Of a DNA stretch of 64,000 nt, positions 1 to 64,000 are shown in pieces. The stretch's first letter is position 1, and every line of letters starts with the position of its first letter. The position numbers and the translations under genes are program-made. Source of the stretch: Gammaproteobacteria bacterium (GTDB lineage: Bacteria > Pseudomonadota > Gammaproteobacteria > HTCC5015); contig JACDDA010000003.1 of assembly GCA_013817245.1 (NCBI GenBank), forward strand, positions 124,001-188,000, in the 5' to 3' direction. Under the pieces are notes generated by a model, which did not search any database, was not told the DNA's origin, and saw only the letters and a program-made list of their open reading frames with translations.

Positions 1-1401
1 GAACACAATAATGACATTTTGCTGCAACATTTCACGCAGCAAGACGTCGAAAAAGCCAAACAACGGCTATTAACACGTTTTCGTGTGCATCATGGCTTGC
101 TCATTAGCCTAACTGACGATTCTATTATTACTCCCGATGATCTCGAAACTTTCCGCTCGCAAGCAGGCGAGCTCGCTGATCAAGAAACCAAAACCGATTT
201 AGAAATAGAACAACTAAAAATTCTCACCGTATTAACTTACGTGTTAATGGAAGCAGGACAATCTGCGGACTACGATCCCGTATTTGATCCTGATAGTCCC
301 GAAGCTCAATTCCCTTATATTCATCACTACATTATTCGCAAACTGCAAGCCGATGCGAACAAACTCAGTTATGCCGATATCGAAGAATTAATTGTTTACG
401 AAAATCGCCTACTGCGCAGTTTGCCGGCAGAAAGTCATATTAAAGAAACAGCGAGTTTGAATGAGCTTTGCAGTGCGGACGGCCGCGCCTTTATATTAGT
501 TAACAGCGCTAATGGCATAGCGTTACAAGCGCCGAAGAAAACCAAAACCGCGCCTAAAGAAATCCAAGAAGATATTACTACTCGTAATGCCGATGCTCGT
601 TCTGAAGCTGCACTCGATCAGAGTTCCCCCTTTATTGTTACACCGACTACCGGCCTGCCTTCCATCGTATTAAAAGACGAAACGGCGGCATTACTGATCG
701 ACAATCTAGTATTAAAAGCTTATCCCAGCGGCATCAAAGTCGCCGCATCTTCTTATGTGGGCAAAGGCCGCACTCACAATGAAGATGCCAGCGTACTAAT
801 ACCCTCGCATGATCAAATTACTGTCATCGATGGTATGGGCGGCTACGGTAATGGTGTGGCAATGCGTGATGTATTTGTCGAACACTTACTAAAAAATCCC
901 GGCGATATTCAGGCTACCGCGCTCGCGACACAAATAGCCTATGACGAAATGAAAGTTCCACAAGGCGGTGTCTGCGTCTTGTCGGCGCAAGTCCGACGCG
1001 AAAATCAATTTTTCAAAGTGCATTTATCGCAAGCGGGCGATGTGCATGCCTTATTAGTCGATAATACTGGTGATGTAAAATATGAGTCCGTTGATGAAGC
1101 GATTGGCCACCAAGTAATTAATGCCATTATTGCGCGCTCAACGACCGAATCACATCGCGTCGCTGGCTGGCATAAATTCGGCGTATTAACTGAAACCCAT
1201 TTATTTGCAAAACGCGGCTGGCGTTTAGCCATTTATTCTGATGGTGTTGGCAATCATTTAAAGAAACATGAAGTCACTGGCGCCATTATTAATTGCACAT
1301 TAAAACAAGCGGTAGCTCAGATATCAGATTTAATAGATAGCGCTATGCAAAAAACCGGCGCTTACTGTGACAATGCTTCGATTGCAATTATAGAGTTTTA
1401 A
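1..1401 (+). CDS. PP2C-type Ser/Thr protein phosphatase, 5' end cut by window edge
   Basis: The reading frame is open from base 1, so the gene almost certainly begins upstream; the TTG at 19 is only the first possible start inside the window. The last ~220 residues form a PP2C-like phosphatase domain. Its metal-ligand motifs are readable in order: RTHNEDA, DGMGG, a GDVHALL segment in the place of GDSRxY, YSDGVG, and a terminal CDNASI. These are the Asp and Gly positions that hold two Mn/Mg ions in the family. The N-terminal ~240 residues are helical and charged and I do not recognise them; they may be a sensor or partner-binding region. The gene converges on the next one with only 4 bases between stops. 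It probably reverses Ser/Thr phosphorylation in the cytoplasm; the partner kinase is not in view. Confidence 0.8.
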   Translation, partial: EHNNDILLQHFTQQDVEKAKQRLLTRFRVHHGLLISLTDDSIITPDDLETFRSQAGELADQETKTDLEIEQLKILTVLTYVLMEAGQSADYDPVFDPDSPEAQFPYIHHYIIRKLQADANKLSYADIEELIVYENRLLRSLPAESHIKETASLNELCSADGRAFILVNSANGIALQAPKKTKTAPKEIQEDITTRNADARSEAALDQSSPFIVTPTTGLPSIVLKDETAALLIDNLVLKAYPSGIKVAASSYVGKGRTHNEDASVLIPSHDQITVIDGMGGYGNGVAMRDVFVEHLLKNPGDIQATALATQIAYDEMKVPQGGVCVLSAQVRRENQFFKVHLSQAGDVHALLVDNTGDVKYESVDEAIGHQVINAIIARSTTESHRVAGWHKFGVLTETHLFAKRGWRLAIYSDGVGNHLKKHEVTGAIINCTLKQAVAQISDLIDSAMQKTGAYCDNASIAIIEF

Positions 1402-1405
1402 AAAA

Positions 1406-2620
1406 CTACGGACGCTTTAAAGGTGTATCGTGCATCGGCATATGTTTTTTAAGTTCGGCTAATAATTCTTTTTCAATACCATCCAAACCTTGAATTTTAT
1501 CAGCCGCCGCCTGCCCCAACCAACCCATCAACTGACTTTTCTTTTTCGCAAAATAATCCAAAATAAATTGTTCTGATTTAATCATGAAACGAATCGTGCT
1601 TTGTGGATCTATTTGCGAAAAGGGATTACGCGCAATTTGCAATGCGGAGCTTTCTTGCAATAAACAATAATGACTCAACAAACCAAACAAACTCGTGCGT
1701 ACTTGATCCATATATTTGCTGACGTATTTAAATGATGTAGGGCTGATGCTCGCGTCCACTACTACGTCTAGCCAATTAGTTAAATCGGTTTCAGAAATCA
1801 ATACTTCGGCTGCACGTTTATCTTCTAATAAAGAACTGATTTGTTTTCTAAATTGTTCAACTTTTATTTGTGCGGCTTGTGATAATAGCTGCGCTTTCCC
1901 GCCGGTGGCTGCGGTTAACGCATTTAAATCACGATGCACGCTATCAATTTTAGCTTGCACTTGTTCGGTTAATTGTTTGGTTTCGACGATGCGTTTTTCG
2001 ATGGCTTCCATTTCAGTACCAACAATTGCTAAGCGCAAATAAAAATACCGCGCCAACGAACCTTCAAGCTCATTCCATTGTGCAGCTAGCCGTTCAATCG
2101 CATGTTCAAATTGCGGTCGGTACTGTTCAGCTCGCTCCAACCAATCTTCTAAAATTAATTTACCATGCAGCACATGTTTGCTTTCACGGCGAAACTCTTT
2201 AACTAAATCATCCACTTCACGAATTTTAGGTAATAAAAATTGCCGCACTTGCGCATCACGGCCTTTTTCCCAGCGATTGTATAAAACAATTAATTCTGCA
2301 ACGCGTTGTTTAAAATTTTTATACGCGGGCATATGGCCGCCATGGGTTTTACTGGCCATCAAGGCCTCAACCACTTCTTCATTAAACAAAACCGTCATTT
2401 CCACGCGCTGATCTAATTCACGCGCATTAATTTCAAATAAAATATTTTCCACGACCGAACGATTATGCGAAGGAATTAAATCGAGAATATTTTCTGGCAT
2501 TAATTCAGGTAAAGCATCAATCGGAATCGCCGCGAGATCATCAGCATCCAGCGTATTCGCCAGCTGACAAAACTCCTGCACCGACATGGTGACGGAATCT
2601 ATGGGTACTTGTTTGTCCAT
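1406..2620 (-). CDS. Unrecognised cytoplasmic coiled-coil protein (404 aa)
   Basis: I do not recognise this family. The product has no signal peptide or membrane segment. It is rich in Glu, Lys, Arg and Gln, with long heptad-like helices through roughly residues 120-290, and ends in a basic tail. An in-frame extension up to 2659 exists. I chose the ATG at 2620 (MDKQVP) because a GGGGAG Shine-Dalgarno sequence lies 7-8 bases before it. The gene converges with the PP2C phosphatase gene. That placement makes a link to phosphorylation signalling possible, but nothing in the sequence proves it. Confidence 0.7.
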   Translation of the reverse strand: MDKQVPIDSVTMSVQEFCQLANTLDADDLAAIPIDALPELMPENILDLIPSHNRSVVENILFEINARELDQRVEMTVLFNEEVVEALMASKTHGGHMPAYKNFKQRVAELIVLYNRWEKGRDAQVRQFLLPKIREVDDLVKEFRRESKHVLHGKLILEDWLERAEQYRPQFEHAIERLAAQWNELEGSLARYFYLRLAIVGTEMEAIEKRIVETKQLTEQVQAKIDSVHRDLNALTAATGGKAQLLSQAAQIKVEQFRKQISSLLEDKRAAEVLISETDLTNWLDVVVDASISPTSFKYVSKYMDQVRTSLFGLLSHYCLLQESSALQIARNPFSQIDPQSTIRFMIKSEQFILDYFAKKKSQLMGWLGQAAADKIQGLDGIEKELLAELKKHMPMHDTPLKRP

Positions 2621-2711
2621 TAAAATACTCCCCAACATAAGCCGATCCTTGGCGTACAAACGCTGAAAACATCAAACATAACGGCATCACCGGCGGCAAC
2701 TTGAGTGTTAT

Positions 2712-2900
2712 TCACCTGCGAAGACCTACCTTGATATAACCATAGCGCGTATCCCGAACAAAGCAGTCGTCGTCGGTCAGACAGGATAAGCCAATTATCT
2801 TTGCGCTGTACGCAAGCAAAAATGCCTTAAATGAGTGCGTGGATGGGGATTCAAAACCTAATAAAACAAGGAAAAACGGCTCGTTCAGAGGTATTTTCAA
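2712..2900 (-). CDS. Doubtful 62-aa ORF in the gap before the coiled-coil gene
   Basis: The stretch 2621-2930 separates the coiled-coil gene from prmB. It holds only this 62-codon frame on the minus strand. The product begins MKIPLNEP and ends GYIKVGLRR. It has no domain, signal peptide or recognisable motif, and no clear ribosome binding site precedes it. It may be chance, or a decayed fragment of something longer. I saw no tRNA, terminator or repeat in this gap. Confidence 0.2.
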   Translation of the reverse strand: MKIPLNEPFFLVLLGFESPSTHSFKAFLLAYSAKIIGLSCLTDDDCFVRDTRYGYIKVGLRR

Positions 2901-2930
2901 ATCTTTGCGATTAGCGGCAGCAAAATAATT

Positions 2931-3836
2931 TTACGAATATGAGGATTCAAAAAAAGTCATCAAATCAGCAGCAGAGATCATCAAGACACCATGCCCGCCT
3001 TCAGCAAACTCCGGCCATATAAAAGGCACATCCGGATAAGCCCTGATTAAAGCCTCCATGCTATTACCCACTTCCATTACCAACCAACCCTCCGGTGTTA
3101 AAAAATCACTCGCTTGCTGCAAAATCTGCCGTGCAATCAACAAACCATCGGCGCCAGCAATCAAACCCAACACCGGCTCTTGATGATATTCAGTCGGCAT
3201 CTGGGCAAAGTCGTCTTCATCCACATACGGTGGATTGCTAACGATTAAGTCATAACGTTGAGGCGGCAGACCTGTGAACACATCGGCCTGATATAAGCGC
3301 AGACGATCATGCAGATCATGCATCTGCACATTGGCCTGCGCCACACTCAAAGCTCCCGCATCAATATCAGTGGCGTCAACGAAGGCTTCCGGAAAGGCGT
3401 ACGCACAGGCAATGGCAATACAAGCACTGCCTGTGCACAAATCTAAAATTCGGCTAGGCACATCTAATAGCCACGGCTCAAAACCTACCATAATTAATTC
3501 TGCTAAAGGCGAACGCGGCACCAAGACACGCTCATCCACCTGAAAAGGCAAGCCACAAAACCATGCCGTTCCGGTTAAATACGCCAAAGGCTTACGGGTA
3601 CTAATTCGCTGTTGCAATAAAGCCTGAATCGCCGCGCCTTGTGCGGCACTTAATGCTTCGTGCAAATCCTCTACCGATTCTTGCGGCGAACGTTGCAAGG
3701 CGTGCAGCACCAACCAAAACGCTTCATCGACGGCGTTATCCGTACCATGTCCAAAATATAACTGGGCAGCCACCATTTCCGCGGCTACCGTTTGCACCCA
3801 ATCATTTAATGTTTTTGTTTCGCTCACACTATCCAC
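2931..3836 (-). CDS. prmB: Ribosomal protein uL3 N5-glutamine methyltransferase
   Basis: PrmB methylates a glutamine side chain of ribosomal protein L3 using S-adenosylmethionine. The 301-residue length is normal for the family. The SAM-binding loop reads LDLCTGSACIAIA (about residues 131-143), and the catalytic NPPY motif that holds the substrate glutamine amide is at residues 201-204, followed by the conserved VDEDDF stretch typical of PrmB rather than PrmC. The start is a GTG at 3836; a second GTG three codons later is also possible. The gene is divergent from the copper genes, so the 93 bases between them should carry both promoters. Confidence 0.93.
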   Translation of the reverse strand: MDSVSETKTLNDWVQTVAAEMVAAQLYFGHGTDNAVDEAFWLVLHALQRSPQESVEDLHEALSAAQGAAIQALLQQRISTRKPLAYLTGTAWFCGLPFQVDERVLVPRSPLAELIMVGFEPWLLDVPSRILDLCTGSACIAIACAYAFPEAFVDATDIDAGALSVAQANVQMHDLHDRLRLYQADVFTGLPPQRYDLIVSNPPYVDEDDFAQMPTEYHQEPVLGLIAGADGLLIARQILQQASDFLTPEGWLVMEVGNSMEALIRAYPDVPFIWPEFAEGGHGVLMISAADLMTFFESSYS

Positions 3837-3929
3837 ACTTAATTTAGCTATTCAGATTACTGCGCCTTGCAGGATACCAACACGGGTGCGATCATGCGCA
3901 CCTGCTTGGTTTCATGCGTAGGCACTTTC

Positions 3930-4589
3930 ATGTTGTTCAATATTCAGAAAAAAATACTTGTCTTAGTAATTACCAGCGTTGGCATTATAGCCCTGGCCAG
4001 TGGCGTTTACTTCAGCTATTTACAGCACAACACTGCACCGCCCGAATTAGCTCAAACCATGTGGTACCCCGCAGAATATCCTGCGATACCGGCGTTTAAC
4101 CTCGTTGATCAACACGGACAAGCTTTCACCGAAAAACAATTACAAGGTCAGTGGCATTTATTATTTTTTGGCTATACACATTGCCCTGACGTGTGTCCCA
4201 TGACATTGCATGTTTTAAAAGAAGTCCAAACTCAATTAGACGCGCAACAATTAAACGCGAACGTAAAAATCATTTTAGTGAGCGCCGATCCGCAGCGCGA
4301 TACGCCAGTGGTTCTCAGCAGTTATTTAAATTATTTCGATCCGCGCTTTATCGGTCTCACTGGCGATCTTACGCAACTGCAACAACTTGCTCGCAGTGTC
4401 GGCGCCTATTTTGCACCTGCAGAAGAAGACACCGAATCCATCGGCGAAAATCCGGATGTTTATAATGTGGATCATTCAGCGGGCATTTTTATGATTAATC
4501 CGAAAGGCAAACCTTACGCTTTACTACAAGCGCCACATGATGCCACCCAACTCACGCACAACATTCTCACCATTTTGGAGCAGCCATGA
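3930..4589 (+). CDS. SCO1/SenC copper-binding thioredoxin-like protein
   Basis: This is a membrane-anchored periplasmic SCO protein, a family that delivers copper to the Cu-A site of cytochrome oxidase or reduces its thiols. Counted from the ATG at 3930, one membrane helix spans residues ~9-30. The thioredoxin-like fold carries the copper motif CPDVC (Cys85 and Cys89), and the third ligand is His182 in the DHSAGIF stretch. Length is 219 residues, normal for the family. The frame is open 21 codons further up (TTG at 3867, ATG at 3894), but the 3930 start places the anchor helix correctly. It overlaps the next gene by 4 bases (ATGA), so the two are probably translationally coupled. Confidence 0.9.
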   Translation: MLFNIQKKILVLVITSVGIIALASGVYFSYLQHNTAPPELAQTMWYPAEYPAIPAFNLVDQHGQAFTEKQLQGQWHLLFFGYTHCPDVCPMTLHVLKEVQTQLDAQQLNANVKIILVSADPQRDTPVVLSSYLNYFDPRFIGLTGDLTQLQQLARSVGAYFAPAEEDTESIGENPDVYNVDHSAGIFMINPKGKPYALLQAPHDATQLTHNILTILEQP

Positions 4590-5035
4590 AAAATATTTTA
4601 TTAAGTTTAGTTAGCATCGTCGGCATAGGATTTATCACTAACAGTTACGCGCTGAATTTACCGCTGGGGTTTATCAATCCTTACGTAGCAGAAGCACCAC
4701 CTAATGCAAAAGCATTAGCAGCCTACGTGCAAATCAAAAACCTGGGCAATAATGATACGGCACTTGCTAGCGTTAGCAGCCCAGATTTTGAAAAAGTAGA
4801 AATTCACAGCATGTCTATGGAAAACGGGGTTATGCATATGGCGGAGCAGAAAAATTTAAGCATTCCTGCCAATAGCGAGGTCATTCTTAAAAGCGGCGGC
4901 TTGCACATTATGTTGATTAACCCTAAACGCGCACTTAAAGCCGGCGACTCCGTAGAAATATTATTTACCGAACAAAACAACACCACTCATCTCATTGATG
5001 CACAGGTTAAACGTATTGGCGCTCACAACAAATAA
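4586..5035 (+). CDS. PCu(A)C-type periplasmic copper chaperone
   Basis: The protein has a signal peptide (cleavage about residue 22) and a single PCu(A)C beta domain. The copper motif H-x10-M-x21-H-x-M is complete: His74, Met85, His107 and Met109. The family carries Cu(I) in the periplasm and, with SCO, loads the Cu-A centre of cytochrome c oxidase. The gene overlaps sco by 4 bases, which agrees with joint action. Length (149 residues) is typical. No oxidase subunit gene lies in the window. Confidence 0.9.
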   Translation: MKNILLSLVSIVGIGFITNSYALNLPLGFINPYVAEAPPNAKALAAYVQIKNLGNNDTALASVSSPDFEKVEIHSMSMENGVMHMAEQKNLSIPANSEVILKSGGLHIMLINPKRALKAGDSVEILFTEQNNTTHLIDAQVKRIGAHNK

Positions 5036-5084
5036 ACGCGCAGATTCGCAGCACTCGATTTTTTTCGCATAACTCAGGATTTAT

Positions 5085-5945
5085 ATGCCCACTCCCACAA
5101 ATCGTGATTATTTAAAAATGTGGCTGGTATATTCCTTGCCACAACATCTTGTTTCTCGTTTTATTTTTCTAGTCACTCGTATAAAGAGCCCTTGGAAAAA
5201 TCCTTTTGTGCGATGGTTCATTAAACGTTTTAAAGTCGACATGTCGGAAGCGTTACATCAAGACATCAATGCCTATGCTAGTTTTAACGAATTTTTCACC
5301 CGGGAACTAAAACCAGGTTTACGTCACTTTGACAAAGCGCCGAATATTTTAAGTTCCCCCGTAGACGGCACTATTAGCGAAGTAGCTGCAATTAGTGAAG
5401 ATCGTATTATTCAAGCTAAACACATTAATTATTTACTGCTGCAATTAATTGGCGGCAATCAACAACATGCACAAGCCTTTCAAAATGGTAATTTCGCCAC
5501 TATTTATTTATCACCGCGTGATTATCATCGGATTCATATGCCCATTGATGGCACGTTAACCGACATGATTTATGTGCCCGGACGTTTATATAGCGTAGCG
5601 CCCTTTACGGTAAATACCTTGCCCGGTATTTTTGCGCGCAATGAACGCGTGGTTTGTTTGTTTGATACGGCTCAAGGTCGCTTAGCAGTTATTTTAGTTG
5701 GCGCCATTAATGTAGCCGCAATTGAAACGGTATGGCATGGTTTAGTCACACCGCCACATCGTAATCGCATACAACATTACAATTATCGTGATAAAAATAT
5801 CCAACTGAATAAAGGTGATGAATTAGGCCGCTTCAATATGGGCTCCACCGTTATATTATTGAGCAACGAAAAATTACAATGGGAAGCATTGCAAGCAGGA
5901 CAGTCTATAAAACTAGGTCAGACCTTAGGACATTATCACCTTTGA
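5085..5945 (+). CDS. psd: Phosphatidylserine decarboxylase proenzyme
   Basis: Psd makes phosphatidylethanolamine at the inner membrane. The enzyme cleaves itself at a Gly-Ser bond to form its pyruvoyl cofactor. Here the site is Gly253-Ser254-Thr in the context NMGST, where many homologues have LGST. The upstream RDYHRIHMP stretch is conserved in the family. Length (286 residues) matches the short bacterial type. The last 41 bases overlap the 3' end of the convergent CBS-GGDEF gene, so both C-termini are encoded by the same DNA. Confidence 0.95.
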   Translation: MPTPTNRDYLKMWLVYSLPQHLVSRFIFLVTRIKSPWKNPFVRWFIKRFKVDMSEALHQDINAYASFNEFFTRELKPGLRHFDKAPNILSSPVDGTISEVAAISEDRIIQAKHINYLLLQLIGGNQQHAQAFQNGNFATIYLSPRDYHRIHMPIDGTLTDMIYVPGRLYSVAPFTVNTLPGIFARNERVVCLFDTAQGRLAVILVGAINVAAIETVWHGLVTPPHRNRIQHYNYRDKNIQLNKGDELGRFNMGSTVILLSNEKLQWEALQAGQSIKLGQTLGHYHL

Positions 5946-6939
5946 TGGATGCATGCGCCGTGGCGTAATCGCCAATTTGATTACGCCCCGCGTGTTTCGC
6001 GCTATATAACGCTTGATCGGCTCGCTCGACTATCATCTGCCACCCTAAATCTTTGGGATCGTTAATATATAAAGAACCAATACCACCACTCATCGTTAAA
6101 ACCGAGTACGGACTTTTTATATGCGGCACTTTGCGCGCTGCTAGTTCCTCAACAATTCGATTCGCTAAAATTGCCGCGCCTTCATTACTCGTCTCTGGCA
6201 GCAGCAACAATAATTCTTCACCGCCATAACGATATAAACGATCCGCTTTACGAATAGAAGCGCGTATATGATTCGTCACTACTTTTAATGCTTCATCACC
6301 TGCTTGATGGCCATAGTGATCGTTATATTGTTTAAAACAATCCACATCAAATAACACCAAAGTATAAGGTCGCGCATAACGCAACGCTACATTGTGCGTA
6401 TACGCAACATCAACTTCCATAGCGCGTCGATTACCTACATTCAGTAATGCATCTTCCATCGACAAGGCAACTAATTGACGATTAACTTCTTCTAAGTCGC
6501 GCGTTTTAACTTCTATTTCACCTTCAATAAGAACGCGTTGTTTTTCTATAATCGCTTCGTAGGCATGCGCTAAATCGGTGTATGTTAATAAACCGCATAA
6601 CTCGCCCTGCTCATCCACTACCGGCAAATGACGAATATGACGTGATTTAGTAATAACCAACGCATCAAACAACGTGCAATCTCGCATAATGGTGACGGGC
6701 GGACTCGACATAAACTGTCCCGCGCACAGAACATCCGTCGATTTTTTTTCTAAAACATCGCTTAACAATGCCACCATATCGCGTTCAGTGACGATACCTA
6801 CTGGTTTATTATTTTCTACTACCACCATGCACGAATAACGATGCTCACGCATCGTACGGGCGATTTCAATTAAGCTAGTTTGAGGCGTTATATGACGAAT
6901 GTTACGCGACATTAAACTATCGACGATCACCTGGTCCAT
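5905..6939 (-). CDS. CBS-pair diguanylate cyclase (GGDEF)
   Basis: Two CBS repeats (about residues 7-60 and 72-125) are followed by a short coiled coil (130-165) and a GGDEF domain. The active-site loop reads GGEEL at 239-243, an accepted active variant of GGDEF. The inhibitory site RxxD is present as RKAD (230-233), five residues before it, so product inhibition by c-di-GMP is likely. CBS pairs bind adenine nucleotides, so this cyclase may respond to cell energy or nucleotide state. There is no membrane segment. Its 3' end overlaps psd by 41 bases in the opposite direction. Confidence 0.9.
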   Translation of the reverse strand: MDQVIVDSLMSRNIRHITPQTSLIEIARTMREHRYSCMVVVENNKPVGIVTERDMVALLSDVLEKKSTDVLCAGQFMSSPPVTIMRDCTLFDALVITKSRHIRHLPVVDEQGELCGLLTYTDLAHAYEAIIEKQRVLIEGEIEVKTRDLEEVNRQLVALSMEDALLNVGNRRAMEVDVAYTHNVALRYARPYTLVLFDVDCFKQYNDHYGHQAGDEALKVVTNHIRASIRKADRLYRYGGEELLLLLPETSNEGAAILANRIVEELAARKVPHIKSPYSVLTMSGGIGSLYINDPKDLGWQMIVERADQALYSAKHAGRNQIGDYATAHASIKGDNVLRSDLVL

Positions 6940-7014
6940 GGTGGATTCCGTATCAGTTAATTATTAAATTGCTAGCCAAGCTAACGGCATCTTGAAGGCT
7001 GACTTGAGGAAAAT

Positions 7015-7731
7015 CTAAAGCGCTTTCGGCGGGCTCGCAACATTATTACGCAAATAGGTCGGCAGTGCTGCTTGCACGGGCAGGGCTTTGCCCGCAGCAA
7101 AATCCGCCAGAGCCAGATTCAACAAAGCTTCAGCCTGTGGCCATAATGTCTGCGTATCTACCGAGATCATTGAAACCAATGAATTAGCGCGCAAAGTCAA
7201 GCTTGGATAAATTGACCACGCATTGCCCACCGCTAACCAAGCACCACTTTGTGCATTCGGTAAAACCACCTGCTCAGGCAACGCCACCGTTTCATTAATC
7301 ACGGCTACCCAATCATTCTCTTGCCACTGCCAGCCCGCCCAATAAATTTCTTGCATGCGCGCATCTAACGCCGTTAATAAAGAAATAGAGTGACGCGCAG
7401 AATACTGCGCTGTATTTTGCAAATACGCGGTTTCTGCCATGATTTTTAAAGTTGAAATCGGTAATAAAGGAATATTAAACGCACACGCAATACCTTGTGC
7501 AACACCTACTGCAATCCGTATCCCCGTAAAACTTCCCGGCCCTGCACCGAACGCAATCACATCTAATTCACTGGCTTTAATCTTCGCTGCGACTAACAGC
7601 TGATCAATCATCGGCAAAATACGTTGCGCTTGTTGTTGCGGACAATGCTCAAATACTGAGGTTTTTACACCATCAACAAACAACGCCGCACTGCACGCTT
7701 CGGTGCTGGTTTCAAACGCTAACAGTTTCAT
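7015..7731 (-). CDS. tsaB: tRNA t6A threonylcarbamoyl-transfer complex subunit TsaB
   Basis: TsaB is the ASKHA-fold partner of TsaD in the complex that makes t6A37 in tRNAs reading ANN codons. The N-terminal LAFETST strand and the GAGPGSFTGIRI segment (about residues 62-73) are diagnostic. Length (238 residues) is normal. Its start lies inside the 3' end of the helicase gene (20-base overlap), so the two are translationally coupled, a frequent arrangement of yoaA and tsaB in gammaproteobacteria. Confidence 0.93.
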   Translation of the reverse strand: MKLLAFETSTEACSAALFVDGVKTSVFEHCPQQQAQRILPMIDQLLVAAKIKASELDVIAFGAGPGSFTGIRIAVGVAQGIACAFNIPLLPISTLKIMAETAYLQNTAQYSARHSISLLTALDARMQEIYWAGWQWQENDWVAVINETVALPEQVVLPNAQSGAWLAVGNAWSIYPSLTLRANSLVSMISVDTQTLWPQAEALLNLALADFAAGKALPVQAALPTYLRNNVASPPKAL

Positions 7732-9646
7732 TGCTCAACTTTGCAAAAAATTGCGTGACTTGCGTTAAAGAACGCGTGCGGCGAAAAGGAGGCAACGCAG
7801 CTAATAAACGTTTGCCATAGCCTTTTTGCACTAAGCGTACATCGCATAACATTAATACACCCGAATCATGCACATCACGAATCAAACGTCCCGCTCCTTG
7901 TTTTAAGGTAATCGCTGTTTGCGGTAATTGGTATTGATTAAACGGATCACCGCCTTTACGTCTAATCGCTTCTAAACGCGCTTGCAACACTGGATCACCG
8001 GGTGCCGCAAACGGTAATTTATCAATAATGACTAAAGATAAAGCTTCACCGCGAATATCCACACCTTCCCAAAAACTCGCCGTTCCTAACAACACACCAT
8101 TACCCGCATCACGAAAGGCATCCAACAATTGACCGCGTGGCATTTCGCCTTGCACGAATAATGGAAAATCAATGCGCTTTGCTAATACACGCGCCGCATA
8201 ATTTAACGCGCGATGACTCGTAAATAAAACAAAAGCGCGACCTTGACTCGCTTCTATGACTGGCACAATGGCCTCAATAAACGCATCCGAAAAAGTCGGA
8301 TCATTAGGTTCCGGTAAAGCTTCCGGGACGTATAACAAACCTTGTTGCGGATAATCAAATGGACTATCAAAACTTTCACAACGCGGTTCTTGTAATCCCA
8401 TACGCGCATTAAAATGTCGAAAGTCACCGGCGACGGATAAGGTCGCGGAGGTTAATATCCAAGCCGCTTGATAACGTTCACGATGGTTTTTAAAAATCTC
8501 GCCAATCTCTAATGGCGTTTGATGCAAGGTAATACCTTGGCGCGTCGTTTCCCACCATTGCACTGCGTCTATAGCAGGCGCATTAAAAGCCGCAAGGCTT
8601 TGCAAATAAGCATCACTACGTGACGCGCATTTTTGCAGCGCTTCGCTACGCTCACTAAACGCTTGCAAACTATCATCCAACGTTTGCAATGCATTTTGCC
8701 AACGTAACAACGCATCGGCTTGCGCACCTTTAGCGGGACTTTGCCAATAACCGCGTTGTTCTTCAGCACCAAAACTTAAACGGAAATCACGCATCGCCGT
8801 CATCGCTTGTTGCGCATGATCGCGCAGCTCACCTGCATCCGGTGCGTCTTTTAATTGCGCTGCAACAATATCATTGGTCCATTCACTAAATTGGCGTGTA
8901 CTTAAACTACTACCAAAAAAATGACTGGCAATTTCTGGCAAGCGATGCGCTTCATCTAAAATAAACGCTTGTGCGCTCGGCAGCACTTCACCAAAACCTT
9001 CTTCCTTTAACGCCATATCCGCAAATAATAAATGATGATTAATCACGACGATATTTGCTTCTTGCGCGCGACGACGCGCTTTGACAACAAAACAATCATT
9101 AAAACGCGGGCATTCACTGCCTAAACAATTTTCAGCGGTGGAAGTAACACGCGGCCAAATACTTGCAGCTTCTGGAATACTTTCTAATTCGGCAATGTCA
9201 CCTTGTTGCGTTAACGGTAACCATTTGCGAATCGTGGATAACTGTGCGGTTTCTTCCGCTGTATCACGTCCCAGCGTGGGCATTTCTAAACGTTGCAAAC
9301 AAATATAATTGGCGCGGCCTTTGAGTTGTGCAGCATCAACGCTAACACCTAACATACGTTTAACATTCGGCAAATCACGATGAAAGAGTTGATCTTGCAA
9401 ATGGCGCGTTGCCGTAGAAATAATAATGCGCAAACCCGAACTCAACGCTGGCACTAAATACGCAAATGTTTTTCCAACGCCGGTGCCTGCTTCCGCGACT
9501 AAGACATTATTATTATCAAGCGTTTCGGCGACCGCATCGGCCAGCGCTTGCTGCACTGCACGAGGCGCAAAATGCGGAAGCCGCTGAAAAGGTCCAGCGG
9601 CTCCCAATAGTTCAGAAGGCAATAAAGACGCAGACGTTTTTAACAC
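7712..9646 (-). CDS. yoaA: DinG/XPD-family iron-sulfur DNA helicase, YoaA type
   Basis: This is a superfamily 2 helicase of the DinG/YoaA group, which acts on damaged or stalled DNA. Walker A reads AGTGVGKT at about residues 54-61, and motif II is LDEAHR near residue 232. Between them are the Fe-S cluster cysteines (YICLQR, and the trio in NCLGSECPRFNDC). Length of 644 residues matches YoaA rather than the longer DinG. Translation seems to start at a GTG at 9646. It is followed by tsaB with overlap. Confidence 0.88.
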   Translation of the reverse strand: MLKTSASLLPSELLGAAGPFQRLPHFAPRAVQQALADAVAETLDNNNVLVAEAGTGVGKTFAYLVPALSSGLRIIISTATRHLQDQLFHRDLPNVKRMLGVSVDAAQLKGRANYICLQRLEMPTLGRDTAEETAQLSTIRKWLPLTQQGDIAELESIPEAASIWPRVTSTAENCLGSECPRFNDCFVVKARRRAQEANIVVINHHLLFADMALKEEGFGEVLPSAQAFILDEAHRLPEIASHFFGSSLSTRQFSEWTNDIVAAQLKDAPDAGELRDHAQQAMTAMRDFRLSFGAEEQRGYWQSPAKGAQADALLRWQNALQTLDDSLQAFSERSEALQKCASRSDAYLQSLAAFNAPAIDAVQWWETTRQGITLHQTPLEIGEIFKNHRERYQAAWILTSATLSVAGDFRHFNARMGLQEPRCESFDSPFDYPQQGLLYVPEALPEPNDPTFSDAFIEAIVPVIEASQGRAFVLFTSHRALNYAARVLAKRIDFPLFVQGEMPRGQLLDAFRDAGNGVLLGTASFWEGVDIRGEALSLVIIDKLPFAAPGDPVLQARLEAIRRKGGDPFNQYQLPQTAITLKQGAGRLIRDVHDSGVLMLCDVRLVQKGYGKRLLAALPPFRRTRSLTQVTQFFAKLSNETVSV

Positions 9647-9681
9647 ACGGTCTTCTTACCCTCTCACAATCAATAAAATAA

Positions 9682-10266
9682 TTAACGTAATGGCGCTGCT
9701 TCCACACCAGCAACCGGTTCAGGGGCTGGCTCAAAATCCATCGGCGCATTGCCTGCATCGACTGCGGGTGCGCTGTTAGTTTGCGCATCGCTGGCTTTGC
9801 CACGCGCTTCTTCAGCACCGATCATGTCACCTTTTTGTTCACGCGCACGGCCAATAATTAACCAGTTACGATACGTCAACGCTGCATCGCTCCCAGCCAT
9901 ATCATTCGATTTCATAGCCGCGCTTTCAGCTTGTGCAGGATCACCTTTACGCAATTGCAATTCCGCTAAGCGACTCCACAATACGCCATCGGTGGGCTCA
10001 ATGCGCAAAGCACGTTCTAAATACATAACAGCAGCGGCATTATCGCCTGATTTACGAGCGGTTTCTGATTGTTTCCACAAATCCATTACCGCTGGATTAC
10101 CAATATTATGTTTAACATTTTGCGTCATCGTGGGCTGTATGACGATGGGTTCTGGTAATGATTGACCGAAATCCACCGGTTCTGGTGCTTTTTTACGAGG
10201 CGAACCACACGCGACCAATGCCAACGCCACTGCGAACAACAAGCCGAATTTCAGTACATTCTTCAT
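9682..10266 (-). CDS. TPR-containing lipoprotein
   Basis: The 194-residue product starts at the ATG at 10266 (MKNVLKFG), placed 7-8 bases after a strong GGAGGAAG Shine-Dalgarno sequence; the frame is open a little further. A lipoprotein signal peptide ends in LVAC-G, so Cys would be lipidated. Residues ~55-130 resemble two or three TPR units (ERALRIEPTDG, LAELQLRKGD, AESAAMKSND). The tail is rich in Ala, Pro and Glu. It sits between mrcB and yoaA on the same strand, and could assist cell-wall synthesis as other TPR lipoproteins do with PBPs. That role is inferred only from position. Confidence 0.75.
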   Translation of the reverse strand: MKNVLKFGLLFAVALALVACGSPRKKAPEPVDFGQSLPEPIVIQPTMTQNVKHNIGNPAVMDLWKQSETARKSGDNAAAVMYLERALRIEPTDGVLWSRLAELQLRKGDPAQAESAAMKSNDMAGSDAALTYRNWLIIGRAREQKGDMIGAEEARGKASDAQTNSAPAVDAGNAPMDFEPAPEPVAGVEAAPLR

Positions 10267-10353
10267 AAAACGCTTCCTCCCGATTATCACAATAATTCTG
10301 CTATTTTTACTTTACGAATAACATCAACAATTTCGCGCCAAATCAATTCAATA

Positions 10354-12696
10354 TCAATTAAACAAACGTTGCCAAAATGATTGGCCTTGGCATTTCGCTT
10401 CTTCTATCGGCGCGACACCTATTATAAAGGGCAATTGTACTACATTGTCACATTTAGCAGCGCTCAAGCCACCGGATTGTGCATCGACCCAGAGCGCTTG
10501 CACATTGGCCGGCATCGCACGCTCCAAAGGCGTCGAATCTACCTGCTCAAAAATGGAAGTCCACAGCGGCAACGCAGCGCTGCCCCCACTAATATTAGCG
10601 GCGCCATGATCATCACGTCCCACCCACACCACCGCTAAATGTTCGCCAGTGTAGCCCGCAAACCACGCATCTCGCGCAGTATCACTGGTGCCGGTTTTAC
10701 CGGCGGGTTGTAATGCCGCCATGCGCGCATAAACACTTTGTGCAGTGCCTTCTGTAAACACACGCTGCATTAGATGATTCAACACATAAGCAACGTCGCT
10801 TTTAATTACCGGTTTTAACGCTAAAGGATAACGTTTCAAGCGCGCACCATTCGCGGTGGCGACTTCGCGCACCGCGCGCAAAGGTGTATAAAAACCATTA
10901 CTCGCAAATGTTTGATACATCTGCGTAACTTCATACGGCGAAAGATCAACCGCACCTAAAAATAAAGAAGGATATAAAGGTATGTTAGATTGCACACCTA
11001 ACTTGTGCATCCAATCTGCGATTCGTTTAACACCTAAACCCATGCCCAATTGCACTGTCGCGGCGTTATACGATTGCGCCAATGCTTTATATAACAACAC
11101 CTCACCATGAAATTGTTTATCATAATTTTGTGGTGACCAATCTTGTCCTTTCGGACCTCGCAAACTAACCGGTTGATCTTGCAACATCGAAGCGGCGTGA
11201 TAACGTCCCGTCTCTAATGCCGCCAAATACACCACCGGTTTAATCAAAGAACCAATTTGACGTTTTGCATCCAGCGCACGATTAAAGCCCGGGAAATTAG
11301 GTTGCGCACTGCCCACTATCGCAAGCACTTCACCGTTATTGACCGTGGTGACTAAAGCCGCCGCTTGTAACTGATTTTTAGTTTTTAAATGTTTGGTTTT
11401 ATTAAGCGTAGCAATGCCGCGACTCAACACTTGCTCCGTCACCGCTTGCACCTGTGGATCTAACGTTGTAAAAATCCGCAAACCTTCGCTACGCAATGCA
11501 TCATCACTATAATCCGTTTGTAATTGACGCTTAACCAAATCAATAAAAGCGGGATAACGCGTATGCTGAATATCATTGCTGTCAATTAAATCGAGAGAAC
11601 TTAAACGCGCACGTTGTGCTTCTACTGCATCAACCAAGCCTTCTTGCAGCATTAAATTAATAACGACGTTCCGCCGTTCTAATGCTGCTTTGGGATTGCG
11701 TCGTGGATCATAATACGAAGGACCTTTAATCAACCCAACTAATAATGCAATGTGTTCGGTTTTTAAATCATTTAAATCTCGTCCAAAATAATGCTCAGCT
11801 GCTAAACCAATACCATGAATCGCACGTTCACCATCTTGTCCAAAATACACTTCGTTTAAATACGTTTCTAAAATTTCAGACTTGCTATAGTGCAGTTCTA
11901 ACAATATCGCCATCAAAGCCTCTAACGCTTTCCGGCGCAAAGTGCGCTCACTACTCAAGAAAAAATTCTTTACCAATTGCTGCGTCAAAGTGCTACCACC
12001 CTGCACCGTTCCACCCGCTTTTAAATTGGCAAACATGGCACGTACAATAGCCATCACTTGAATGCCGTGATGATCTTTAAAATATCGATCTTCAACGACT
12101 AACAAACTTGCAAGCAATACTGGCGGCACATCTTGTACGCGCACCAAATTACGATCTTCCGTATGCGCAGGGTAAATATTAGCAATTAATAAGGGCTCCA
12201 AACGCAACAAAGATTGTGCTTTTCCATTTGCATCGCGCATGAATGCTATTTTTTTTTCATTGAACACCAAATGATATTGATTAGGCGTTTCTTGCTGATC
12301 CCAAAAAGTAAACCCACGCGTATGAAAAATAATTTGCTGACCTTGAATCCGATAACTGCCGGGGCCTTGCGCATCTTGTCGATAACGCAAACGCATCAAT
12401 TCCTTACGTAAGTTTTCCAAGCCAAGCGTTTGGCCAACGAATAATTCTAAAGGTCTTGCGTAAACGCGAGCAGGTAAAGTCCAGCGGTGACTTTCAAATT
12501 TTTGGCGTAATGAAGCGTCTAACCAAACGATATAGCCCGCGCCTAATGCCAAACAAATAAAAGCCGTAATTAAAAATAAAGGCCAAACAGAACGTTTGCG
12601 GCTAGCAGCAGAAGCATTGGCGTCACTAGAGCGTGCGCGGCCGATGCCACGGCGTGAACGGTTTTTTTTAGAAGGGTCGCGCTTATTATCACTCAC
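10354..12696 (-). CDS. mrcB: Bifunctional peptidoglycan synthase PBP1B
   Basis: A class A penicillin-binding protein. After a basic cytoplasmic tail (KKNRSRRGIGR) and one membrane helix come a UB2H-like region (ARPLELFVGQ), a GT51 glycosyltransferase domain and a transpeptidase domain. The glycosyltransferase carries EDRYFKDHHG and GGSTLTQQL; the transpeptidase carries GSLIKP (SxxK), SYN and KTGTSD. The set of domains and motifs marks PBP1B rather than PBP1A. The longest frame begins at 12726, but I favour the GTG at 12696 (VSDNKRD), which has an AGG upstream and removes an odd Cys-rich start; this choice is uncertain. The enzyme polymerises and cross-links glycan in the periplasm. Confidence 0.92.
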   Translation of the reverse strand: MSDNKRDPSKKNRSRRGIGRARSSDANASAASRKRSVWPLFLITAFICLALGAGYIVWLDASLRQKFESHRWTLPARVYARPLELFVGQTLGLENLRKELMRLRYRQDAQGPGSYRIQGQQIIFHTRGFTFWDQQETPNQYHLVFNEKKIAFMRDANGKAQSLLRLEPLLIANIYPAHTEDRNLVRVQDVPPVLLASLLVVEDRYFKDHHGIQVMAIVRAMFANLKAGGTVQGGSTLTQQLVKNFFLSSERTLRRKALEALMAILLELHYSKSEILETYLNEVYFGQDGERAIHGIGLAAEHYFGRDLNDLKTEHIALLVGLIKGPSYYDPRRNPKAALERRNVVINLMLQEGLVDAVEAQRARLSSLDLIDSNDIQHTRYPAFIDLVKRQLQTDYSDDALRSEGLRIFTTLDPQVQAVTEQVLSRGIATLNKTKHLKTKNQLQAAALVTTVNNGEVLAIVGSAQPNFPGFNRALDAKRQIGSLIKPVVYLAALETGRYHAASMLQDQPVSLRGPKGQDWSPQNYDKQFHGEVLLYKALAQSYNAATVQLGMGLGVKRIADWMHKLGVQSNIPLYPSLFLGAVDLSPYEVTQMYQTFASNGFYTPLRAVREVATANGARLKRYPLALKPVIKSDVAYVLNHLMQRVFTEGTAQSVYARMAALQPAGKTGTSDTARDAWFAGYTGEHLAVVWVGRDDHGAANISGGSAALPLWTSIFEQVDSTPLERAMPANVQALWVDAQSGGLSAAKCDNVVQLPFIIGVAPIEEAKCQGQSFWQRLFN

Positions 12697-12812
12697 GTAA
12701 AACAACCTGCAGCAAGCGCTCATCAATGAGCGTTAATGACACAGGTTTATACCCTATTTTGTGACACGACGGAAAGAACTAAGCAGAGATCTCTACAAAA
12801 ATTATTAGTGGC

Positions 12813-14057
12813 TTAAAGCATATTTGTCATGCCTTGAGTCCACTCAAACGCTTCCATATTTGCGACCATAATATCGCCAGGGGCCAAGCCCGCAAAATGC
12901 AAACCGTCCCAATCCGATTTTTCATACGCTAACACGCAACATAAGGCCTCACCCATACTGCCTTCATGCTGCAAAATAGCTTGTTTAATAGCATCATTCA
13001 GCGGCAGCTGCGTCAACAAACGCTCAAGCGGATATTCCATCAACATATCTAATGCTGAAAAAAGACCGGCAGTAAAATAACTATCATAAGGCTTAAGCTG
13101 GGCTTCACGCGCTAATCCTTCGCACATCTTGGCGCGCATCAACGCTAGCTCGATCATCACTTTCGGACAATCATTCATGCTGCTTAAGGCCATTAAAGAC
13201 GTCCACGAACGTAATGGATTTTTACCTAACAAAGCCACCGCTTGCGAAACAGAATCAATCGGACTGGGCAAACCAAAAAATGCGGAATTCATTAAGCGCA
13301 TCAACTTGAAACTCATGGCTACGTCATGACTAATGATTCTTTCAATATCGATTAATTCAGAATCAGGGTTATACAAAACCGCCAACAAATTCATTACCGT
13401 TAATTTATTGCCCGGCATTTCTTTCGTCGCATACACGCGTGGCTTGCTGAGTAAAAAACCTTGGCAATAATCAAAGCCTACGTCGCAATACAATTTATAT
13501 TGCTCCAAACTTTCAACCCGTAACGCCAATAATTTTATATGATTGTATTTGCGAAACTTAGCCACAAACGTGCGTAAATAACTATCACTCAAACCTTCGG
13601 CGCAAACTTTAATCAAACTAATATTTGGCAACAGATCTTTTAAATCTTCACGACCATTAAAATTATCTAACGCTAAGGTAAAACCCTTTTTCCGTAGATT
13701 GCGACAGACGTCAATTACTTCGCGGTTAATTTCGATGTCACAAGGAATTTCTAAAATGACTTGTTTGGGCGGCAGTGGCAAATTAATGGCTTCTGGCAAC
13801 ATACGTTCAGTTAAATTAATACTCGCCAAACGATCACCGACTAAGTTTTTTAAACCCATATTCATAAATGCATTTAAAATCACTTGTGCCGTCGCGGTAT
13901 CTGAGCCTACATCTTCCATGCCATAACCATTGCCACGAAATAATAATTCATAGGCATACACACCCATTTGTTTATTATAAATAGGTTGGCGCGCCACCAT
14001 GGCATCCGACAATATAGGCTGATTAACAGGCGTGTCCTTGCTGTGCCCCATTGGCAT
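12813..14057 (-). CDS. EAL-like/HDOD signalling protein (YuxH/CdgJ type)
   Basis: The N-terminal half is an EAL-like domain and the C-terminal half (about residues 200-400) an HDOD domain. In the EAL part the signature is YELLFRG, with the catalytic E-A-L and most metal ligands lost (ALDNFNG in place of DDFGxG), so it is unlikely to degrade c-di-GMP. This domain pair occurs in regulators of motility and pilus function such as CdgJ of Vibrio and YuxH. The ATG at 14057 (MPMGHS) follows an AAGGAAAGGA ribosome binding site; the frame is open 12 codons further up. It is divergent from the MarC-family gene. Confidence 0.85.
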   Translation of the reverse strand: MPMGHSKDTPVNQPILSDAMVARQPIYNKQMGVYAYELLFRGNGYGMEDVGSDTATAQVILNAFMNMGLKNLVGDRLASINLTERMLPEAINLPLPPKQVILEIPCDIEINREVIDVCRNLRKKGFTLALDNFNGREDLKDLLPNISLIKVCAEGLSDSYLRTFVAKFRKYNHIKLLALRVESLEQYKLYCDVGFDYCQGFLLSKPRVYATKEMPGNKLTVMNLLAVLYNPDSELIDIERIISHDVAMSFKLMRLMNSAFFGLPSPIDSVSQAVALLGKNPLRSWTSLMALSSMNDCPKVMIELALMRAKMCEGLAREAQLKPYDSYFTAGLFSALDMLMEYPLERLLTQLPLNDAIKQAILQHEGSMGEALCCVLAYEKSDWDGLHFAGLAPGDIMVANMEAFEWTQGMTNML

Positions 14058-14118
14058 ATACGATTCCTTTCCTTGAAACCAGATCTTCTGCATTCGTTGG
14101 CGGCGATTGGCCGAAAAG

Positions 14119-14147
14119 CTTTAGACCAACTACACTCTATATATAAT
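14119..14147 (+). promoter_or_regulatory. Likely promoter of the MarC-family gene
   Basis: In the divergent gap between the HDOD gene and the MarC-family gene, a perfect -10 box TATAAT lies at 14142-14147. The hexamer TTTAGA about 16 bases upstream is only a moderate match to a -35 box. The spacing to the ATG at 14170 leaves a leader of about 15 bases. The surrounding AT-rich run (TATATATAATATAA) could also melt for the divergent gene. Confidence 0.4.
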
Positions 14148-14169
14148 ATAAATAACGAGTATTTTGCAC

Positions 14170-14760
14170 ATGACACTGACCGCTGCCATTATTTTGTTTT
14201 TCTTGGTGCTGGATCCTTTAGGCAATGTGCCGATGTTTCTTAGCATCTTGAAAAATCTACCGCCTGACCGTCAGCGCCAAATTATTGTGCGTGAATTATT
14301 AATCGCGCTACTCGTGTTATTACTTTTTATGGCACTTGGGAAATATTTTTTACAATTACTGCATATTAGCGAACCCGCCTTATCAGTCGCGGGTGGCCTC
14401 GTGTTATTTCTTATTGCAATCCGTATGGCATTTCCTCATCTGCAAGATATGCCCGACACTAACGACGACGAACCTTTTATCGTACCCTTAGCGATTCCTT
14501 TGGTTGCAGGGCCCTCTGCGATTGCGACGGTTTTATTAGTTATGTCACAATCACCCGAGCGATGGACTATTTGGTTAACCGCGTTGATTATTGCTTGGGG
14601 CATCGCCGCGCTTATCTTATATTTCAGCACTGCGTTTCATCGTTATTTAGGACGGAAAGGTTTAATGGCAATGGAACGTTTAATGGGAATGTTGTTAACG
14701 GTCATTGCAGTACAAATGTTTATGAACGGCATCGCTGATTTTATTCACACTCTAAATTAA
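14170..14760 (+). CDS. MarC/YhgN-family membrane protein
   Basis: A small integral membrane protein of the MarC family (UPF0056), whose transport substrate is not firmly known. Six hydrophobic helices are visible. The family signatures are the opening LDPLGNVPMF, the PLAIPLVAGP loop in the middle, and the terminal RLMGMLLTVIAVQMFMNG. ATG at 14170 is preferred to the TTG six bases earlier. The protein has typical length (196 residues). Confidence 0.87.
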   Translation: MTLTAAIILFFLVLDPLGNVPMFLSILKNLPPDRQRQIIVRELLIALLVLLLFMALGKYFLQLLHISEPALSVAGGLVLFLIAIRMAFPHLQDMPDTNDDEPFIVPLAIPLVAGPSAIATVLLVMSQSPERWTIWLTALIIAWGIAALILYFSTAFHRYLGRKGLMAMERLMGMLLTVIAVQMFMNGIADFIHTLN

Positions 14761-14810
14761 TCAACGCACAGGTTTATTTTTAATCTCAACAACAATAAAA
14801 AATATCTGCC

Positions 14811-15608
14811 ATGAACAATGATAACCAACAAATTTGTCGCGCTTTATGCATCGCTGAGCGTTTTCAGTTTGAATCACTATGCCAACATTTATTAAGTTAT
14901 CATCGCGGCACTCGTTATCGCGATGCACTGCATCTTGATGTCCCCAACGGCGCAGTTTTTATTTTTCATTACGGTGTCTTAGTCACATGGGGTCTTAACA
15001 AAACGGCACTGGATGATTTATTGTCCGAAGTTAATCTTTTTACCGATCAACCTTTAGCAGAACCCGAACGCGAAAGTTACAGCTTTCAATTAGGCGAACG
15101 CACGCATATGAGTAGCGATGTCATCACGCTCACGACTGACACCGTGCAAGAAAGACTGGCCTTATCACATGGTCTGGCGCAATCGGTCAAACTTAATACA
15201 TACGAAACGCGCGTGCGTAACACCATCACTAGCACCGTAGGCATTCCTGAAACACTGGCGCGCACGGGTCGCACACATTTAAGCCGACGCGCCATCGCAA
15301 AAATTCGTGGTCGCTTATTTTTAACAAAAGCGGATGTGATGCTGAACTATGACTTACTCGATACACCCGAATTTTTCTGGGAATATCCCGAACTCGAATC
15401 TTATTACGAAATCCCCGCACGTTATCTCGAACTTAAACAACGCATTGAAGTGCTGACGCTAAAACTCGGCACCATTCACGAATTATTAGAAATGCTCGCC
15501 GATGAACAAAAACACCAACACTCCGCATTTTTAGAATGGATCATCATCTGGCTAATTGCTTTAGAAATTTTTGCCTTCGTCTTTCACGACATCCTCGGTT
15601 GGTTTTAA
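14811..15608 (+). CDS. RMD1/YagE (DUF155) family protein
   Basis: The product matches the RMD1/DUF155 family by its layout: an N-terminal mixed region with NGAVFIFHYGVLVTWG, a middle part rich in charged residues (AIAKIRGRLFLTKADVML, FFWEYPELE), a coiled coil at about residues 205-240 and a single C-terminal membrane helix (IIIWLIALEIFAFVFHDIL). Yeast relatives sit in mitochondria; the bacterial role is unknown. It follows the MarC-family gene by 50 bases on the same strand. It likely anchors to the inner membrane by its tail. Confidence 0.8.
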   Translation: MNNDNQQICRALCIAERFQFESLCQHLLSYHRGTRYRDALHLDVPNGAVFIFHYGVLVTWGLNKTALDDLLSEVNLFTDQPLAEPERESYSFQLGERTHMSSDVITLTTDTVQERLALSHGLAQSVKLNTYETRVRNTITSTVGIPETLARTGRTHLSRRAIAKIRGRLFLTKADVMLNYDLLDTPEFFWEYPELESYYEIPARYLELKQRIEVLTLKLGTIHELLEMLADEQKHQHSAFLEWIIIWLIALEIFAFVFHDILGWF

Positions 15609-15631
15609 TCTCCACCCATAGCAGCAAGTAA

Positions 15632-15811
15632 TGGCACAAACCCCAGAATTTAGTTGCGGCTTATGCCCCGCTTTGGGAAGATGGCGCCGCAATATCTACT
15701 ATTGGATATTCACAGGAAGGTGGCGAGCGTGGACGCTTAAAAATAGCCTTTAGCAAGGAGGCTGGCCGCCTGTATGGCGAAAACAAGCAACAAAGAGAGC
15801 AACTAATATGA
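15632..15811 (+). pseudogene. Start-less ORF fragment coupled to the MDR oxidoreductase gene
   Basis: Between the RMD1 gene and the oxidoreductase, one frame stays open for 59 codons after a TAA at 15629 and has no ATG near its beginning. It reads like real protein (YAPLWEDGAA, GGERGRLKIAFSKEA, RLYGENKQQREQL). Its TGA overlaps the ATG of the next gene by 4 bases, as in coupled operon genes. The simplest reading is the 3' remnant of a deleted upstream gene. A competing 40-codon ATG frame starts at 15631. I do not recognise the parent family. Confidence 0.35.
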
Positions 15812-16758
15812 AAGCAATTGTTATAAATGAATTTGGCGGTCCTAACGTATTCAAAGACGCAGACGTTGACGCACCTAAACCCCTACACAATGAAGCCATT
15901 GTCCAAGTCCACGCGGCGGGCTTAAATCCTTTCGACACCAAAATGCGGGTCGGCAAATTAGCGCCTTTCTTTGGTTTAAAGTTACCTTTAATCATCGGCT
16001 GGGACGTTGCCGGTGTTGTTACTGAAGTTGGCTTCGACGTTGACGAAGTTAAAGTTGGCGACCGTGTGTACGGCATGATTCAACCGATTCGTCCGGGTTC
16101 TGCAGCAGAATACGTAGCAGTACAATCCGAATTTTTACGCGTTATGCCTGCCAAAATGAGTTTTGAAGAAGCAGCCGCCATTCCAATGGCAGCCGAAACC
16201 GCCTGGTTTGGTTTAGTCAACCTCGGCAAAATCAAAAAAGGTGATCGCGTATTAGTTCACGCTGGCGCCGGCGGTGTTGGCATGTATGGTATTCAAATCG
16301 CGAAAGCGATGGGCGCATGGGTTGCGACTACTTGCAGCACACGCAATGTTGAGTTCTGCAAATCATTAGGTGCAGATCAAGTCATCGATTACACCCAACA
16401 AGACTTCAGTAAAGAACTCAAAGACATCGACGTGGCCATTGACGTATTAGGCGGCGACGCCAACCTCAACACCTATAAAGTGTTGAAACGTGGCGGTACT
16501 TTATTGTGCGTATTACGTTACGACTTAGCCGATATGCAAAACCGCGAACGTCTTACCCAAGAACATGGCGTGAATGTACACACCGTTGTTTTCAGCAACA
16601 AGCCCGCCGCATTAGATGAACTGAATAAATTGTACGAAGCCGGTAAACTCAAAGTACATCACGAAGTGGTTCCGTTTAACGCTGCATCACTCACCAAAGC
16701 TCACGAACAATTAGAATCTGCTCGTACGCGTGGCAAGTTAGTCATGAAAGTTAAGTAA
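15808..16758 (+). CDS. Zinc-free MDR oxidoreductase, NADPH:quinone reductase-like
   Basis: A medium-chain dehydrogenase/reductase of the quinone reductase group. The GroES-like N-terminal half contains GWDVAGVVTEVG. The Rossmann half contains HAGAGGVGMYGIQIAK (about residues 151-166), the NAD(P)H-binding loop. Structural zinc cysteines are absent, as in quinone reductases. Length is 316 residues. It is the last gene before a strong bidirectional terminator. Natural substrate cannot be told; reduction of quinones or alpha,beta-unsaturated carbonyls is usual for the family. Confidence 0.85.
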   Translation: MKAIVINEFGGPNVFKDADVDAPKPLHNEAIVQVHAAGLNPFDTKMRVGKLAPFFGLKLPLIIGWDVAGVVTEVGFDVDEVKVGDRVYGMIQPIRPGSAAEYVAVQSEFLRVMPAKMSFEEAAAIPMAAETAWFGLVNLGKIKKGDRVLVHAGAGGVGMYGIQIAKAMGAWVATTCSTRNVEFCKSLGADQVIDYTQQDFSKELKDIDVAIDVLGGDANLNTYKVLKRGGTLLCVLRYDLADMQNRERLTQEHGVNVHTVVFSNKPAALDELNKLYEAGKLKVHHEVVPFNAASLTKAHEQLESARTRGKLVMKVK

Positions 16759-16780
16759 TTTTTTATTACTGAACAATAAA

Positions 16781-16806
16781 AACCCCGGCATGCCGGGGTT
16801 TTTTTA
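16781..16806. terminator. Bidirectional intrinsic terminator
   Basis: The core CCCCGGCATGCCGGGG is a perfect palindrome, with A-rich sequence on the left and a T-run of eight on the right. It stands between the convergent oxidoreductase gene and rlmI and can stop transcription from either side. Confidence 0.9.
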
Positions 16807-16854
16807 TAATGATGACTAGTCTGTGCTAAATGCTAAACAACCTACTCTTAAAAT

Positions 16855-18042
16855 TTACAAAACTCGTACAAACGCGCATTTTAAATATTCGGTTTCAGCA
16901 ATCGCCGGATGCACAGGATGATCGGGTGCTTGGCCGCCAAATTTTATAATTTGTGCTTGGCGTTGGCTGCGCACCGCAGCATGACGTACGGCATCGGTTA
17001 ATTCATCGCGACTTAAATGCATGGAACACGATGCACTGGCTAAGATACCGCCTTCGGGTAATAAACGCATCGCGAGTTCATTAATACGGCGATAGGCTTG
17101 CAAACCTTCTGCGTGATCTTTTTTGCGTTTAATAAATGCCGGTGGATCTAAAATAATCACATCAAACATTTCATTATTATCACGCAGTTGACGTAGTACT
17201 TCTAAGGCTTTGCCTCGTAAGCTTTTTACACTGTCACTCAGATTGTTTAACGCAGCATTACGTTGTACAAATTCTAATGCTTGTGCAGAGCTGTCAACAC
17301 ACACTACTTCTTTTGCGCCTGCTAATGCGGCTTGTATGCCCCACGCGCCTGCGTAACAAAATACGTCTAACACGCGTTTGCCTTGGCAAAATTGCGCAAG
17401 GTATTGGCGGTTATCACGGTGATCATAAAACCAGCCGGTTTTTTGGCCATCGCTTAATGACGCTTCAAAAATGGCATTGCCTTCACGCACGGGCAAAATA
17501 TCAGGCACGTCGCCCCAGGCTTTTTCACTATATAAAGGTAAGCCCTCTACTTCACGTACGCCGGAATCGTTTTTCCACCAAATACCGGTGGGTTTATAAA
17601 TCTCAATTAATAACGGTAATAAAATATCGCGCTGTTGTTCTACTGCCGCAGTGCCGATTTGCACCATCAAGGTGCCGCCAAAACGATCAATCACTAAACC
17701 CGATAAACCATCGGCATCACCAAAACATTGTCTGCCATATTCACTTAAGCCTAACCGCTCACGCAAAGCGTGGGCTTGTTGTAATTTTATTTTAATAAAT
17801 TCAGCATCAAAAGCTTGTTGCGCTTGACGGCTATAAACCCGCGCACAAATCAAACTGTTCGGACTGACTGTTGCCATGCCTTGAAAACGATTTTCACTGT
17901 CCATCACTTCAACGGTTTGTCCCGCGCTAAAAGAAGTCAGCTGATTTATTTTGCGATCAACTTCGTTGCTATAAATCCAACAATGACCTTGCCGTAAACG
18001 GCGTTCACTATTTTTAACTAATTGCAGACGTGAATATGACAT
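16855..18042 (-). CDS. rlmI: 23S rRNA (cytosine1962-C5)-methyltransferase
   Basis: RlmI adds a methyl group to C1962 of 23S rRNA. The N-terminal ~85 residues form a PUA-like RNA-binding domain, followed by an EEHEE-type region and a SAM-binding Rossmann fold (VLDVFCYAGAWGIQAALAGA, about residues 225-244). The substrate motif is LDPPAF near residue 300, and a catalytic Cys lies in ASCSMH near 340. Length of 395 residues is typical. Its promoter region contains a 15-base palindrome. Confidence 0.92.
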   Translation of the reverse strand: MSYSRLQLVKNSERRLRQGHCWIYSNEVDRKINQLTSFSAGQTVEVMDSENRFQGMATVSPNSLICARVYSRQAQQAFDAEFIKIKLQQAHALRERLGLSEYGRQCFGDADGLSGLVIDRFGGTLMVQIGTAAVEQQRDILLPLLIEIYKPTGIWWKNDSGVREVEGLPLYSEKAWGDVPDILPVREGNAIFEASLSDGQKTGWFYDHRDNRQYLAQFCQGKRVLDVFCYAGAWGIQAALAGAKEVVCVDSSAQALEFVQRNAALNNLSDSVKSLRGKALEVLRQLRDNNEMFDVIILDPPAFIKRKKDHAEGLQAYRRINELAMRLLPEGGILASASCSMHLSRDELTDAVRHAAVRSQRQAQIIKFGGQAPDHPVHPAIAETEYLKCAFVRVL

Positions 18043-18079
18043 GCGAGGTTCTCAACAAGAGGGCGAGGCGACTATACGG

Positions 18080-18094
18080 CAGTCACAGTGACTG
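18080..18094. promoter_or_regulatory. 15-base palindrome upstream of rlmI
   Basis: The sequence CAGTCAC-A-GTGACTG is a perfect 7-base inverted repeat around one central base. It lies 38 bases upstream of the rlmI start and downstream of the giant surface-protein gene. No T-run follows in either direction, so an operator is more likely than a terminator. It may be chance. Confidence 0.3.
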
Positions 18095-18122
18095 TCAATA
18101 TTGATAGCAGTATCAGGAATAA

Positions 18123-21100
18123 TTAATCGTCTAAACGTAAGGTGTGCTGATCAAACTTCCAGCGTAATTTTACATAAGGACCTTGCGCCGTATAAGCCGC
18201 TAATGAAAAATCCTTGTCACTAAAACCGGCAACGTTATAACCCAAGGTCATCCATAAATTGTCCGCCGCATTCCAGCCGGTGGAAACGCCGTATGAATAT
18301 TCTTGGTTATTCGCGGTATCTGCATACAAGATATCGCCATGCGTGCCGATGTCCCAACGCTCAGAAAGATCGTGACGATATTCAACCCCGGCATAATGAG
18401 TCAATCCGCTATAGTCTTCGTTATCAAAACGATCCAAAGTCCATTTCAAACCATAACGCAAACTCATTTCATTACGTGCGCTCATGCGCCAATATGCTTT
18501 CCAATTTTCAACCAATTTACTTTCATGCTGTACATTATCTAAATCGTCACCCGTTTGATTACCAGTTTGATTACCAGTTTGATTACCAGTTTGATTACCA
18601 GTTTGATTACCAGTTTCGTTGTAACGATAATCCAAGCGATTTAAATGCACCCAACTACGATCATCGGGACGATACACGAGTGAGAACCGCGCCAAGCTAT
18701 CTAATTGAAAACGCGCGTCGGCATAATCCGTACGATCCCAACGACCTTCCAGCGCATAACCAAAAGCCTGTTGCTTATCGTGCAACCAACCGATGCGCGC
18801 GCCTAGTTTGTCGCTAGTCTCCGCCTCACGATATTCAAGACGACTCACTAACGTTGCGTTGTCAATTTTATACGTAAGTCCGGTTGAATAAGCCGTGAAA
18901 TCTTCTGTTGCACCACTCGCGGGCACTGCATTTTGATTAAATTGATATGCCGGCATTTCAATCGTCTTAGTACGATCTACTTGTACATCACCGCTCCATG
19001 CTGCATTAATTCGGAAGCCTTGGATCAAACCCATCACGGCAAAAGTTCGTGGTCCATATTCGTTAGTGTCGCGTTCTACGCCGGTGTTGAGTCGTGCATC
19101 TTGCCACGGCGTACTGCGCACACCGGCACGGGTCATTTGTGTATCTAAATTTTCACCTTGCGCAATTTCATGTTCTGCATACAAGGTCACTTGTCGTAAC
19201 ACATCAAAATCAGCGCCGATGATGTGACGATCAGGATAAGCAGGGTTTGCATCTTTACCATTCAAACCTAATTCTGCGTTATAACGCAAACGTAGCGCAC
19301 CTTGTAAATAACGTGACTGCACACCGGCTAACCATTGTTCGGATAGATACTCATCACCTAATACTGTTTTATCAATCGATTGACGCAAGCCGGTGCTTAT
19401 TTCATAGGTTTGCCATTGATAATGAGCCAACGCTTCAGTGACTTGACGCTCAGCATCGGTGTTTTTATTCGTTTCATTAAAATGCTGACCATCAATGCGC
19501 CATGCATTATCAATTCTGTAACGCGCTTCTACACCGTATTTTGTTAAACCCGTTTCACTGCCCGCTTGTTGACCCAAACCAAAACCTGCATCTTGATCGC
19601 GCCAATAAGTACGACCCGTCACACTGCCGTTATCCCATGTATACGCGGCAGTAGTTGCATCTCCTTCACGCAGATCACCTGCTTCATCTTGTTCGGAGCT
19701 TGCATATTCCAATTTTAATTCACCGCCGACAATCTCACGCACCGTGATATCAACCCCACTTAATTGTCCGCTCGCACCATAGGTGCCGTCTTCAATATGT
19801 GACAAGCCTGTTTCAAATTGTTTATTGGAACTATACCAAGTCACACGACCACCACCGGTGACGTCGCCTTCTATGGGCGATTCTGTTTCGTATTCGGCAA
19901 CAATCAAAATAGGATTAAAATTAACACTGCGGCTCGCGATGGCTTGTTTGAAATAAATCGTACCGTCAAAGTAATCGATGTTGTAATCGTAATACCGTTT
20001 TAATTCTTCGCGACTAATAACCTGTTCAGAATGAAAACGATCACGTACTTCAATAACAATTGTTTCACTATTCAGCACAATGTTATTTTGACTTAAATGA
20101 TATAAGCCAGACGTGCCATCACCTTGAATTTCATCACGCATGAAGCGATGCTTGGTTTCAGTAGCAAACACCGTATAACCCAACTGATCGGCACGCCACT
20201 CGGATTTAAAACCGGTGACTGCGCGATTATATTTAGTTAACTCGGTTTCATTTAAACCCGTTTCAAAATCGCCATATAAGCCATAAAACTGATTTTTTTC
20301 TAATTTTAAATACAAAGGATCGCTACTCGATGCTTCATGGCGCACGATCGCTTTATCACCATACAAAGCAAAATGATCTTCTGGATTTGATTCCCAACCG
20401 AAAGCTTGTTCCATATCACGATTAGAATCATAAGCCGTCGTCAACAACCAATCATTGGCCAGCGTGCCTTTAGCAAACAATGCCAAACGCGCTGAATCGT
20501 CATCGTGTAAGTTATGCAAGGTTAACGCTTCATCGTCGCCGCTAGTATGATTCTCACCCGTCGTGCCTTCGGCTAAACCAACCACAATCCACTTGCGCGG
20601 CTCGGCACTTAACCAGACATCGACCGTTTGAATTTTGGTTTGAGTTTGCGCTTGATTAAAAGCAAATTGCAAAGTGGCTTTGCCGGTTGTAGTAGTAGGT
20701 TCCAATTCAATTTCAGCAATACCTTCTTCGCCCACTTGATAATAAGCTTTGTCAGTATCAAAAGCCGCCAATGGATCAGCTTGCATTGCATCAAATCGTT
20801 GCGCGCTTAAATAAGGTTTAGCAATCATAAACTGTCCGCGTAGACCGCTACGCACGGGCTTGTTCCAACGATCTAATAAGCGCACTGCAATCACCGGACG
20901 TGTTTGACCATCCGCCAACAATCTAGATTTTTCTGCTACCCATTCAACCCGTACCGGCAAACCTGAAAAGTGGTAAGTTTTTTCTAAGACAATCACTTTC
21001 GCATTGGCATCACGTATTTCAAAACGCAAAGTGTTATCACCTTCTTGCAAATGAATGCCTTGCCAATAACTACGCGCCACGGTGCCTTGAGTATTTTTTA

Positions 21101-24100
21101 AACTGCCAAAGAAAAATAATCCGCTTAAAGGCTCACCATTAATAAACGCGCTGATTTGATCTGTGGGTTGATGCTTAATCGCGACATTCAACGCCGGTAT
21201 TGCAGGCTGGAAATTTTCTTCTGGCAACAACCATTCAACGCCAGGGCTTGCTTGTTGCAACCATGCTTCATCGAATTGTTCAATGCCTTTTTTCTCAAGT
21301 AATTTTTTAGGCTGTTCTTTAATCGGTGTTAACGCAACACTCACTGGCGCACTATCAGGAACGGCCGCAAATGAAAATGCTTGACTTTGAGTGCTTTGCA
21401 CGGCAATGCTTAACCATGCGTGTTGCGGATCAACATTTTCTGTAATAGCACGTGCAATGACGCGTTCATTCGCAACGCCTAAACCTTCTGACAAATAACG
21501 CTGTACTTCTTGCATACGCGCATTCAATAAAACATCCGCAGGTGCTCTTAAGGAGAACATGACTTTGCCCGGATGCAACTCTAACAACAGCGGTAATTTT
21601 TCATCTAAGCGTTTTTTATCATCAGGCGTTAAATAAGGTTTACCCGCCGAAAAATTCAATGGGATCTCTACGGACTGTTGCTTAATCGCTTCGGGCTTAG
21701 TAACCAACATCGTGCTTAAAGGTGGCATATTAATCATTTGTTCATTAGCGGAAAACACAATGCTTGCACGACTGGTCAAGCTGGCTTGTTGCGCAGCAAG
21801 GTCTAATAATTTTGCTGAAAAAGTTAATGTGTGCGGTGTTTTGCCACTGACATCACCCGCGCGAAAAATCAGCATGTTTTCCATTATTTCTGGTGTTACC
21901 GCTTTATTATTCCAATTAGCCGATTGCGCTGAATATTGCACGCCTTCAGGTAAAACGAGCGTCATCCGTACGTTATTTAAAGTGGCGCCCGCATTATCAA
22001 AATCCAGCGTATAACTTATGTCGTCGTTATTTAACGAGGTATGCAATTTTCCTAATACTTGCTGAATGCTTTTATCATCTTTTTGTAAATAAAAATCGGC
22101 CGCCCATAGATCACCACCGCGTAATTCTACAAACTGCGAATGTAATCGACCGCTAAAACGTGTATTACCGCCACAATGCGCGATACGATAATGCGCGGGC
22201 AAAGTTTCAGTATCAATTTGCACAACATGCGTGCCAGCGGGAATTGCTTCGAAATGATAACGACCTTTAGCATCGGTCGTAACATAACGACCATCTTCCA
22301 TATAAATGCGCACGCCTTCGACACCTTGCGGTAAATCTGCCGCATTGCTTACTTTGCTGGTTTCGTTATAACCGCGCACTTGACCTGTGACAACACCGCT
22401 ATCGGCTAAAATGATTTCTTCAACATAAGGTTCAACCGGGACACGCGCACGTATTGTGATATCCACGCGACGATTCATCGCTTGACCATCTTGACTGACG
22501 TTATCCGCAACCGGATCACGCGTACCAAATCCTTCGATGCGCACTTGTTGATCGCTTAAACCTAAGGCAACTCGAATATACGGTGCGATGGCTTCTGCGC
22601 GTGCGCGCGATAAATCTTGATTATTGGCAAACACCGCTTGTGGCGAGGCTTTTATAGGACGCGCATCGGCATAACCTTTGATGCTAACAGTTGCCACTTC
22701 ACTGCCTTGCATGACTTCAATGATGCGTTGCAATTGTTCACGTTCTAAATTATCTAATTCCGCAGTTAGCGTTTCAAATATAGGTCTGAAAACGTATTCG
22801 CGTTCTGCAAAACGTGTGGGTTGACGACGCATCACATTTTTCGCCAAGGCGCCTTCTGCATTTTTTTGTAAATCTGTGTTTATTAAAAGTTTAGCCTCCG
22901 CAACAAAACGCCCCGCTTGTTGACGATCAAGCGCTGCACTAAAATTAATGTTTGCTAATTTATCACTGATCGCAGCAGCCGGTACTTCTAACAACCACAC
23001 TTCATTTTTTTGCGTTACTTGAGTGACTGGCAATGCAACGTCATTAACACTAACCGAATTTGTTTGTAATTTTTGATTACTAGGCAAACGTAATTCAAGC
23101 CACGCTTTTTCTAATGCAACTTTTTTTACCGTAGCCGTTAATTCGTACACAACCAAATCATTCGATAAATGACTGCGCATTTGTAACTGTGACTCACCAT
23201 CGCCGGGCATGCCATCGGGACAAGCACCCGTCATCACTTGCCCGACGATATAACCATCTTTACGTAAGAAAGGATCCGTCACGCTAACGGCGGCTTGGCC
23301 TAGGTTAGAACGAATGCCGGTACTTAATATTTGCGCATACGCACTGTTAACCGCTTTACCAATTATTGTACTAGCGCCTACTTCAACAACATAACGTACT
23401 TGGGTTTGGCTATTTGCAGACAAATCATGCAATAAAATTTGTAACTGTTCGCCTTTATTATCAATGATGGGATCCGTAACTACTTGATCATTGATACGCA
23501 AAGAACCGGCTTGATAACGAAAACCTTTTGGCATGCGATCAAACAATACAACTTCTAATGCAGCACTAGCCGCTGTATTTTGCACGCTGATGTTGTACTG
23601 CAGATAATCACCGAGCTCAACGCGTTCTTTATTAACCGTTTTTTGTACTACGAGTTGCGTTGTTAAAGGATCAACCGGAATATCCACGCGCAGCGGCGGT
23701 CCTGGATTCACAGTAAAACTATTGCCGTACGATGCATTAGCATTTAAAGCAAACGGCGCATTGGGTAAGGCTTGCAAACTAGTAATAGCAACTTGCGACG
23801 GCGCCAAATACGTGCTGCTCGACAACACTTGCAAACGATAACTTTTCGGCACTACTAAAGGAAAACGATAACGACCCGTAGGAAAATTATAAACCGTGCC
23901 GCCAGAATCAGTTGCCACATCACCCGTGACTAAGGTATTTGGAAATGCGCTAACGCCATCATCACCAAAAATATCCACGCCCGGAATGGCTGGTTGATTC
24001 GTCGCATTATCAATTAAACGTACCACGATACCATCGACTGCTGCACCGGTTTGACTGTTAAACACGACACCAAAAGGATCCACTAGCGTATTCACGCTAA

Positions 24101-24884
24101 TCACATCACTGGCATCATTAGGATCGGTGTAAGAAAAATTCACACCGCTATCAGCGGCCACGGATAATGCGCAATCAAACAGTGTTACCGCCACATTTGC
24201 GGTTTGCACATAGCCAATAAACACACCCGTGTTTACACCGGTTTCACGTAACTCTATTTCTTCGGTATCGCCTACGCTGCTAGTTACAATTACATTAATT
24301 ATTTCCGCAATCGCCGCATTAGCATTTTGATCAGCATCGGTCACGCGTACAAAAATTGGTGCATTCGCAGCAAACAAATTATTCACTGCGAGTGGCAATG
24401 CGGTATTGGGATCTAAGGTTAAAACGCCTGCGCCTGGATCAACGTACGTGGGATCTGCGGAAACAACAAACGGTCCACCTGCGCCACTGCGACATTGACT
24501 CGGCGTGGCTTGATTGATTGTGCCGCCTGGACGATATTGCAATAAATCCATCGCGGCAACTGTGCTAGGTGCGCTAGTAATTAATGAAATGGTATTACTA
24601 TTATTTAAAAATGGCGCGGCACTAATGTCGTATTGCGCTTGCGCAGTATTATTAATCACGGTGCCATTGGGTACAGACCAAGCAGCATTCACGCATACAA
24701 CACATGCGATAAATCCCACACATTTAATCAACAGGGCTTTCCAATGAACAATGCGCATTACTTGCACATTGCTCATTAGAAAGCGCGCGTTACTTTGCAT
24801 AACGCACACAAGCGAACGCCAACAGCGTTGCAATCCATTTTGCAACGCTGTTTTTGTTCTTTTGCTGTTAAACAACATTTGCAT
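18123..24884 (-). CDS. Giant outer-membrane protein with DUF11, OmpA-like, Ig-like and C-terminal barrel regions (2253 aa)
   Basis: Reading order, with approximate residues: a long N-terminal extension ending in a hydrophobic signal sequence (49-70); a beta-rich region with a carboxypeptidase-like or SdrD-like repeat (300-400); a DUF11 domain (410-495, QKTVNKERVELGDYLQYNI); an OmpA C-terminal domain (690-830) with NNQDLSRARAEA and MNRRVDITI; another CNA-B-like unit (830-895, GVEGVRIYMEDGRYV); a second weaker OmpA-like region (1080-1170); a Big-1-like Ig domain (1300-1425); then ~800 residues of alternating amphipathic strands with many aromatic ends, consistent with a large beta-barrel. It ends TLRLDD, without the classical terminal Phe. 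I infer anchoring both to peptidoglycan and to the outer membrane. A normal signal peptide would start at MRIVHWK (24758). Lying last of five exported genes, it is the likely anchor of a surface structure. Confidence 0.75.
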   Translation of the reverse strand: MQMLFNSKRTKTALQNGLQRCWRSLVCVMQSNARFLMSNVQVMRIVHWKALLIKCVGFIACVVCVNAAWSVPNGTVINNTAQAQYDISAAPFLNNSNTISLITSAPSTVAAMDLLQYRPGGTINQATPSQCRSGAGGPFVVSADPTYVDPGAGVLTLDPNTALPLAVNNLFAANAPIFVRVTDADQNANAAIAEIINVIVTSSVGDTEEIELRETGVNTGVFIGYVQTANVAVTLFDCALSVAADSGVNFSYTDPNDASDVISVNTLVDPFGVVFNSQTGAAVDGIVVRLIDNATNQPAIPGVDIFGDDGVSAFPNTLVTGDVATDSGGTVYNFPTGRYRFPLVVPKSYRLQVLSSSTYLAPSQVAITSLQALPNAPFALNANASYGNSFTVNPGPPLRVDIPVDPLTTQLVVQKTVNKERVELGDYLQYNISVQNTAASAALEVVLFDRMPKGFRYQAGSLRINDQVVTDPIIDNKGEQLQILLHDLSANSQTQVRYVVEVGASTIIGKAVNSAYAQILSTGIRSNLGQAAVSVTDPFLRKDGYIVGQVMTGACPDGMPGDGESQLQMRSHLSNDLVVYELTATVKKVALEKAWLELRLPSNQKLQTNSVSVNDVALPVTQVTQKNEVWLLEVPAAAISDKLANINFSAALDRQQAGRFVAEAKLLINTDLQKNAEGALAKNVMRRQPTRFAEREYVFRPIFETLTAELDNLEREQLQRIIEVMQGSEVATVSIKGYADARPIKASPQAVFANNQDLSRARAEAIAPYIRVALGLSDQQVRIEGFGTRDPVADNVSQDGQAMNRRVDITIRARVPVEPYVEEIILADSGVVTGQVRGYNETSKVSNAADLPQGVEGVRIYMEDGRYVTTDAKGRYHFEAIPAGTHVVQIDTETLPAHYRIAHCGGNTRFSGRLHSQFVELRGGDLWAADFYLQKDDKSIQQVLGKLHTSLNNDDISYTLDFDNAGATLNNVRMTLVLPEGVQYSAQSANWNNKAVTPEIMENMLIFRAGDVSGKTPHTLTFSAKLLDLAAQQASLTSRASIVFSANEQMINMPPLSTMLVTKPEAIKQQSVEIPLNFSAGKPYLTPDDKKRLDEKLPLLLELHPGKVMFSLRAPADVLLNARMQEVQRYLSEGLGVANERVIARAITENVDPQHAWLSIAVQSTQSQAFSFAAVPDSAPVSVALTPIKEQPKKLLEKKGIEQFDEAWLQQASPGVEWLLPEENFQPAIPALNVAIKHQPTDQISAFINGEPLSGLFFFGSLKNTQGTVARSYWQGIHLQEGDNTLRFEIRDANAKVIVLEKTYHFSGLPVRVEWVAEKSRLLADGQTRPVIAVRLLDRWNKPVRSGLRGQFMIAKPYLSAQRFDAMQADPLAAFDTDKAYYQVGEEGIAEIELEPTTTTGKATLQFAFNQAQTQTKIQTVDVWLSAEPRKWIVVGLAEGTTGENHTSGDDEALTLHNLHDDDSARLALFAKGTLANDWLLTTAYDSNRDMEQAFGWESNPEDHFALYGDKAIVRHEASSSDPLYLKLEKNQFYGLYGDFETGLNETELTKYNRAVTGFKSEWRADQLGYTVFATETKHRFMRDEIQGDGTSGLYHLSQNNIVLNSETIVIEVRDRFHSEQVISREELKRYYDYNIDYFDGTIYFKQAIASRSVNFNPILIVAEYETESPIEGDVTGGGRVTWYSSNKQFETGLSHIEDGTYGASGQLSGVDITVREIVGGELKLEYASSEQDEAGDLREGDATTAAYTWDNGSVTGRTYWRDQDAGFGLGQQAGSETGLTKYGVEARYRIDNAWRIDGQHFNETNKNTDAERQVTEALAHYQWQTYEISTGLRQSIDKTVLGDEYLSEQWLAGVQSRYLQGALRLRYNAELGLNGKDANPAYPDRHIIGADFDVLRQVTLYAEHEIAQGENLDTQMTRAGVRSTPWQDARLNTGVERDTNEYGPRTFAVMGLIQGFRINAAWSGDVQVDRTKTIEMPAYQFNQNAVPASGATEDFTAYSTGLTYKIDNATLVSRLEYREAETSDKLGARIGWLHDKQQAFGYALEGRWDRTDYADARFQLDSLARFSLVYRPDDRSWVHLNRLDYRYNETGNQTGNQTGNQTGNQTGNQTGDDLDNVQHESKLVENWKAYWRMSARNEMSLRYGLKWTLDRFDNEDYSGLTHYAGVEYRHDLSERWDIGTHGDILYADTANNQEYSYGVSTGWNAADNLWMTLGYNVAGFSDKDFSLAAYTAQGPYVKLRWKFDQHTLRLDD
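18553..18612. repeat. Five tandem copies of a 12-base unit encoding NQTG
   Basis: The unit GTTTGATTACCA is repeated five times without error and followed by a diverged sixth copy (GTTTCGTTGTAA). On the coding strand it gives five Asn-Gln-Thr-Gly units after an NETG. It lies in the C-terminal barrel of the giant protein, followed by a charged stretch (DDLDNVQHESK), as expected for an exposed loop. Because the unit is a multiple of three, copy-number changes would alter loop length without breaking the frame. Confidence 0.9.
24821..24852. repeat. Perfect 13-base inverted repeat near the 5' end of the giant gene
   Basis: AACAGCGTTGCAA pairs fully with TTGCAACGCTGTT around a 6-base loop. On the plus strand it is followed by five T, so it has the form of a terminator for antisense transcription. 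On the coding strand it would fold just after the stop of the upstream gene. In the long annotation it encodes residues ~11-21 of the giant protein; if translation begins at 24776 or 24758 it is a non-coding intergenic hairpin. Confidence 0.8.
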
Positions 24885-24895
24885 AAAGCGTTGCG

Positions 24896-26233
24896 TTATT
24901 GCACAACCGCATTAAACATAATGTCGACTGACTCACCGGCTTTTAATTCGCCAACCGTATAGTTGTTTGGCACATCAGCTGGTAATACCGTGCTTAAATC
25001 AACGCTAAAGGTATTGCCAATAATAACTGCGGCAGTGGTTAAATTAAAATTAACCGTGGCACGTTCATTACCGGCACCATCATTGTTGTATTGCACACGT
25101 ACACCATTACCTGCAACACCACTCACAGTAGCGCAAGCAGCGGGACCTACAGGTGCAGGACTAACACAACCTGCCGCAATTAAATTCGGATCAAATACCA
25201 ACGTTACTGGCAAAATATCCGAAATAGTCGTCAAGGTTGCGGAAGCGCCGCCCGTATTGCGAATGCGCACAACATAACGCATATGTGATCCAGGAATTGC
25301 TTTGGGATTACTATTTGCATTCACTGGATCCCAAATCACACCACCCAAATTCGCCGGTGTTGCCAACGTTCCATCAATCACTTTGGAAATTGTCAACGTG
25401 GCGGTTTGCACACGAAATGCACCGCTATCAGAGTGTTGGCCATTACGCGCAATATCAGCAGCACCCGCACTATTCAAATCACCAACAGGATCATTGAACA
25501 CCACTTGTACTGTTGCCGTATTGTCAGCAATGTTTGACGCGGCACCACCAGGACTAATGTTGCCATTATTGTCGTTAGTGATATTTGCGCCTTGTACTGC
25601 TGCGGCTCCACCTTGTGCAATTTGCGCAACTAATGTGTGTGCTGATATATCACCATTGAGACGCGCAATAGGAATCTGCGCACGGATATAGACAGTAGCC
25701 GTTTGATTGCGGCCTAACTCATCTACAAACGTTGCTGTATCACTGGCAGGCACATAACCACTAACCGCTACTGAACCATCATTGGTGTAAGCACCGCTAT
25801 CAACAAAGACTTGTACCGCCGTTGCATCAAAGTTATCAGCGCCACCGAATGGATCGGTTGCATTTAATAATGCGGACAAACTAAAGTCTTGTACCGCGTT
25901 ACCATTGTTAGTAACAGTAAAGGTCAAAATCACGCTAGCGTTGTTCTGTCCCGGCACCACATTCACATAAGTACCAATTCTTTCTAGTACTGCGAAGTTA
26001 ACCAAGCGATCTTCAACAAACGTGGTACTTACACCATTACCAATACCCGCAGTAAGATTACCTGTAGGCGAGGATTCGATCGGCGTTTGTGCTACACCAC
26101 CCGCGGAAAAATTTACCGTGGCGCGATTAGCAATGGTGTCGCCAGCATTCGCTAATGCTAATGGGCTAACCAAAAACGCTAATGAACCCCATAACATCAG
26201 ACTTATTTGTCTTATGGGTTGAATCATTTTCAT
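24896..26233 (-). CDS. Exported DUF11-domain protein (445 aa)
   Basis: A Sec signal peptide (MKMIQPIRQISLML...ALANA, cleavage about residue 30) is followed by beta-rich sequence with few Cys and many Asn, Thr, Ala and Gly. The C-terminal ~170 residues carry a DUF11-like domain (LTISKVIDG, SNPKAIPGSHMRYVVRIRN). The same SNPKAIP motif occurs in the first gene of the block, so the domains are paralogous. The start at 26233 has a textbook AAGGAG box; an in-frame extension reaches an ATG at 26326. The giant gene begins 11 bases after its stop in the long annotation. Surface or periplasmic structural role inferred. Confidence 0.75.
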   Translation of the reverse strand: MKMIQPIRQISLMLWGSLAFLVSPLALANAGDTIANRATVNFSAGGVAQTPIESSPTGNLTAGIGNGVSTTFVEDRLVNFAVLERIGTYVNVVPGQNNASVILTFTVTNNGNAVQDFSLSALLNATDPFGGADNFDATAVQVFVDSGAYTNDGSVAVSGYVPASDTATFVDELGRNQTATVYIRAQIPIARLNGDISAHTLVAQIAQGGAAAVQGANITNDNNGNISPGGAASNIADNTATVQVVFNDPVGDLNSAGAADIARNGQHSDSGAFRVQTATLTISKVIDGTLATPANLGGVIWDPVNANSNPKAIPGSHMRYVVRIRNTGGASATLTTISDILPVTLVFDPNLIAAGCVSPAPVGPAACATVSGVAGNGVRVQYNNDGAGNERATVNFNLTTAAVIIGNTFSVDLSTVLPADVPNNYTVGELKAGESVDIMFNAVVQ

Positions 26234-26539
26234 AACATTTCTCCTTGGGAGATTATTGCTAAAATTTCCTTCACTCAAATCACCGCAGTCATCCCAGACC
26301 GAAGTTAAAAAATTTCTGGCGTTCATGGCGGTCCCCTTTCAAAAAACAATAAAGGCCCGTGTCTCGCCTGTAAGCAAAACAATGGGCCATCACGAGAACG
26401 ACTTTTATAATTAATATTGCGTTGCAGCATTCGCCGCAACTGTGGTTTGAATAGGTTCATGTTCCCCCCGGAACAAACTTACTGCATAAAATTACTTAAA
26501 TATAAAATTACTTAAATATAAAATTACTTAACCCTAAAA
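26234..26539 (-). promoter_or_regulatory. 306-base structured leader between two surface genes
   Basis: This gap precedes the 445-aa protein gene. On the minus strand it has three hairpins. GTTCC-CCCC-GGAAC lies at 26461-26474. An 8-base stem with a 4-base loop lies at 26421-26440 (one G-T pair). A GGCCC/GGGCC pair at 26354-26388 is followed by TTTATTGTTTTTT, the form of a weak terminator or attenuator. Bases 26234-26326 are also open in frame with the gene and preceded by AGGGGA, so a leader peptide or N-terminal extension is possible. It matches no riboswitch that I know. Confidence 0.5.
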
Positions 26540-26549
26540 CTACTTAACA
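26486..26549. repeat. 16-base tandem repeat at the 3' end of a surface gene
   Basis: The unit ATAAAATTACTTAAAT occurs at 26486, 26502 and 26518 (the third with a changed end), and a diverged fourth copy runs from 26534 into the last codons and stop of the 164-aa protein gene. The array therefore seems to have grown outward from the end of that gene. It is very AT-rich and not a multiple of three. Confidence 0.85.
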
Positions 26550-27034
26550 AGTGTTCTAAAGGTTACGTTTGCTTCCTGTTGCGGCTTTAACTCATTCGTA
26601 TAACGCCAACGAATGTCGGTGTAGTCTTCAATAGTGGCGGCACGTAATTTACCGTCGCCGTCTTTCACTTTAAGATTTTCAGGCTTGTCATAACGTTTGC
26701 CACCATCAACCGAGTACTCAATAACGGTGCCGGCACCAACAGCGCTATCTTTTTTATACACAGAGTTATTTGGAATGGGATTAGTAATCACAATATCGCT
26801 AAGCGCTTTATTGCTAATGTTTTTAAATGTCGTGATGTAAAAAATTTCATCTTTCGGCAACGCCACGCCGGGCGGCACCAGCTTGATAACTTCTTTACCT
26901 TTTTCATTTACTTTAATTTCTTTAAACGCTTCATTTTTTAATTGGATCGCACTATCAGCCGCTAACACAGTGACGGCATACGTGCCCATTAAAAAAAATC
27001 CTGTTTTTACTACTTGAAGCAATAGTTTATTCAT
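26540..27034 (-). CDS. Small exported DUF11-like protein (164 aa)
   Basis: A Sec signal peptide (cleavage after about residue 25, VLAADS) is followed by one DUF11-like beta-sandwich: FYITTFKNISNKALSDIVITNPIPNN is the usual core of the family (a transition from repeated N-x-S to D-P-I-P). The rest is Lys-rich and soluble. It may be a chaperone-like or capping subunit of the block, but this is a guess from its single-domain form and position. The gap to the preceding gene is 11 bases. Its last codons lie in the 16-base tandem repeat. Confidence 0.72.
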   Translation of the reverse strand: MNKLLLQVVKTGFFLMGTYAVTVLAADSAIQLKNEAFKEIKVNEKGKEVIKLVPPGVALPKDEIFYITTFKNISNKALSDIVITNPIPNNSVYKKDSAVGAGTVIEYSVDGGKRYDKPENLKVKDGDGKLRAATIEDYTDIRWRYTNELKPQQEANVTFRTLVK

Positions 27035-27045
27035 AACATTTCCTC

Positions 27046-28068
27046 TTAATTAATAACGACATAAAATTCAATAACAAAATTTGCAGGTGGAGAAATACTC
27101 ATGCTGCCAGCGGCGCTTAAATCGACAGTAATAGCGCCCGCGTTACTGATATTAAAATCAGCGTAATCCAGCGGCGCATCCACGCTATCAGTTTGCGCGG
27201 CACTATTGAGCAATAAGCTATTCGCCTGATAAGTCGTGTTGGCAGGAATGGCATCCACAATGATTAAATTATCTACGGCTTGTGCGCCGCTCACGGACAC
27301 GTCTAAACGGTAGCGCAAGGTCGCACCGGTACTCGGCACGTTGCCACCTACTAAATCATTTACAGTTACTGATTTAACAATACTGACTGCCGAGTTAATC
27401 ACTTCATACGCATGCGTTTGTGCGTAGGTGCCGCCATTAAAACCAACGACAGCATCCACACCACCATCACCCGCGCCATTTAAAACAGCGCCAACATTTC
27501 CCACTGCGCCAGCGGTGTTTGCAGTGTCGGACGTTATAGTTAATTGCACTTGAGCAATGTCAGCAGCAATGCGGCTTGCCGGTATATCCGCAACGACAAA
27601 CACCACGACGTCATCATTACCGCCGGTGGCGCCATCTAACAATGGGCCATTGCTGCCGTTATATAAAACGTCAATCGCATTATTAAAAAGGCCATTACTA
27701 TCACTATCAATCCAAATAGCGACATTAATAGGATCAAAATCATCGGTGATTAACGCTGCATTGGCGGACAATAAAAATAATTCATCACCGTTGCCAATGT
27801 TGCTTACTCTAAAAGTTAACACGCGTTGTGTGTCGGGCGACAACACCGCTACATTGCTCGCATCTAACGACACGACTACCGCATCCAATAACTCATCAAC
27901 AGAAAAATCCACTGACGCCGAAACAGTGCCAGGCTGACCTTGCGCAACATAATCCACAGTAGCGGTTGAACTCACCACCGTATTCGCTTTGGTACCCAGT
28001 GCATGCGCATGCATTGTCGTTACACTCAGTAACAACAAACTACTCACGCGGAGTAAATGACGCATCAT
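27046..28068 (-). CDS. Exported DUF11-type beta-rich protein (340 aa)
   Basis: A signal peptide ends near residue 23 (MHAHALG). The body is acidic, rich in Val, Asp, Asn and Ala, with no Cys after the leader. Residues ~230-340 form a DUF11-like domain (VSIVKSVTVNDL, RYRLDVSVSGAQAVDNLIIVDAIPANT). The N-terminal half (VDELLDAVVVSLDASNVAVLSPDTQRVLTFRVSN) resembles the equivalent part of the 445-aa protein, whose text has LTFTVTNNGNAVQDF at the same place. It overlaps the first gene of the block by 4 bases (ATGA). Probably a structural surface subunit. Confidence 0.75.
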   Translation of the reverse strand: MMRHLLRVSSLLLLSVTTMHAHALGTKANTVVSSTATVDYVAQGQPGTVSASVDFSVDELLDAVVVSLDASNVAVLSPDTQRVLTFRVSNIGNGDELFLLSANAALITDDFDPINVAIWIDSDSNGLFNNAIDVLYNGSNGPLLDGATGGNDDVVVFVVADIPASRIAADIAQVQLTITSDTANTAGAVGNVGAVLNGAGDGGVDAVVGFNGGTYAQTHAYEVINSAVSIVKSVTVNDLVGGNVPSTGATLRYRLDVSVSGAQAVDNLIIVDAIPANTTYQANSLLLNSAAQTDSVDAPLDYADFNISNAGAITVDLSAAGSMSISPPANFVIEFYVVIN

Positions 28069-30473
28069 TGCAAACGTACTCGAAACAGAATATCAAACGA
28101 AGGTGCACCACTTCCGGTATCACCGCTTAATACGCCTTTAGGATTTATCCGAATGAAATTAATCGGCGGTACTGTTGTATCGTAACCAAAACCATCAATC
28201 GTCGGAGTTACGTAACTAGTACCACCATTATTAGAAAATGCTACGTCATCAGTTACGCTCGCTAAACTGGTAAACGTAAACGTCAATCCGCTCACGGGCG
28301 TGCCATTAATAAAATTGATTGGATTTAATGGCGCACCAAAATAAAAACGACTGTTTGACGGAATCGGATCTGTAATAACAATGGAATCAGTATCCGCAGC
28401 GGCGCCGCTATTCGTTACGCGTACGCGGTATTCCATAATTGCCGCTGGAATGGCTTTGGGATTACTCACACCATTCACAGGATCGCTTTGCGTTGAGACT
28501 AATTTTAAAATAGATAAAATCGGTCCTGGTACTTGGAAAGTTGTTAAAGCAATATCCGATACTGTGCCTTCTGTGCCTTCATCCGCAATCACACGCACGC
28601 CCCATGTACCGCTCGGCGCACTCAACGGAATGGTGTAACTACGTTCAAATGTTTTTACTGCACCTAACGCAGGTGGTGATAAAGGCGCAACTTCATTCAT
28701 CGCAATCGATAACTGCGTGACGCCGCTAGGATTGGTAATCACTACGCGCGCGGCACTCACATCATTTTGACCAAAAGGATCGCTCACCACTGCACGCACA
28801 TACACGGTGCTGCCCAGTAAAAATGTACCGGTAATTACACCACCGGCATACGCCGCGTTATAAGTATTAACGCTATCAACATTAATAACGGTGGTTGCTG
28901 GCAAAACAATGCGCGAGGTGCGCGCCGTTACCGTGTCGTAAGGATAAATCAAAATATTTTGACCACCGCCACCGGCAGGAGAGTTATCAATCGTAACGCG
29001 CACAACCGCATTTGCGGGTAACGTAAACGGTGTGCCTAATGCAGGATTTGCGCAATTCGTCGCGCTGCCGTTTTGTACTACATTAATAGTGAATTCATTG
29101 CTTATCGTCGTACTCAAAGACGCGCCCGCAATGGTTAAATCTGTACACCCTATGTTGGTTGTTGTTACGCCTACGGTATACGACACAATGGCACGCACAA
29201 TGCGATTGCTGCCGTTATTATCACGACGCATTTGCAACACAACAGGAATCGGGGTTGTCGCTAAACTTAAGGAGGCTTGCAGCACAGGTGTAATTTCCCA
29301 ACTAACCGGTGTTGCGTTGCGAGCAATGCTAATGCTTGCAGGTGTACTCGCACTGGTCCGCGGTACACGTGACATATCATACGGCGAACCCGCGCCATCC
29401 AAATTAAAATATAAAGGCTTGTTTCCGCCCGCCGGTGTAGTTGGCATCACGTTGAGCGCTGCATTGCGCGTAGCAATAAAATTTTGCGAGACCGGAAATG
29501 GGATACTGTTACCGCGAATCGTCAGCGTGGCACTTGGCGTCGTCACACCTTGTGGCGCATTCGCCGTACCACCCGCAAACGGTCCGCGATTGACTGTGCG
29601 ACTTTGATTTAATGCGTAGGTGCCTGCGAGACCGGATAAATCTAATGTGTAAGTGTTGCTGACATCAACATTGCTAAGCTGAAACGCTTGTTCGCCCGTA
29701 TTCGTTAAACGATAACAGTAATAAACATTTTCGCCAGTTTGCACGGTTAGATTAGTTTGTTGATCGCTGCAACTCGCGTTAGTACTTACCCATGTATCGA
29801 GCTGCGCACCGGCATACGATAAATTCAAACAAGCTTGACTAACATTTCCGCCGTCATTGTTGGCGCGATCATCCACTAATACTTGCCAAGTACCATACGG
29901 ATTTTGGCCATTCACTAGCGACAACAAATTGCTTACAGGTGTCGCGTGCGGCTTATAAGTACCGTTGTAAACAGGTGGGCCACCTGCGCAGGCTGCGGCT
30001 TCAAGGGTTTGTGCGCCAGCATCATCAAATGTAGTAGTAAAATTATCGAGAGCACAACCCGATGGCGGGCCACCCACTTGACCATCTGTTGCAACACCAG
30101 GGCGATCAAACAAAATTACATTCGTTGATGTGGGAGATGTAACACGTGCATACAAATCGCCGACCCATGTGTGAGTGGCATTGACGGACACATTCGCGTC
30201 AATCACGTAGCCGCTGTTACCACCCGTGACAGGAAGATTTACGGTTGCACTATTGGGCGGTGCGCCAGTGGTTAACGTCCAACCTGCACCACCATTGGTG
30301 TTACAAATATTGGCAGCATGTGCAGTTGAAATCTGACCAAGAAATAAATAGAAAAACGCAGACGACAAAAATCCTACCCACCACATTGCGTGATTTGTAG
30401 TTTTGATCGAAGCATTCGACAGCACAATGTCCAACACTCGATCAGCGCCCCATCGCGAGCTTGCTGTCGTCAT
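28065..30473 (-). CDS. Exported protein with P/Homo-B domain and C-terminal DUF11 domain (802 aa)
   Basis: First gene of the surface block. It starts at 30473 after a GGGAAG box. The leader is long: 30 polar residues, then a hydrophobic core ending at ISTAHA (about residue 53). Mature residues ~55-215 look like a proprotein convertase P/Homo-B domain (HTWVGDLYARVTSPTST, PYGTWQVLVDDRANNDGG, QACLNLSYAG). In most proteins this domain follows a subtilase; no protease domain is present here. Further beta-rich repeats follow, and the last ~150 residues hold a DUF11 domain with SNPKAIPAAIMEYRVRV. Four or more Cys suggest disulfides. Role: adhesive or structural, inferred. Confidence 0.75.
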   Translation of the reverse strand: MTTASSRWGADRVLDIVLSNASIKTTNHAMWWVGFLSSAFFYLFLGQISTAHAANICNTNGGAGWTLTTGAPPNSATVNLPVTGGNSGYVIDANVSVNATHTWVGDLYARVTSPTSTNVILFDRPGVATDGQVGGPPSGCALDNFTTTFDDAGAQTLEAAACAGGPPVYNGTYKPHATPVSNLLSLVNGQNPYGTWQVLVDDRANNDGGNVSQACLNLSYAGAQLDTWVSTNASCSDQQTNLTVQTGENVYYCYRLTNTGEQAFQLSNVDVSNTYTLDLSGLAGTYALNQSRTVNRGPFAGGTANAPQGVTTPSATLTIRGNSIPFPVSQNFIATRNAALNVMPTTPAGGNKPLYFNLDGAGSPYDMSRVPRTSASTPASISIARNATPVSWEITPVLQASLSLATTPIPVVLQMRRDNNGSNRIVRAIVSYTVGVTTTNIGCTDLTIAGASLSTTISNEFTINVVQNGSATNCANPALGTPFTLPANAVVRVTIDNSPAGGGGQNILIYPYDTVTARTSRIVLPATTVINVDSVNTYNAAYAGGVITGTFLLGSTVYVRAVVSDPFGQNDVSAARVVITNPSGVTQLSIAMNEVAPLSPPALGAVKTFERSYTIPLSAPSGTWGVRVIADEGTEGTVSDIALTTFQVPGPILSILKLVSTQSDPVNGVSNPKAIPAAIMEYRVRVTNSGAAADTDSIVITDPIPSNSRFYFGAPLNPINFINGTPVSGLTFTFTSLASVTDDVAFSNNGGTSYVTPTIDGFGYDTTVPPINFIRINPKGVLSGDTGSGAPSFDILFRVRLQ

Positions 30474-30816
30474 TAACTTCCCAATGTGATCCGCTATGAA
30501 TTCGCGGATGACTTACCCCACAACCGTGTTCCCCCACGGTTACGTGGCATCATCAGGCTTGTATCTCCATACACATCGTTACGCTGATGACAAATTGTGT
30601 CGAGTTTTCTCCATACAAAGCAGCACATGCTCATAAAGAAAACTGACAGACTCCGGCTCAATTCCTTTTATCAGCCGAGTGGCGCCGACCATCGCAGAAA
30701 ACACGAATCAGCACCAAATTTACCTAAGAAAACAAAAACTTACAGGTGATATTGCAAGTACGGTGCCAAATATACCACAGGCATTTAGGAGGGATTTGTG
30801 AGATCTAACAGAAAGG
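30474..30816 (-). promoter_or_regulatory. 343-base structured leader of the surface block
   Basis: No gene lies here. On the minus strand, reading toward the 802-aa protein gene, four hairpins occur in series. CTCCGGCT/AGCCGAG lies at 30651-30679. A two-part stem lies at 30551-30589 (CATCAG/CTGATG outside, TGTAT-CTCC-ATACA inside). AACCGTG/CACGGTT lies at 30522-30541 and ATCCGC/GCGGAT at 30489-30509, the last ending 16 bases before the start codon, just next to the ribosome binding site. The promoter is not clear by eye. No consensus of the c-di-GMP, cobalamin, TPP or fluoride classes fits. Confidence 0.55.
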
Positions 30817-31557
30817 TTATTGAGGTGCAAAAACCCGTTTCAATAAAGCCGTAGTGCGAGCTGCAGGTTCGGCGCGAATGCGCTTTTCTTCGAGGGCAAT
30901 TTTACTGAATAAAGCCTGACCCGCTTTGTTGGCCACATACTCATCTAAACTCGGCAATGCGGGCGCACCTTGCAACTGCCGCACACGATTGAACACCGTG
31001 ACCACATTATCGTAATGCTCAGCCGCGCCGGTATCCGCGGTCGCGTTTAATACTACCGAACGAAATCGCGTTTGTAATTTTGCACCTGCAGTACGCTGAA
31101 AATAATCTGTTGCCGCCGTCGGCGAACCACGCAAAATACCCAGCGCATCATTAATCGTCATCTGCGTAATGCTATCAACAAAAATAGGCACAGCATCCGC
31201 AACTGCCTGCTCTGCCGCACGATTCATCGTTAACTCTAATTTGTTTAATTCATTACTTAAACCTAACACCGCCAAACGTTCACGCCACTCCGGCAACGGT
31301 GCGGGCAAAGGAATACGATATTGTTTGTCATTATTAAATCCACCTGGTTGACCTAATTGTTGAATCGCTAAATCGGCACCTTTTGATAAGGCTTGTTTCA
31401 AACCCGCAACAACTTCTTCACGACTCAACCCGCTTTGCGATTCACCCATCACCACACTCGCCGTTTGCAATATACGCTGCGTATCCGCGCTGTTTAATGC
31501 ACAACCTGCTATCGTGAAAATCAATAAAGAAAAAATAATGTGTTGCGTATAAGACAT
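30817..31557 (-). CDS. DUF4197-family lipoprotein
   Basis: The protein matches DUF4197 through its chain of conserved pieces: GLKQALSKGADLAIQQLGQPGGFNND, RIPLPAPLPE, MNRAAEQAVADAVPIF and ATDYFQRTAGAKL. The N-terminus is a lipoprotein signal with IAGC as the lipobox (Cys19), so it should be anchored in a membrane facing the periplasm. Function of the family is unknown. Translation starts at 31557 after an AGGA box. It lies just upstream of the surface block on the same strand, separated from it by the structured 343-base leader. Confidence 0.85.
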   Translation of the reverse strand: MSYTQHIIFSLLIFTIAGCALNSADTQRILQTASVVMGESQSGLSREEVVAGLKQALSKGADLAIQQLGQPGGFNNDKQYRIPLPAPLPEWRERLAVLGLSNELNKLELTMNRAAEQAVADAVPIFVDSITQMTINDALGILRGSPTAATDYFQRTAGAKLQTRFRSVVLNATADTGAAEHYDNVVTVFNRVRQLQGAPALPSLDEYVANKAGQALFSKIALEEKRIRAEPAARTTALLKRVFAPQ

Positions 31558-31606
31558 GTGACATTCCTAAAGTTAAACATCGGATCAACAAACCAGTGCA
31601 TAAGGT

Positions 31607-31634
31607 TTGAGCTTACAAAATGAATCGCTATACT
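31607..31634 (+). promoter_or_regulatory. Likely promoter of tRNA-Arg
   Basis: TTGAGC at 31607-31612 and TATACT at 31629-31634 are separated by 16 bases and resemble sigma-70 boxes. The -10 box ends 37 bases before the tRNA. Confidence 0.55.
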
Positions 31635-31671
31635 GACAAAACGATGTTGGCTTTAACCACGTACTTCCAAC

Positions 31672-31748
31672 GCCCCGGTAGCTCAGCTGGATAGAGCATC
31701 CCCCTCCTAAGGGGAAGGCCACACGTTCAAATCGTGTTCGGGGCACCA
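31672..31748 (+). tRNA. tRNA-Arg (anticodon CCU)
   Basis: The 77-base sequence folds as a full cloverleaf. The acceptor is GCCCCGG against TCGGGGC, the D-arm has GCTC/GAGC, and the anticodon loop CTCCTAA carries CCU. The T-arm is ACACG-TTCAAAT-CGTGT, with CCA encoded. It reads AGG codons. The gene stands alone on the plus strand between minus-strand genes. Confidence 0.96.
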
Positions 31749-31775
31749 CTTTAATAAAATATAAAATTTTTAGAC

Positions 31776-32609
31776 TCAACCACACACGGTATGTTCAATC
31801 ATACCTAAGCCGCTAATTTCTACACGGACTACATCGCCGACTTGTAAATAACGTTTCGGTTCAAAACCAATGCCTGACCCATGCGGTGAGCCGGTGGTAA
31901 TCATATCGCCGGGCATCAGTGGAATGGCGCGTGAAATCCATTCAATCAGTTGGTAGCAATTAAAAATTAATTCGCGCGTATTGGAGTGTTGGCGTAACTC
32001 ATCATTAACCCACGTTTTAATAATTAAATTATGGGGATTTTCAATTTCATCGGCAGTAGTTAACCAAGGACCGAATGGCGCAAAGGTGGGACAGTTTTTT
32101 CCTAACGGCAATAAATCAGGATTTACATATTCGCGTAAAGAAACATCATTCAATACTACATAACCTGCAATATATTGATTTGCTTGTGTCGCGCTGACTT
32201 GAAAACAAGGTTTGCCGATAACTAAACACAATTCGCCTTCGTAATCTAAGGTATCGGAAAAATTTGGTTTTGCGATATAACCTCTAGGCGCATTGATTGC
32301 AGAATTAAATTTGTTAAACAAACGAGGCCGTTGCGGTAGTTCCACGCCGACTTCTTTGGCGTGATCAGCATAATTTAATCCTACTGCAAAAAAATGCTGC
32401 GGATTTGCAAGCGGGGCTAATAATTCTACTGCCGATAAAGGTATTAATGGTGCCGTTTCACTGTGCGCAGGAACTTGGTCTAAGACACTTAAAATACTGC
32501 TGACATCACCTTGCGCTTGCGACCACACCGCTGACAAATTACGCAACTGCTGGCCTTCGACCACGCCGATGCCAATGTTATTTTGATAAGTAAAACGCGC
32601 TAATTTCAT
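31776..32609 (-). CDS. Fumarylacetoacetate hydrolase (FAH) family enzyme
   Basis: The C-terminal ~210 residues form the FAH fold: FFAVGLNYADHAKE, the metal-binding DYEGELCLVIGKP (two acidic ligands), GYVVLNDVSLRE and PGDMITTGSPHGSG. The N-terminal ~65 residues are the usual short cap. Members cleave C-C bonds in acylpyruvates or decarboxylate/isomerise catabolic intermediates of aromatic rings, using Mg or Mn. The exact substrate cannot be told. It lies 14 bases after a small membrane-protein gene on the same strand, and near a LysR-type regulator. Confidence 0.85.
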   Translation of the reverse strand: MKLARFTYQNNIGIGVVEGQQLRNLSAVWSQAQGDVSSILSVLDQVPAHSETAPLIPLSAVELLAPLANPQHFFAVGLNYADHAKEVGVELPQRPRLFNKFNSAINAPRGYIAKPNFSDTLDYEGELCLVIGKPCFQVSATQANQYIAGYVVLNDVSLREYVNPDLLPLGKNCPTFAPFGPWLTTADEIENPHNLIIKTWVNDELRQHSNTRELIFNCYQLIEWISRAIPLMPGDMITTGSPHGSGIGFEPKRYLQVGDVVRVEISGLGMIEHTVCG

Positions 32610-32623
32610 ATAAGGACTGTCTC

Positions 32624-33133
32624 TTAGGTTTGCGAATGATATTTATCAGCTAAAGCACACAACACAATCGGCACGGTAGCTAATAAACCTAACACTACGC
32701 CAAATACTATTTTGAAAATAAAAAAATCTATAAACGATAACGCGTGGATATTAAACAAATATAACAAGCCAATTGTGACAGGCCATAACAACACTTCAAA
32801 ACACAGCGCAAAACTAATGCTGCGCAACACAACATTGCGTGGAAATTTTGCCAGCCATGCTTCGCTGGCTAATAAAGCACGCGGCGTTACTTGGCTTTTT
32901 GCTAAACGTCCACGCGTTGTTAAGGTAACCGCCATCGTCGACATAAACGTAATCATGAATATGGTCGGCAACAAATCCTGCGTTATACCTTGTGACCCAT
33001 TCCATAAATAAATCATGGGGTGATTATGAAAGTTCAACCACGCCAAACTCGCACTAATCCCGCCGTTGATAAAAATGCCGAGAATTAATTCCTTGATGAG
33101 GTATGTTTTGTGTTCTGCATTCAAAGCGAGCAT
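32624..33133 (-). CDS. Four-helix membrane protein of unknown family (169 aa)
   Basis: I do not recognise the family. Four hydrophobic helices are visible (about residues 14-33, 55-72, 105-130 and 135-160), with a basic loop between helices 2 and 3 (TTRGRLAKSQVTPRALL). There is no signal peptide cleavage site. It is probably co-transcribed with the FAH gene that follows 14 bases later. The LysR gene is divergent, 224 bases away, and could regulate both. Confidence 0.65.
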   Translation of the reverse strand: MLALNAEHKTYLIKELILGIFINGGISASLAWLNFHNHPMIYLWNGSQGITQDLLPTIFMITFMSTMAVTLTTRGRLAKSQVTPRALLASEAWLAKFPRNVVLRSISFALCFEVLLWPVTIGLLYLFNIHALSFIDFFIFKIVFGVVLGLLATVPIVLCALADKYHSQT

Positions 33134-33309
33134 TCATTATTCCTCATGGTAATCAGCGCGGGATCTTACTATTTACAATACTGGCTACCGCTGTGTGGCG
33201 CAGAATGGGTTGATATTCGCGCATGCCAGCATAAATTTCAAGCTAGGCAAAAAGCCCTATACATAACTTTACATTATGCAAATTTGCTGCTAAAACACCT
33301 ACTTTTATA

Positions 33310-33330
33310 AGGGTTATTAACGATAACCCT
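33310..33330. promoter_or_regulatory. Inverted repeat just upstream of the LysR gene
   Basis: AGGGTTAT-TAACG-ATAACCCT is a perfect 8-base inverted repeat with a 5-base spacer, 27 bases before the LysR start codon. LysR-type regulators often bind such dyads next to their own divergent promoter. No T-run follows, which speaks against a terminator. Confidence 0.4.
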
Positions 33331-33357
33331 GTTTGAGCCCGCGAGAGAGTTAGCGAT

Positions 33358-34260
33358 ATGGATTTATTAGATTCTCGACGTTTACGCAATTTTCTAGCGG
33401 TCTATGATGTGGGCAGCATTGGGCAGGCCGCACAAAAACTTTTTCTGACCCAGCCCGCGCTGAGCAAAAGCATACGCCAACTGGAAGAAGACTTGCAGGT
33501 GCAACTATTTGAACGCACGCCCACCGGCGTTATTCCCACTGTATTTGGCGATGCTCTTGCGCAACACGCTAAAATTATTCGTGCAGAAATGCGCAATGCC
33601 GAACATGAAATCGCTATTTTACGCGGCGCTGCTAAAGGCCAAGTCAGAATTGGTGTAGGCCCTAGCGTTGCTACTAATATATTGCCGCATGCTTTACTCG
33701 AGTTACATAAAACACATCCCAACATCATGATCACTGCTCGCGAAGGTTTAGTGGATGAACTTATTCCTGCGGTACGGCGCGGTGAATTGGATTTGGCGAT
33801 TGGTTCATGGCCACAGGTTTCTGATCCTGATTTGGCAGCTGATATTATTTTGAGCGACAAAGTATCGGTGGTCGCAGGAAAAAATCATCCGCTAGCGAAA
33901 CAAACGAGTGTTGAGCTGACGCAATTGCTAAATTATCCGTGGGCGTTACCGCCGGAAACACAACGCTGGCGACGTTTATTAGAAGAAACTTTTATCGCGC
34001 AAGGTATTACGCCGCCGCGTGCTGATGTTACTTCTAACTCATCAACCTTAATCTGGTCTTTATTAATGGGCAATGACTTCTTAAGTTTTTTACCCGAACA
34101 AGTCTTACCGGATGACAAAGACAGTGGCTTAGTAACATTGCCGGTTAAAGCATTAAGTTTAGATATTCATGTGACGGCGACTTATCGTAGTCGCGCGATG
34201 TTATCGCCAGCAACGCAAGCACTGATTAAAGCAGTAAAAAATGCAGTAGAAAAACGCTAA
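33358..34260 (+). CDS. LysR-type transcriptional regulator
   Basis: A winged helix-turn-helix occupies residues ~1-65 (RLRNFLAVYDVGSIGQAAQKLFLTQPALSKSIRQLE), followed by a periplasmic-binding-protein-like effector domain (about 90-295). Length of 300 residues is standard. It is divergent from the membrane protein and FAH genes, the usual position for a LysR regulator of a catabolic pair. The effector is unknown; an aromatic acid or ring-cleavage product is a reasonable guess from the surroundings. A dyad lies directly upstream. Confidence 0.9.
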   Translation: MDLLDSRRLRNFLAVYDVGSIGQAAQKLFLTQPALSKSIRQLEEDLQVQLFERTPTGVIPTVFGDALAQHAKIIRAEMRNAEHEIAILRGAAKGQVRIGVGPSVATNILPHALLELHKTHPNIMITAREGLVDELIPAVRRGELDLAIGSWPQVSDPDLAADIILSDKVSVVAGKNHPLAKQTSVELTQLLNYPWALPPETQRWRRLLEETFIAQGITPPRADVTSNSSTLIWSLLMGNDFLSFLPEQVLPDDKDSGLVTLPVKALSLDIHVTATYRSRAMLSPATQALIKAVKNAVEKR

Positions 34261-34268
34261 TCTTTTTC

Positions 34269-34592
34269 TTAATTACTTTCTATGGGACATTTGTAATAGT
34301 CTGCAACTACAGAAGTATCATTGTCCGTATAAATATTGCCATTTGCAGCAGTTATATTTTTATCGCTTGCGGAACTTAATATTACATAAGCATTCGCACC
34401 TTCTTCATATGCTTTCTTTTTGTGCCAATTATGACATTTTGCGATACCATTTCTTCTAATGCTACTACACACATTTTGTTTAATAAATTTACAGTTTTCT
34501 TGATTAACATTCGACACAAACCGAACATCTTGCCAATCACTAGCAAATGCACAAGACGAAAAAATAATCCAAAAAATTACAATTACTCTCAT
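34269..34592 (-). CDS. Small exported Cys-rich protein, DUF4156-like
   Basis: A signal peptide (residues 1-17, ending AFAS) precedes a ~90-residue domain with four or five Cys. The layout (QENCKFIKQNV, then EEGANAYVILSS, then a terminal DYYKCPI) resembles DUF4156/RcsF-like envelope proteins, but the match is by eye and weak. The gene is visibly more AT-rich than its neighbours, with many AT-ending codons, which hints at recent acquisition. It converges with the LysR gene (8 bases between stops) and is followed upstream by a hairpin. Confidence 0.6.
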   Translation of the reverse strand: MRVIVIFWIIFSSCAFASDWQDVRFVSNVNQENCKFIKQNVCSSIRRNGIAKCHNWHKKKAYEEGANAYVILSSASDKNITAANGNIYTDNDTSVVADYYKCPIESN

Positions 34593-34627
34593 TGTTAAAC
34601 TCCTTGTTCATGTTGTTTTTCAGAACA

Positions 34628-34653
34628 AGCACCCTAGCTTAAACTAAGGTGCT
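34628..34653 (-). terminator. Hairpin between the acyl-CoA dehydrogenase and the small exported gene
   Basis: AGCACCCTAG and CTAAGGTGCT pair over 10 positions with one mismatch around a 6-base loop. It lies 31 bases after the acyl-CoA dehydrogenase stop. The T-run on the minus strand is poor, so termination may be weak or may act on plus-strand transcripts, where GTATTTTATT follows. Confidence 0.4.
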
Positions 34654-34683
34654 GTATTTTATTCTAAGAAAAATAAAAAACGC

Positions 34684-35880
34684 TTACTTCAAAAAACCCA
34701 CCATGCCTAACCGCAAAACATCGCGCGTAAAGTCACAGGCATAACCTACCCATGCATCATTTAAGAAACGGCCGGTAGAATATTCTTTAGCTACACCGTA
34801 ACCGCCTAAAATTTGCATGGCACGTTCTGCATTTTTAATCGCAACATCTACCGCCATCGTTTTTGCCGCAGGGCCTTTTAACGTACCGGCTTCAAATGGA
34901 TTTGTTTCCACCGCTTTTGCCGCATCCCACACCATTAAACGTGCAGCTTGTAAGTCGCAATACATATCCGCTAATTTCAACGCAACTGCTTGGTGTTCAA
35001 TAATCGGCTGACCCCAGCTATTACGTTCTTTTGCGTATTGCAGTGCATATTCATACGACGCACGTGCTAAACCAATAAAACACGCCGCTAAACAAACCGG
35101 CATTTGTGGTAATTGCGCGAATAACATCAATGCGCCACCTTCTTCACCAATCCGATCAGTGACAGGTACTTTGACATTATCCAAATAAACTTCAGCGTGA
35201 TAAGACGTGTGCCAGCCAATTAATTTAGTACGCTTAGCAATTTGTAAACCGGGCGCATTCGCAGGCACATAAAAAATAGACACGCCTTCAACTTGTGGTT
35301 TGCTTGAATCAGTGCGCGCTAAAATAAAATACGCATCGGAAATACCCGCATTGGTAATAAATGCCGATTTTTGACCATTTAAAATATAATGATCACCTTC
35401 GCGCTTCGCTTGGGTTTTCATGCCAAATTTAGCATCGGGATATGGACAAAATAATTCTGAACCCGCCACGTTCGGTTCACTTTGTGCACCACTAAACATG
35501 AAACAATCGGATGCATCGATTTGACCAAAAATACGTTTCTTTTGTTCGTCGTTACCGCCAACCATGAGCAACAAAGCCATGCTCGCCGTTAAACTAAAAT
35601 AATCGGCGGCAATGCTGACATCAGCAGCGCCTAATTCTTCAAGAATCAGTGTCGTATCAAATAATGTGGCGCCAATACCGCCATACTCTTCCGGCACAAA
35701 TAATTTAGTAAAGCCCAGTTCTACACCTTTTTGTACCATCGGTTTGCATAAAGGCCATGGGTCGGTGTCATCGCCTAAATGATGAAGCTTTTCCACAATC
35801 GGTTTAATTTCTTTCTGCGCAAAATCTCTAGCGGTTTTTTGCAGCATGAGCTGCTCTTCACTTAAGGTAAAATCGACCAT
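34684..35880 (-). CDS. Acyl-CoA dehydrogenase with altered catalytic segment
   Basis: The FAD-dependent acyl-CoA dehydrogenase fold is clear: N-terminal helices, middle beta domain (SGAQSEPNVAGSELF, ILNGQKSAFITNAG) and the C-terminal helical domain (QAVALKLADMYCDLQAARLMVW, ILGGYGVAKEYSTGRFLND). In the final helix the usual catalytic YEGT is replaced by CDFT, so Asp383 stands where Glu normally is. Either the base is conservatively changed or the enzyme works on an unusual acyl-CoA. The start at 35880 (MVDFTLS) follows GGGGAT. A Tat-signal gene is divergent 164 bases away. Confidence 0.88.
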   Translation of the reverse strand: MVDFTLSEEQLMLQKTARDFAQKEIKPIVEKLHHLGDDTDPWPLCKPMVQKGVELGFTKLFVPEEYGGIGATLFDTTLILEELGAADVSIAADYFSLTASMALLLMVGGNDEQKKRIFGQIDASDCFMFSGAQSEPNVAGSELFCPYPDAKFGMKTQAKREGDHYILNGQKSAFITNAGISDAYFILARTDSSKPQVEGVSIFYVPANAPGLQIAKRTKLIGWHTSYHAEVYLDNVKVPVTDRIGEEGGALMLFAQLPQMPVCLAACFIGLARASYEYALQYAKERNSWGQPIIEHQAVALKLADMYCDLQAARLMVWDAAKAVETNPFEAGTLKGPAAKTMAVDVAIKNAERAMQILGGYGVAKEYSTGRFLNDAWVGYACDFTRDVLRLGMVGFLK

Positions 35881-36044
35881 AGTTATCCCCAATTAATGAT
35901 TTCAACGTACATTTTGGATTGCCTTCGACAGGGGCATATACTAGCCTTGCTAGCGAATGATGGCCAATGTTGATGGTGCTTTTAGCCGCAAAAATACGCA
36001 CGTAAACCCTGACGATATTTACTTAGACGACAAGGAAATCACCC

Positions 36045-36614
36045 ATGTCTATTGATCGACGCGAATTTCTCAAAACCGGCATAAAAGCGGGTGCTATTGG
36101 CGCTCTTACTTTTACCGTGGGCGGCTTACCGATGCTACTTACGCCCGCTGAAGCGCAGGCCAAAAAATTACCGTTCAAAATTCTCAGTAACAGCGAAGCC
36201 GATACCTTAGCGGCTTTTGGTGAGGCACTGCTGCCCGGCGCGGCAAAAGCGGGAATTGCGCATTTTGTCGACCAACAGTTGGCCGTCGCACCCGCAGATT
36301 GTTTATTAATGATTCGTTATATGGACGTACCGCCGCCTTATGTTGGTTTTTATAAAGCCTGTTTAAATGCATTGGATCTTGCAGCGCGCCAACAATTAAA
36401 AAAACCACTGAGCAAATTCACGGCTGCAGAAGCGGAAGCTTTTGTCGGAAAAATTGCGCAACAAAATCCGGAAGGCTGGCAAGCACCACCATCGGCATTT
36501 GCTTATTTTGTGATGCGTGCAGATGCGGTGGACGTGGTGTACGGCACCCCTGAAGGTTTTGAAAAATTAGGCGTGCCTTATATGCCGCATATCATGCCGC
36601 CAACGGCTTGGTAA
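36045..36614 (+). CDS. Tat-exported gluconate 2-dehydrogenase subunit 3-like protein
   Basis: The N-terminus has a twin-arginine signal (RREFLKTG) with a hydrophobic core and cleavage near AEAQA (about residue 37). The rest (NSEADTLAAFGEALLPGA, IRYMDVPP, FTAAEAEAFVGKI) fits the small subunit 3 family of membrane-bound gluconate/sorbitol-type dehydrogenases, which carries the cofactor-loaded GMC subunit through the Tat route. Its expected partner, a GMC flavoprotein, is found at 44780, about 8 kb away, rather than next door. AAGGAA precedes the start. It ends 11 bases before the convergent kinase gene. Confidence 0.85.
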   Translation: MSIDRREFLKTGIKAGAIGALTFTVGGLPMLLTPAEAQAKKLPFKILSNSEADTLAAFGEALLPGAAKAGIAHFVDQQLAVAPADCLLMIRYMDVPPPYVGFYKACLNALDLAARQQLKKPLSKFTAAEAEAFVGKIAQQNPEGWQAPPSAFAYFVMRADAVDVVYGTPEGFEKLGVPYMPHIMPPTAW

Positions 36615-36625
36615 CGTGAACTCAT

Positions 36626-39004
36626 TTAAGTATGTTGCGGCAAGGTAAAAAAGAATGTGCTGCCCTTGCCGTATTCGGATTCAACCCACATTTTTCCGCC
36701 ATGATTTTCGATAATTTTTTTACACAACGCTAAGCCTATACCGGTACCTGCGAATTCATCACGCCCATGTAATCGCGCGAAAATAGCAAATATCTTAGCG
36801 AAATCTTGCTGCCGAATCCCAATCCCATTATCAGTAATCGCAAACTGCCAGTATTTCATGGCTTTTTTATTTTCAAAATGAGAAAGTGATAATGGACTGG
36901 CCGTTATTTTAATCACAGGATTTTTGTGCGGACAAAACTTAATAGCGTTATTAATCAAGTTTAACAGCACACGTCCTACTTGGGTCGTATTCCCCGCCAC
37001 TACGGGCAAATTCTCAAACGTAATAATCGCCAATCGTTCTTGCACAATTAAGCGCATGCTATCAATTACATCGTACATTAATTTTTGCATATCAATCGCA
37101 GAAAAATCCTGCACAGATTTTAGCTTAGCGTAGATCAATACATCTTCTATCATGTCACGCGAACGTCGCGCCGCTTTAACAATAAAACCAATGTAACGTT
37201 TTGCATCTGCGTCTAAATTCCCGTCCAAATGCTCAGCCAAAATATCGGCGTACATACCCACCGTGCGCAATGGCTCTTGCATATCATGCGAAGAAATATA
37301 AGCAAAACGCTCGAGCTGGTTATTGGACTGCTCCAAGCCAGACACTAGCTGTTGTAGCTTTTCATTATTTTCAGCTAAAGAATTTGAATAACTATTACGA
37401 ATTAACCCTTGCACAATAAAAACCAATAATACATACACCCACACTACCGTAAACACCAGACCAACCAACAAAATACCCCAGGCTTCTAATGTATTTTCAC
37501 TCCACACCCGTGCTTGCTTAGTTGTTAAAATCCATGCTCGATTAGCAACTGATAATTTTTTGTGGTTAATTAGATAACCACTAGAAAAAACTACCGGTTG
37601 GTTTTTAACATATTCCGTAGAATTAAAAATAAACTCGGCATTTTCTGCATCGGTAATTGTTAACACCAAATTATGCTCTTTTAACAACTCAATGACCGGC
37701 GCAAAAGTATCTTTTAAATAAAAGGCTCCCACAACAAACCCCTGAAAATCTTTGGCAGGAAAATAGCTATCAGGAAGTGCGGGCTTGATACGCGAAACAG
37801 TACTGCTGCCTTTATAAATCGCTTTGAACACCAAAACTGCTGATTCATTGGGATTTAAAACTCGCTGTACTTTTTCCGAAATAATAACTTCTCGCGTAGT
37901 AGCGGCTCGTAATAAAGCTCGGCTTCTCCGCTTATCACTTAAAACATCAAAGCCTAAGGTCGCCGAAGTATCAAGGGCTGAATTAGTAAAATAGAGAGGG
38001 GCATAATAAGGCTGCTTATGAGAAATCTCGCGATTACCTTTTTCATTGAATTGCCAAATAACAAAATCGGTTACGCCTTCCATTTGTCTGCGTCGTTCAT
38101 ACTCACGACGCTGTTCAAAACGAACAAAAGGTACCCAATTTAATACTTGTATGCCGCGATACTTAGTAACAAAAGAATCTGTAAATACTTTAAATTCATC
38201 CGCCGTAACCTGATCGGAAGCATTATAAAAACTCGCCACCGCTGAAACATGTTCTAAATATAAATCTAATTGCCGCTCAAGTACGCTGGCTACTTGTTGC
38301 GACCATTGTTGAAACAACACGCTTTCGCGCGTTTGATTACGACTGTTCACCGCTTGAAACAATAAAATAACCGCTACAAAAACTATTGACGTTGCTAACA
38401 CCACCGCCGCTTTATGATAACGCTGCACGCGTTTATCAAACAGCATCAATATTAAAGGGGTAACAATCGCGATTCCCAAACTATCGCCAAACCACCAAGT
38501 GATGGCTGTATAAAACCAATCTTTACCGTGTAAGGCTTCCGCCAAATATAATCCGAACGTGCCAAATGCCGCCGAAATAAGACAGGTCACCGGCGCACAC
38601 ACCAACATGAGCCAAGCGAGTTGACGCTCGCTTTGTAAATATGCGGGCGTTTCTACATAACGCCGCTGAATCCAATAACCGGCTACACCTACTTGTAAAG
38701 CTGTGCCGCATGCAATAACACTCGCAGCAAGCACTAACAACCACAAAGGAATTGAAGCATTGGAAAAAGTATAAAGACTGATTAAAAACTGACCTAAGAA
38801 TGCCGCCGCGCAAGCGGAATAACCATAAATTAATAAAACGCCCAGCGCCAAACCGACGGGTAACCACGGCAACGTAGCATAAGAAAAAGGAATATTAATA
38901 TTTAAACACAAGGCCGCTAAGATGCAGTAAATAGCGGTAATAACAATAATTTTAATTATCCACGGAATAATAACTACTTTGATATTCAAGCTGACTCCCT
39001 GCAT
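36626..39004 (-). CDS. MASE1-CHASE hybrid-free sensor histidine kinase
   Basis: About seven or eight hydrophobic helices (residues ~10-205) match a MASE1 sensor, followed by a periplasmic CHASE domain (235-430; YRGIQVLNWVPFV, MEGVTDFVIWQF), another helix (505-530), a HisKA domain with the phospho-acceptor in FAYISSHDMQEPLRT (about His568), and an HATPase with LINNAIKFCP, DNGIGI and GTGIGLALCKKI. No receiver domain is attached and no response regulator is adjacent, so it is an orphan kinase. The kinase core is of the phytochrome-like type. The ATG at 39004 is used; a TTG six codons later has a better GGGAG box. Confidence 0.88.
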   Translation of the reverse strand: MQGVSLNIKVVIIPWIIKIIVITAIYCILAALCLNINIPFSYATLPWLPVGLALGVLLIYGYSACAAAFLGQFLISLYTFSNASIPLWLLVLAASVIACGTALQVGVAGYWIQRRYVETPAYLQSERQLAWLMLVCAPVTCLISAAFGTFGLYLAEALHGKDWFYTAITWWFGDSLGIAIVTPLILMLFDKRVQRYHKAAVVLATSIVFVAVILLFQAVNSRNQTRESVLFQQWSQQVASVLERQLDLYLEHVSAVASFYNASDQVTADEFKVFTDSFVTKYRGIQVLNWVPFVRFEQRREYERRRQMEGVTDFVIWQFNEKGNREISHKQPYYAPLYFTNSALDTSATLGFDVLSDKRRSRALLRAATTREVIISEKVQRVLNPNESAVLVFKAIYKGSSTVSRIKPALPDSYFPAKDFQGFVVGAFYLKDTFAPVIELLKEHNLVLTITDAENAEFIFNSTEYVKNQPVVFSSGYLINHKKLSVANRAWILTTKQARVWSENTLEAWGILLVGLVFTVVWVYVLLVFIVQGLIRNSYSNSLAENNEKLQQLVSGLEQSNNQLERFAYISSHDMQEPLRTVGMYADILAEHLDGNLDADAKRYIGFIVKAARRSRDMIEDVLIYAKLKSVQDFSAIDMQKLMYDVIDSMRLIVQERLAIITFENLPVVAGNTTQVGRVLLNLINNAIKFCPHKNPVIKITASPLSLSHFENKKAMKYWQFAITDNGIGIRQQDFAKIFAIFARLHGRDEFAGTGIGLALCKKIIENHGGKMWVESEYGKGSTFFFTLPQHT

Positions 39005-39112
39005 GCTCGTTAATTTAGTACCTGACTTTAGCCGCCATCCATTAAGTCTTTTTACTAAGAGGCATTCTGTGCGAAAGCCAGAAGCAACGCAAGACTCGCA
39101 ATTGCTACTGCA

Positions 39113-40363
39113 TTAATTTTGTGGCGCTTCTAATGCCGCAGCTGAAATGCCCGCAATATAAGCACTCGCCCATGCCCACTGAAAATTAAAACCGCCGATA
39201 CGACCGTCTACATCACAAACTTCTCCACACAAAAATAAACCCGGGCATACCCTCGACTGCATTCGCGCAACATCTATTTCAGTTAAAGGAATACCACCGG
39301 CGGTAACTTCCGCATGAGTAAAACTACGACTGCCGGTAATGGGTACGGTCATTGTAAAAAGATTATTCGTTAACCTTTGGCGAGCATCGCGGCGTAATTG
39401 ATCGCAGGGCTCTTCAAGAGCAATGCCGCTTTCTTCGCAAAGCGCATCGGCTAAGCGCGCGGGTAAATATATTTTTAAAAAATTACGCACTGTTTTGCGG
39501 CCACCTTCGCGTAATGCAGCCGAAAAATTTTCTATCGTCATCTGCGGCAGCCAATTGATATGCAAATTTAAATTGTCTTGCGCGTGTTGCGCGGCTAACC
39601 AGTAACGACTGACATCCAATACTACGGGTCCCGACAAGCCAAAGTGCGCGCACAATAATGAATCGGTAAAACTAATGACGCTTTTCCCCGCCGTATTTAC
39701 TAAAGATAAATTTGCCGGCAATGTCAGTCCAGACAATGTAGTCAGAAAATGGGTGTTAGGTAATAACAAAGGAACTAAAGCGGGCAAGATGGCTGGCGTA
39801 AGGCTGTGACCTAAACTTTGCGCGAAGGTGTAACCCGCGCCATCAGAGCCTGACTTCGGCAAACTTTTTCCACCCGTCGCTAAAATAACTTTTTTTGCAT
39901 GCACGGAATTACCGGTGCCGGTAATAATAAATTCTTTATCATTACGAATAAGGGTTTGCACACGGTATTGATTAATTAATTTAACATTCGATTTTTGTAG
40001 CGCTTGCAATAAAGCCGCTAACACATCATGCGCGTTATCACTGACCGGAAATAATTTTCCCGTTTCTTCTTTTTTTAAATTCACGCCATGTTGTTTAAAA
40101 AATGCGACGGTGGCGGCGACATCGAAACGACGTAACACTTTTTTTATAATATTGCGTGAGCCGCCCGCATAATCTTCAGCATTCACTTCGCAATGTGTCA
40201 CATTACAACGACCACCGCCCGCAACTAAGATTTTAGCGCCGGTTTTTTTGGCGCCTTCCAGCACCAAAATTTTTGCATTAGGCGAAGTTTGCGCCGCCCA
40301 AATCGCCGCCATCAAGCCAGCAGCACCCGCACCAATAATTGCAATATCGCAGGTATCAGACAT
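39113..40363 (-). CDS. HI0933/BaiN-family flavoprotein oxidoreductase
   Basis: An FAD-binding protein with the N-terminal dinucleotide motif IIGAGAAGLMAAIWAA (about residues 9-24), ILVAGGGRCNVTH typical of the HI0933 (YhiN/BaiN) family, and the terminal GRIGGFNFQWAWASAYIAG. BaiN reduces bile-acid double bonds in clostridia, but most bacterial members have no known substrate. Length of 416 residues is normal. Lies alone between the kinase and the alpha/beta hydrolase. Confidence 0.87.
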   Translation of the reverse strand: MSDTCDIAIIGAGAAGLMAAIWAAQTSPNAKILVLEGAKKTGAKILVAGGGRCNVTHCEVNAEDYAGGSRNIIKKVLRRFDVAATVAFFKQHGVNLKKEETGKLFPVSDNAHDVLAALLQALQKSNVKLINQYRVQTLIRNDKEFIITGTGNSVHAKKVILATGGKSLPKSGSDGAGYTFAQSLGHSLTPAILPALVPLLLPNTHFLTTLSGLTLPANLSLVNTAGKSVISFTDSLLCAHFGLSGPVVLDVSRYWLAAQHAQDNLNLHINWLPQMTIENFSAALREGGRKTVRNFLKIYLPARLADALCEESGIALEEPCDQLRRDARQRLTNNLFTMTVPITGSRSFTHAEVTAGGIPLTEIDVARMQSRVCPGLFLCGEVCDVDGRIGGFNFQWAWASAYIAGISAAALEAPQN

Positions 40364-40409
40364 AACGAGACATCATCCCTGATAAAAAAACGCGTGAATG
40401 GAAAATATT

Positions 40410-41231
40410 TTAAATAGCTAATGTGCGATGTTGTTGCAAGAAAGGTAAAACCGCCGCGTTAAAAAGTTCAGGCCGTTCTACATTTGAGACGTGTCCCGCT
40501 TTTGGTAATTCGCGGAAAATAGCGCCGGGAATATTATCGGCCATATGTTTAACGTATTCCGGCAAAGCAATCCGATCTTCTTCACCCACCACGCATAAAG
40601 TGGGTACTGTGATCGTATTAAACTCGGGGAATGACGTATAACGTGTTACACAGTCTAAGGTTTTCATATACGACTCGGCGTGTAACTCGGCCAAACTATC
40701 AACTAACAATTGAAACTTATCCGGTGTCACTGAAACGCCAGCTAAACTTTTTGCTACATCGGGTGCAATATCGGCCGGCGTTTTACCGTCTAATAAAGGT
40801 TGTTTGCGTAAAGCTAAAAATTTATCAACTTCTTCTGCGCTTGCAACTTTTTTAGAGCCTGCGCTGGTATCACACAACGTTAATGTTGCGACTCTTTCTG
40901 GATAACGCGCATAGAAATCTAAACTAATGCGCCCGCCCATCGACAATCCCATAATGTGTGCTTTACGAGCGCCAAAATGATCCATGATGCGTAATAAGTC
41001 TTGGCTAAAATCTGCAAAATTTAATGGGCCAGCGTAATCATCTGATTCACCATAACCACGCGCATCCCAAGCAACCGCCGTTAAAAATTCACTAAATGCA
41101 CTCACTTGCGCGCGCCAATTAGTTTTATTACCACCAATGCCGTGCATCATAATTAATAAAGGGCCAGCACCTGCAACATCCACCGCGATCTGTGGCTGGC
41201 CGGCAATTTTAATTGTTTGAATATTTTGCAT
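40410..41231 (-). CDS. Alpha/beta hydrolase, enol-lactonase/NicD-like
   Basis: A 273-residue alpha/beta hydrolase. The nucleophile elbow is GLSMG (Ser97); the likely acid is Asp219 in GEEDR and the base His247 in AGHVSN; the oxyanion stretch is HGIGG. The nearest families by eye are 3-oxoadipate enol-lactonases and other small-molecule hydrolases. Because a NicX-type dioxygenase lies directly upstream, a deformylase role like NicD (N-formylmaleamate to maleamate) is attractive but unproven. The start at 41231 (MQNIQT) is chosen because the upstream 34 residues look non-coding. A terminator separates it from nicX. Confidence 0.82.
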   Translation of the reverse strand: MQNIQTIKIAGQPQIAVDVAGAGPLLIMMHGIGGNKTNWRAQVSAFSEFLTAVAWDARGYGESDDYAGPLNFADFSQDLLRIMDHFGARKAHIMGLSMGGRISLDFYARYPERVATLTLCDTSAGSKKVASAEEVDKFLALRKQPLLDGKTPADIAPDVAKSLAGVSVTPDKFQLLVDSLAELHAESYMKTLDCVTRYTSFPEFNTITVPTLCVVGEEDRIALPEYVKHMADNIPGAIFRELPKAGHVSNVERPELFNAAVLPFLQQHRTLAI

Positions 41232-41303
41232 GATGTAACTCGTGTCATGATTGCAAGAACACGTACGCTGAATACGTTGGGTACGCAAGACATCCATGCC
41301 AAT

Positions 41304-41334
41304 AAAAAAATTGCCGCGCGTTAAACACGGCAAT
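41304..41334 (-). terminator. Intrinsic terminator after the NicX-like gene
   Basis: On the minus strand ATTGCCGTG and CGCGGCAAT pair over 9 positions (one G-T) with a 7-base loop, then run into eight T. It stands 17 bases after the dioxygenase stop, so the following hydrolase gene needs read-through or its own promoter. Confidence 0.82.
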
Positions 41335-41351
41335 GATAAGTTAAAAAAGGA

Positions 41352-42398
41352 TTAAGCCAATTCGCCTTGCAATATGCCATCTTTAATAATGATCTTGCCA
41401 TCGAGATCAATCGTGGTGTTACGCACAGGCAAATCATAATGACCCAAGGTGTAACGACCCGCTGAAGGATTCGCACCCGTGGAATATAAAAAGTTACCGG
41501 CAAATGCGCGTTGTTCAGTGCAATTTACTTCGCCTTTGTCATACATAATCAGCGCATCCCAACGCGCGCCAGGATTCATGCCCCAACCAACGTGTGATAC
41601 ACCGTACGCATTTTTATCGCCCCATGCCGCAAAATAACTGCGCATGATTTCTGCATCAAAATGATCGCCTTGAATATCGACAACAAAATCATCTTCGATA
41701 ATTAATTTAATAGGATTTTCTAAATAACGCTTAAAGGTTAAATTGATATCACCACGATCTAATACCAGCACACCATTAGTAGAATGCACCGCAGGAAAAC
41801 AACTATTAATGCCACCTGGCCAACTAGACAACTGACCCGGGTTATCTGAAATACCAAAATTGCCACCCACACGTGCACCCGTCATGGTAACGGTTAAATC
41901 AGTACCCGCTTTTGATGTGACTTTCATCAATTTGGCTTTTTGCATCATTTCTTTGCCGGCTTGAATTTTTGGTTTTAATGCAGGATTAGGCGGCAGACGT
42001 TCTAAAACTTCAGGATGCTCATTACTGATATAAACACTGCGTGCACCGGAACCTAAAATAATCGGTGTTTCAGGCGAATGAATCACGCCTTCCACCGTTA
42101 AATCAGCAATAAAACCCACACTGGTTAACGCTTTTAATACTGGTTCCAATTCACCAATCACATACGATGAACCCGTTGAACGCACCGGCACGGGTGCATC
42201 CTGCGGCAATGTCGGCAAGATAATATGGAAAGGACGCGCACCAATGCGCAATAAAGCGAGTTCAGATAAATGCACGTTAATTTCACGCGATTGGGTTTCC
42301 GACAAAATCGCTACCACATCGCCTTTTTTGACGTTGCAACATTCAAACATGTAAACAAAACTATCAATCCATTTGCCTTCAATACGATCTTTCAACAT
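41352..42398 (-). CDS. NicX-type 2,5-dihydroxypyridine 5,6-dioxygenase family protein
   Basis: The fold is that of the M29-related NicX family: iron-dependent ring-cleaving dioxygenases that look like thermophilic aminopeptidases. In the 348-residue product (start 42398 after AGGAG), His269, His320 and Asp322 (SHVGWG and GHYDLP) sit at nearly the same positions as the Fe(II) ligands I recall for Pseudomonas putida NicX (His265, His318, Asp320). That enzyme opens 2,5-dihydroxypyridine in nicotinate breakdown. The rest of the nic pathway is absent here, so the true substrate may be a related hydroxylated N-heterocycle. A plain aminopeptidase is less likely. Confidence 0.78.
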   Translation of the reverse strand: MLKDRIEGKWIDSFVYMFECCNVKKGDVVAILSETQSREINVHLSELALLRIGARPFHIILPTLPQDAPVPVRSTGSSYVIGELEPVLKALTSVGFIADLTVEGVIHSPETPIILGSGARSVYISNEHPEVLERLPPNPALKPKIQAGKEMMQKAKLMKVTSKAGTDLTVTMTGARVGGNFGISDNPGQLSSWPGGINSCFPAVHSTNGVLVLDRGDINLTFKRYLENPIKLIIEDDFVVDIQGDHFDAEIMRSYFAAWGDKNAYGVSHVGWGMNPGARWDALIMYDKGEVNCTEQRAFAGNFLYSTGANPSAGRYTLGHYDLPVRNTTIDLDGKIIIKDGILQGELA

Positions 42399-42773
42399 TA
42401 CGGAACTCCTAGAAAACAAACGTAGGCATATCGGCTAAGAAACACAATGCGCCGCAATAAGGGACAAATACTAAAGGAAATGGTGGTCTCGACTAGACCG
42501 AATAGCTAATGCTTTTTGGAATGCCCCCCATAACTTTCAGTGTGGAGCACAATACAAAACACCTTAATCCACGTATTCCACCCCGGAATTCAGGTCTTTA
42601 TGGTGATTGTGAAGGCGATACGGGGAAAAGTAATAATAAAGAGACGCTACCCTTATTCGATCAACGCACAACATGATCCGTTAATAAGATTGCAGCACGT
42701 GTATTTTTCTTTTTGAAATTACGGATAACACACCGCCGATCTTCAAGATCGTCGGTGTGATCTTTTACATCAT
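42399..42773. other. 375-base gap before the NicX-like gene, with a strong hairpin
   Basis: No ORF of note is seen. At 42729-42759, CACACCGCCGATCTT pairs with AAGATCGTCGGTGTG (15 positions, one mismatch), 15 bases after the stop of the hydratase gene. The following minus-strand sequence TTATCCGTAATTT is a poor T-run, so it may be a weak terminator for the hydratase or an RNA-stability element. The remainder should hold the promoter of the NicX-like gene, which I could not pin down. Confidence 0.55.
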
Positions 42774-43544
42774 TTAAGGTGCACTACTGATCGTGACACT
42801 GACTTTACCTAACGCACCAAAATCGGCGGTGATTTGATCACCTAACTGTACATGCACCAGCCGGGTTAACGCGCCTGGTGCAATATATTGACCTGCACGC
42901 AAGATCTGACCATTTTGCACGCCATGATTAGCCAACCAAACTAAGGCATTCAAAGGATCGCCTAATACAATACTGCCTTGGCCTTGTTCAACGACATTGT
43001 TATTACACGACACAAATACTTTCGCTTGTTTCGCGGTTTCAGGTCCCCAATCAAAAACACTTGGCCCAACAATCACGCCTACATTCACGCCATTGGCGGC
43101 CACTAAGGGCAAACCACCAAATTTAAAAGGATCTATATAACAAGACCAATTCACTTCTAACATTGGCACTACGGCTTTAATCGCTGGCAAAATAGTGTGC
43201 ACATCATAAGGTTGTCCTAGGTCTACTAAATCTTGACCTAGCAAAAAACCGATTTCAGGTTCGACACTGATAGGTTCATGGCGCAAGGGCCATACCGCCG
43301 GAGAATGGTATAGCGTGCGAGCAAAAATGCGGCCACTAAAGGGAGCTTTAATATTGAGAAATTTTTGGCCTTCAATGGTGGTCGCACCTACTTTCCAACC
43401 GATTACTACTGCATCTTCTACTAGAGCATCCGCCACTGCATACGCCTCTTCTAAAGAAGCAGGAATATGTTCTGGTGTTATCTCAAAGGCTTCCCGTTTT
43501 TGATACGCTTTTCGCAAAGCACTGGCCAATCGTTCTACGCTCAT
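42774..43544 (-). CDS. 2-keto-4-pentenoate hydratase / 4-oxalocrotonate decarboxylase family enzyme
   Basis: The hydratase/decarboxylase fold is recognised by GWKVGATTIEGQKFL, the metal-binding VEPEIGFLLGQDL (two Glu separated by one residue) and GSIVLGDPLNALVWLAN. Members act late in meta-cleavage of aromatic rings, hydrating 2-oxopent-4-enoate or decarboxylating oxalocrotonate with Mg. Length is 256 residues from the ATG at 43544, which follows AGGGA. It is transcribed toward the NicX-like gene but separated from it by a hairpin. Substrate cannot be settled from sequence. Confidence 0.85.
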   Translation of the reverse strand: MSVERLASALRKAYQKREAFEITPEHIPASLEEAYAVADALVEDAVVIGWKVGATTIEGQKFLNIKAPFSGRIFARTLYHSPAVWPLRHEPISVEPEIGFLLGQDLVDLGQPYDVHTILPAIKAVVPMLEVNWSCYIDPFKFGGLPLVAANGVNVGVIVGPSVFDWGPETAKQAKVFVSCNNNVVEQGQGSIVLGDPLNALVWLANHGVQNGQILRAGQYIAPGALTRLVHVQLGDQITADFGALGKVSVTISSAP

Positions 43545-43743
43545 TAATAAATCCCTATAGTGGCGGTTATTTAGCCTAAAATTCACAGTAGGCTTTATAT
43601 TAGTTAAATTATGCTAAGCAGAAGTTCTTTATAAACGTACGCAAATTTAAGCGGGACGTTAGAACGTCTCTGTAGCGGGTAACCCATAGGCTTAATTTAT
43701 ACTATATCGTAACGCGAATAAAACATTTAGGTTACAAATATTT

Positions 43744-44625
43744 TTATGGCTTTAAATGCATTTTATAATTTTCGCACCATTGCTCTAATGTCGTGCCGGC
43801 CTCACCCAATAATTCATTTGCTTCTTTACTCTGCGCCGCACCTAATTCAGCAATCCGTTGAAAACCACTGAACAAGATCGCAGCCCAGCGCATATCGGGA
43901 TTGCGCGTTAACCACGCAATAAATTTAAATAGTGGCAGCGGTAAGCTATCTACTTTTATATTGGGCGCACAAATTTGTTTGTACACTTCTAACGCCGCCT
44001 GCATAGTGTACGCTTTAGGACCATACACGGTTAATGTTGTATTGGCGGCCGCACTATTTTTTATCGCTTGGCTGACCATTTCAGCATAATCATCGACGGC
44101 TAAATAATGATAAGCATGTGGTTGATGGCCTATCACTGTTGCGCGTTTGCCACGCACAAACATCGGCAAAAATTCCATGAAATGGGTGGCACGTAAAATA
44201 GTATAAGGTACACCTGATTCTATTAACGCACGCTCTGCGCCCAACTTAATACGTGCCACAGGAAAATCGGCATGCGCGGCCAAATCACCTGCGCCGGATA
44301 AATACACTATTCTTTGCACACCCGCTTGCGCTGCTGCTTTTGCTAAATTTTGTGTGCCTAATAATTCATTCTGCTCATAACTGGCAATCGTATTGGTGCC
44401 GCGCAAACTAATATAAACTGAATCCACACCGACCAACGCCGCAGGCAAACTTTCTGCTTGTGTTACGTCTCCTGCCACATACGCGAAACCTTCGCCTAAT
44501 TGTTGCCGTGCCTGTGTAGTATTACGCGCTAAAATACGCACAGCATAACCATCGGCCAATAAACGGCGCGCGACGGGTTCACCTAAACGACCTGTTGCTC
44601 CTGCAATTAATACGGTATGCGGCAT
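43744..44625 (-). CDS. NmrA-like NAD(P)-binding protein (atypical SDR)
   Basis: The N-terminus has the atypical short-chain dehydrogenase loop IAGATGRLGEPVARRLL (about residues 7-23), then DVTQAESLPAAL and VYLSGAGD, as in NmrA-like or NAD(P)H-binding sensor/reductase proteins. No clear YxxxK catalytic pair is visible, so it could be a redox sensor or an isoflavone-reductase-like enzyme. Length is 293 residues. It is divergent from the GMC oxidoreductase gene, 154 bases away, and the two may share regulation. Confidence 0.8.
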   Translation of the reverse strand: MPHTVLIAGATGRLGEPVARRLLADGYAVRILARNTTQARQQLGEGFAYVAGDVTQAESLPAALVGVDSVYISLRGTNTIASYEQNELLGTQNLAKAAAQAGVQRIVYLSGAGDLAAHADFPVARIKLGAERALIESGVPYTILRATHFMEFLPMFVRGKRATVIGHQPHAYHYLAVDDYAEMVSQAIKNSAAANTTLTVYGPKAYTMQAALEVYKQICAPNIKVDSLPLPLFKFIAWLTRNPDMRWAAILFSGFQRIAELGAAQSKEANELLGEAGTTLEQWCENYKMHLKP

Positions 44626-44779
44626 AACAATTCCTCTTTGAATTACGCTCTTTAGTCGGTGAGTGGATTAGTGCATTATCAACTCATGGCATGATGCAAG
44701 CTTAACGAATATGCGTTGCTTATCTTAACAGACACACGCTTTTTGGTCAGTGCAGACCACTCACAATATGTAGAGATCC

Positions 44780-46363
44780 ATGAAAAACGAATCCTCACTC
44801 TATCCAGCAGCAACCGAAGTATTAATCATTGGCGCCGGTGCCGCGGGTGCGTATTACGCTGCACAACTTGCGAGTGCAGGTAAAACGGTTACGGTATTGG
44901 AATCAGGTCCGGCGTGGGAGTTACGTGATTTATACAGTTCACAAATTTGGGCGCGACGTTTGAAATGGGGCGGTCCTGCAGTCGAACGCAGCGGCACTCA
45001 TGCGATTGGTCATAACATGGCAACCGGTTGGGGTTTAGGAGGCGCTGCATTACATCATTACGCAGGTTGGCCGCGCTTACACGAAAATGATTTTAATTTG
45101 CACAGTGCGTATGGTCGCGGTTTAGATTGGCCTATTGCTTATTCAGATCTGCGTCCTTACTACGATAAAATTCAAACTGAAATTGGTGTCAGTGGTGATA
45201 GTAAAGCTGAAACATGGCGTCCGCCTGCAGCGGATTATCCAATGCCACCGATGCCGAATTTTCCGCACAGCGCCATCATCGCGCGTGGTTTTAATAAATT
45301 AGGATTACACACGGCGGCAACTCCCGCCGCCATTAACACCACTACTTATAATGATCGGCCTGCGTGTATTTATGATGGTTGGTGCGATGCAGGTTGCCCT
45401 ATTCAAGCGCTTGCGAATCCTTTAGTTACGCATATTCCACAAGCACGCAAAGCCGGTGCGCAATTTATTACGGGCGTAACGGTTAGTCGACTCTTGATGG
45501 ATAAAAAAAATCGCGTCAGTGGCGCAGAATATTTTGATGCTAGCGGCAACGTACATAACATTAACGCAACACTCGTGATACTCGCCGCCTCTGCCATTCA
45601 AAATCCGCGCATTTTACTCAACTCCGCTAACAACAAGTTTCCTAATGGTTTAGCGAATCGCAGTGGTTTAGTCGGCCATTATTTTAGTTGTCATAGCATT
45701 AGTAGTGTCTACGGTATTTTTACTGATGAAACTCATAATTATCTGGGTGTACCTACCGGCCAATTAATTTGCCAAGATCATTACGATAATAAAAAACAAA
45801 AAAATAGTTTCGGTAGTTACATGTGGGGCATTGGCACCGCATTAAAACCTAACGATATATTAGGCATTGCGATGACACGGCCAGATTTGTTTGGTGCAAA
45901 ATTACACACTTTCATGCAACAAGCCGCGCAACACATGGGCACCATGAGCTCCGTGAATGAAACGCTTGCGCAAAAAGATAATCGCGTGGAACTCAGTAAA
46001 GAACGCGATGTTTTTGGTATACCGCGTGCGCATGTTGTGCACAGTTTGCATAAAGACAGCGCCAACTTGTGGCAAACAGTTAATCAACAAGGTTTAGAAA
46101 TTTTTAAAGCAGCAGGGTCTGAACAAAGTTGGAATGGCCCACTCGTCACCGCGCATGTACTCGGCGGCACTATCATGGGCAAGGATCCACGCAGCTCCGT
46201 AACTGATAGTTACGGACACACGCATGACATTCCTAATTTAATTATTGCGGGTGGCGGATTATTTCCTAGCGTAGGAGCGGTCAGTCCGACGTTTAGTTTA
46301 TATGCGTTAGCTGCACGCAGCGTCGAACATTTATTAAAAAATTATCGTGACTACGCCAGTTAA
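44780..46363 (+). CDS. GMC-family FAD oxidoreductase (gluconate-dehydrogenase-like large subunit)
   Basis: An FAD-dependent alcohol/sugar dehydrogenase of the GMC family. The ADP-binding motif is IIGAGAAGAYYAAQL (about residues 15-29), the flavin loop is TGWGLGGAALHH, and the C-terminal active-site region has TAHVLGGTIMG and a GAVSPTFSLYALAARSVEHL close. A CDAGC segment (about residues 203-208) resembles the Cys-bearing loop of membrane-bound dehydrogenases. No signal peptide is present, as expected when a Tat subunit carries it; the candidate carrier is the subunit-3-like protein at 36045. Substrate unknown. Confidence 0.85.
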   Translation: MKNESSLYPAATEVLIIGAGAAGAYYAAQLASAGKTVTVLESGPAWELRDLYSSQIWARRLKWGGPAVERSGTHAIGHNMATGWGLGGAALHHYAGWPRLHENDFNLHSAYGRGLDWPIAYSDLRPYYDKIQTEIGVSGDSKAETWRPPAADYPMPPMPNFPHSAIIARGFNKLGLHTAATPAAINTTTYNDRPACIYDGWCDAGCPIQALANPLVTHIPQARKAGAQFITGVTVSRLLMDKKNRVSGAEYFDASGNVHNINATLVILAASAIQNPRILLNSANNKFPNGLANRSGLVGHYFSCHSISSVYGIFTDETHNYLGVPTGQLICQDHYDNKKQKNSFGSYMWGIGTALKPNDILGIAMTRPDLFGAKLHTFMQQAAQHMGTMSSVNETLAQKDNRVELSKERDVFGIPRAHVVHSLHKDSANLWQTVNQQGLEIFKAAGSEQSWNGPLVTAHVLGGTIMGKDPRSSVTDSYGHTHDIPNLIIAGGGLFPSVGAVSPTFSLYALAARSVEHLLKNYRDYAS

Positions 46364-46410
46364 AAAAACCTACAAAAAATCAAAAAATAAATTTCAATTC
46401 ATTGTAAGCA

Positions 46411-47187
46411 CTACTTTTCAACAAACGCACGCTCAATCACATAATCGCCCGGCACGCCGGTTTGCGGCGAAATTTTAAAGCCACGCGCATCTAATAAATT
46501 ACGCGTATCTTGTAACATGGCAGGGCTACCACAAATCATGGCACGATCAGTAACCGGATTGAGTGGCGGCAAACCAATATCTTTACATAATTTACCAATC
46601 TCAATTAGTTGCGTAAGGCGGCCTTGGTTTCTAAAGGGCTCGCGCGTAACAGTAGGATAATAAATTAATTTTTCGCGGACTAATTCACCAAAGAACTCAT
46701 TATCGGGCAATTCTTTGCTAATAAAATCGTGATACGCCAATTCACTGACATAACGCACACCGTGCACCATAATAATTTTTTCAAAACTTTCGTACACATC
46801 CGGATCTTGAATAATGCTAATAAACGGCGCTAAGCCGGTACCACTGCTAAACAAATAAAGATTTTTACCCGGCAATAAATCATGTGCGACCAAGGTACCC
46901 GTAGGCTTGGTGCTCATTAAAATTTTGTCGCCTACTTTTAAATGCTGTAAACGTGATGTTAATGGGCCATTGGGTACTTTAATACTGAGAAACTCTAAAT
47001 GCTCAGCGTAATTGGGACTGGCAATAGAATAAGCGCGCATTAAGGGCTTACCATTTACTTCCAAACCAATCATCACAAAGTGACCATTTTCAAAACGAAA
47101 ACTACTATCCCGTGTGGTAGAAAAACTAAACAGGGTTTCATTCCAGTGCTGCACATGCAACACAGTTTCAGTGATAAATTTTGACAT
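46411..47187 (-). CDS. fpr: Ferredoxin/flavodoxin-NADP+ reductase
   Basis: The 258-residue product is a bacterial type ferredoxin-NADP reductase. FAD-binding residues lie in RAYSIASPN and IKVPNGPLTSRLQ, the NADP part in SSGTGLAPFISI and MICGSPAMLQDTRNLL. Members feed electrons from NADPH to ferredoxin or flavodoxin. The C-terminus VIERAFVEK is typical of the Fpr of Pseudomonas and Azotobacter. It lies 42 bases after the large acyl-CoA dehydrogenase gene and could supply an oxygenase of the catabolic region, though no oxygenase partner is seen. Confidence 0.9.
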   Translation of the reverse strand: MSKFITETVLHVQHWNETLFSFSTTRDSSFRFENGHFVMIGLEVNGKPLMRAYSIASPNYAEHLEFLSIKVPNGPLTSRLQHLKVGDKILMSTKPTGTLVAHDLLPGKNLYLFSSGTGLAPFISIIQDPDVYESFEKIIMVHGVRYVSELAYHDFISKELPDNEFFGELVREKLIYYPTVTREPFRNQGRLTQLIEIGKLCKDIGLPPLNPVTDRAMICGSPAMLQDTRNLLDARGFKISPQTGVPGDYVIERAFVEK

Positions 47188-47229
47188 AACTACATCACAC
47201 CTACGTGAATCATCAAGATTAAAAAAATA

Positions 47230-49002
47230 TTAAAAATCACTTTCTGTAAACGCCATTACACTTTCTGCACCGGCTTGTGCGGCCGCTAAATAGGCATTAG
47301 CTCTGGGCATTATTTGATCAGCATAAAAACGTGCGGTGATTTTTTTGGTTTTGGCATAATTATCATTCGGCATTTTTTGCTCGGCTATTAATGCAGCTTT
47401 TGCTAACAACCAACCACCGGTAACGGTGCCCATCAACATCAAGAAATTCCAACCACCATTACCCATCGCAGCAGGATCTTTTTCAAAGTTTTGTATAACC
47501 CACTGCACGCCGGCTTGTAATTCTTCAACGCCTTTTTTCAAAGCCGTATGCGTCGCTGCAAAACTGCTGCCAGCTTGCGCTAAATCAGTAACCGTTTTTT
47601 GCATATCATCAAGCAATTGATTCACTGCTTGCGCTTTATCCATAAAAATTTTGCGGCGAATTAAGTCGGCGGCTTGGATTGCATTAGTGCCTTCGTAAAT
47701 AGCGGTAATGCGCACATCACGAGAATATTGCGCAGCGCCGGTTTCTTCGACGAAACCCATACCGCCATGCACTTGCACACCCCAATAAGTAACTTCTTGT
47801 GCAATTTCTGTGGCCCAACCTTTAACGATGGGCGTTAATAAATCGACGCGTGCTTGATGAAAGACTTTGGTTTTTTCATCGTCGGCATGATGCGCAAAAT
47901 CCAAAGAAGCTGCCGCCACATACGCTAAAGAACGACTCGCTTCCGTTAATGCACGCATGGTCATTAACATACGACGCACATCGGGATGTTTAATAATGCT
48001 GACTTGCCCTTCAACGCCCGGCACACGACCTTGACGACGTTCTTTGGCATACGCAACGGCGCTTTGATAAGCACGTTCCGCAACGCCAATACCTTGTAAA
48101 CCTACGGACAAACGCGCGTGATTCATCATTGTAAACATGCACGCTAAGCCAGCATTTTCTTTGCCGATTAAATAGCCTACCGCACCACCGTTATCACCAA
48201 AACTCATGATGCAGGTGGGACTCGCGTGAATGCCCATTTTGTGTTCTACCGAGACCACGCGTAAATCATTGCGTTTACCTAAACTACCATCGGCATTAAC
48301 TAAAAATTTTGGCGCTAAAAATAATGAAATGCCGCGCGTGCCTGCGGGTGCATCAGGCAGTCGCGCTAACACTAAATGCACAATATTATTAGTAAGCGGA
48401 TGTTCGCCCCAGGTAATAAAAATTTTCTGGCCGGTAATTAAATAATGATCGCCTTGCGGAATCGCTTTGGTTTTTAATTCAGATAAATCCGAACCCGCAC
48501 TCGGTTCAGTTAAATTCATCGTCGCCGTCCATTCACCGGAAACCATTTTGTGTAAATAGGTTGCTTTTAAAGCGTCACTCGCATGGGCTTCTACTGTTTC
48601 TGCCGCACCATGACCTAATACGGGACATAATGAAAATGCTAAGTTCGCTGATGAAATCATTTCGATTAGCGACGCGCCAATAATTTGCGGCAAACCCTGG
48701 CCGCCAAATTCTGGAAATAACGCCATGCCAGGCCAACCACCTTCCACGTATTGATCGTACGCTTCTTTAAAACCATCAGGGACGACCACTGCATCACCGA
48801 CCACGCGCGCGCCGACGCGATCACCTAAAACATTCAAAGGTGCGATTACACCATTCGCTAACTTACCTGCTTCCGTTAAAACAGCTTCAGCAATATCAGG
48901 TGTCGCTTCTGCATACGCAGGCAAACGATTCAAGGCATCTAAACCCGCCAACTCTTGCAAGGTAAACATCATGTCGCGCACGGGGGCAATGTAATCGGTC
49001 AT
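47230..49002 (-). CDS. Large acyl-CoA dehydrogenase (DmdC/AcdA type)
   Basis: A 590-residue acyl-CoA dehydrogenase with an N-terminal extension (YIAPVRDMMFTLQELAG) and an extra C-terminal domain (about residues 465-590), the layout of DmdC (3-methylmercaptopropionyl-CoA dehydrogenase) and related long enzymes. The FAD part has MNLTEPSAGSDLSELKT and KIFITWGEH. The catalytic IYEGTNAIQ is intact, unlike that of the dehydrogenase at 34684. Substrate is not predictable; long-chain or branched acyl-CoAs are known for relatives. It follows the stand-alone effector-domain gene. Confidence 0.9.
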   Translation of the reverse strand: MTDYIAPVRDMMFTLQELAGLDALNRLPAYAEATPDIAEAVLTEAGKLANGVIAPLNVLGDRVGARVVGDAVVVPDGFKEAYDQYVEGGWPGMALFPEFGGQGLPQIIGASLIEMISSANLAFSLCPVLGHGAAETVEAHASDALKATYLHKMVSGEWTATMNLTEPSAGSDLSELKTKAIPQGDHYLITGQKIFITWGEHPLTNNIVHLVLARLPDAPAGTRGISLFLAPKFLVNADGSLGKRNDLRVVSVEHKMGIHASPTCIMSFGDNGGAVGYLIGKENAGLACMFTMMNHARLSVGLQGIGVAERAYQSAVAYAKERRQGRVPGVEGQVSIIKHPDVRRMLMTMRALTEASRSLAYVAAASLDFAHHADDEKTKVFHQARVDLLTPIVKGWATEIAQEVTYWGVQVHGGMGFVEETGAAQYSRDVRITAIYEGTNAIQAADLIRRKIFMDKAQAVNQLLDDMQKTVTDLAQAGSSFAATHTALKKGVEELQAGVQWVIQNFEKDPAAMGNGGWNFLMLMGTVTGGWLLAKAALIAEQKMPNDNYAKTKKITARFYADQIMPRANAYLAAAQAGAESVMAFTESDF

Positions 49003-49091
49003 TGGTGATGCTCCTTAAAGTAATAACACTCGCCGCTTCAGCAGCGCAGGTTTAATTCATAAAAAATTCGGAGTAATGAACTACTAAACGC

Positions 49092-49373
49092 TTATTCTTC
49101 CATACCGACAGAAAAAGCCGATTCCAATTCATCACGTGAATACATTTTAAAAGCAATCAAGGTTTCCAAACTGACGATACCGCCCACTTTTGCCATACGC
49201 ACGCTGATTAAATCTGCTAATTCATCATTCCGTGTCACACGTGCAATCGCGACTAAATCATAACGTCCTGCAACCGAAAATACTTCACTGCAACCATCGA
49301 GCGCTGCCAATTTTTCCGCGACTTCATTAATCATCTGTGGTTCGGCTTTAATTAAAACAACGGCGCTGACCAT
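49092..49373 (-). CDS. Stand-alone Lrp/AsnC effector-binding (RAM) domain protein
   Basis: The 93 residues form only the ligand-binding and oligomerisation domain of Lrp/AsnC regulators (AVVLIKAEPQMINEVAEKLA, EVFSVAGRYDLVAIARV, TLIAFKMYSRDEL). The DNA-binding helix-turn-helix is absent and no truncation upstream is seen; the gene has its own start and box (AAAGGAGCA). Such proteins bind amino acids or effectors and may act through other Lrp members. It stands between genes for an aryl-CoA ligase and an acyl-CoA dehydrogenase, suggesting a sensor of that pathway. Confidence 0.85.
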   Translation of the reverse strand: MVSAVVLIKAEPQMINEVAEKLAALDGCSEVFSVAGRYDLVAIARVTRNDELADLISVRMAKVGGIVSLETLIAFKMYSRDELESAFSVGMEE

Positions 49374-49420
49374 GCGGTGCTCCTTTCCTGGCTAAATCAA
49401 TAATGAGACTAAGCGTGCAT

Positions 49421-49451
49421 AAAAAAATCGCCGGAGTCTAGCTCCGGCGAT
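49421..49451 (-). terminator. Intrinsic terminator after the CoA-ligase gene
   Basis: A perfect 10-base stem (ATCGCCGGAG against CTCCGGCGAT) with a 5-base loop is followed on the minus strand by seven T. It begins 29 bases after the ligase stop. Confidence 0.93.
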
Positions 49452-49479
49452 ACTTGAACCACATTAACTGCGCAAAAAA

Positions 49480-51111
49480 TTAGGCAGCGCCTTTGGCTTT
49501 TTCTAATTCCATTTCACGCAATTTAAAACGCTGTACTTTGCCCGTATTGGTTTTAGGCAAACTATCTACAAACTCAATTGCCCGTGGATATTTAAACGGT
49601 GCAATAGTATTTTTAACATGATCTTGCAAAATCTTTATCAGCTCCGGACTCGCTTTCTGATCATCATGCAACACAATATAGGCTTTGACGATATTGCCAC
49701 GATCTTCATCAGGCGAACTGACAACGCCGGTTTCTTTCACCGCAGGATGCGTTAGCAACGCCACTTCCACTTCAGGTCCTGCAATGTTGTAGCCAGACGA
49801 AATGATCATGTCATCGGCCCGCGCTTGAAACCAAAAATAACCGTCTTCATCCATTTGATAAGTATCGCCGGTCACATTCCAACCATTCGCAACATAGTTT
49901 GCTTGGCGATCATCATTCAAATAACGGCAACCGGTAGGGCCTTTAACCGCCAATTTACCGATACTACCTGCAGGTAAAGGCTGATTTTCATCATCCAACA
50001 CGCAGGCTTGATAGCCCGGCACGGGTTTACCGGTAGCACCTGGGCGAATCTCATCGCCTGCGGCTGAAATAAAGATATGAATCATTTCAGTAGAACCAAT
50101 GCCATCAATAATACGGTGGCCCGTTGCTTCAAACCAACCATCAGAAGTGGGTTTGGGCAAAGGCTCCCCCGCTGATACGCAGAACCGTAAACTAGAAATA
50201 TCGAATTTCTTCACGTCGGCGGTCATGACACGGTACGCCGTAGGCGCGGTGAATAAGCCGGTGATTTTGTATTTTTGTACGTAATCTAATAAAACACCTG
50301 GCGCAGGTGCTTCAATCATGACGGCGGATCCGCCAAAACGCAGCGGGAAAATTAACTCTGCGCCCAAGCCAAACGTAAACGCTAACGGTGGGCTGCCGGC
50401 GTAAATATCATTTTCAGTGGTCTTTAAAGTGTAACGCGCAAAACAATCGGCCATCGCCAACACATCACGATGAAAATGCACAGGAGCTTTTGGTACACCC
50501 GTCGTGCCGGAGGTGAATGCTAATAAACAAGGATCATCACGATAGGTTTTTACGTTTTCAAACTGATCCGATTTACTCGCCATCAGTTTTTCCAATTCAC
50601 CATCGCCCCAGGACACTACTTTCTTGAGGTCTTTGGAAGACTGCGCGGCTTTGCGCAAATCATCGGCTAAACGGCTATCAACCAAACCAATGCTGGTTTT
50701 ACCTTTATTAATAATGGCTTCTAATTCTGAAGTACGCAGCATCGGCATCGTCGTCACGACAATACCGCCGGCTTTCACTACTGCGAACCAACAAGCAACT
50801 AACATGGGATTATTAGCCGCGCGTAAAATCACGCGATTGCCTGCGACTAAACCTAAATCTTGCGTTAACACATTGGCGATTTGATTAGATTTTTTTAACA
50901 ACTCACCATAAGTCCAATTACCGCTATCCGAATAAATAGCCACCTTATTGGCCTTGCCAGCCGCCACATGTTTATCTAATAACTCAGTCGCACAATTAAG
51001 CACTTCAGGATATTGCAGTTCGGGTAAATCAAATAAAAACTCTGGCCACTGAGCGACGGGCGGTAAGCCATCACGAACAAAAGTGTCGATATGTGCGGTT
51101 GGAGCGCTCAT
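49480..51111 (-). CDS. 2-aminobenzoate-CoA-ligase-like AMP-forming ligase
   Basis: An ANL-superfamily acid-CoA ligase. The P-loop is FTSGTTGVPKAPVHFHRD, the adenine site has IDGIGSTEMIHIF, and the hinge has DDMIISSGYNIAGPEVE, with the terminal catalytic Lys in PKTNTGKVQRFKL. By its N-terminus (DGLPPVAQWPEFLFDLPE) and IGSTEM motif it resembles 2-aminobenzoate (anthranilate) and related benzoate-CoA ligases. It would activate an aromatic acid for breakdown as a CoA ester. An AGGGGGA box precedes the ATG. No 2-aminobenzoyl-CoA monooxygenase gene is in the window, so the assignment of substrate is open. Confidence 0.85.
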   Translation of the reverse strand: MSAPTAHIDTFVRDGLPPVAQWPEFLFDLPELQYPEVLNCATELLDKHVAAGKANKVAIYSDSGNWTYGELLKKSNQIANVLTQDLGLVAGNRVILRAANNPMLVACWFAVVKAGGIVVTTMPMLRTSELEAIINKGKTSIGLVDSRLADDLRKAAQSSKDLKKVVSWGDGELEKLMASKSDQFENVKTYRDDPCLLAFTSGTTGVPKAPVHFHRDVLAMADCFARYTLKTTENDIYAGSPPLAFTFGLGAELIFPLRFGGSAVMIEAPAPGVLLDYVQKYKITGLFTAPTAYRVMTADVKKFDISSLRFCVSAGEPLPKPTSDGWFEATGHRIIDGIGSTEMIHIFISAAGDEIRPGATGKPVPGYQACVLDDENQPLPAGSIGKLAVKGPTGCRYLNDDRQANYVANGWNVTGDTYQMDEDGYFWFQARADDMIISSGYNIAGPEVEVALLTHPAVKETGVVSSPDEDRGNIVKAYIVLHDDQKASPELIKILQDHVKNTIAPFKYPRAIEFVDSLPKTNTGKVQRFKLREMELEKAKGAA

Positions 51112-51378
51112 GTTTCCCCCTGGAGGATTGCAATCAAATCATTTAACGTACATATGGTCGTAACATCAGCAAGGCAAAGTGCCTGCCAGCCCAACTTTTC
51201 TTAAGTTGGCGGTGAAATCTGCGCTCTAACGTGTTCCGCTGAACAAGCAGAGACCCCTTTGCGGCCGCACATTTTAAACGCGAAAGCTGCTCTGTCAATG
51301 GTTGCGAAAAAGCCGTGAACTACGCACCATTTTGCAGCAATTACCGAGGATAAGAACCTTATCTTGCACAACAATGGA

Positions 51379-51900
51379 CTATTTATATTCGACTTTATAG
51401 CCACTCTCCTGGTCTTTATTATCAAATCGCGGGTCTTTCCACATTACAAAGGTATTGGCCATTCGATCATGCAAGCTTTGTCGCCGCGCATCCCGTCCCG
51501 CTAAATACAAACTCAACGGCGCGAGCGGCAACAACAATAATTTCCAAAAATTGCGCGACCATGCTTGTTTAAAGCTAAGGGTTTTGCCATTTTTATTGAC
51601 TACCACAATAGCAAATGCACGTTTACTCAAGCCGGCGCGTTCTGCAGAGCTTTCAAACCACGCGCCATATAAAGCAAATAATAAAATAGGAATGAGCATT
51701 AACAGACAATGCCACAGCGGCTGCTCTTCATTCGGAAATAATGCAAACACCCCCGCCCACATTACAACCAAGACTGGACACGCTGCAAAAAATCGAATAT
51801 TGATGCTCGCGTAAATCCGACTTTCATTGCGGGTATTCAATACCACTAAAAAAGTTATTACACCTAACAAAATAGTTACGCACAAAAAAACTGTTCGCAT
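51379..51900 (-). CDS. RDD-family membrane protein
   Basis: Three or four hydrophobic helices with the RDD-family C-terminal pattern: KRAFAIVVVNKNGKTLSFKQAWSRNF, then a helix, then RDARRQSLHDRMANTFVMW. The N-terminal Arg-Asp-Asp motif is not obvious; the order of helices is slightly different from usual (the first two are extra). Function is unknown for most members; some move Na+/H+. It lies 21 bases after epmA on the same strand, perhaps in one transcript with it. Confidence 0.75.
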   Translation of the reverse strand: MRTVFLCVTILLGVITFLVVLNTRNESRIYASINIRFFAACPVLVVMWAGVFALFPNEEQPLWHCLLMLIPILLFALYGAWFESSAERAGLSKRAFAIVVVNKNGKTLSFKQAWSRNFWKLLLLPLAPLSLYLAGRDARRQSLHDRMANTFVMWKDPRFDNKDQESGYKVEYK

Positions 51901-51921
51901 TCATAACCTCACTTTAAGCAG

Positions 51922-52944
51922 TTATTCATTTACAAAGTCATCGGCAAATGCAGTGACTTGGCGTATATGCGTCGCGTCTAACAACACCATCAGCAAGCGT
52001 TCAATGCCTAAAGCAACACCTGCACAACGCGGCAATCCCATTTGCAATGCCATTAAAAAATTTTCATCAAGCGTCACAGCAGACAAGCCGCGCTGTGCGC
52101 GCTGTTGTAGATCAGATTCAAAACGTTGTCGTTGTTCGATCGCATCTGTTAATTCATAAAAACCATTCGCCAATTCTAGATCACCCCACAGTAATTCAAA
52201 ACGTGCGGCAACCGGCGTGACCTTATCGGATGCCATTACAATTTGCGCTAAGGCCGCTTGCGAGACAGGATAATCATAAATAAATAAAGGTGATTTGGGT
52301 AACTGCGGCAAGATATGCAAACTCAAAATAAAATCCAACCAAACATCGCGATTATTTAAAACATTATTTGCATCCAACATGCTATCAGGAATAGCAAAAC
52401 CAGCAGCAACACAATGTTCTCGCAGCGTAGCCGCGCTGATGTTATTTGGATCAAAATCAGCATTAAAACCAGCATATTGTTGAAATAACTGCGCATAAGA
52501 ATAACGCGGCACCGCAGGACAATCACGCTGTACAATATGCAGGCATTCATGTAACAACATTTCTACTTCGTTCATTAACGCGTAATGATCAAAGTCGATG
52601 CGATACCATTCCAACAAAGCAAACTCAGGCAAATGTCGCGCACTTAAATCGTAATCACGAAATACCGTTACGATTTGATAAATAGAAGGACTGCCCGCTG
52701 CCAACAAACGCTTCATTGCAAATTCAGGCGAGGTTTGTAAATAGTGCGCAGTAGGTTGGCCACGTAAATGCAATTTAGCCGTGAGCGGAATGACATTCGG
52801 ATCTGGATTAGCACTGCGTGACAGCAGCGGCGTTTGTACTTCTAATACATCACGCACCGCAAAAAAATTTCGAAGGGTTTTTAATAATTCAGCCCGGATC
52901 CGCAATGTGTGCTGCGTAATTCCGGGCTGCCATTGCTCAGTCAT
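51922..52944 (-). CDS. epmA: Elongation factor P beta-lysyltransferase
   Basis: EpmA (GenX/PoxA) is a shortened class II lysyl-tRNA synthetase that joins (R)-beta-lysine to EF-P. Class II motifs are readable: motif 1 FFAVRDVLEVQTPLLS, motif 2 around FRDYDLSARHLPEFALLEWY, and motif 3 GVALGIERLLMVLL. The anticodon-binding domain of LysRS is absent, and length (340 residues) is slightly over the usual 325. The gene follows efp on the same strand by 21 bases, which fits its target. Confidence 0.94.
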   Translation of the reverse strand: MTEQWQPGITQHTLRIRAELLKTLRNFFAVRDVLEVQTPLLSRSANPDPNVIPLTAKLHLRGQPTAHYLQTSPEFAMKRLLAAGSPSIYQIVTVFRDYDLSARHLPEFALLEWYRIDFDHYALMNEVEMLLHECLHIVQRDCPAVPRYSYAQLFQQYAGFNADFDPNNISAATLREHCVAAGFAIPDSMLDANNVLNNRDVWLDFILSLHILPQLPKSPLFIYDYPVSQAALAQIVMASDKVTPVAARFELLWGDLELANGFYELTDAIEQRQRFESDLQQRAQRGLSAVTLDENFLMALQMGLPRCAGVALGIERLLMVLLDATHIRQVTAFADDFVNE

Positions 52945-52965
52945 TGAGATGACTAATTATTCTTT

Positions 52966-53535
52966 TTATTCTTTAAACCGCGACACGTAGCTGTTATTAC
53001 GCGTGTCCACACGAATCAGCTCACCTTGATCGATAAACAACGGAACATACACCACCGCGCCCGTTTCTAATTTGGCTGGTTTCGTACCGCCTTGCACGGT
53101 ATTTCCGCGCACACCAGGATCAGTTTCGGTTATTTGTAACACCACAAAATTAGGCGGCGTTACACATAAAGGTTGGCCATTCCATAATGTCACTTGGCAG
53201 GTGCTTTGTTCTTTCAACCAAATTTTTGCGTCACCCACGGTTTTTTCATCTGCAGCTAATTGTTCGTAGCTTTCAGTATCCATGAAGTGCCAAAACTCGC
53301 CATCGTTATAGAGATATTGTAAATCGGTATCGACCACGTCAGCGGCTTCAATAGAATCACCAGATTTATACGTGCGTTCGACTACACGACCGGTTTTTAA
53401 ATTACGAATTTTGACCCGATTAAAGGCTTGGCCTTTACCCGGCTGCACAATTTCGTTTTCGACAATACTGGCCGGATCACCATCAAATAAGACTTTCAAG
53501 CCGGACTTAAATTCACTAGTGCTGTATGATGCCAC
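52966..53535 (-). CDS. efp: Translation elongation factor P
   Basis: EF-P rescues ribosomes stalled at polyproline. From the GTG at 53535, with GGAG seven bases upstream, the protein is 189 residues and begins [14 protein letters not shown]. The modified lysine is then exactly residue 34 in QPGKGQAF, which supports that start over the longer frame at 53553. The KOW-like first domain and the terminal [20 protein letters not shown] and SRFKE are normal. It is divergent from epmB (43 bases) and followed by epmA. Confidence 0.96.
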
Positions 53536-53578
53536 GCAATCACTCCGTCTCAACTGGGTGTTGATTCTAAGGGGCGGT

Positions 53579-54601
53579 ATGATACCTGAGTCCTCGTCTG
53601 TCGTCGCATCTCATGCACTACCTATTTGGCAGAAAATGCTCAATCAAGCTTTTCGCGATCCGGAAGCGTTGTTGAATTATGTGCAATTAAACGACCCGGC
53701 CCGCTTATTAGCCGCACGGCAAGCAGCCAAATTATTTCCTTTATTAGTCCCGCAGGGCTATGCCGCCCGTATGCGTAAGGGTGATCCCAACGATCCCTTG
53801 TTGCGCCAAGTTTTACCCTTGGCCGCCGAATGCGAAACAACGCCGGGCTTTAGCAATGATCCAGTAGGTGATTTAGCCGCAGTGCAACAAAGCGGTATTT
53901 TGCGCAAATATCACGGTCGTGCTTTATTAATCAGCACCGGTGCCTGCGCAATTCATTGCCGTTATTGTTTTCGACGCAGTTTCCCTTATAACGACCAGCA
54001 CGCAGCACAAGCCCAGTGGCAACACACGCTCACCTTCCTGCGGCAACACAACGATATCGAAGAAGTTATTCTGAGTGGCGGCGATCCATTGAGTTTAAGC
54101 AATCAACGACTGGCACCTTTATTGGAAGGTTTAGCCACCATCCCGCATATCAAACGCCTACGTCTGCATTCCCGCTTAGCCGTGGTGTTACCCGAACGTA
54201 TTGATACTGAGTTACTACAATTGATCGCCGCGAGCGGAAAAACTCACGTACATGTGATTCATGCCAATCATGCCAATGAAATCAATCATGAGGTTGTGCT
54301 GGCTTTGCGCGCTTTACGCAATGCGGGTGCGCATCTATACAATCAAACCGTTTTATTACGAGGCGTTAATGATTCAATTGATGCACAAGTCAATTTAGCG
54401 GAAAACCTATTCGCGCACGGCGTACAGCCCTATTACCTGCACTTATTAGATCGTGTGCAGGGTGCCCAACATTTTGAAGTGCCTGAAGCTGAGGCGCTGG
54501 CGCTCTGGCAAAACCTACAAGCACAATTACCCGGTTATTTATTGCCTCGTTTAGTGCGCGAAATTCCGGGTGAATTATCCAAAACGTGGGTCGCTCGCTG
54601 A
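53579..54601 (+). CDS. epmB: EF-P L-lysine 2,3-aminomutase (radical SAM)
   Basis: EpmB turns L-lysine into (R)-beta-lysine for EpmA. The radical SAM cluster motif CxxxCxxC is Cys123, Cys127 and Cys130 in CAIHCRYCF. The PLP-binding region and the SGGDPLSL stretch are conserved with lysine aminomutases. The open frame begins upstream inside efp, but the ATG at 53579 follows AAGGGG and gives 340 residues, the normal length. Together with efp and epmA this makes a complete lysylation set; the hydroxylase EpmC is not seen nearby. Confidence 0.93.
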
Positions 54602-54720
54602 AAAACCCCTTCAGCTATTGGCCAACTGGTCGAAATGTTCAAAAGCTGAGAGAATACCCATTCTATTTAAGATGTGCTTATTACTCATAAGTCATCCATT
54701 AAGACTTCGAGGAATCCAGG

Positions 54721-56805
54721 TTGGCGAAAGAGAACGCAGTCAGAATACTGGTCATAGAAGACTCTGCCAATGAAGCCGAAAACTTTTTAAAAGCAGCACG
54801 GTCAGTGGGCTTTGCTGTGCGTCCGCAGTCCTTGCGAGCAGAAGATAAAATTGCAGAAGTCCTGCAACAACATCAACCGCATATTATTTTCTTCAGTTAC
54901 AAAAATAAAACAGTTCCATCATTGTCCGAGTTAAAAGTCGCTTTAGAAAAAACTGATTCCAGTGCGTCCGTCATTGTAATTTGTGATACGCCCGAACAAT
55001 TATCCATTATTGATGCACTCAAAAATGGCGCTTGTGATCGCATAATTCGTCGCGACTTAGATCATCTAACGCTGGTCGTCAAACGCGAATTTGAACGCTC
55101 ACGCGCATTAAAAGATTTCAAAGTTGTCGAAAAACTTTACAAAGAAGCCGAAGCGCGTAACCACGCATTAATGGATAATTCTCGCGATGCTATCGCCTAT
55201 GTTCACGTTGGTATGCACGTTTATGCAAACAAAGCCTATTTAGAATTATTGGGCTTCGCCGCCTTTGATGATATCGAAGGTTTACCAATTATGGATTTGG
55301 TAATTTCGGATCAACAAGAAACCTTCAAAAAATTCTTACGCGGTTTAGATGAACACAGCGACAAAGCGATTGAATACGAAACACGTTTAACGAACACCCA
55401 AAATAATGAGTTCCGCGCCAAAATGGAATTCAGCCCTGCCAGCATTGAAGGCGAGCCTTGCACACAGATTATTATTCGGCAACAAACCGACTCTAAAGAA
55501 TTAGAAGAACAAATTCATAAGCTCAGCAAGCTTGATCCACTGACCGGTTTATTAAATCGCCAAGCATTTTTAGAAAAATTTGGCAAAGTCATTCCGCAAG
55601 TCACTGCGACCAAACAATTAACGCTTGCATTGCTCGGCATTGATAACTTCAAACAAATCCAAGAAGTTATTGGCTTAGTCGGTAGCGATCAAGTCTTATC
55701 CGATATTGCGGATTTAATTAAAAGAAATATCAGCGAACAAGATTTAGCCGGTCGTCACGAAGGTGGTAAATATTTAATTTTATTACCACACGGCAATGAA
55801 GCAAAACTAAAAATGCTCAGCGACAAGCTTATCAAAGTTATCGGTGAACAGATTAGTTCGGTAGGTTCAAAATCTGTCACGATCAATGCATCACTCGGCG
55901 CCAGCATTGTGGACGATGCAGAATTAGATGTTAACGAAGGTATTGCGCGTGCTGAAAAAGCTTATAACACGGCGGTAGAAGAAGGCGGCAATCGCTTAGC
56001 AACGTATCGTCCGAAAGAAGGCGAAATGACTCAAAAGCAAATGGATGCTGCATGGGTTAAGCGCCTCAAAGCTGCGCTCGATGAAAAACGTTTTCATTTA
56101 TTGTATCAACCCATTGTGCAGCTCGATGGCGGCACAATGGAACGTTATGAAGTTTTTATGGAAATGCGCAATGAAAAAGGTGAGCGCGTCTCTACCGGCG
56201 ACTTTTTACCCGCGGCCGAACGCACTAAAATGTCGAAAGTGTTAGATCGTTGGGTTATTAGTAATGCACTCGGTCAATTAACCAATCGTTTAAAAACGCG
56301 TCCGAATACTGTGTTTTTTGTGAAGCTCACCGGCGGCTCACTTGAAGATAAAGAGTTATTCCGCTGGATTGGTGAAAAAACCAAAGCGGCTGATTTACCT
56401 AAAGGCAGGTTGATTTTCGAAGTCAAAGAAGAAGCCGTTATTACCCATTTAAAATTAGCGCAAGCGTTTGCGACCTTGCTTAAAACCATTCACTGTGGTT
56501 TTGCTATTGATGACTTTGGCAAAGGGCCTGATCCCTTTAAATTATTAACGCTCGTGCCTGCACAGTTTTTAAAATTTGATAAAGACTTTACGCAAGACTT
56601 GTCACGCAACGAGCAAAACCAAGAAACATTAAAAGAAATCACGGCTAAAGCGCAAGAATTAAAAAAATACACTATCGTGCAACACGTTGAAGATGCGGCG
56701 AGTTTGTCAGTGTTATGGGTCATTGGCGCAAACTTCACACAAGGCAACTTCTTCCAAGGTCCTTCTGACACAATGGATTATGATTTTTCTTCTGGCTTAA
56801 CTTAA
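54721..56805 (+). CDS. fimX: FimX-like c-di-GMP effector (REC-PAS-degenerate GGDEF-degenerate EAL)
   Basis: Domain order and length (694 residues) match FimX of Pseudomonas. A receiver-like domain (about residues 8-125) lacks a clear phospho-site; a PAS domain follows (145-245), then a GGDEF domain (265-430) whose motif is EGGKY, and an EAL domain (440-685) in which EAL reads EVF. Both catalytic motifs are degenerate, so it should bind c-di-GMP in the EAL pocket rather than make or break it. In Pseudomonas this controls type IV pilus assembly at the pole. The start is a TTG at 54721 after GAGGA. A terminator follows. Confidence 0.85.
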   Translation: MAKENAVRILVIEDSANEAENFLKAARSVGFAVRPQSLRAEDKIAEVLQQHQPHIIFFSYKNKTVPSLSELKVALEKTDSSASVIVICDTPEQLSIIDALKNGACDRIIRRDLDHLTLVVKREFERSRALKDFKVVEKLYKEAEARNHALMDNSRDAIAYVHVGMHVYANKAYLELLGFAAFDDIEGLPIMDLVISDQQETFKKFLRGLDEHSDKAIEYETRLTNTQNNEFRAKMEFSPASIEGEPCTQIIIRQQTDSKELEEQIHKLSKLDPLTGLLNRQAFLEKFGKVIPQVTATKQLTLALLGIDNFKQIQEVIGLVGSDQVLSDIADLIKRNISEQDLAGRHEGGKYLILLPHGNEAKLKMLSDKLIKVIGEQISSVGSKSVTINASLGASIVDDAELDVNEGIARAEKAYNTAVEEGGNRLATYRPKEGEMTQKQMDAAWVKRLKAALDEKRFHLLYQPIVQLDGGTMERYEVFMEMRNEKGERVSTGDFLPAAERTKMSKVLDRWVISNALGQLTNRLKTRPNTVFFVKLTGGSLEDKELFRWIGEKTKAADLPKGRLIFEVKEEAVITHLKLAQAFATLLKTIHCGFAIDDFGKGPDPFKLLTLVPAQFLKFDKDFTQDLSRNEQNQETLKEITAKAQELKKYTIVQHVEDAASLSVLWVIGANFTQGNFFQGPSDTMDYDFSSGLT

Positions 56806-56830
56806 ACATTATTATTTATTTATACGCAAT

Positions 56831-56868
56831 AAAAAAGCCGCCGTTACTTATATAACGGCGGCTTTTTT
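56831..56868. terminator. Bidirectional intrinsic terminator
   Basis: AGCCGCCGTTA pairs perfectly with TAACGGCGGCT over 11 bases around a 6-base loop, with six A before and six T after. It separates the convergent fimX-like and htpX genes and serves both. Confidence 0.93.
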
Positions 56869-56889
56869 CTAACAACTACTAATCTTCAA

Positions 56890-57777
56890 TTAAGCATTAA
56901 AACCTTCGAGGGCTTTGATGCGTTCTTCAATCGGCGGATGACTCATAAACAAACGTTTTAAGCCGGTGCCTAAACCACCTGCAATACCAAACGCTGCTAA
57001 CTGCTCTGGTAATTGTGCAGGCGAATGTTGCGCTTGCAAACGTTTTAAAGCATTCACCATTTTACTACGGCCCGCTAAATTAGCGCCGCCTGCATCCGCG
57101 CGGAATTCGCGTTGACGTGAGAACCACATAACAATCATTGTTGCGAGGAAACCTAATAAAATTTCGGCAACAATACTGACAATGAAGTAACCCATACCAG
57201 GACCGCTTTCTTCGCGACGAAATACAAATTTATCAACGGCATAACCAATGACGCGCGCTAATACAATGACAAAAGTATTTAACACACCTTGAATCAAGGT
57301 TAGTGTAATCATATCGCCATTCGCCACGTGACTAATTTCGTGGCCTAATACTGCCTCTACTTCATCACGACTCATTTTGTCTAATAAGCCCGTACTGACG
57401 GCGACCAAAGCGTTATTACGATTTGCGCCTGTCGCAAATGCATTTGGATCTGGGCTTGGAAAGATGGCCACTTCCGGCATCCCAATGCCGGCTTTTTCGG
57501 CTTGACGACGTACCGTATTAATCAACCAAACTTCCGTTGCATTGCTAGGCTGGGTAATAACGTGTGCACCCGTACTGCGTTTCGCCATCCATTTAGAAAT
57601 CAGCAGTGAAATAAAACTGCCACCCATACCAAACACAAAAGCAATAATAAATAAGGCTTTTAAATTCAAGCCACTTTCTTGAACAATACGGCCATCAATA
57701 CCAAAAATTCTCAACACAATACCCAGCACAACCATGATAGCTAAGTTGGTGAGTACAAAATAAAGGATACGGCGCAT
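56890..57777 (-). CDS. htpX: Membrane zinc metalloprotease HtpX
   Basis: HtpX degrades misfolded inner-membrane proteins. The zinc site is HEISH (residues 146-150) with a third ligand Glu further on in REFRADAGG. Two N-terminal helices (8-26, 40-61) and two more hydrophobic segments (155-175, 190-215) match the family. Length of 295 residues is normal, with the active site facing the cytoplasm. The terminator at 56831 ends its transcript. Confidence 0.95.
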
Positions 57778-57832
57778 TGTTTAGATCTCCTGTAAGGATA
57801 TTGGATTCATTGATATGGACAGTGCAGAGAAT

Positions 57833-59071
57833 TTAAAGTGCCAAATCACGCTTTTTTGCACGATCGATGGATTCTACGTTAGAACTCGACGGGGACGCTA
57901 CCATGGTTTCCGAAGGAAACTCCATAAAAGGAATTAATTTTTCTTTTTGCCGCATAGCATCGGCATAACCTAAACTAATCAAATCTGAGGTAAAACCGCG
58001 CTCAAATAACAAATAACTAATAATGCTCGCACCTGATGTCCGGTTAGCACCCGCACGGCCTAAGAAAAACCTTACGGTTTTAGGCAGTTCCTTAACATGC
58101 CGGGCGGCAATTTTATCCAAAGCCTCACTCGGTGAAATCACTAAAACATCCACTTTGCGTAAATGTGTTTCGGACTCACTAATCAAATGTGCGGGGATTT
58201 TATCAATTGTCTGATTCACTCGTTCCAGACGTTCGATATCACCTTCCAAGCTATCAATAAACGCACTATTCAACATATGGCCGGCAATTTGTGCAAACGT
58301 CGGATAGGTTGCACGCTTAGGCGCCGTGCTCGATTGTTGACCATCACCGCTCACGCCAATCACCAATACTTTATCCGCACCTAAATGCAAAGCCGGACTG
58401 ATCGGCGCTAATTGGCGTACCGCGCCGTCACCAAAATATTCATCGCCAATTTTCACTGCGGGAAAAAATATCGGAATCGCTGACGATGCCATCAAATGAT
58501 CTAAACTTAATTTTGCCGGCACTCCAATTCGCCGCGCCCGTTCCCAAGGTTGCACAGTGCCAGGCGTCGCTTGAAAAAAACTAGTGGAATGTCCCGATGT
58601 GTAACTAGACGCAGAGATACTAATCGCGTGCAAATAACCTTTTTCAATGGCTAAATCAATATTTTCAAACGGTACTACACGTCGCAACAAACGCCGCAAT
58701 GGCGAGTTATCAAATAAAGACACGGAATCATGTACTTTAACCAAACGCCCCAACACCATCGGTCCTAACCATTCGTAAGCGCAGTGTAAGATACTACGCA
58801 AACCAGTTTCGTAAACTTGATCGGTGGTGAAGTTTTGCCACACGGCTTCTAAGCTGCGAATCGCCGGTCGAAACGACGCCGCTCGCGACGCTAATACCAC
58901 GCCATTAATCGCACCCGCAGACGTTCCGCAAATAATATCAAACGGATTCGATGATTGATGCGGCGCTAATTCCGCAATCGCTTTTAATACACCGACTTGA
59001 TACGCTGCACGCGCACCGCCGCCGGATAAAATCAAACCTATTTTTTGTTTCTTTTTAAGTGGTGTCGTCAT
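57833..59071 (-). CDS. Patatin-like phospholipase
   Basis: The patatin Ser-Asp dyad is visible: the oxyanion loop LSGGGARAAYQVGVLKAI (about residues 15-32), the nucleophile in ICGTSAGA (Ser51), and Asp in EYFGDGAVRQLAP (about residue 217). The C-terminal ~150 residues are a family extension of unknown role. There is no signal peptide. The start at 59071 (ATG) is used in place of a TTG two codons upstream. The gap to parC is 17 bases, so it is likely co-transcribed with the topoisomerase gene. Acts on membrane phospholipids or triglycerides; unproven here. Confidence 0.85.
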   Translation of the reverse strand: MTTPLKKKQKIGLILSGGGARAAYQVGVLKAIAELAPHQSSNPFDIICGTSAGAINGVVLASRAASFRPAIRSLEAVWQNFTTDQVYETGLRSILHCAYEWLGPMVLGRLVKVHDSVSLFDNSPLRRLLRRVVPFENIDLAIEKGYLHAISISASSYTSGHSTSFFQATPGTVQPWERARRIGVPAKLSLDHLMASSAIPIFFPAVKIGDEYFGDGAVRQLAPISPALHLGADKVLVIGVSGDGQQSSTAPKRATYPTFAQIAGHMLNSAFIDSLEGDIERLERVNQTIDKIPAHLISESETHLRKVDVLVISPSEALDKIAARHVKELPKTVRFFLGRAGANRTSGASIISYLLFERGFTSDLISLGYADAMRQKEKLIPFMEFPSETMVASPSSSNVESIDRAKKRDLAL

Positions 59072-59088
59072 AATCAATTAGCGGCAGC

Positions 59089-61362
59089 TTAAGCCTTTTT
59101 CTGCACTTCCATTTTGTCTATCTTTTGATAACCACGAGGCAATTTTGCACCGCGCTTCGCACGTTCTGTAACGTATTCATCCACTTCGCTGCCGGTCATT
59201 AACTTATGTTGCTTACCAGCAAACAGCGCTAGTTTTTCACCGTCTTGTAACAAATCAATAAACTTCACATATTCACTATGATCTTTCGAACGCGCCGGTG
59301 GAATGTTCACAAACTTCACCCCTTTGCCTTTCGCCATTTGCGGTAATTCGGTAAGACTGATAACAGCCATATACCCTTCTTCTGTGACAGCTACAATCCA
59401 ATCTGCTTGCAAATCACGTACCGGCACGGGCGGTAACACTTTAGCGCCCGCTGGTACACTAATGAGTCCTTTACCGGCCTTTTTGGTCGCCATCATGTCA
59501 TCTAATTTACAAATGAAGCCATAACCTGCGTCAGTCGCTAATAAATAATGATCATCCGCTTGGCCCATCATAATGCCCACAAACTCTGCGCCGGAAGGCT
59601 GATTCAAACGACCATTTAATGGCTCACCAAAACCCCTTGCTGAAGCTAAATTATGACTAGGCAAACTATAAGAACGCCCTGTCGAATCTAAAAACACCAC
59701 CGGCTGATTACTACGACCACGCACGTAACCCAACAAACTATCACCGGCTTTAAACGGCAAACTCGCTGGATCCATTTCATGACCTTTGCCTGCGCGCACC
59801 AAACCTTTCGCTGACAAAATTACCGTAATCGGCTCAACGGCAATCAAAGCCGTTTCATCAATCGCTTGTGCGCTCAATTTACTTTCTTTGATTTTGCAAC
59901 GACGCGCATCGCCATGTTGTTTCACGTCCGCTTCTAATTCACTTTTGATGAGATTTTTTAAACGTGTTTTAGAATTTAAGGTTTTTTCCAAATCATCTTT
60001 TTCTTTGCGCAACTCATCTTGCTCACCGCGAATCTTCATTTCTTCGAGCTTCGCCAAATGCCGCAACTTCAAATTCAAGATTTCTTCAGCTTGCGTATCC
60101 GACAATTTAAAGCGTTTCATCAAAACGGGCTTAGGATTATCTTCCGTACGAATAATCCGAATCACTTCGTCAATATTCAAATACGCAATTAACAAACCAT
60201 CCAAAATATGCAAACGACGATCAACTTTATCCAAACGCCATTGCAAACGCCGCGTCACAGTTTGCACACGGAACTTCAGCCATTCAATTAAAATCTGACG
60301 CAAACCTTTAACGCCAGGACGACCATCAAGCCCAATAACATTTAAATTAACCCGATGATTTTTTTCCAAATCCGTCGTCGCAAAAATATGCGCCATCAAC
60401 TCATCGAGATCAACGCGATTGGAGCGAGGCACAATAACTAAACGTGTAGGATTTTCGTGATCCGATTCATCACGCAAGTCTTCCACCATAGGTAATTTTT
60501 TCGCCACCATCTGCTGCGCAATTTGTTCTAAAATCCGCGCGCCCGATACTTGATGCGGTAAAGCGGTAATAACAATATCGCCATCTTCAATGTGATAAAC
60601 AGCACGCTGTTTAATCGAACCATTACCGGTTCTATAAATTTCACGAATTTCATTTTTCGGCGTAATGATATCCGCACCGCCCGCATAATCAGGGCCTTTG
60701 ATAAATTTAAACAAATCATCCAGCTCTAACTGGCTGTCATCCAACAACGCAATACATGCCGCAACGACTTCATTTAAATTATGCGGCGGAATATCCGTCG
60801 CCATACCTACCGCAATACCCGTAGTGCCGTTTAATAAAACATGCGGAACACGCGCAGGCATTACAATCGGTTCTTCTAAAGAACCATCAAAGTTCGGCTT
60901 CCAATCAACCGTGCCTTGATCTAATTCCTGCAATAATAATTTTGCAAACGGAGACAGCCGCGATTCGGTATAACGCATCGCCGCAAAGGATTTTGGATCA
61001 TCTTGCGAACCCCAGTTACCTTGGCCATCGACCAAAGGATAACGATACGCAAAAGGCTGCGCCATCAACACCATGGCCTCATAACACGCAGAGTCACCAT
61101 GAGGATGATATTTACCTAATACATCACCCACCGTTCGCGCAGATTTTTTATGCTTCGACGCCGAGCTTAAACCCAACTCCGACATCGCATAAATAATACG
61201 TCGCTGCACCGGCTTTAAACCGTCGCCAATATGCGGCAACGCACGATCCAAAATCACATACATGGAATAATCCAAATACGCTTTTTCAGTAAATTCTTTT
61301 AAGGGTAGTTTTTCAACGCCTTCATAATCTATTTCAATAGTTGGATCTTTTTTCTTAGCCAT
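59089..61362 (-). CDS. parC: DNA topoisomerase IV subunit A
   Basis: ParC breaks and rejoins DNA to unlink daughter chromosomes. The catalytic Tyr131 is in AAMRYTES. The quinolone region reads [12 protein letters not shown], with Ser91 and Glu95 at the positions that change in resistant strains, so it looks wild type. The C-terminal beta-pinwheel is present. Length (757 residues) fits ParC rather than GyrA. parE lies upstream, separated by the CNNM-type gene. Confidence 0.96.
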
Positions 61363-61477
61363 CTAATGTCTCTTTAAATTCACACTTATTAAATACAATT
61401 TCTTCGATATTTAAAATCGTTTAAGTTTTTAAAAGCTTACTTGCAGATTGCTTTGCCGAGGCCATATTCATCCAAGA

Positions 61478-62797
61478 TCATTTACTTTGATAATTTTTTA
61501 AATCTAACGACGCCACCAACACTTTATCAATGCGGTGTTTATCCATATCCAATACTTCGAAGCGGTAACCCGCGCAATTGAAATGATCGGAAACACGCGG
61601 AATTCTACCTAAGACGTGCATAACAAATCCGCTGAGTGTGTGGTAATAATTTTTTTCTTCGCCAGGCAAGCCTTCTTGGATATCAAGCAATGCTTTAAGA
61701 CGTTCTATATAAATACTGCTATCCATTAACCATGAACCATCTTCACGACGCACGGCATCTTGCTCTTCTATTTCTGGTAATGCGGTTAAGTCGCCAACGA
61801 TAGATGAAAACACATCGGCAATGGTAACAATACCTTGCAGCTCGCCATATTCATCGACCAACAAGGCTAAATTTTGTTGCGAGCGACGAAAGTTTTCTAA
61901 CAATTGAGTGGTGGTTACATTTTCAGGAATATATAAAGGCGGTGTTAGCACAGCTTCAATATCAGCCACTTGCAAAGCATTTCCTTGGAACGACGCTTTT
62001 AATAAATTGCTTAACTCTAATATGCCGACGATATTTTCTAACCCGCCTGCGCAAACCACAATACGCGAGTAAACACTATCGACGATGCCGTTTTTAATTT
62101 CATCCTCGCCATCTTCTAGATCGATGTAATACAAATCCACGCGCGGCGTCATGATCGCTGTGGCGCGTTGATCGTCGAGTCGCAACACGTTCGATACGAT
62201 TTGTTGTTCACTATGATGAAATATACCGGCCTCTGCGCCCTGCCCCATCAACACTTTTATTTCTTCGTCGGTAACCGGTGGCTCATCTTTGGAATGAGCG
62301 CCAATTAATTTCATCAGAAAACTACTGGAGCTTGATAAGACCACTACTAATGGATGCACCGCTTTAGTAAGCACATTCATTGGGATAGAAATTCGCGCAG
62401 CAATTTTTTCAGGAGCTAACAAACCAATACGTTTAGGCACTAACTCACCTACCACGACGGTAAAATAAGTTAAGCCCATCACTACGATGGTCAATGCAAT
62501 CATTCGACTGTAATTTTCCAACACAGGGAAAGAGGTTAGCCAATGAGACAAAGGGTCAATCAGTGCATTTTCACCAATGGCGCCACTTAAAATCCCAATT
62601 AAAGTAATGCCTACTTGCACTGTCGATAAAAAGCTCGACGGCGAATCATGTAATTTTAATGCGGCTAATGCACCATGATGATTGCCTTCGTCAATAAGCC
62701 GTTGTAAACGTGCTTTGCGAGAAGACACTACTGCCATTTCCGACATGGCAAACAAACCGTTTATAACAATTAATAAAACCAGGATTAAAATATCCAT
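61478..62797 (-). CDS. CNNM/CorC (DUF21-CBS-CorC_HlyC) membrane protein
   Basis: Three domains in order: a DUF21 membrane domain with four helices (about residues 1-185; FVLLIVING and ALTIVVMGLTYFTVVVGELVPKR in part), a CBS pair (205-330; ATAIMTPRVDLYYIDLEDGEDE and LVDEYGELQGIVTIADVF), and a C-terminal CorC_HlyC domain (350-430). Members are linked to Mg2+ or Co2+ efflux and were once called hemolysins. It is inserted between parE and parC, on the same strand as both. Confidence 0.88.
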   Translation of the reverse strand: MDILILVLLIVINGLFAMSEMAVVSSRKARLQRLIDEGNHHGALAALKLHDSPSSFLSTVQVGITLIGILSGAIGENALIDPLSHWLTSFPVLENYSRMIALTIVVMGLTYFTVVVGELVPKRIGLLAPEKIAARISIPMNVLTKAVHPLVVVLSSSSSFLMKLIGAHSKDEPPVTDEEIKVLMGQGAEAGIFHHSEQQIVSNVLRLDDQRATAIMTPRVDLYYIDLEDGEDEIKNGIVDSVYSRIVVCAGGLENIVGILELSNLLKASFQGNALQVADIEAVLTPPLYIPENVTTTQLLENFRRSQQNLALLVDEYGELQGIVTIADVFSSIVGDLTALPEIEEQDAVRREDGSWLMDSSIYIERLKALLDIQEGLPGEEKNYYHTLSGFVMHVLGRIPRVSDHFNCAGYRFEVLDMDKHRIDKVLVASLDLKNYQSK

Positions 62798-62850
62798 TTA
62801 CTACGCTCTTTCATTATTTAATGGAGTTAACATTACGTTAGAAATTAGTT

Positions 62851-64000
62851 TCAAACTTCCGCCATATTACCTTTGGCTTCTAACCAATCACGCCGGTCTG
62901 ACGCACGTTTTTTGGCTAACATCATATCCATGATTTTAAAAGTGTCTTCACTTTCATCTAAGGTAAGTTGCACTAAACGACGGGTGCTGGGATTCATCGT
63001 GGTTTCGCGTAGTTGCTGCGGATTCATTTCGCCTAAGCCTTTAAAACGAGTGACTTGTACTTTGGCGGTTTTCTTTTCAGCGGTGATGCGATCTAACACG
63101 CCCGCACGCTCTGCATCATCCAACGCATAATAAACATCTTTACCAACGTCAATACGATACAGCGGCGGCATGGCGACATAAATATGGCCTGCGTTAATCA
63201 AAGGTTTGAAATGGCGCAAGAATAATGCGCATAACAACGTGGCAATGTGAGCGCCATCTGAATCCGCATCGGCCAGTATGCAAACTTTGCCATAGCGTAA
63301 TCCACTAATATCATTCGAGCCAGGATCAACACCAATCGCAACAGCAATGTCATGAACTTCTTGTGAAGCCAAAACTTGATCGGATTCTACTTCCCAAGTA
63401 TTTAAAATTTTCCCACGCAAAGGCAAGATGGCTTGAAATTCACGTTCGCGACCTTGTTTAGCAGAACCGCCAGCAGAATCACCTTCGACTAAAAACAATT
63501 CCGTGCGTTTTAAATCTTGCATCGTGCAATCGGTTAATTTACCCGGCAAAGCGGGGCCTTGCGTAATTTTTTTGCGCTCAACTTTTTTCGCCGCTTTAAG
63601 GCGTTTTTGCGCCGAATCAATCGCGAGTTGCGCAAGTTTTTCGCCTATATCTTTATGCTGATTTAACCACAAGCTAAATGAGTCTTTCACTACACCCGAA
63701 ACAAATGCAGCGGACTCCCGCGATGACAAACGTTCTTTCGTTTGTCCAGCAAATTGTGGTTCTTGCATTTTTAACGACAAAACATAACTAACACGATCCC
63801 ACACATCTTCTGGTGCAAGTCGTACACCGCGCGGCAACAAACTATGCAGCTCACAAAATTCACGCATGGCATCACTTAAACCCGTACGCAAACCATTCAC
63901 ATGAGTACCACCTTGTACTGTCGGCACTAAATTCACATAACTTTCTTGAATTAAATCGCCACCTTCTGGCAGCCAAGTCACTGCCCAATCAACCATTTCT
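62851..64000 (-). CDS. parE: DNA topoisomerase IV subunit B, 5' end cut by window edge
   Basis: The visible ~383 residues are the C-terminal two thirds of ParE. They include the end of the transducer domain (LPEGGDLIQESYVNLVPT, GGTHVNGL), the TOPRIM motifs VEGDSAGGSAKQGR and DADSDGAHIATL, and KGLGEMNPQQLRETTM. The family sequence continues past the left end of this part, so the frame runs off base 64000; the ATG at 63996 is internal. The protein ends MAEV, the usual ParE tail. ParE binds ATP and pairs with ParC. Confidence 0.96.
   Translation of the reverse strand, partial: EMVDWAVTWLPEGGDLIQESYVNLVPTVQGGTHVNGLRTGLSDAMREFCELHSLLPRGVRLAPEDVWDRVSYVLSLKMQEPQFAGQTKERLSSRESAAFVSGVVKDSFSLWLNQHKDIGEKLAQLAIDSAQKRLKAAKKVERKKITQGPALPGKLTDCTMQDLKRTELFLVEGDSAGGSAKQGREREFQAILPLRGKILNTWEVESDQVLASQEVHDIAVAIGVDPGSNDISGLRYGKVCILADADSDGAHIATLLCALFLRHFKPLINAGHIYVAMPPLYRIDVGKDVYYALDDAERAGVLDRITAEKKTAKVQVTRFKGLGEMNPQQLRETTMNPSTRRLVQLTLDESEDTFKIMDMMLAKKRASDRRDWLEAKGNMAEV

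Follow-up and report, generated by a model that had tools for sequence, protein, structure and literature searches.

The CLIPPER domain (DUF11, PF01345) of fibrillar adhesins normally ties its first strand to its penultimate one by an intramolecular Lys-Asn isopeptide bond, and the reactive triad in PDB 9IFR is Lys715-Asp748-Asn806 (PMC12617251). The locus described here uses the same domain family with the same Lys, Asp and Asn positions, and its largest protein, the giant, has an intact copy. The bond of 9IFR lies within one chain, whereas here the domain is divided, with an acceptor at one C-terminus and a donor at the next N-terminus. SpyTag/SpyCatcher likewise divides a domain between a short strand and a catcher, which re-form it with a Lys-Asx isopeptide bond, but it was engineered from CnaB; the split seen here is apparently natural and CnaA-like, with a hairpin tag at N-termini. 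Archaeal threads (Saci_0406, PMC9715654) are head-to-tail donor-strand filaments whose subunits are proposed to be linked by a covalent bond at the N-terminus. That bond joins an alpha-amine to Asn from subunit n to n+2, and the threads are crenarchaeal, with neither barrel nor DUF11.

Chaperone-usher pili (FimD/PapC, FimC/PapD, PF00577) resemble the locus in their Ig-like subunits, N-terminal donor element, tip protein, large barrel with a plug-like insert and dedicated small Ig-like partner. Their barrel has 24 strands against about 40 predicted here, the locus has no usher family match, and its donor consists of two strands with isopeptide residues. The small partner, g164, is an acceptor-type domain and, by sequence, not a PapD fold. 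SprA of the T9SS is a very large single-chain outer-membrane barrel of 36 strands (PMC7463736) whose partners share a beta-sandwich C-terminal domain. It has no sequence match to the giant, which contains OmpA, DUF11 and Ig domains in a host outside the Bacteroidota. SlpA/OmpM tethers combine a peptidoglycan-binding N-terminal part with a C-terminal barrel, but they have SLH and coiled coil instead of OmpA/DUF11, form a 30-strand trimer and have no split-domain partner operon.

Organization and conservation of the locus

Five minus-strand open reading frames were confirmed in the window, the whole 64,000-nucleotide stretch analysed, exactly as the initial annotation described them: g802 (28065..30473, 802 aa), g340 (27046..28068, 340 aa), g164 (26540..27034, 164 aa), g476 (24896..26326, 476 aa) and the giant (18123..24884, 2253 aa). 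All features given below lie on the minus strand. The two close junctions noted earlier are a 4-base overlap of g802 and g340 (28065/28068) and 11 bases between g476 and the giant (24896/24884). The g340-g164 gap is 11 bases, and the g164-g476 gap of 213 bases contains a 16-bp tandem repeat. All five proteins, as claimed, start with a signal-peptide-like segment, judged by eye and kept in relatives. The DUF11-type repeat (TIGR01451), annotated in four of them, is in fact present in all five. The giant (61.9 bits) and g164 (24.6) scored above the cut-off of 24; g340 (21.9), g476 (21.6) and g802 (17.8) scored below it, and family alignments support all three. The P/Homo-B domain of g802 scored 28.4 bits (cut-off 21). 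The same genome has a second DUF11/OmpA/barrel locus, organised differently.

The order g340-g164-g476-giant was found again in dozens of genomes of several phyla, covering Gamma-, Beta-, Alpha- and Zetaproteobacteria, Desulfobacterota and Nitrospirae, and one locus (L031) has all five genes in identical order. Isolates that carry the locus include Sphingopyxis granuli NBRC 100800, Geomonas sp. Red32 and Ramlibacter paludis. In the search of genome contigs, the barrel sequence alone gave no match, and an alignment of the conserved barrel core gave matches. Among 49 scoreable loci, which were selected by barrel similarity and are not independent of each other, 48 contain g164 and 35 pass a strict HMM test for the full g340-like/g164/g476/giant order. 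The order also occurs in further loci left out of model building. In 94 relatives, full-length g164 was present in 8/8 genomes with the long barrel vs 0/86 others (Fisher p 9e-12). Homologues of g802 occur at either end, ahead of g340 on its upstream side or beyond the giant on its downstream side. By these comparisons the conserved gene set consists of g340, g164, g476 and the giant, and g802 is a fifth member whose position can move. No regulator near the relatives' loci (sigma-54 activator, GGDEF-EAL, histidine kinases) was common to them. A literature search that mostly covered papers outside subscription found no published description of the locus, in agreement with the earlier remark that no characterised set of this kind was known.

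The initial annotation staked its reading on linkage in relatives, a barrel at the C-terminus of the giant and export signals in the smaller proteins; the first and third are described above, and the second is borne out by the AlphaFold model below.

Split DUF11/CLIPPER domains

Among the locus proteins, only the giant has the whole fold, with its Lys, Asp and Asn, within a single chain. This internal DUF11/CLIPPER domain (23232..23669; K415, D449, N513), located by domain search and alignment, is the template for the split domains. In the alignment of giants, Lys is kept in 56/58, Asp in 58/58 and Asn in 57/58, and the triad agrees with the Lys/Asp/Asn positions of 9IFR. A phmmer search from a single canonical DUF11 missed 9IFR, so the triad mapping rests on the residue numbers of the paper and on the giant's intact domain.

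The C-termini of g802, g340 and g476 are acceptors, whose Lys and Asp columns were located by family alignments. The g802 acceptor (28068..28508, residues 656-802) has K657 (codon 28503-28505) and D702 (28368-28370) and ends in FRVRLQ at the stop codon, without the Asn strand. The g340 acceptor (27049..27387) has K232 (27373-27375) and D272 (27253-27255) and ends in EFYVVIN; the g476 acceptor (24899..25399) has K315 (25382-25384) and D370 (25217-25219) and ends in MFNAVVQ. The Lys is kept in 43/43 g340, 44/45 g476 and 14/16 g802 sequences, and the Asp in 43/43, 50/50 and 16/18, respectively. The Asn column is missing from every acceptor, the chain ending just ahead of the Asn hairpin. The C-termini are flush in g340 (37/39), g476 (48/63), g802 (18/19) and g164 (49/59) vs 27/525 control ORFs. 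As aligned, the three acceptors retain Lys and Asp and end before the Asn-bearing penultimate strand. Genomes with the barrel also encode unlinked flush-C-terminal DUF11 proteins, several with Lys and Asp and without a donor, and five DUF11 proteins from barrel-less genomes were not flush. Three proteins from genomes without the long barrel end at DUF11, but past the complete domain including the last hairpin; they weaken a flush C-terminal DUF11 as a sole diagnostic.

The donor hairpin of g340 (27901..27999, residues 24-56) lies right behind the signal peptide, and g340 continues with a middle DUF11-like domain. In g476, which also has a middle domain before its acceptor, the hairpin (AGDTIANRATVNF..., 26042..26155) contains N67 (codon 26126-26128). 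The hairpin of the giant (GTVINNTAQAQY...SNTISLIT, 24570..24677) contains N79 (24648-24650). A regular expression found an Asn hairpin past the signal peptide in 35/42 g340, 44/52 g476 and 43/63 giant sequences (about 56/60 full giants by eye). The comparison sets gave 0/15 for g802, 1/56 for g164, 21/539 for controls and 2.8% for shuffled sequences. As families, mature g340, g476 and giant proteins begin with an Asn-bearing two-strand hairpin; the window's g340 copy has Ser34 (codon 27967-27969) where the family has Asn. With this exception, Lys and the catalytic acid are on one chain and Asn is on another, a split-domain pattern that suggests donor-strand complementation of the subunits.

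Intact tandem proteins fuse both ends, with ...ILTFQVNVN followed directly by AGLPTGPLNNTAQYVY in L036 and ...SLSFDVTIN by SGIPSGTALSNSADIS in L078. Appending the g476 hairpin to the g340 C-terminus raised the domain score compared with shuffled sequence (p 3e-12) and with other segments (p 2e-13). The g476-giant concatenation was weak, with no gain over other giant segments, which were a contaminated control, and the g802-g340 concatenation was negative. In this scoring, an HMM of 14 distant DUF11 domains gave a weak signal and the giants' own domain a stronger one.

A hairpin could also act in cis, closing the C-terminal domain of its own chain or capping the middle domain, and the proteins would then be independent co-transcribed adhesins. 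The AlphaFold monomer of g340 gives a high-confidence hairpin (pLDDT 95-97), and DUF11 is common in adhesins. However, g802, g164 and long tip proteins have an open domain without a hairpin, and the giant has a hairpin without an open C-terminal domain, so that these ends, at a minimum, require partners. The g340 middle domain, moreover, already holds last two strands of its own. We regard closure in cis as improbable, the least probable of the alternatives weighed here.

The g164 protein is a single DUF11-like domain with a flush C-terminus and no donor hairpin. Its catalytic Asp is replaced by Asn (N85, codon 26780-26782), and this column of the family alignment contains 45 Asn and 10 Asp. 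The donor is absent from g164, and the catalytic Asp from most aligned copies, which is what a cap or chaperone would be expected to show. We propose from these sequences that g164 is such a cap or chaperone and the signature of the system. The g802 protein has a C-terminal acceptor without an N-terminal donor hairpin and is proposed to be the tip subunit, g340 the shaft subunit and g476 the basal shaft subunit.

The giant protein and its predicted barrel

Behind its hairpin and complete CLIPPER domain, the giant carries OmpA, SdrD_B-like and Ig-like domains and a C-terminal barrel. Two OmpA-like domains had been annotated. One was clear in the domain search (22470..22778, residues 703-805; PF00691, 51.7 bits, cut-off 27.2), with D740 and R762 at the usual binding positions; the other stretch (about 1090-1180) had no domain score. 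Domain search and AlphaFold placed two Ig-like domains ahead of the barrel (20607..21236), the second Invasin_D3-like. The AlphaFold model agrees with the annotated Ig-like domain and barrel. It predicts about 40 antiparallel strands (18150..20588, residues 1433-2245; pLDDT 82, pTM 0.75) with long loops on one side. A conserved 70-residue plug-like insert (GDGTSGLY...DYNIDY, 19914..20123) lies between strands 8 and 9 on the periplasmic side. A 12-bp in-frame tandem repeat (NQTG x5, 18549..18616) falls in a low-confidence, predicted extracellular loop (strands 33-34). As modelled, this barrel exceeds SprA (36), may be larger than any other single-chain outer-membrane barrel yet predicted, and appears unlike any solved structure.

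A PDB sequence search with the barrel returned Ig-domain matches only. Identification of the giant as usher, SprA, SlpA or MtrB was rejected, with no family match and TM-scores never above about 0.3. The usher family PF00577 had no match in the giant or the whole genome (E. coli control positive). SprA_N had none in the genome in a weak test whose control was silent too.

The best Foldseek matches of the barrel model were SlpA (E 2.5e-9), a 30-strand barrel linked to peptidoglycan (PMC9388160). Together with the conserved Asp/Arg of the OmpA domain, they fit a tether between outer membrane and peptidoglycan of the Deinococcus SlpA or OmpM kind, in which the giant would be a structural connector or porin and the DUF11 proteins would be accessory layers, in the periplasm or at the surface, that do not polymerise in an ordered way. 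The TM-scores to SlpA are only about 0.2, and no SLH domain was found in the giant, the OmpA domain standing in its place. The system is less universal than tethers, with the g164 signature in ~7% of near-complete genomes sampled from the phylum. A tether accounts neither for flush acceptors in which Lys/Asp are invariant nor for the Asn hairpins, the fixed gene order or the strict co-occurrence of g164, and we consider it unlikely, although it is the strongest of the alternatives.

SprA, like the giant a very large barrel, was also among the Foldseek matches (E 1e-6, prob 0.94). The partners share a flush C-terminal domain, here of DUF11 type, and unlinked DUF11 proteins with flush C-termini occur in barrel-bearing genomes. 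The C-terminal DUF11 could be a sorting signal of T9SS-like secretion, comparable to the T9SS CTD, with the giant as a SprA-like translocon releasing or displaying cargo and the hairpins incidental. The TM-score to SprA is 0.10-0.15, however, with no SprA_N or PDB sequence match. Secretion of this kind would leave two things unaccounted for: the strands missing from the C-terminal domain are precisely those present at the next N-termini, and Lys and Asp are retained. We give it slightly less credence than the tether. We prefer the giant as anchor and assembly platform of a fibre, and propose this role for it.

Proposed fibre assembly and its meaning

The N-terminal hairpin of each subunit would complete the open C-terminal domain of its neighbour by two-strand donor-strand complementation. 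The three acceptors (g802, g340, g476) match three donors (g340, g476, giant), which implies a chain running head to tail from g802 (tip) through g340 and g476 to the giant (anchor). Each joint may be locked by a Lys-Asn isopeptide bond, as a natural counterpart of SpyTag/SpyCatcher; the g340 of the window's organism carries Ser34 instead of Asn, and its joint with g802 would therefore be non-covalent. Before assembly, g164 would cover the hairpins as a non-reactive cap or chaperone. The giant would hold the fibre base, tied to peptidoglycan by its OmpA domain, and the roughly 40-strand barrel with its plug-like insert could be the exit or platform through the outer membrane. We infer that the hairpins act in trans, that the joints become covalent and that the barrel is a passage. 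The N-terminus of the giant should be periplasmic, which counts against the fibre model and leaves the route of the joined fibre to the surface unexplained.

On balance, the locus is probably a conserved export-and-assembly system for a cell-surface fibre with split-domain joints and the giant as anchor. The earlier idea of a surface scaffold fixed by the giant holds in general, but the split DUF11/CLIPPER domains that suggest an ordered fibre were missed. Also overlooked were g164, which is nearly universal and catalytically altered, the second locus and the predicted barrel size of about 40 strands. With rather less confidence, and at slightly under even odds, we suggest a new class of bacterial surface fibre in several Gram-negative phyla. 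It would be sortase- and usher-free, built from naturally split CLIPPER domains with autocatalytic inter-subunit Lys-Asn bonds, and served by a catalytically dead DUF11 cap or chaperone. Its assembly would take place on or through a peptidoglycan-tied barrel of about 40 strands, the largest single-chain one known in any outer membrane.

If this is true, covalent fibre assembly of the SpyTag/SpyCatcher type arose in nature, and covalent pili exist in Gram-negative bacteria, where they were unexpected. Assembly at the outer membrane would gain a further pathway, whose barrel exceeds SprA in size. The hairpins and catchers would be ready-made orthogonal pairs for protein engineering, and a large set of unannotated DUF11/OmpA genes would gain a function.

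Gene block and domain content

The five minus-strand genes of the initial annotation were found among the window ORFs as described: g802 (28065-30473), g340 (27046-28068), g164 (26540-27034) and g476 (24896-26326), named by length in amino acids, and the gene of a 2253-aa protein, hereafter the giant (18123-24884). The g802 and g340 genes overlap by 4 bases, and 11 bases separate both g340 from g164 and g476 from the giant. The 213 bases between g164 and g476 carry a 16-bp tandem repeat (26486-26547, 3.9 copies), which overlaps the end of g164 and might modulate downstream gene expression. The flanking genes are ordinary (DUF4197 and rRNA methyltransferase). Signal peptides were assessed by eye. 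Pfam and NCBIfam searches gave DUF11/TIGR01451 matches above the cut-off in the giant and g164 and just below it in g802, g340 and g476; DUF11-like domains, previously assigned to four proteins, thus occur in all five. The P/Homo-B domain of g802 was also recovered. Along with an OmpA peptidoglycan-binding domain (residues 703-805), the giant contains two further stretches, one SdrD_B/carboxypeptidase-regulatory-like and the other Invasin_D3-like; its C-terminal barrel had no match in Pfam.

Conservation of the gene set

Relatives of the giant turned up in several families within the same class, and the genes around them were examined. The genes are linked there as well: the same five-gene order was found at locus L031, and g802, the movable member, follows the giant at L030 and L032. 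At L032 (3025-9025, genome G088) the giant lies in three ORFs, possibly through frameshifts or assembly errors. Scanning the barrel-core alignment against one genome per species gave 395 stretches encoding relatives, of which 80 were kept. The taxa were Woeseiaceae and other Gammaproteobacteria, a Moraxellaceae MAG, Sideroxydans, Ramlibacter, Sphingopyxis, Geomonas, Desulfuromonas, Nitrospirae and Zetaproteobacteria. A complete giant and sufficient upstream sequence were available at 49 loci, which are related to one another and were chosen by barrel similarity. Of these, 48 have g164 and 35 passed a strict test of the order g340-like, g164, g476, giant (median gaps 10, 71 and 23 bases). Among 94 relatives, the genomes with full-length g164 are precisely the 8 that have the long barrel (Fisher p 9e-12, genomes treated as independent). 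In a phylum sample, g164 was found in 20 of 293 near-complete genomes. The arrangement is repeated in the phylum-sample loci, none of which was used in building any model. No published description of the gene set was found in a search largely outside the subscription literature.

A second, paralogous locus (L029, G000:C3:264476-284475) lies about 120 kb off in the same genome. It consists of two directly adjoining minus-strand ORFs: 627-5849 encodes a 1740-aa OmpA/barrel protein, whose barrel is ~31% identical, and 5849-18412 encodes a 4187-aa protein in which DUF11 domains are numerous; g164 is absent. Similar two-gene pairs occur in genomes G022, G069, G011 and G002. In genomes without the system (loci L134, L135, L150 and L164), DUF11 proteins frequently have hydrophobic-plus-Arg tails at their C-termini, resembling sorting signals of the PEP-CTERM/exosortase type.

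DUF11 domains split between proteins

DUF11 was recently renamed CLIPPER, a CnaA-like sandwich in which a Lys-Asn isopeptide bond, catalysed by Asp, joins the first and penultimate strands (Lys715, Asp748 and Asn806 in 9IFR; PMC12617251). The complete DUF11 inside the giant (residues 406-551) has Lys in 56, Asp in 58 and Asn in 57 of 58 giants. The proteins g340, g476 and g802 all finish with this domain, but the chain ends just ahead of the Asn strand (an acceptor). In an alignment to the giants' domain, none of these acceptors has a residue in the Asn column, and the catalytic Asp is retained (g340 43/43, g476 50/50, g802 16/18). Lys was counted in family alignments because an insertion blocks its alignment to the giants' domain model (43/43, 44/45 and 14/16). 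The C-terminal motif [IVL]xFx[VA]x[VIL][NQDKE]-end was present in 37/39 g340, 48/63 g476, 18/19 g802 and 49/59 g164 sequences, and in 27/525 control ORFs.

The piece that these C-termini lack, an Asn-bearing hairpin (the donor; GTxxGTxI-N-TAxVxY...SNxV), opens g340, g476 and the giant, right behind the signal peptide. Its regular expression matched 35/42 g340, 44/52 g476 and 43/63 giants, compared with 0/15 g802 and 1/56 g164 sequences, 21/539 ORFs of the control set and 2.8% of N-termini after shuffling; once those missed by the expression were read, about 56 of 60 giants had the hairpin. Intact multi-domain relatives have both pieces joined, as at L036 (FQVNVN joined to AGLPTGPLNNTAQYVY) and L078 (FDVTIN joined to SGIPSGTALSNSADIS). 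The g476 N-terminus added to the g340 C-terminus matched the intact domain better than shuffled sequences (p 3e-12) or other segments (p 2e-13). For g476-giant the gain was not above that of other giant segments, and g802-g340 showed no gain.

In the g340 AlphaFold model (40 sequences, mean pLDDT 89.5), the N-terminal hairpin has a pLDDT of 95-97, the last two strands of the middle domain come from that domain itself, and the C-terminus lies on a strand. The second Foldseek match of this model was 5y9h, a Saf pilus with donor-strand complementation, whose TM was low (0.26). We consider it likely that the split domains complement one another in trans, and somewhat less firmly expect a covalent bond between subunits. 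In the window copy, g476 N67 and giant N79 are intact and Ser34 replaces the Asn of g340, so the g802 joint would be non-covalent here.

Barrel and proposed chain

The C-terminal barrel suspected in the giant is supported by AlphaFold, which predicts about 40 antiparallel strands preceded by two Ig-like domains (51 sequences, mean pLDDT 82, pTM 0.75). SprA, with 36 strands, has been described as the largest barrel identified (PMC7463736). Foldseek against the PDB returned SlpA, SprA, PapC and TonB-dependent receptors, that is, barrels in general, with no barrel match above a TM of ~0.3. By our count on the model, all long loops but one come after odd strands and the turns after even strands are short, as would be the case in a barrel with both ends periplasmic. 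The one long loop that departs from this is a very conserved insert of 70 residues between strands 8 and 9, which occupies the plug position in the model. A 12-bp in-frame tandem repeat (18549-18616, 5.7 copies, NQTG) lies within a barrel loop predicted to be extracellular, where slippage would alter loop length without a frameshift. The Asp/Arg pair of the OmpA domain is retained (D740, R762); therefore, the N-terminal half of the giant should be periplasmic and peptidoglycan-bound.

With g802, g340 and g476 as acceptors and g340, g476 and the giant as donors, three of each, one chain is possible, g802-g340-g476-giant, which is also the gene order. The g802 protein would be the tip and the giant the anchor, with g340 and g476 between them. 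No usher was found anywhere in the genome. The simplest guess is that the proposed fibre leaves the cell through the barrel, to which we give about an even chance. An acceptor-type domain without a donor, the g164 protein has Asn in place of the catalytic Asp in 45 sequences and keeps the Asp in only 10; its natural reading as a transient cap or chaperone could equally prove right or wrong.

A 2203-aa Sideroxydans protein (L078, 13758-20369) has 12 DUF7933 and 9 DUF11 domains and a flush acceptor C-terminus, the chain ending on the domain; it lacks a donor. The same cluster has an upstream histidine kinase/response regulator pair. Genome G077 encodes many unlinked DUF11 proteins that likewise lack a donor and end flush on an acceptor (L127, L129 and L130; four consecutive in L129). 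These proteins and the Sideroxydans protein look like exchangeable tips, and G077 may possibly hold a large set of them.
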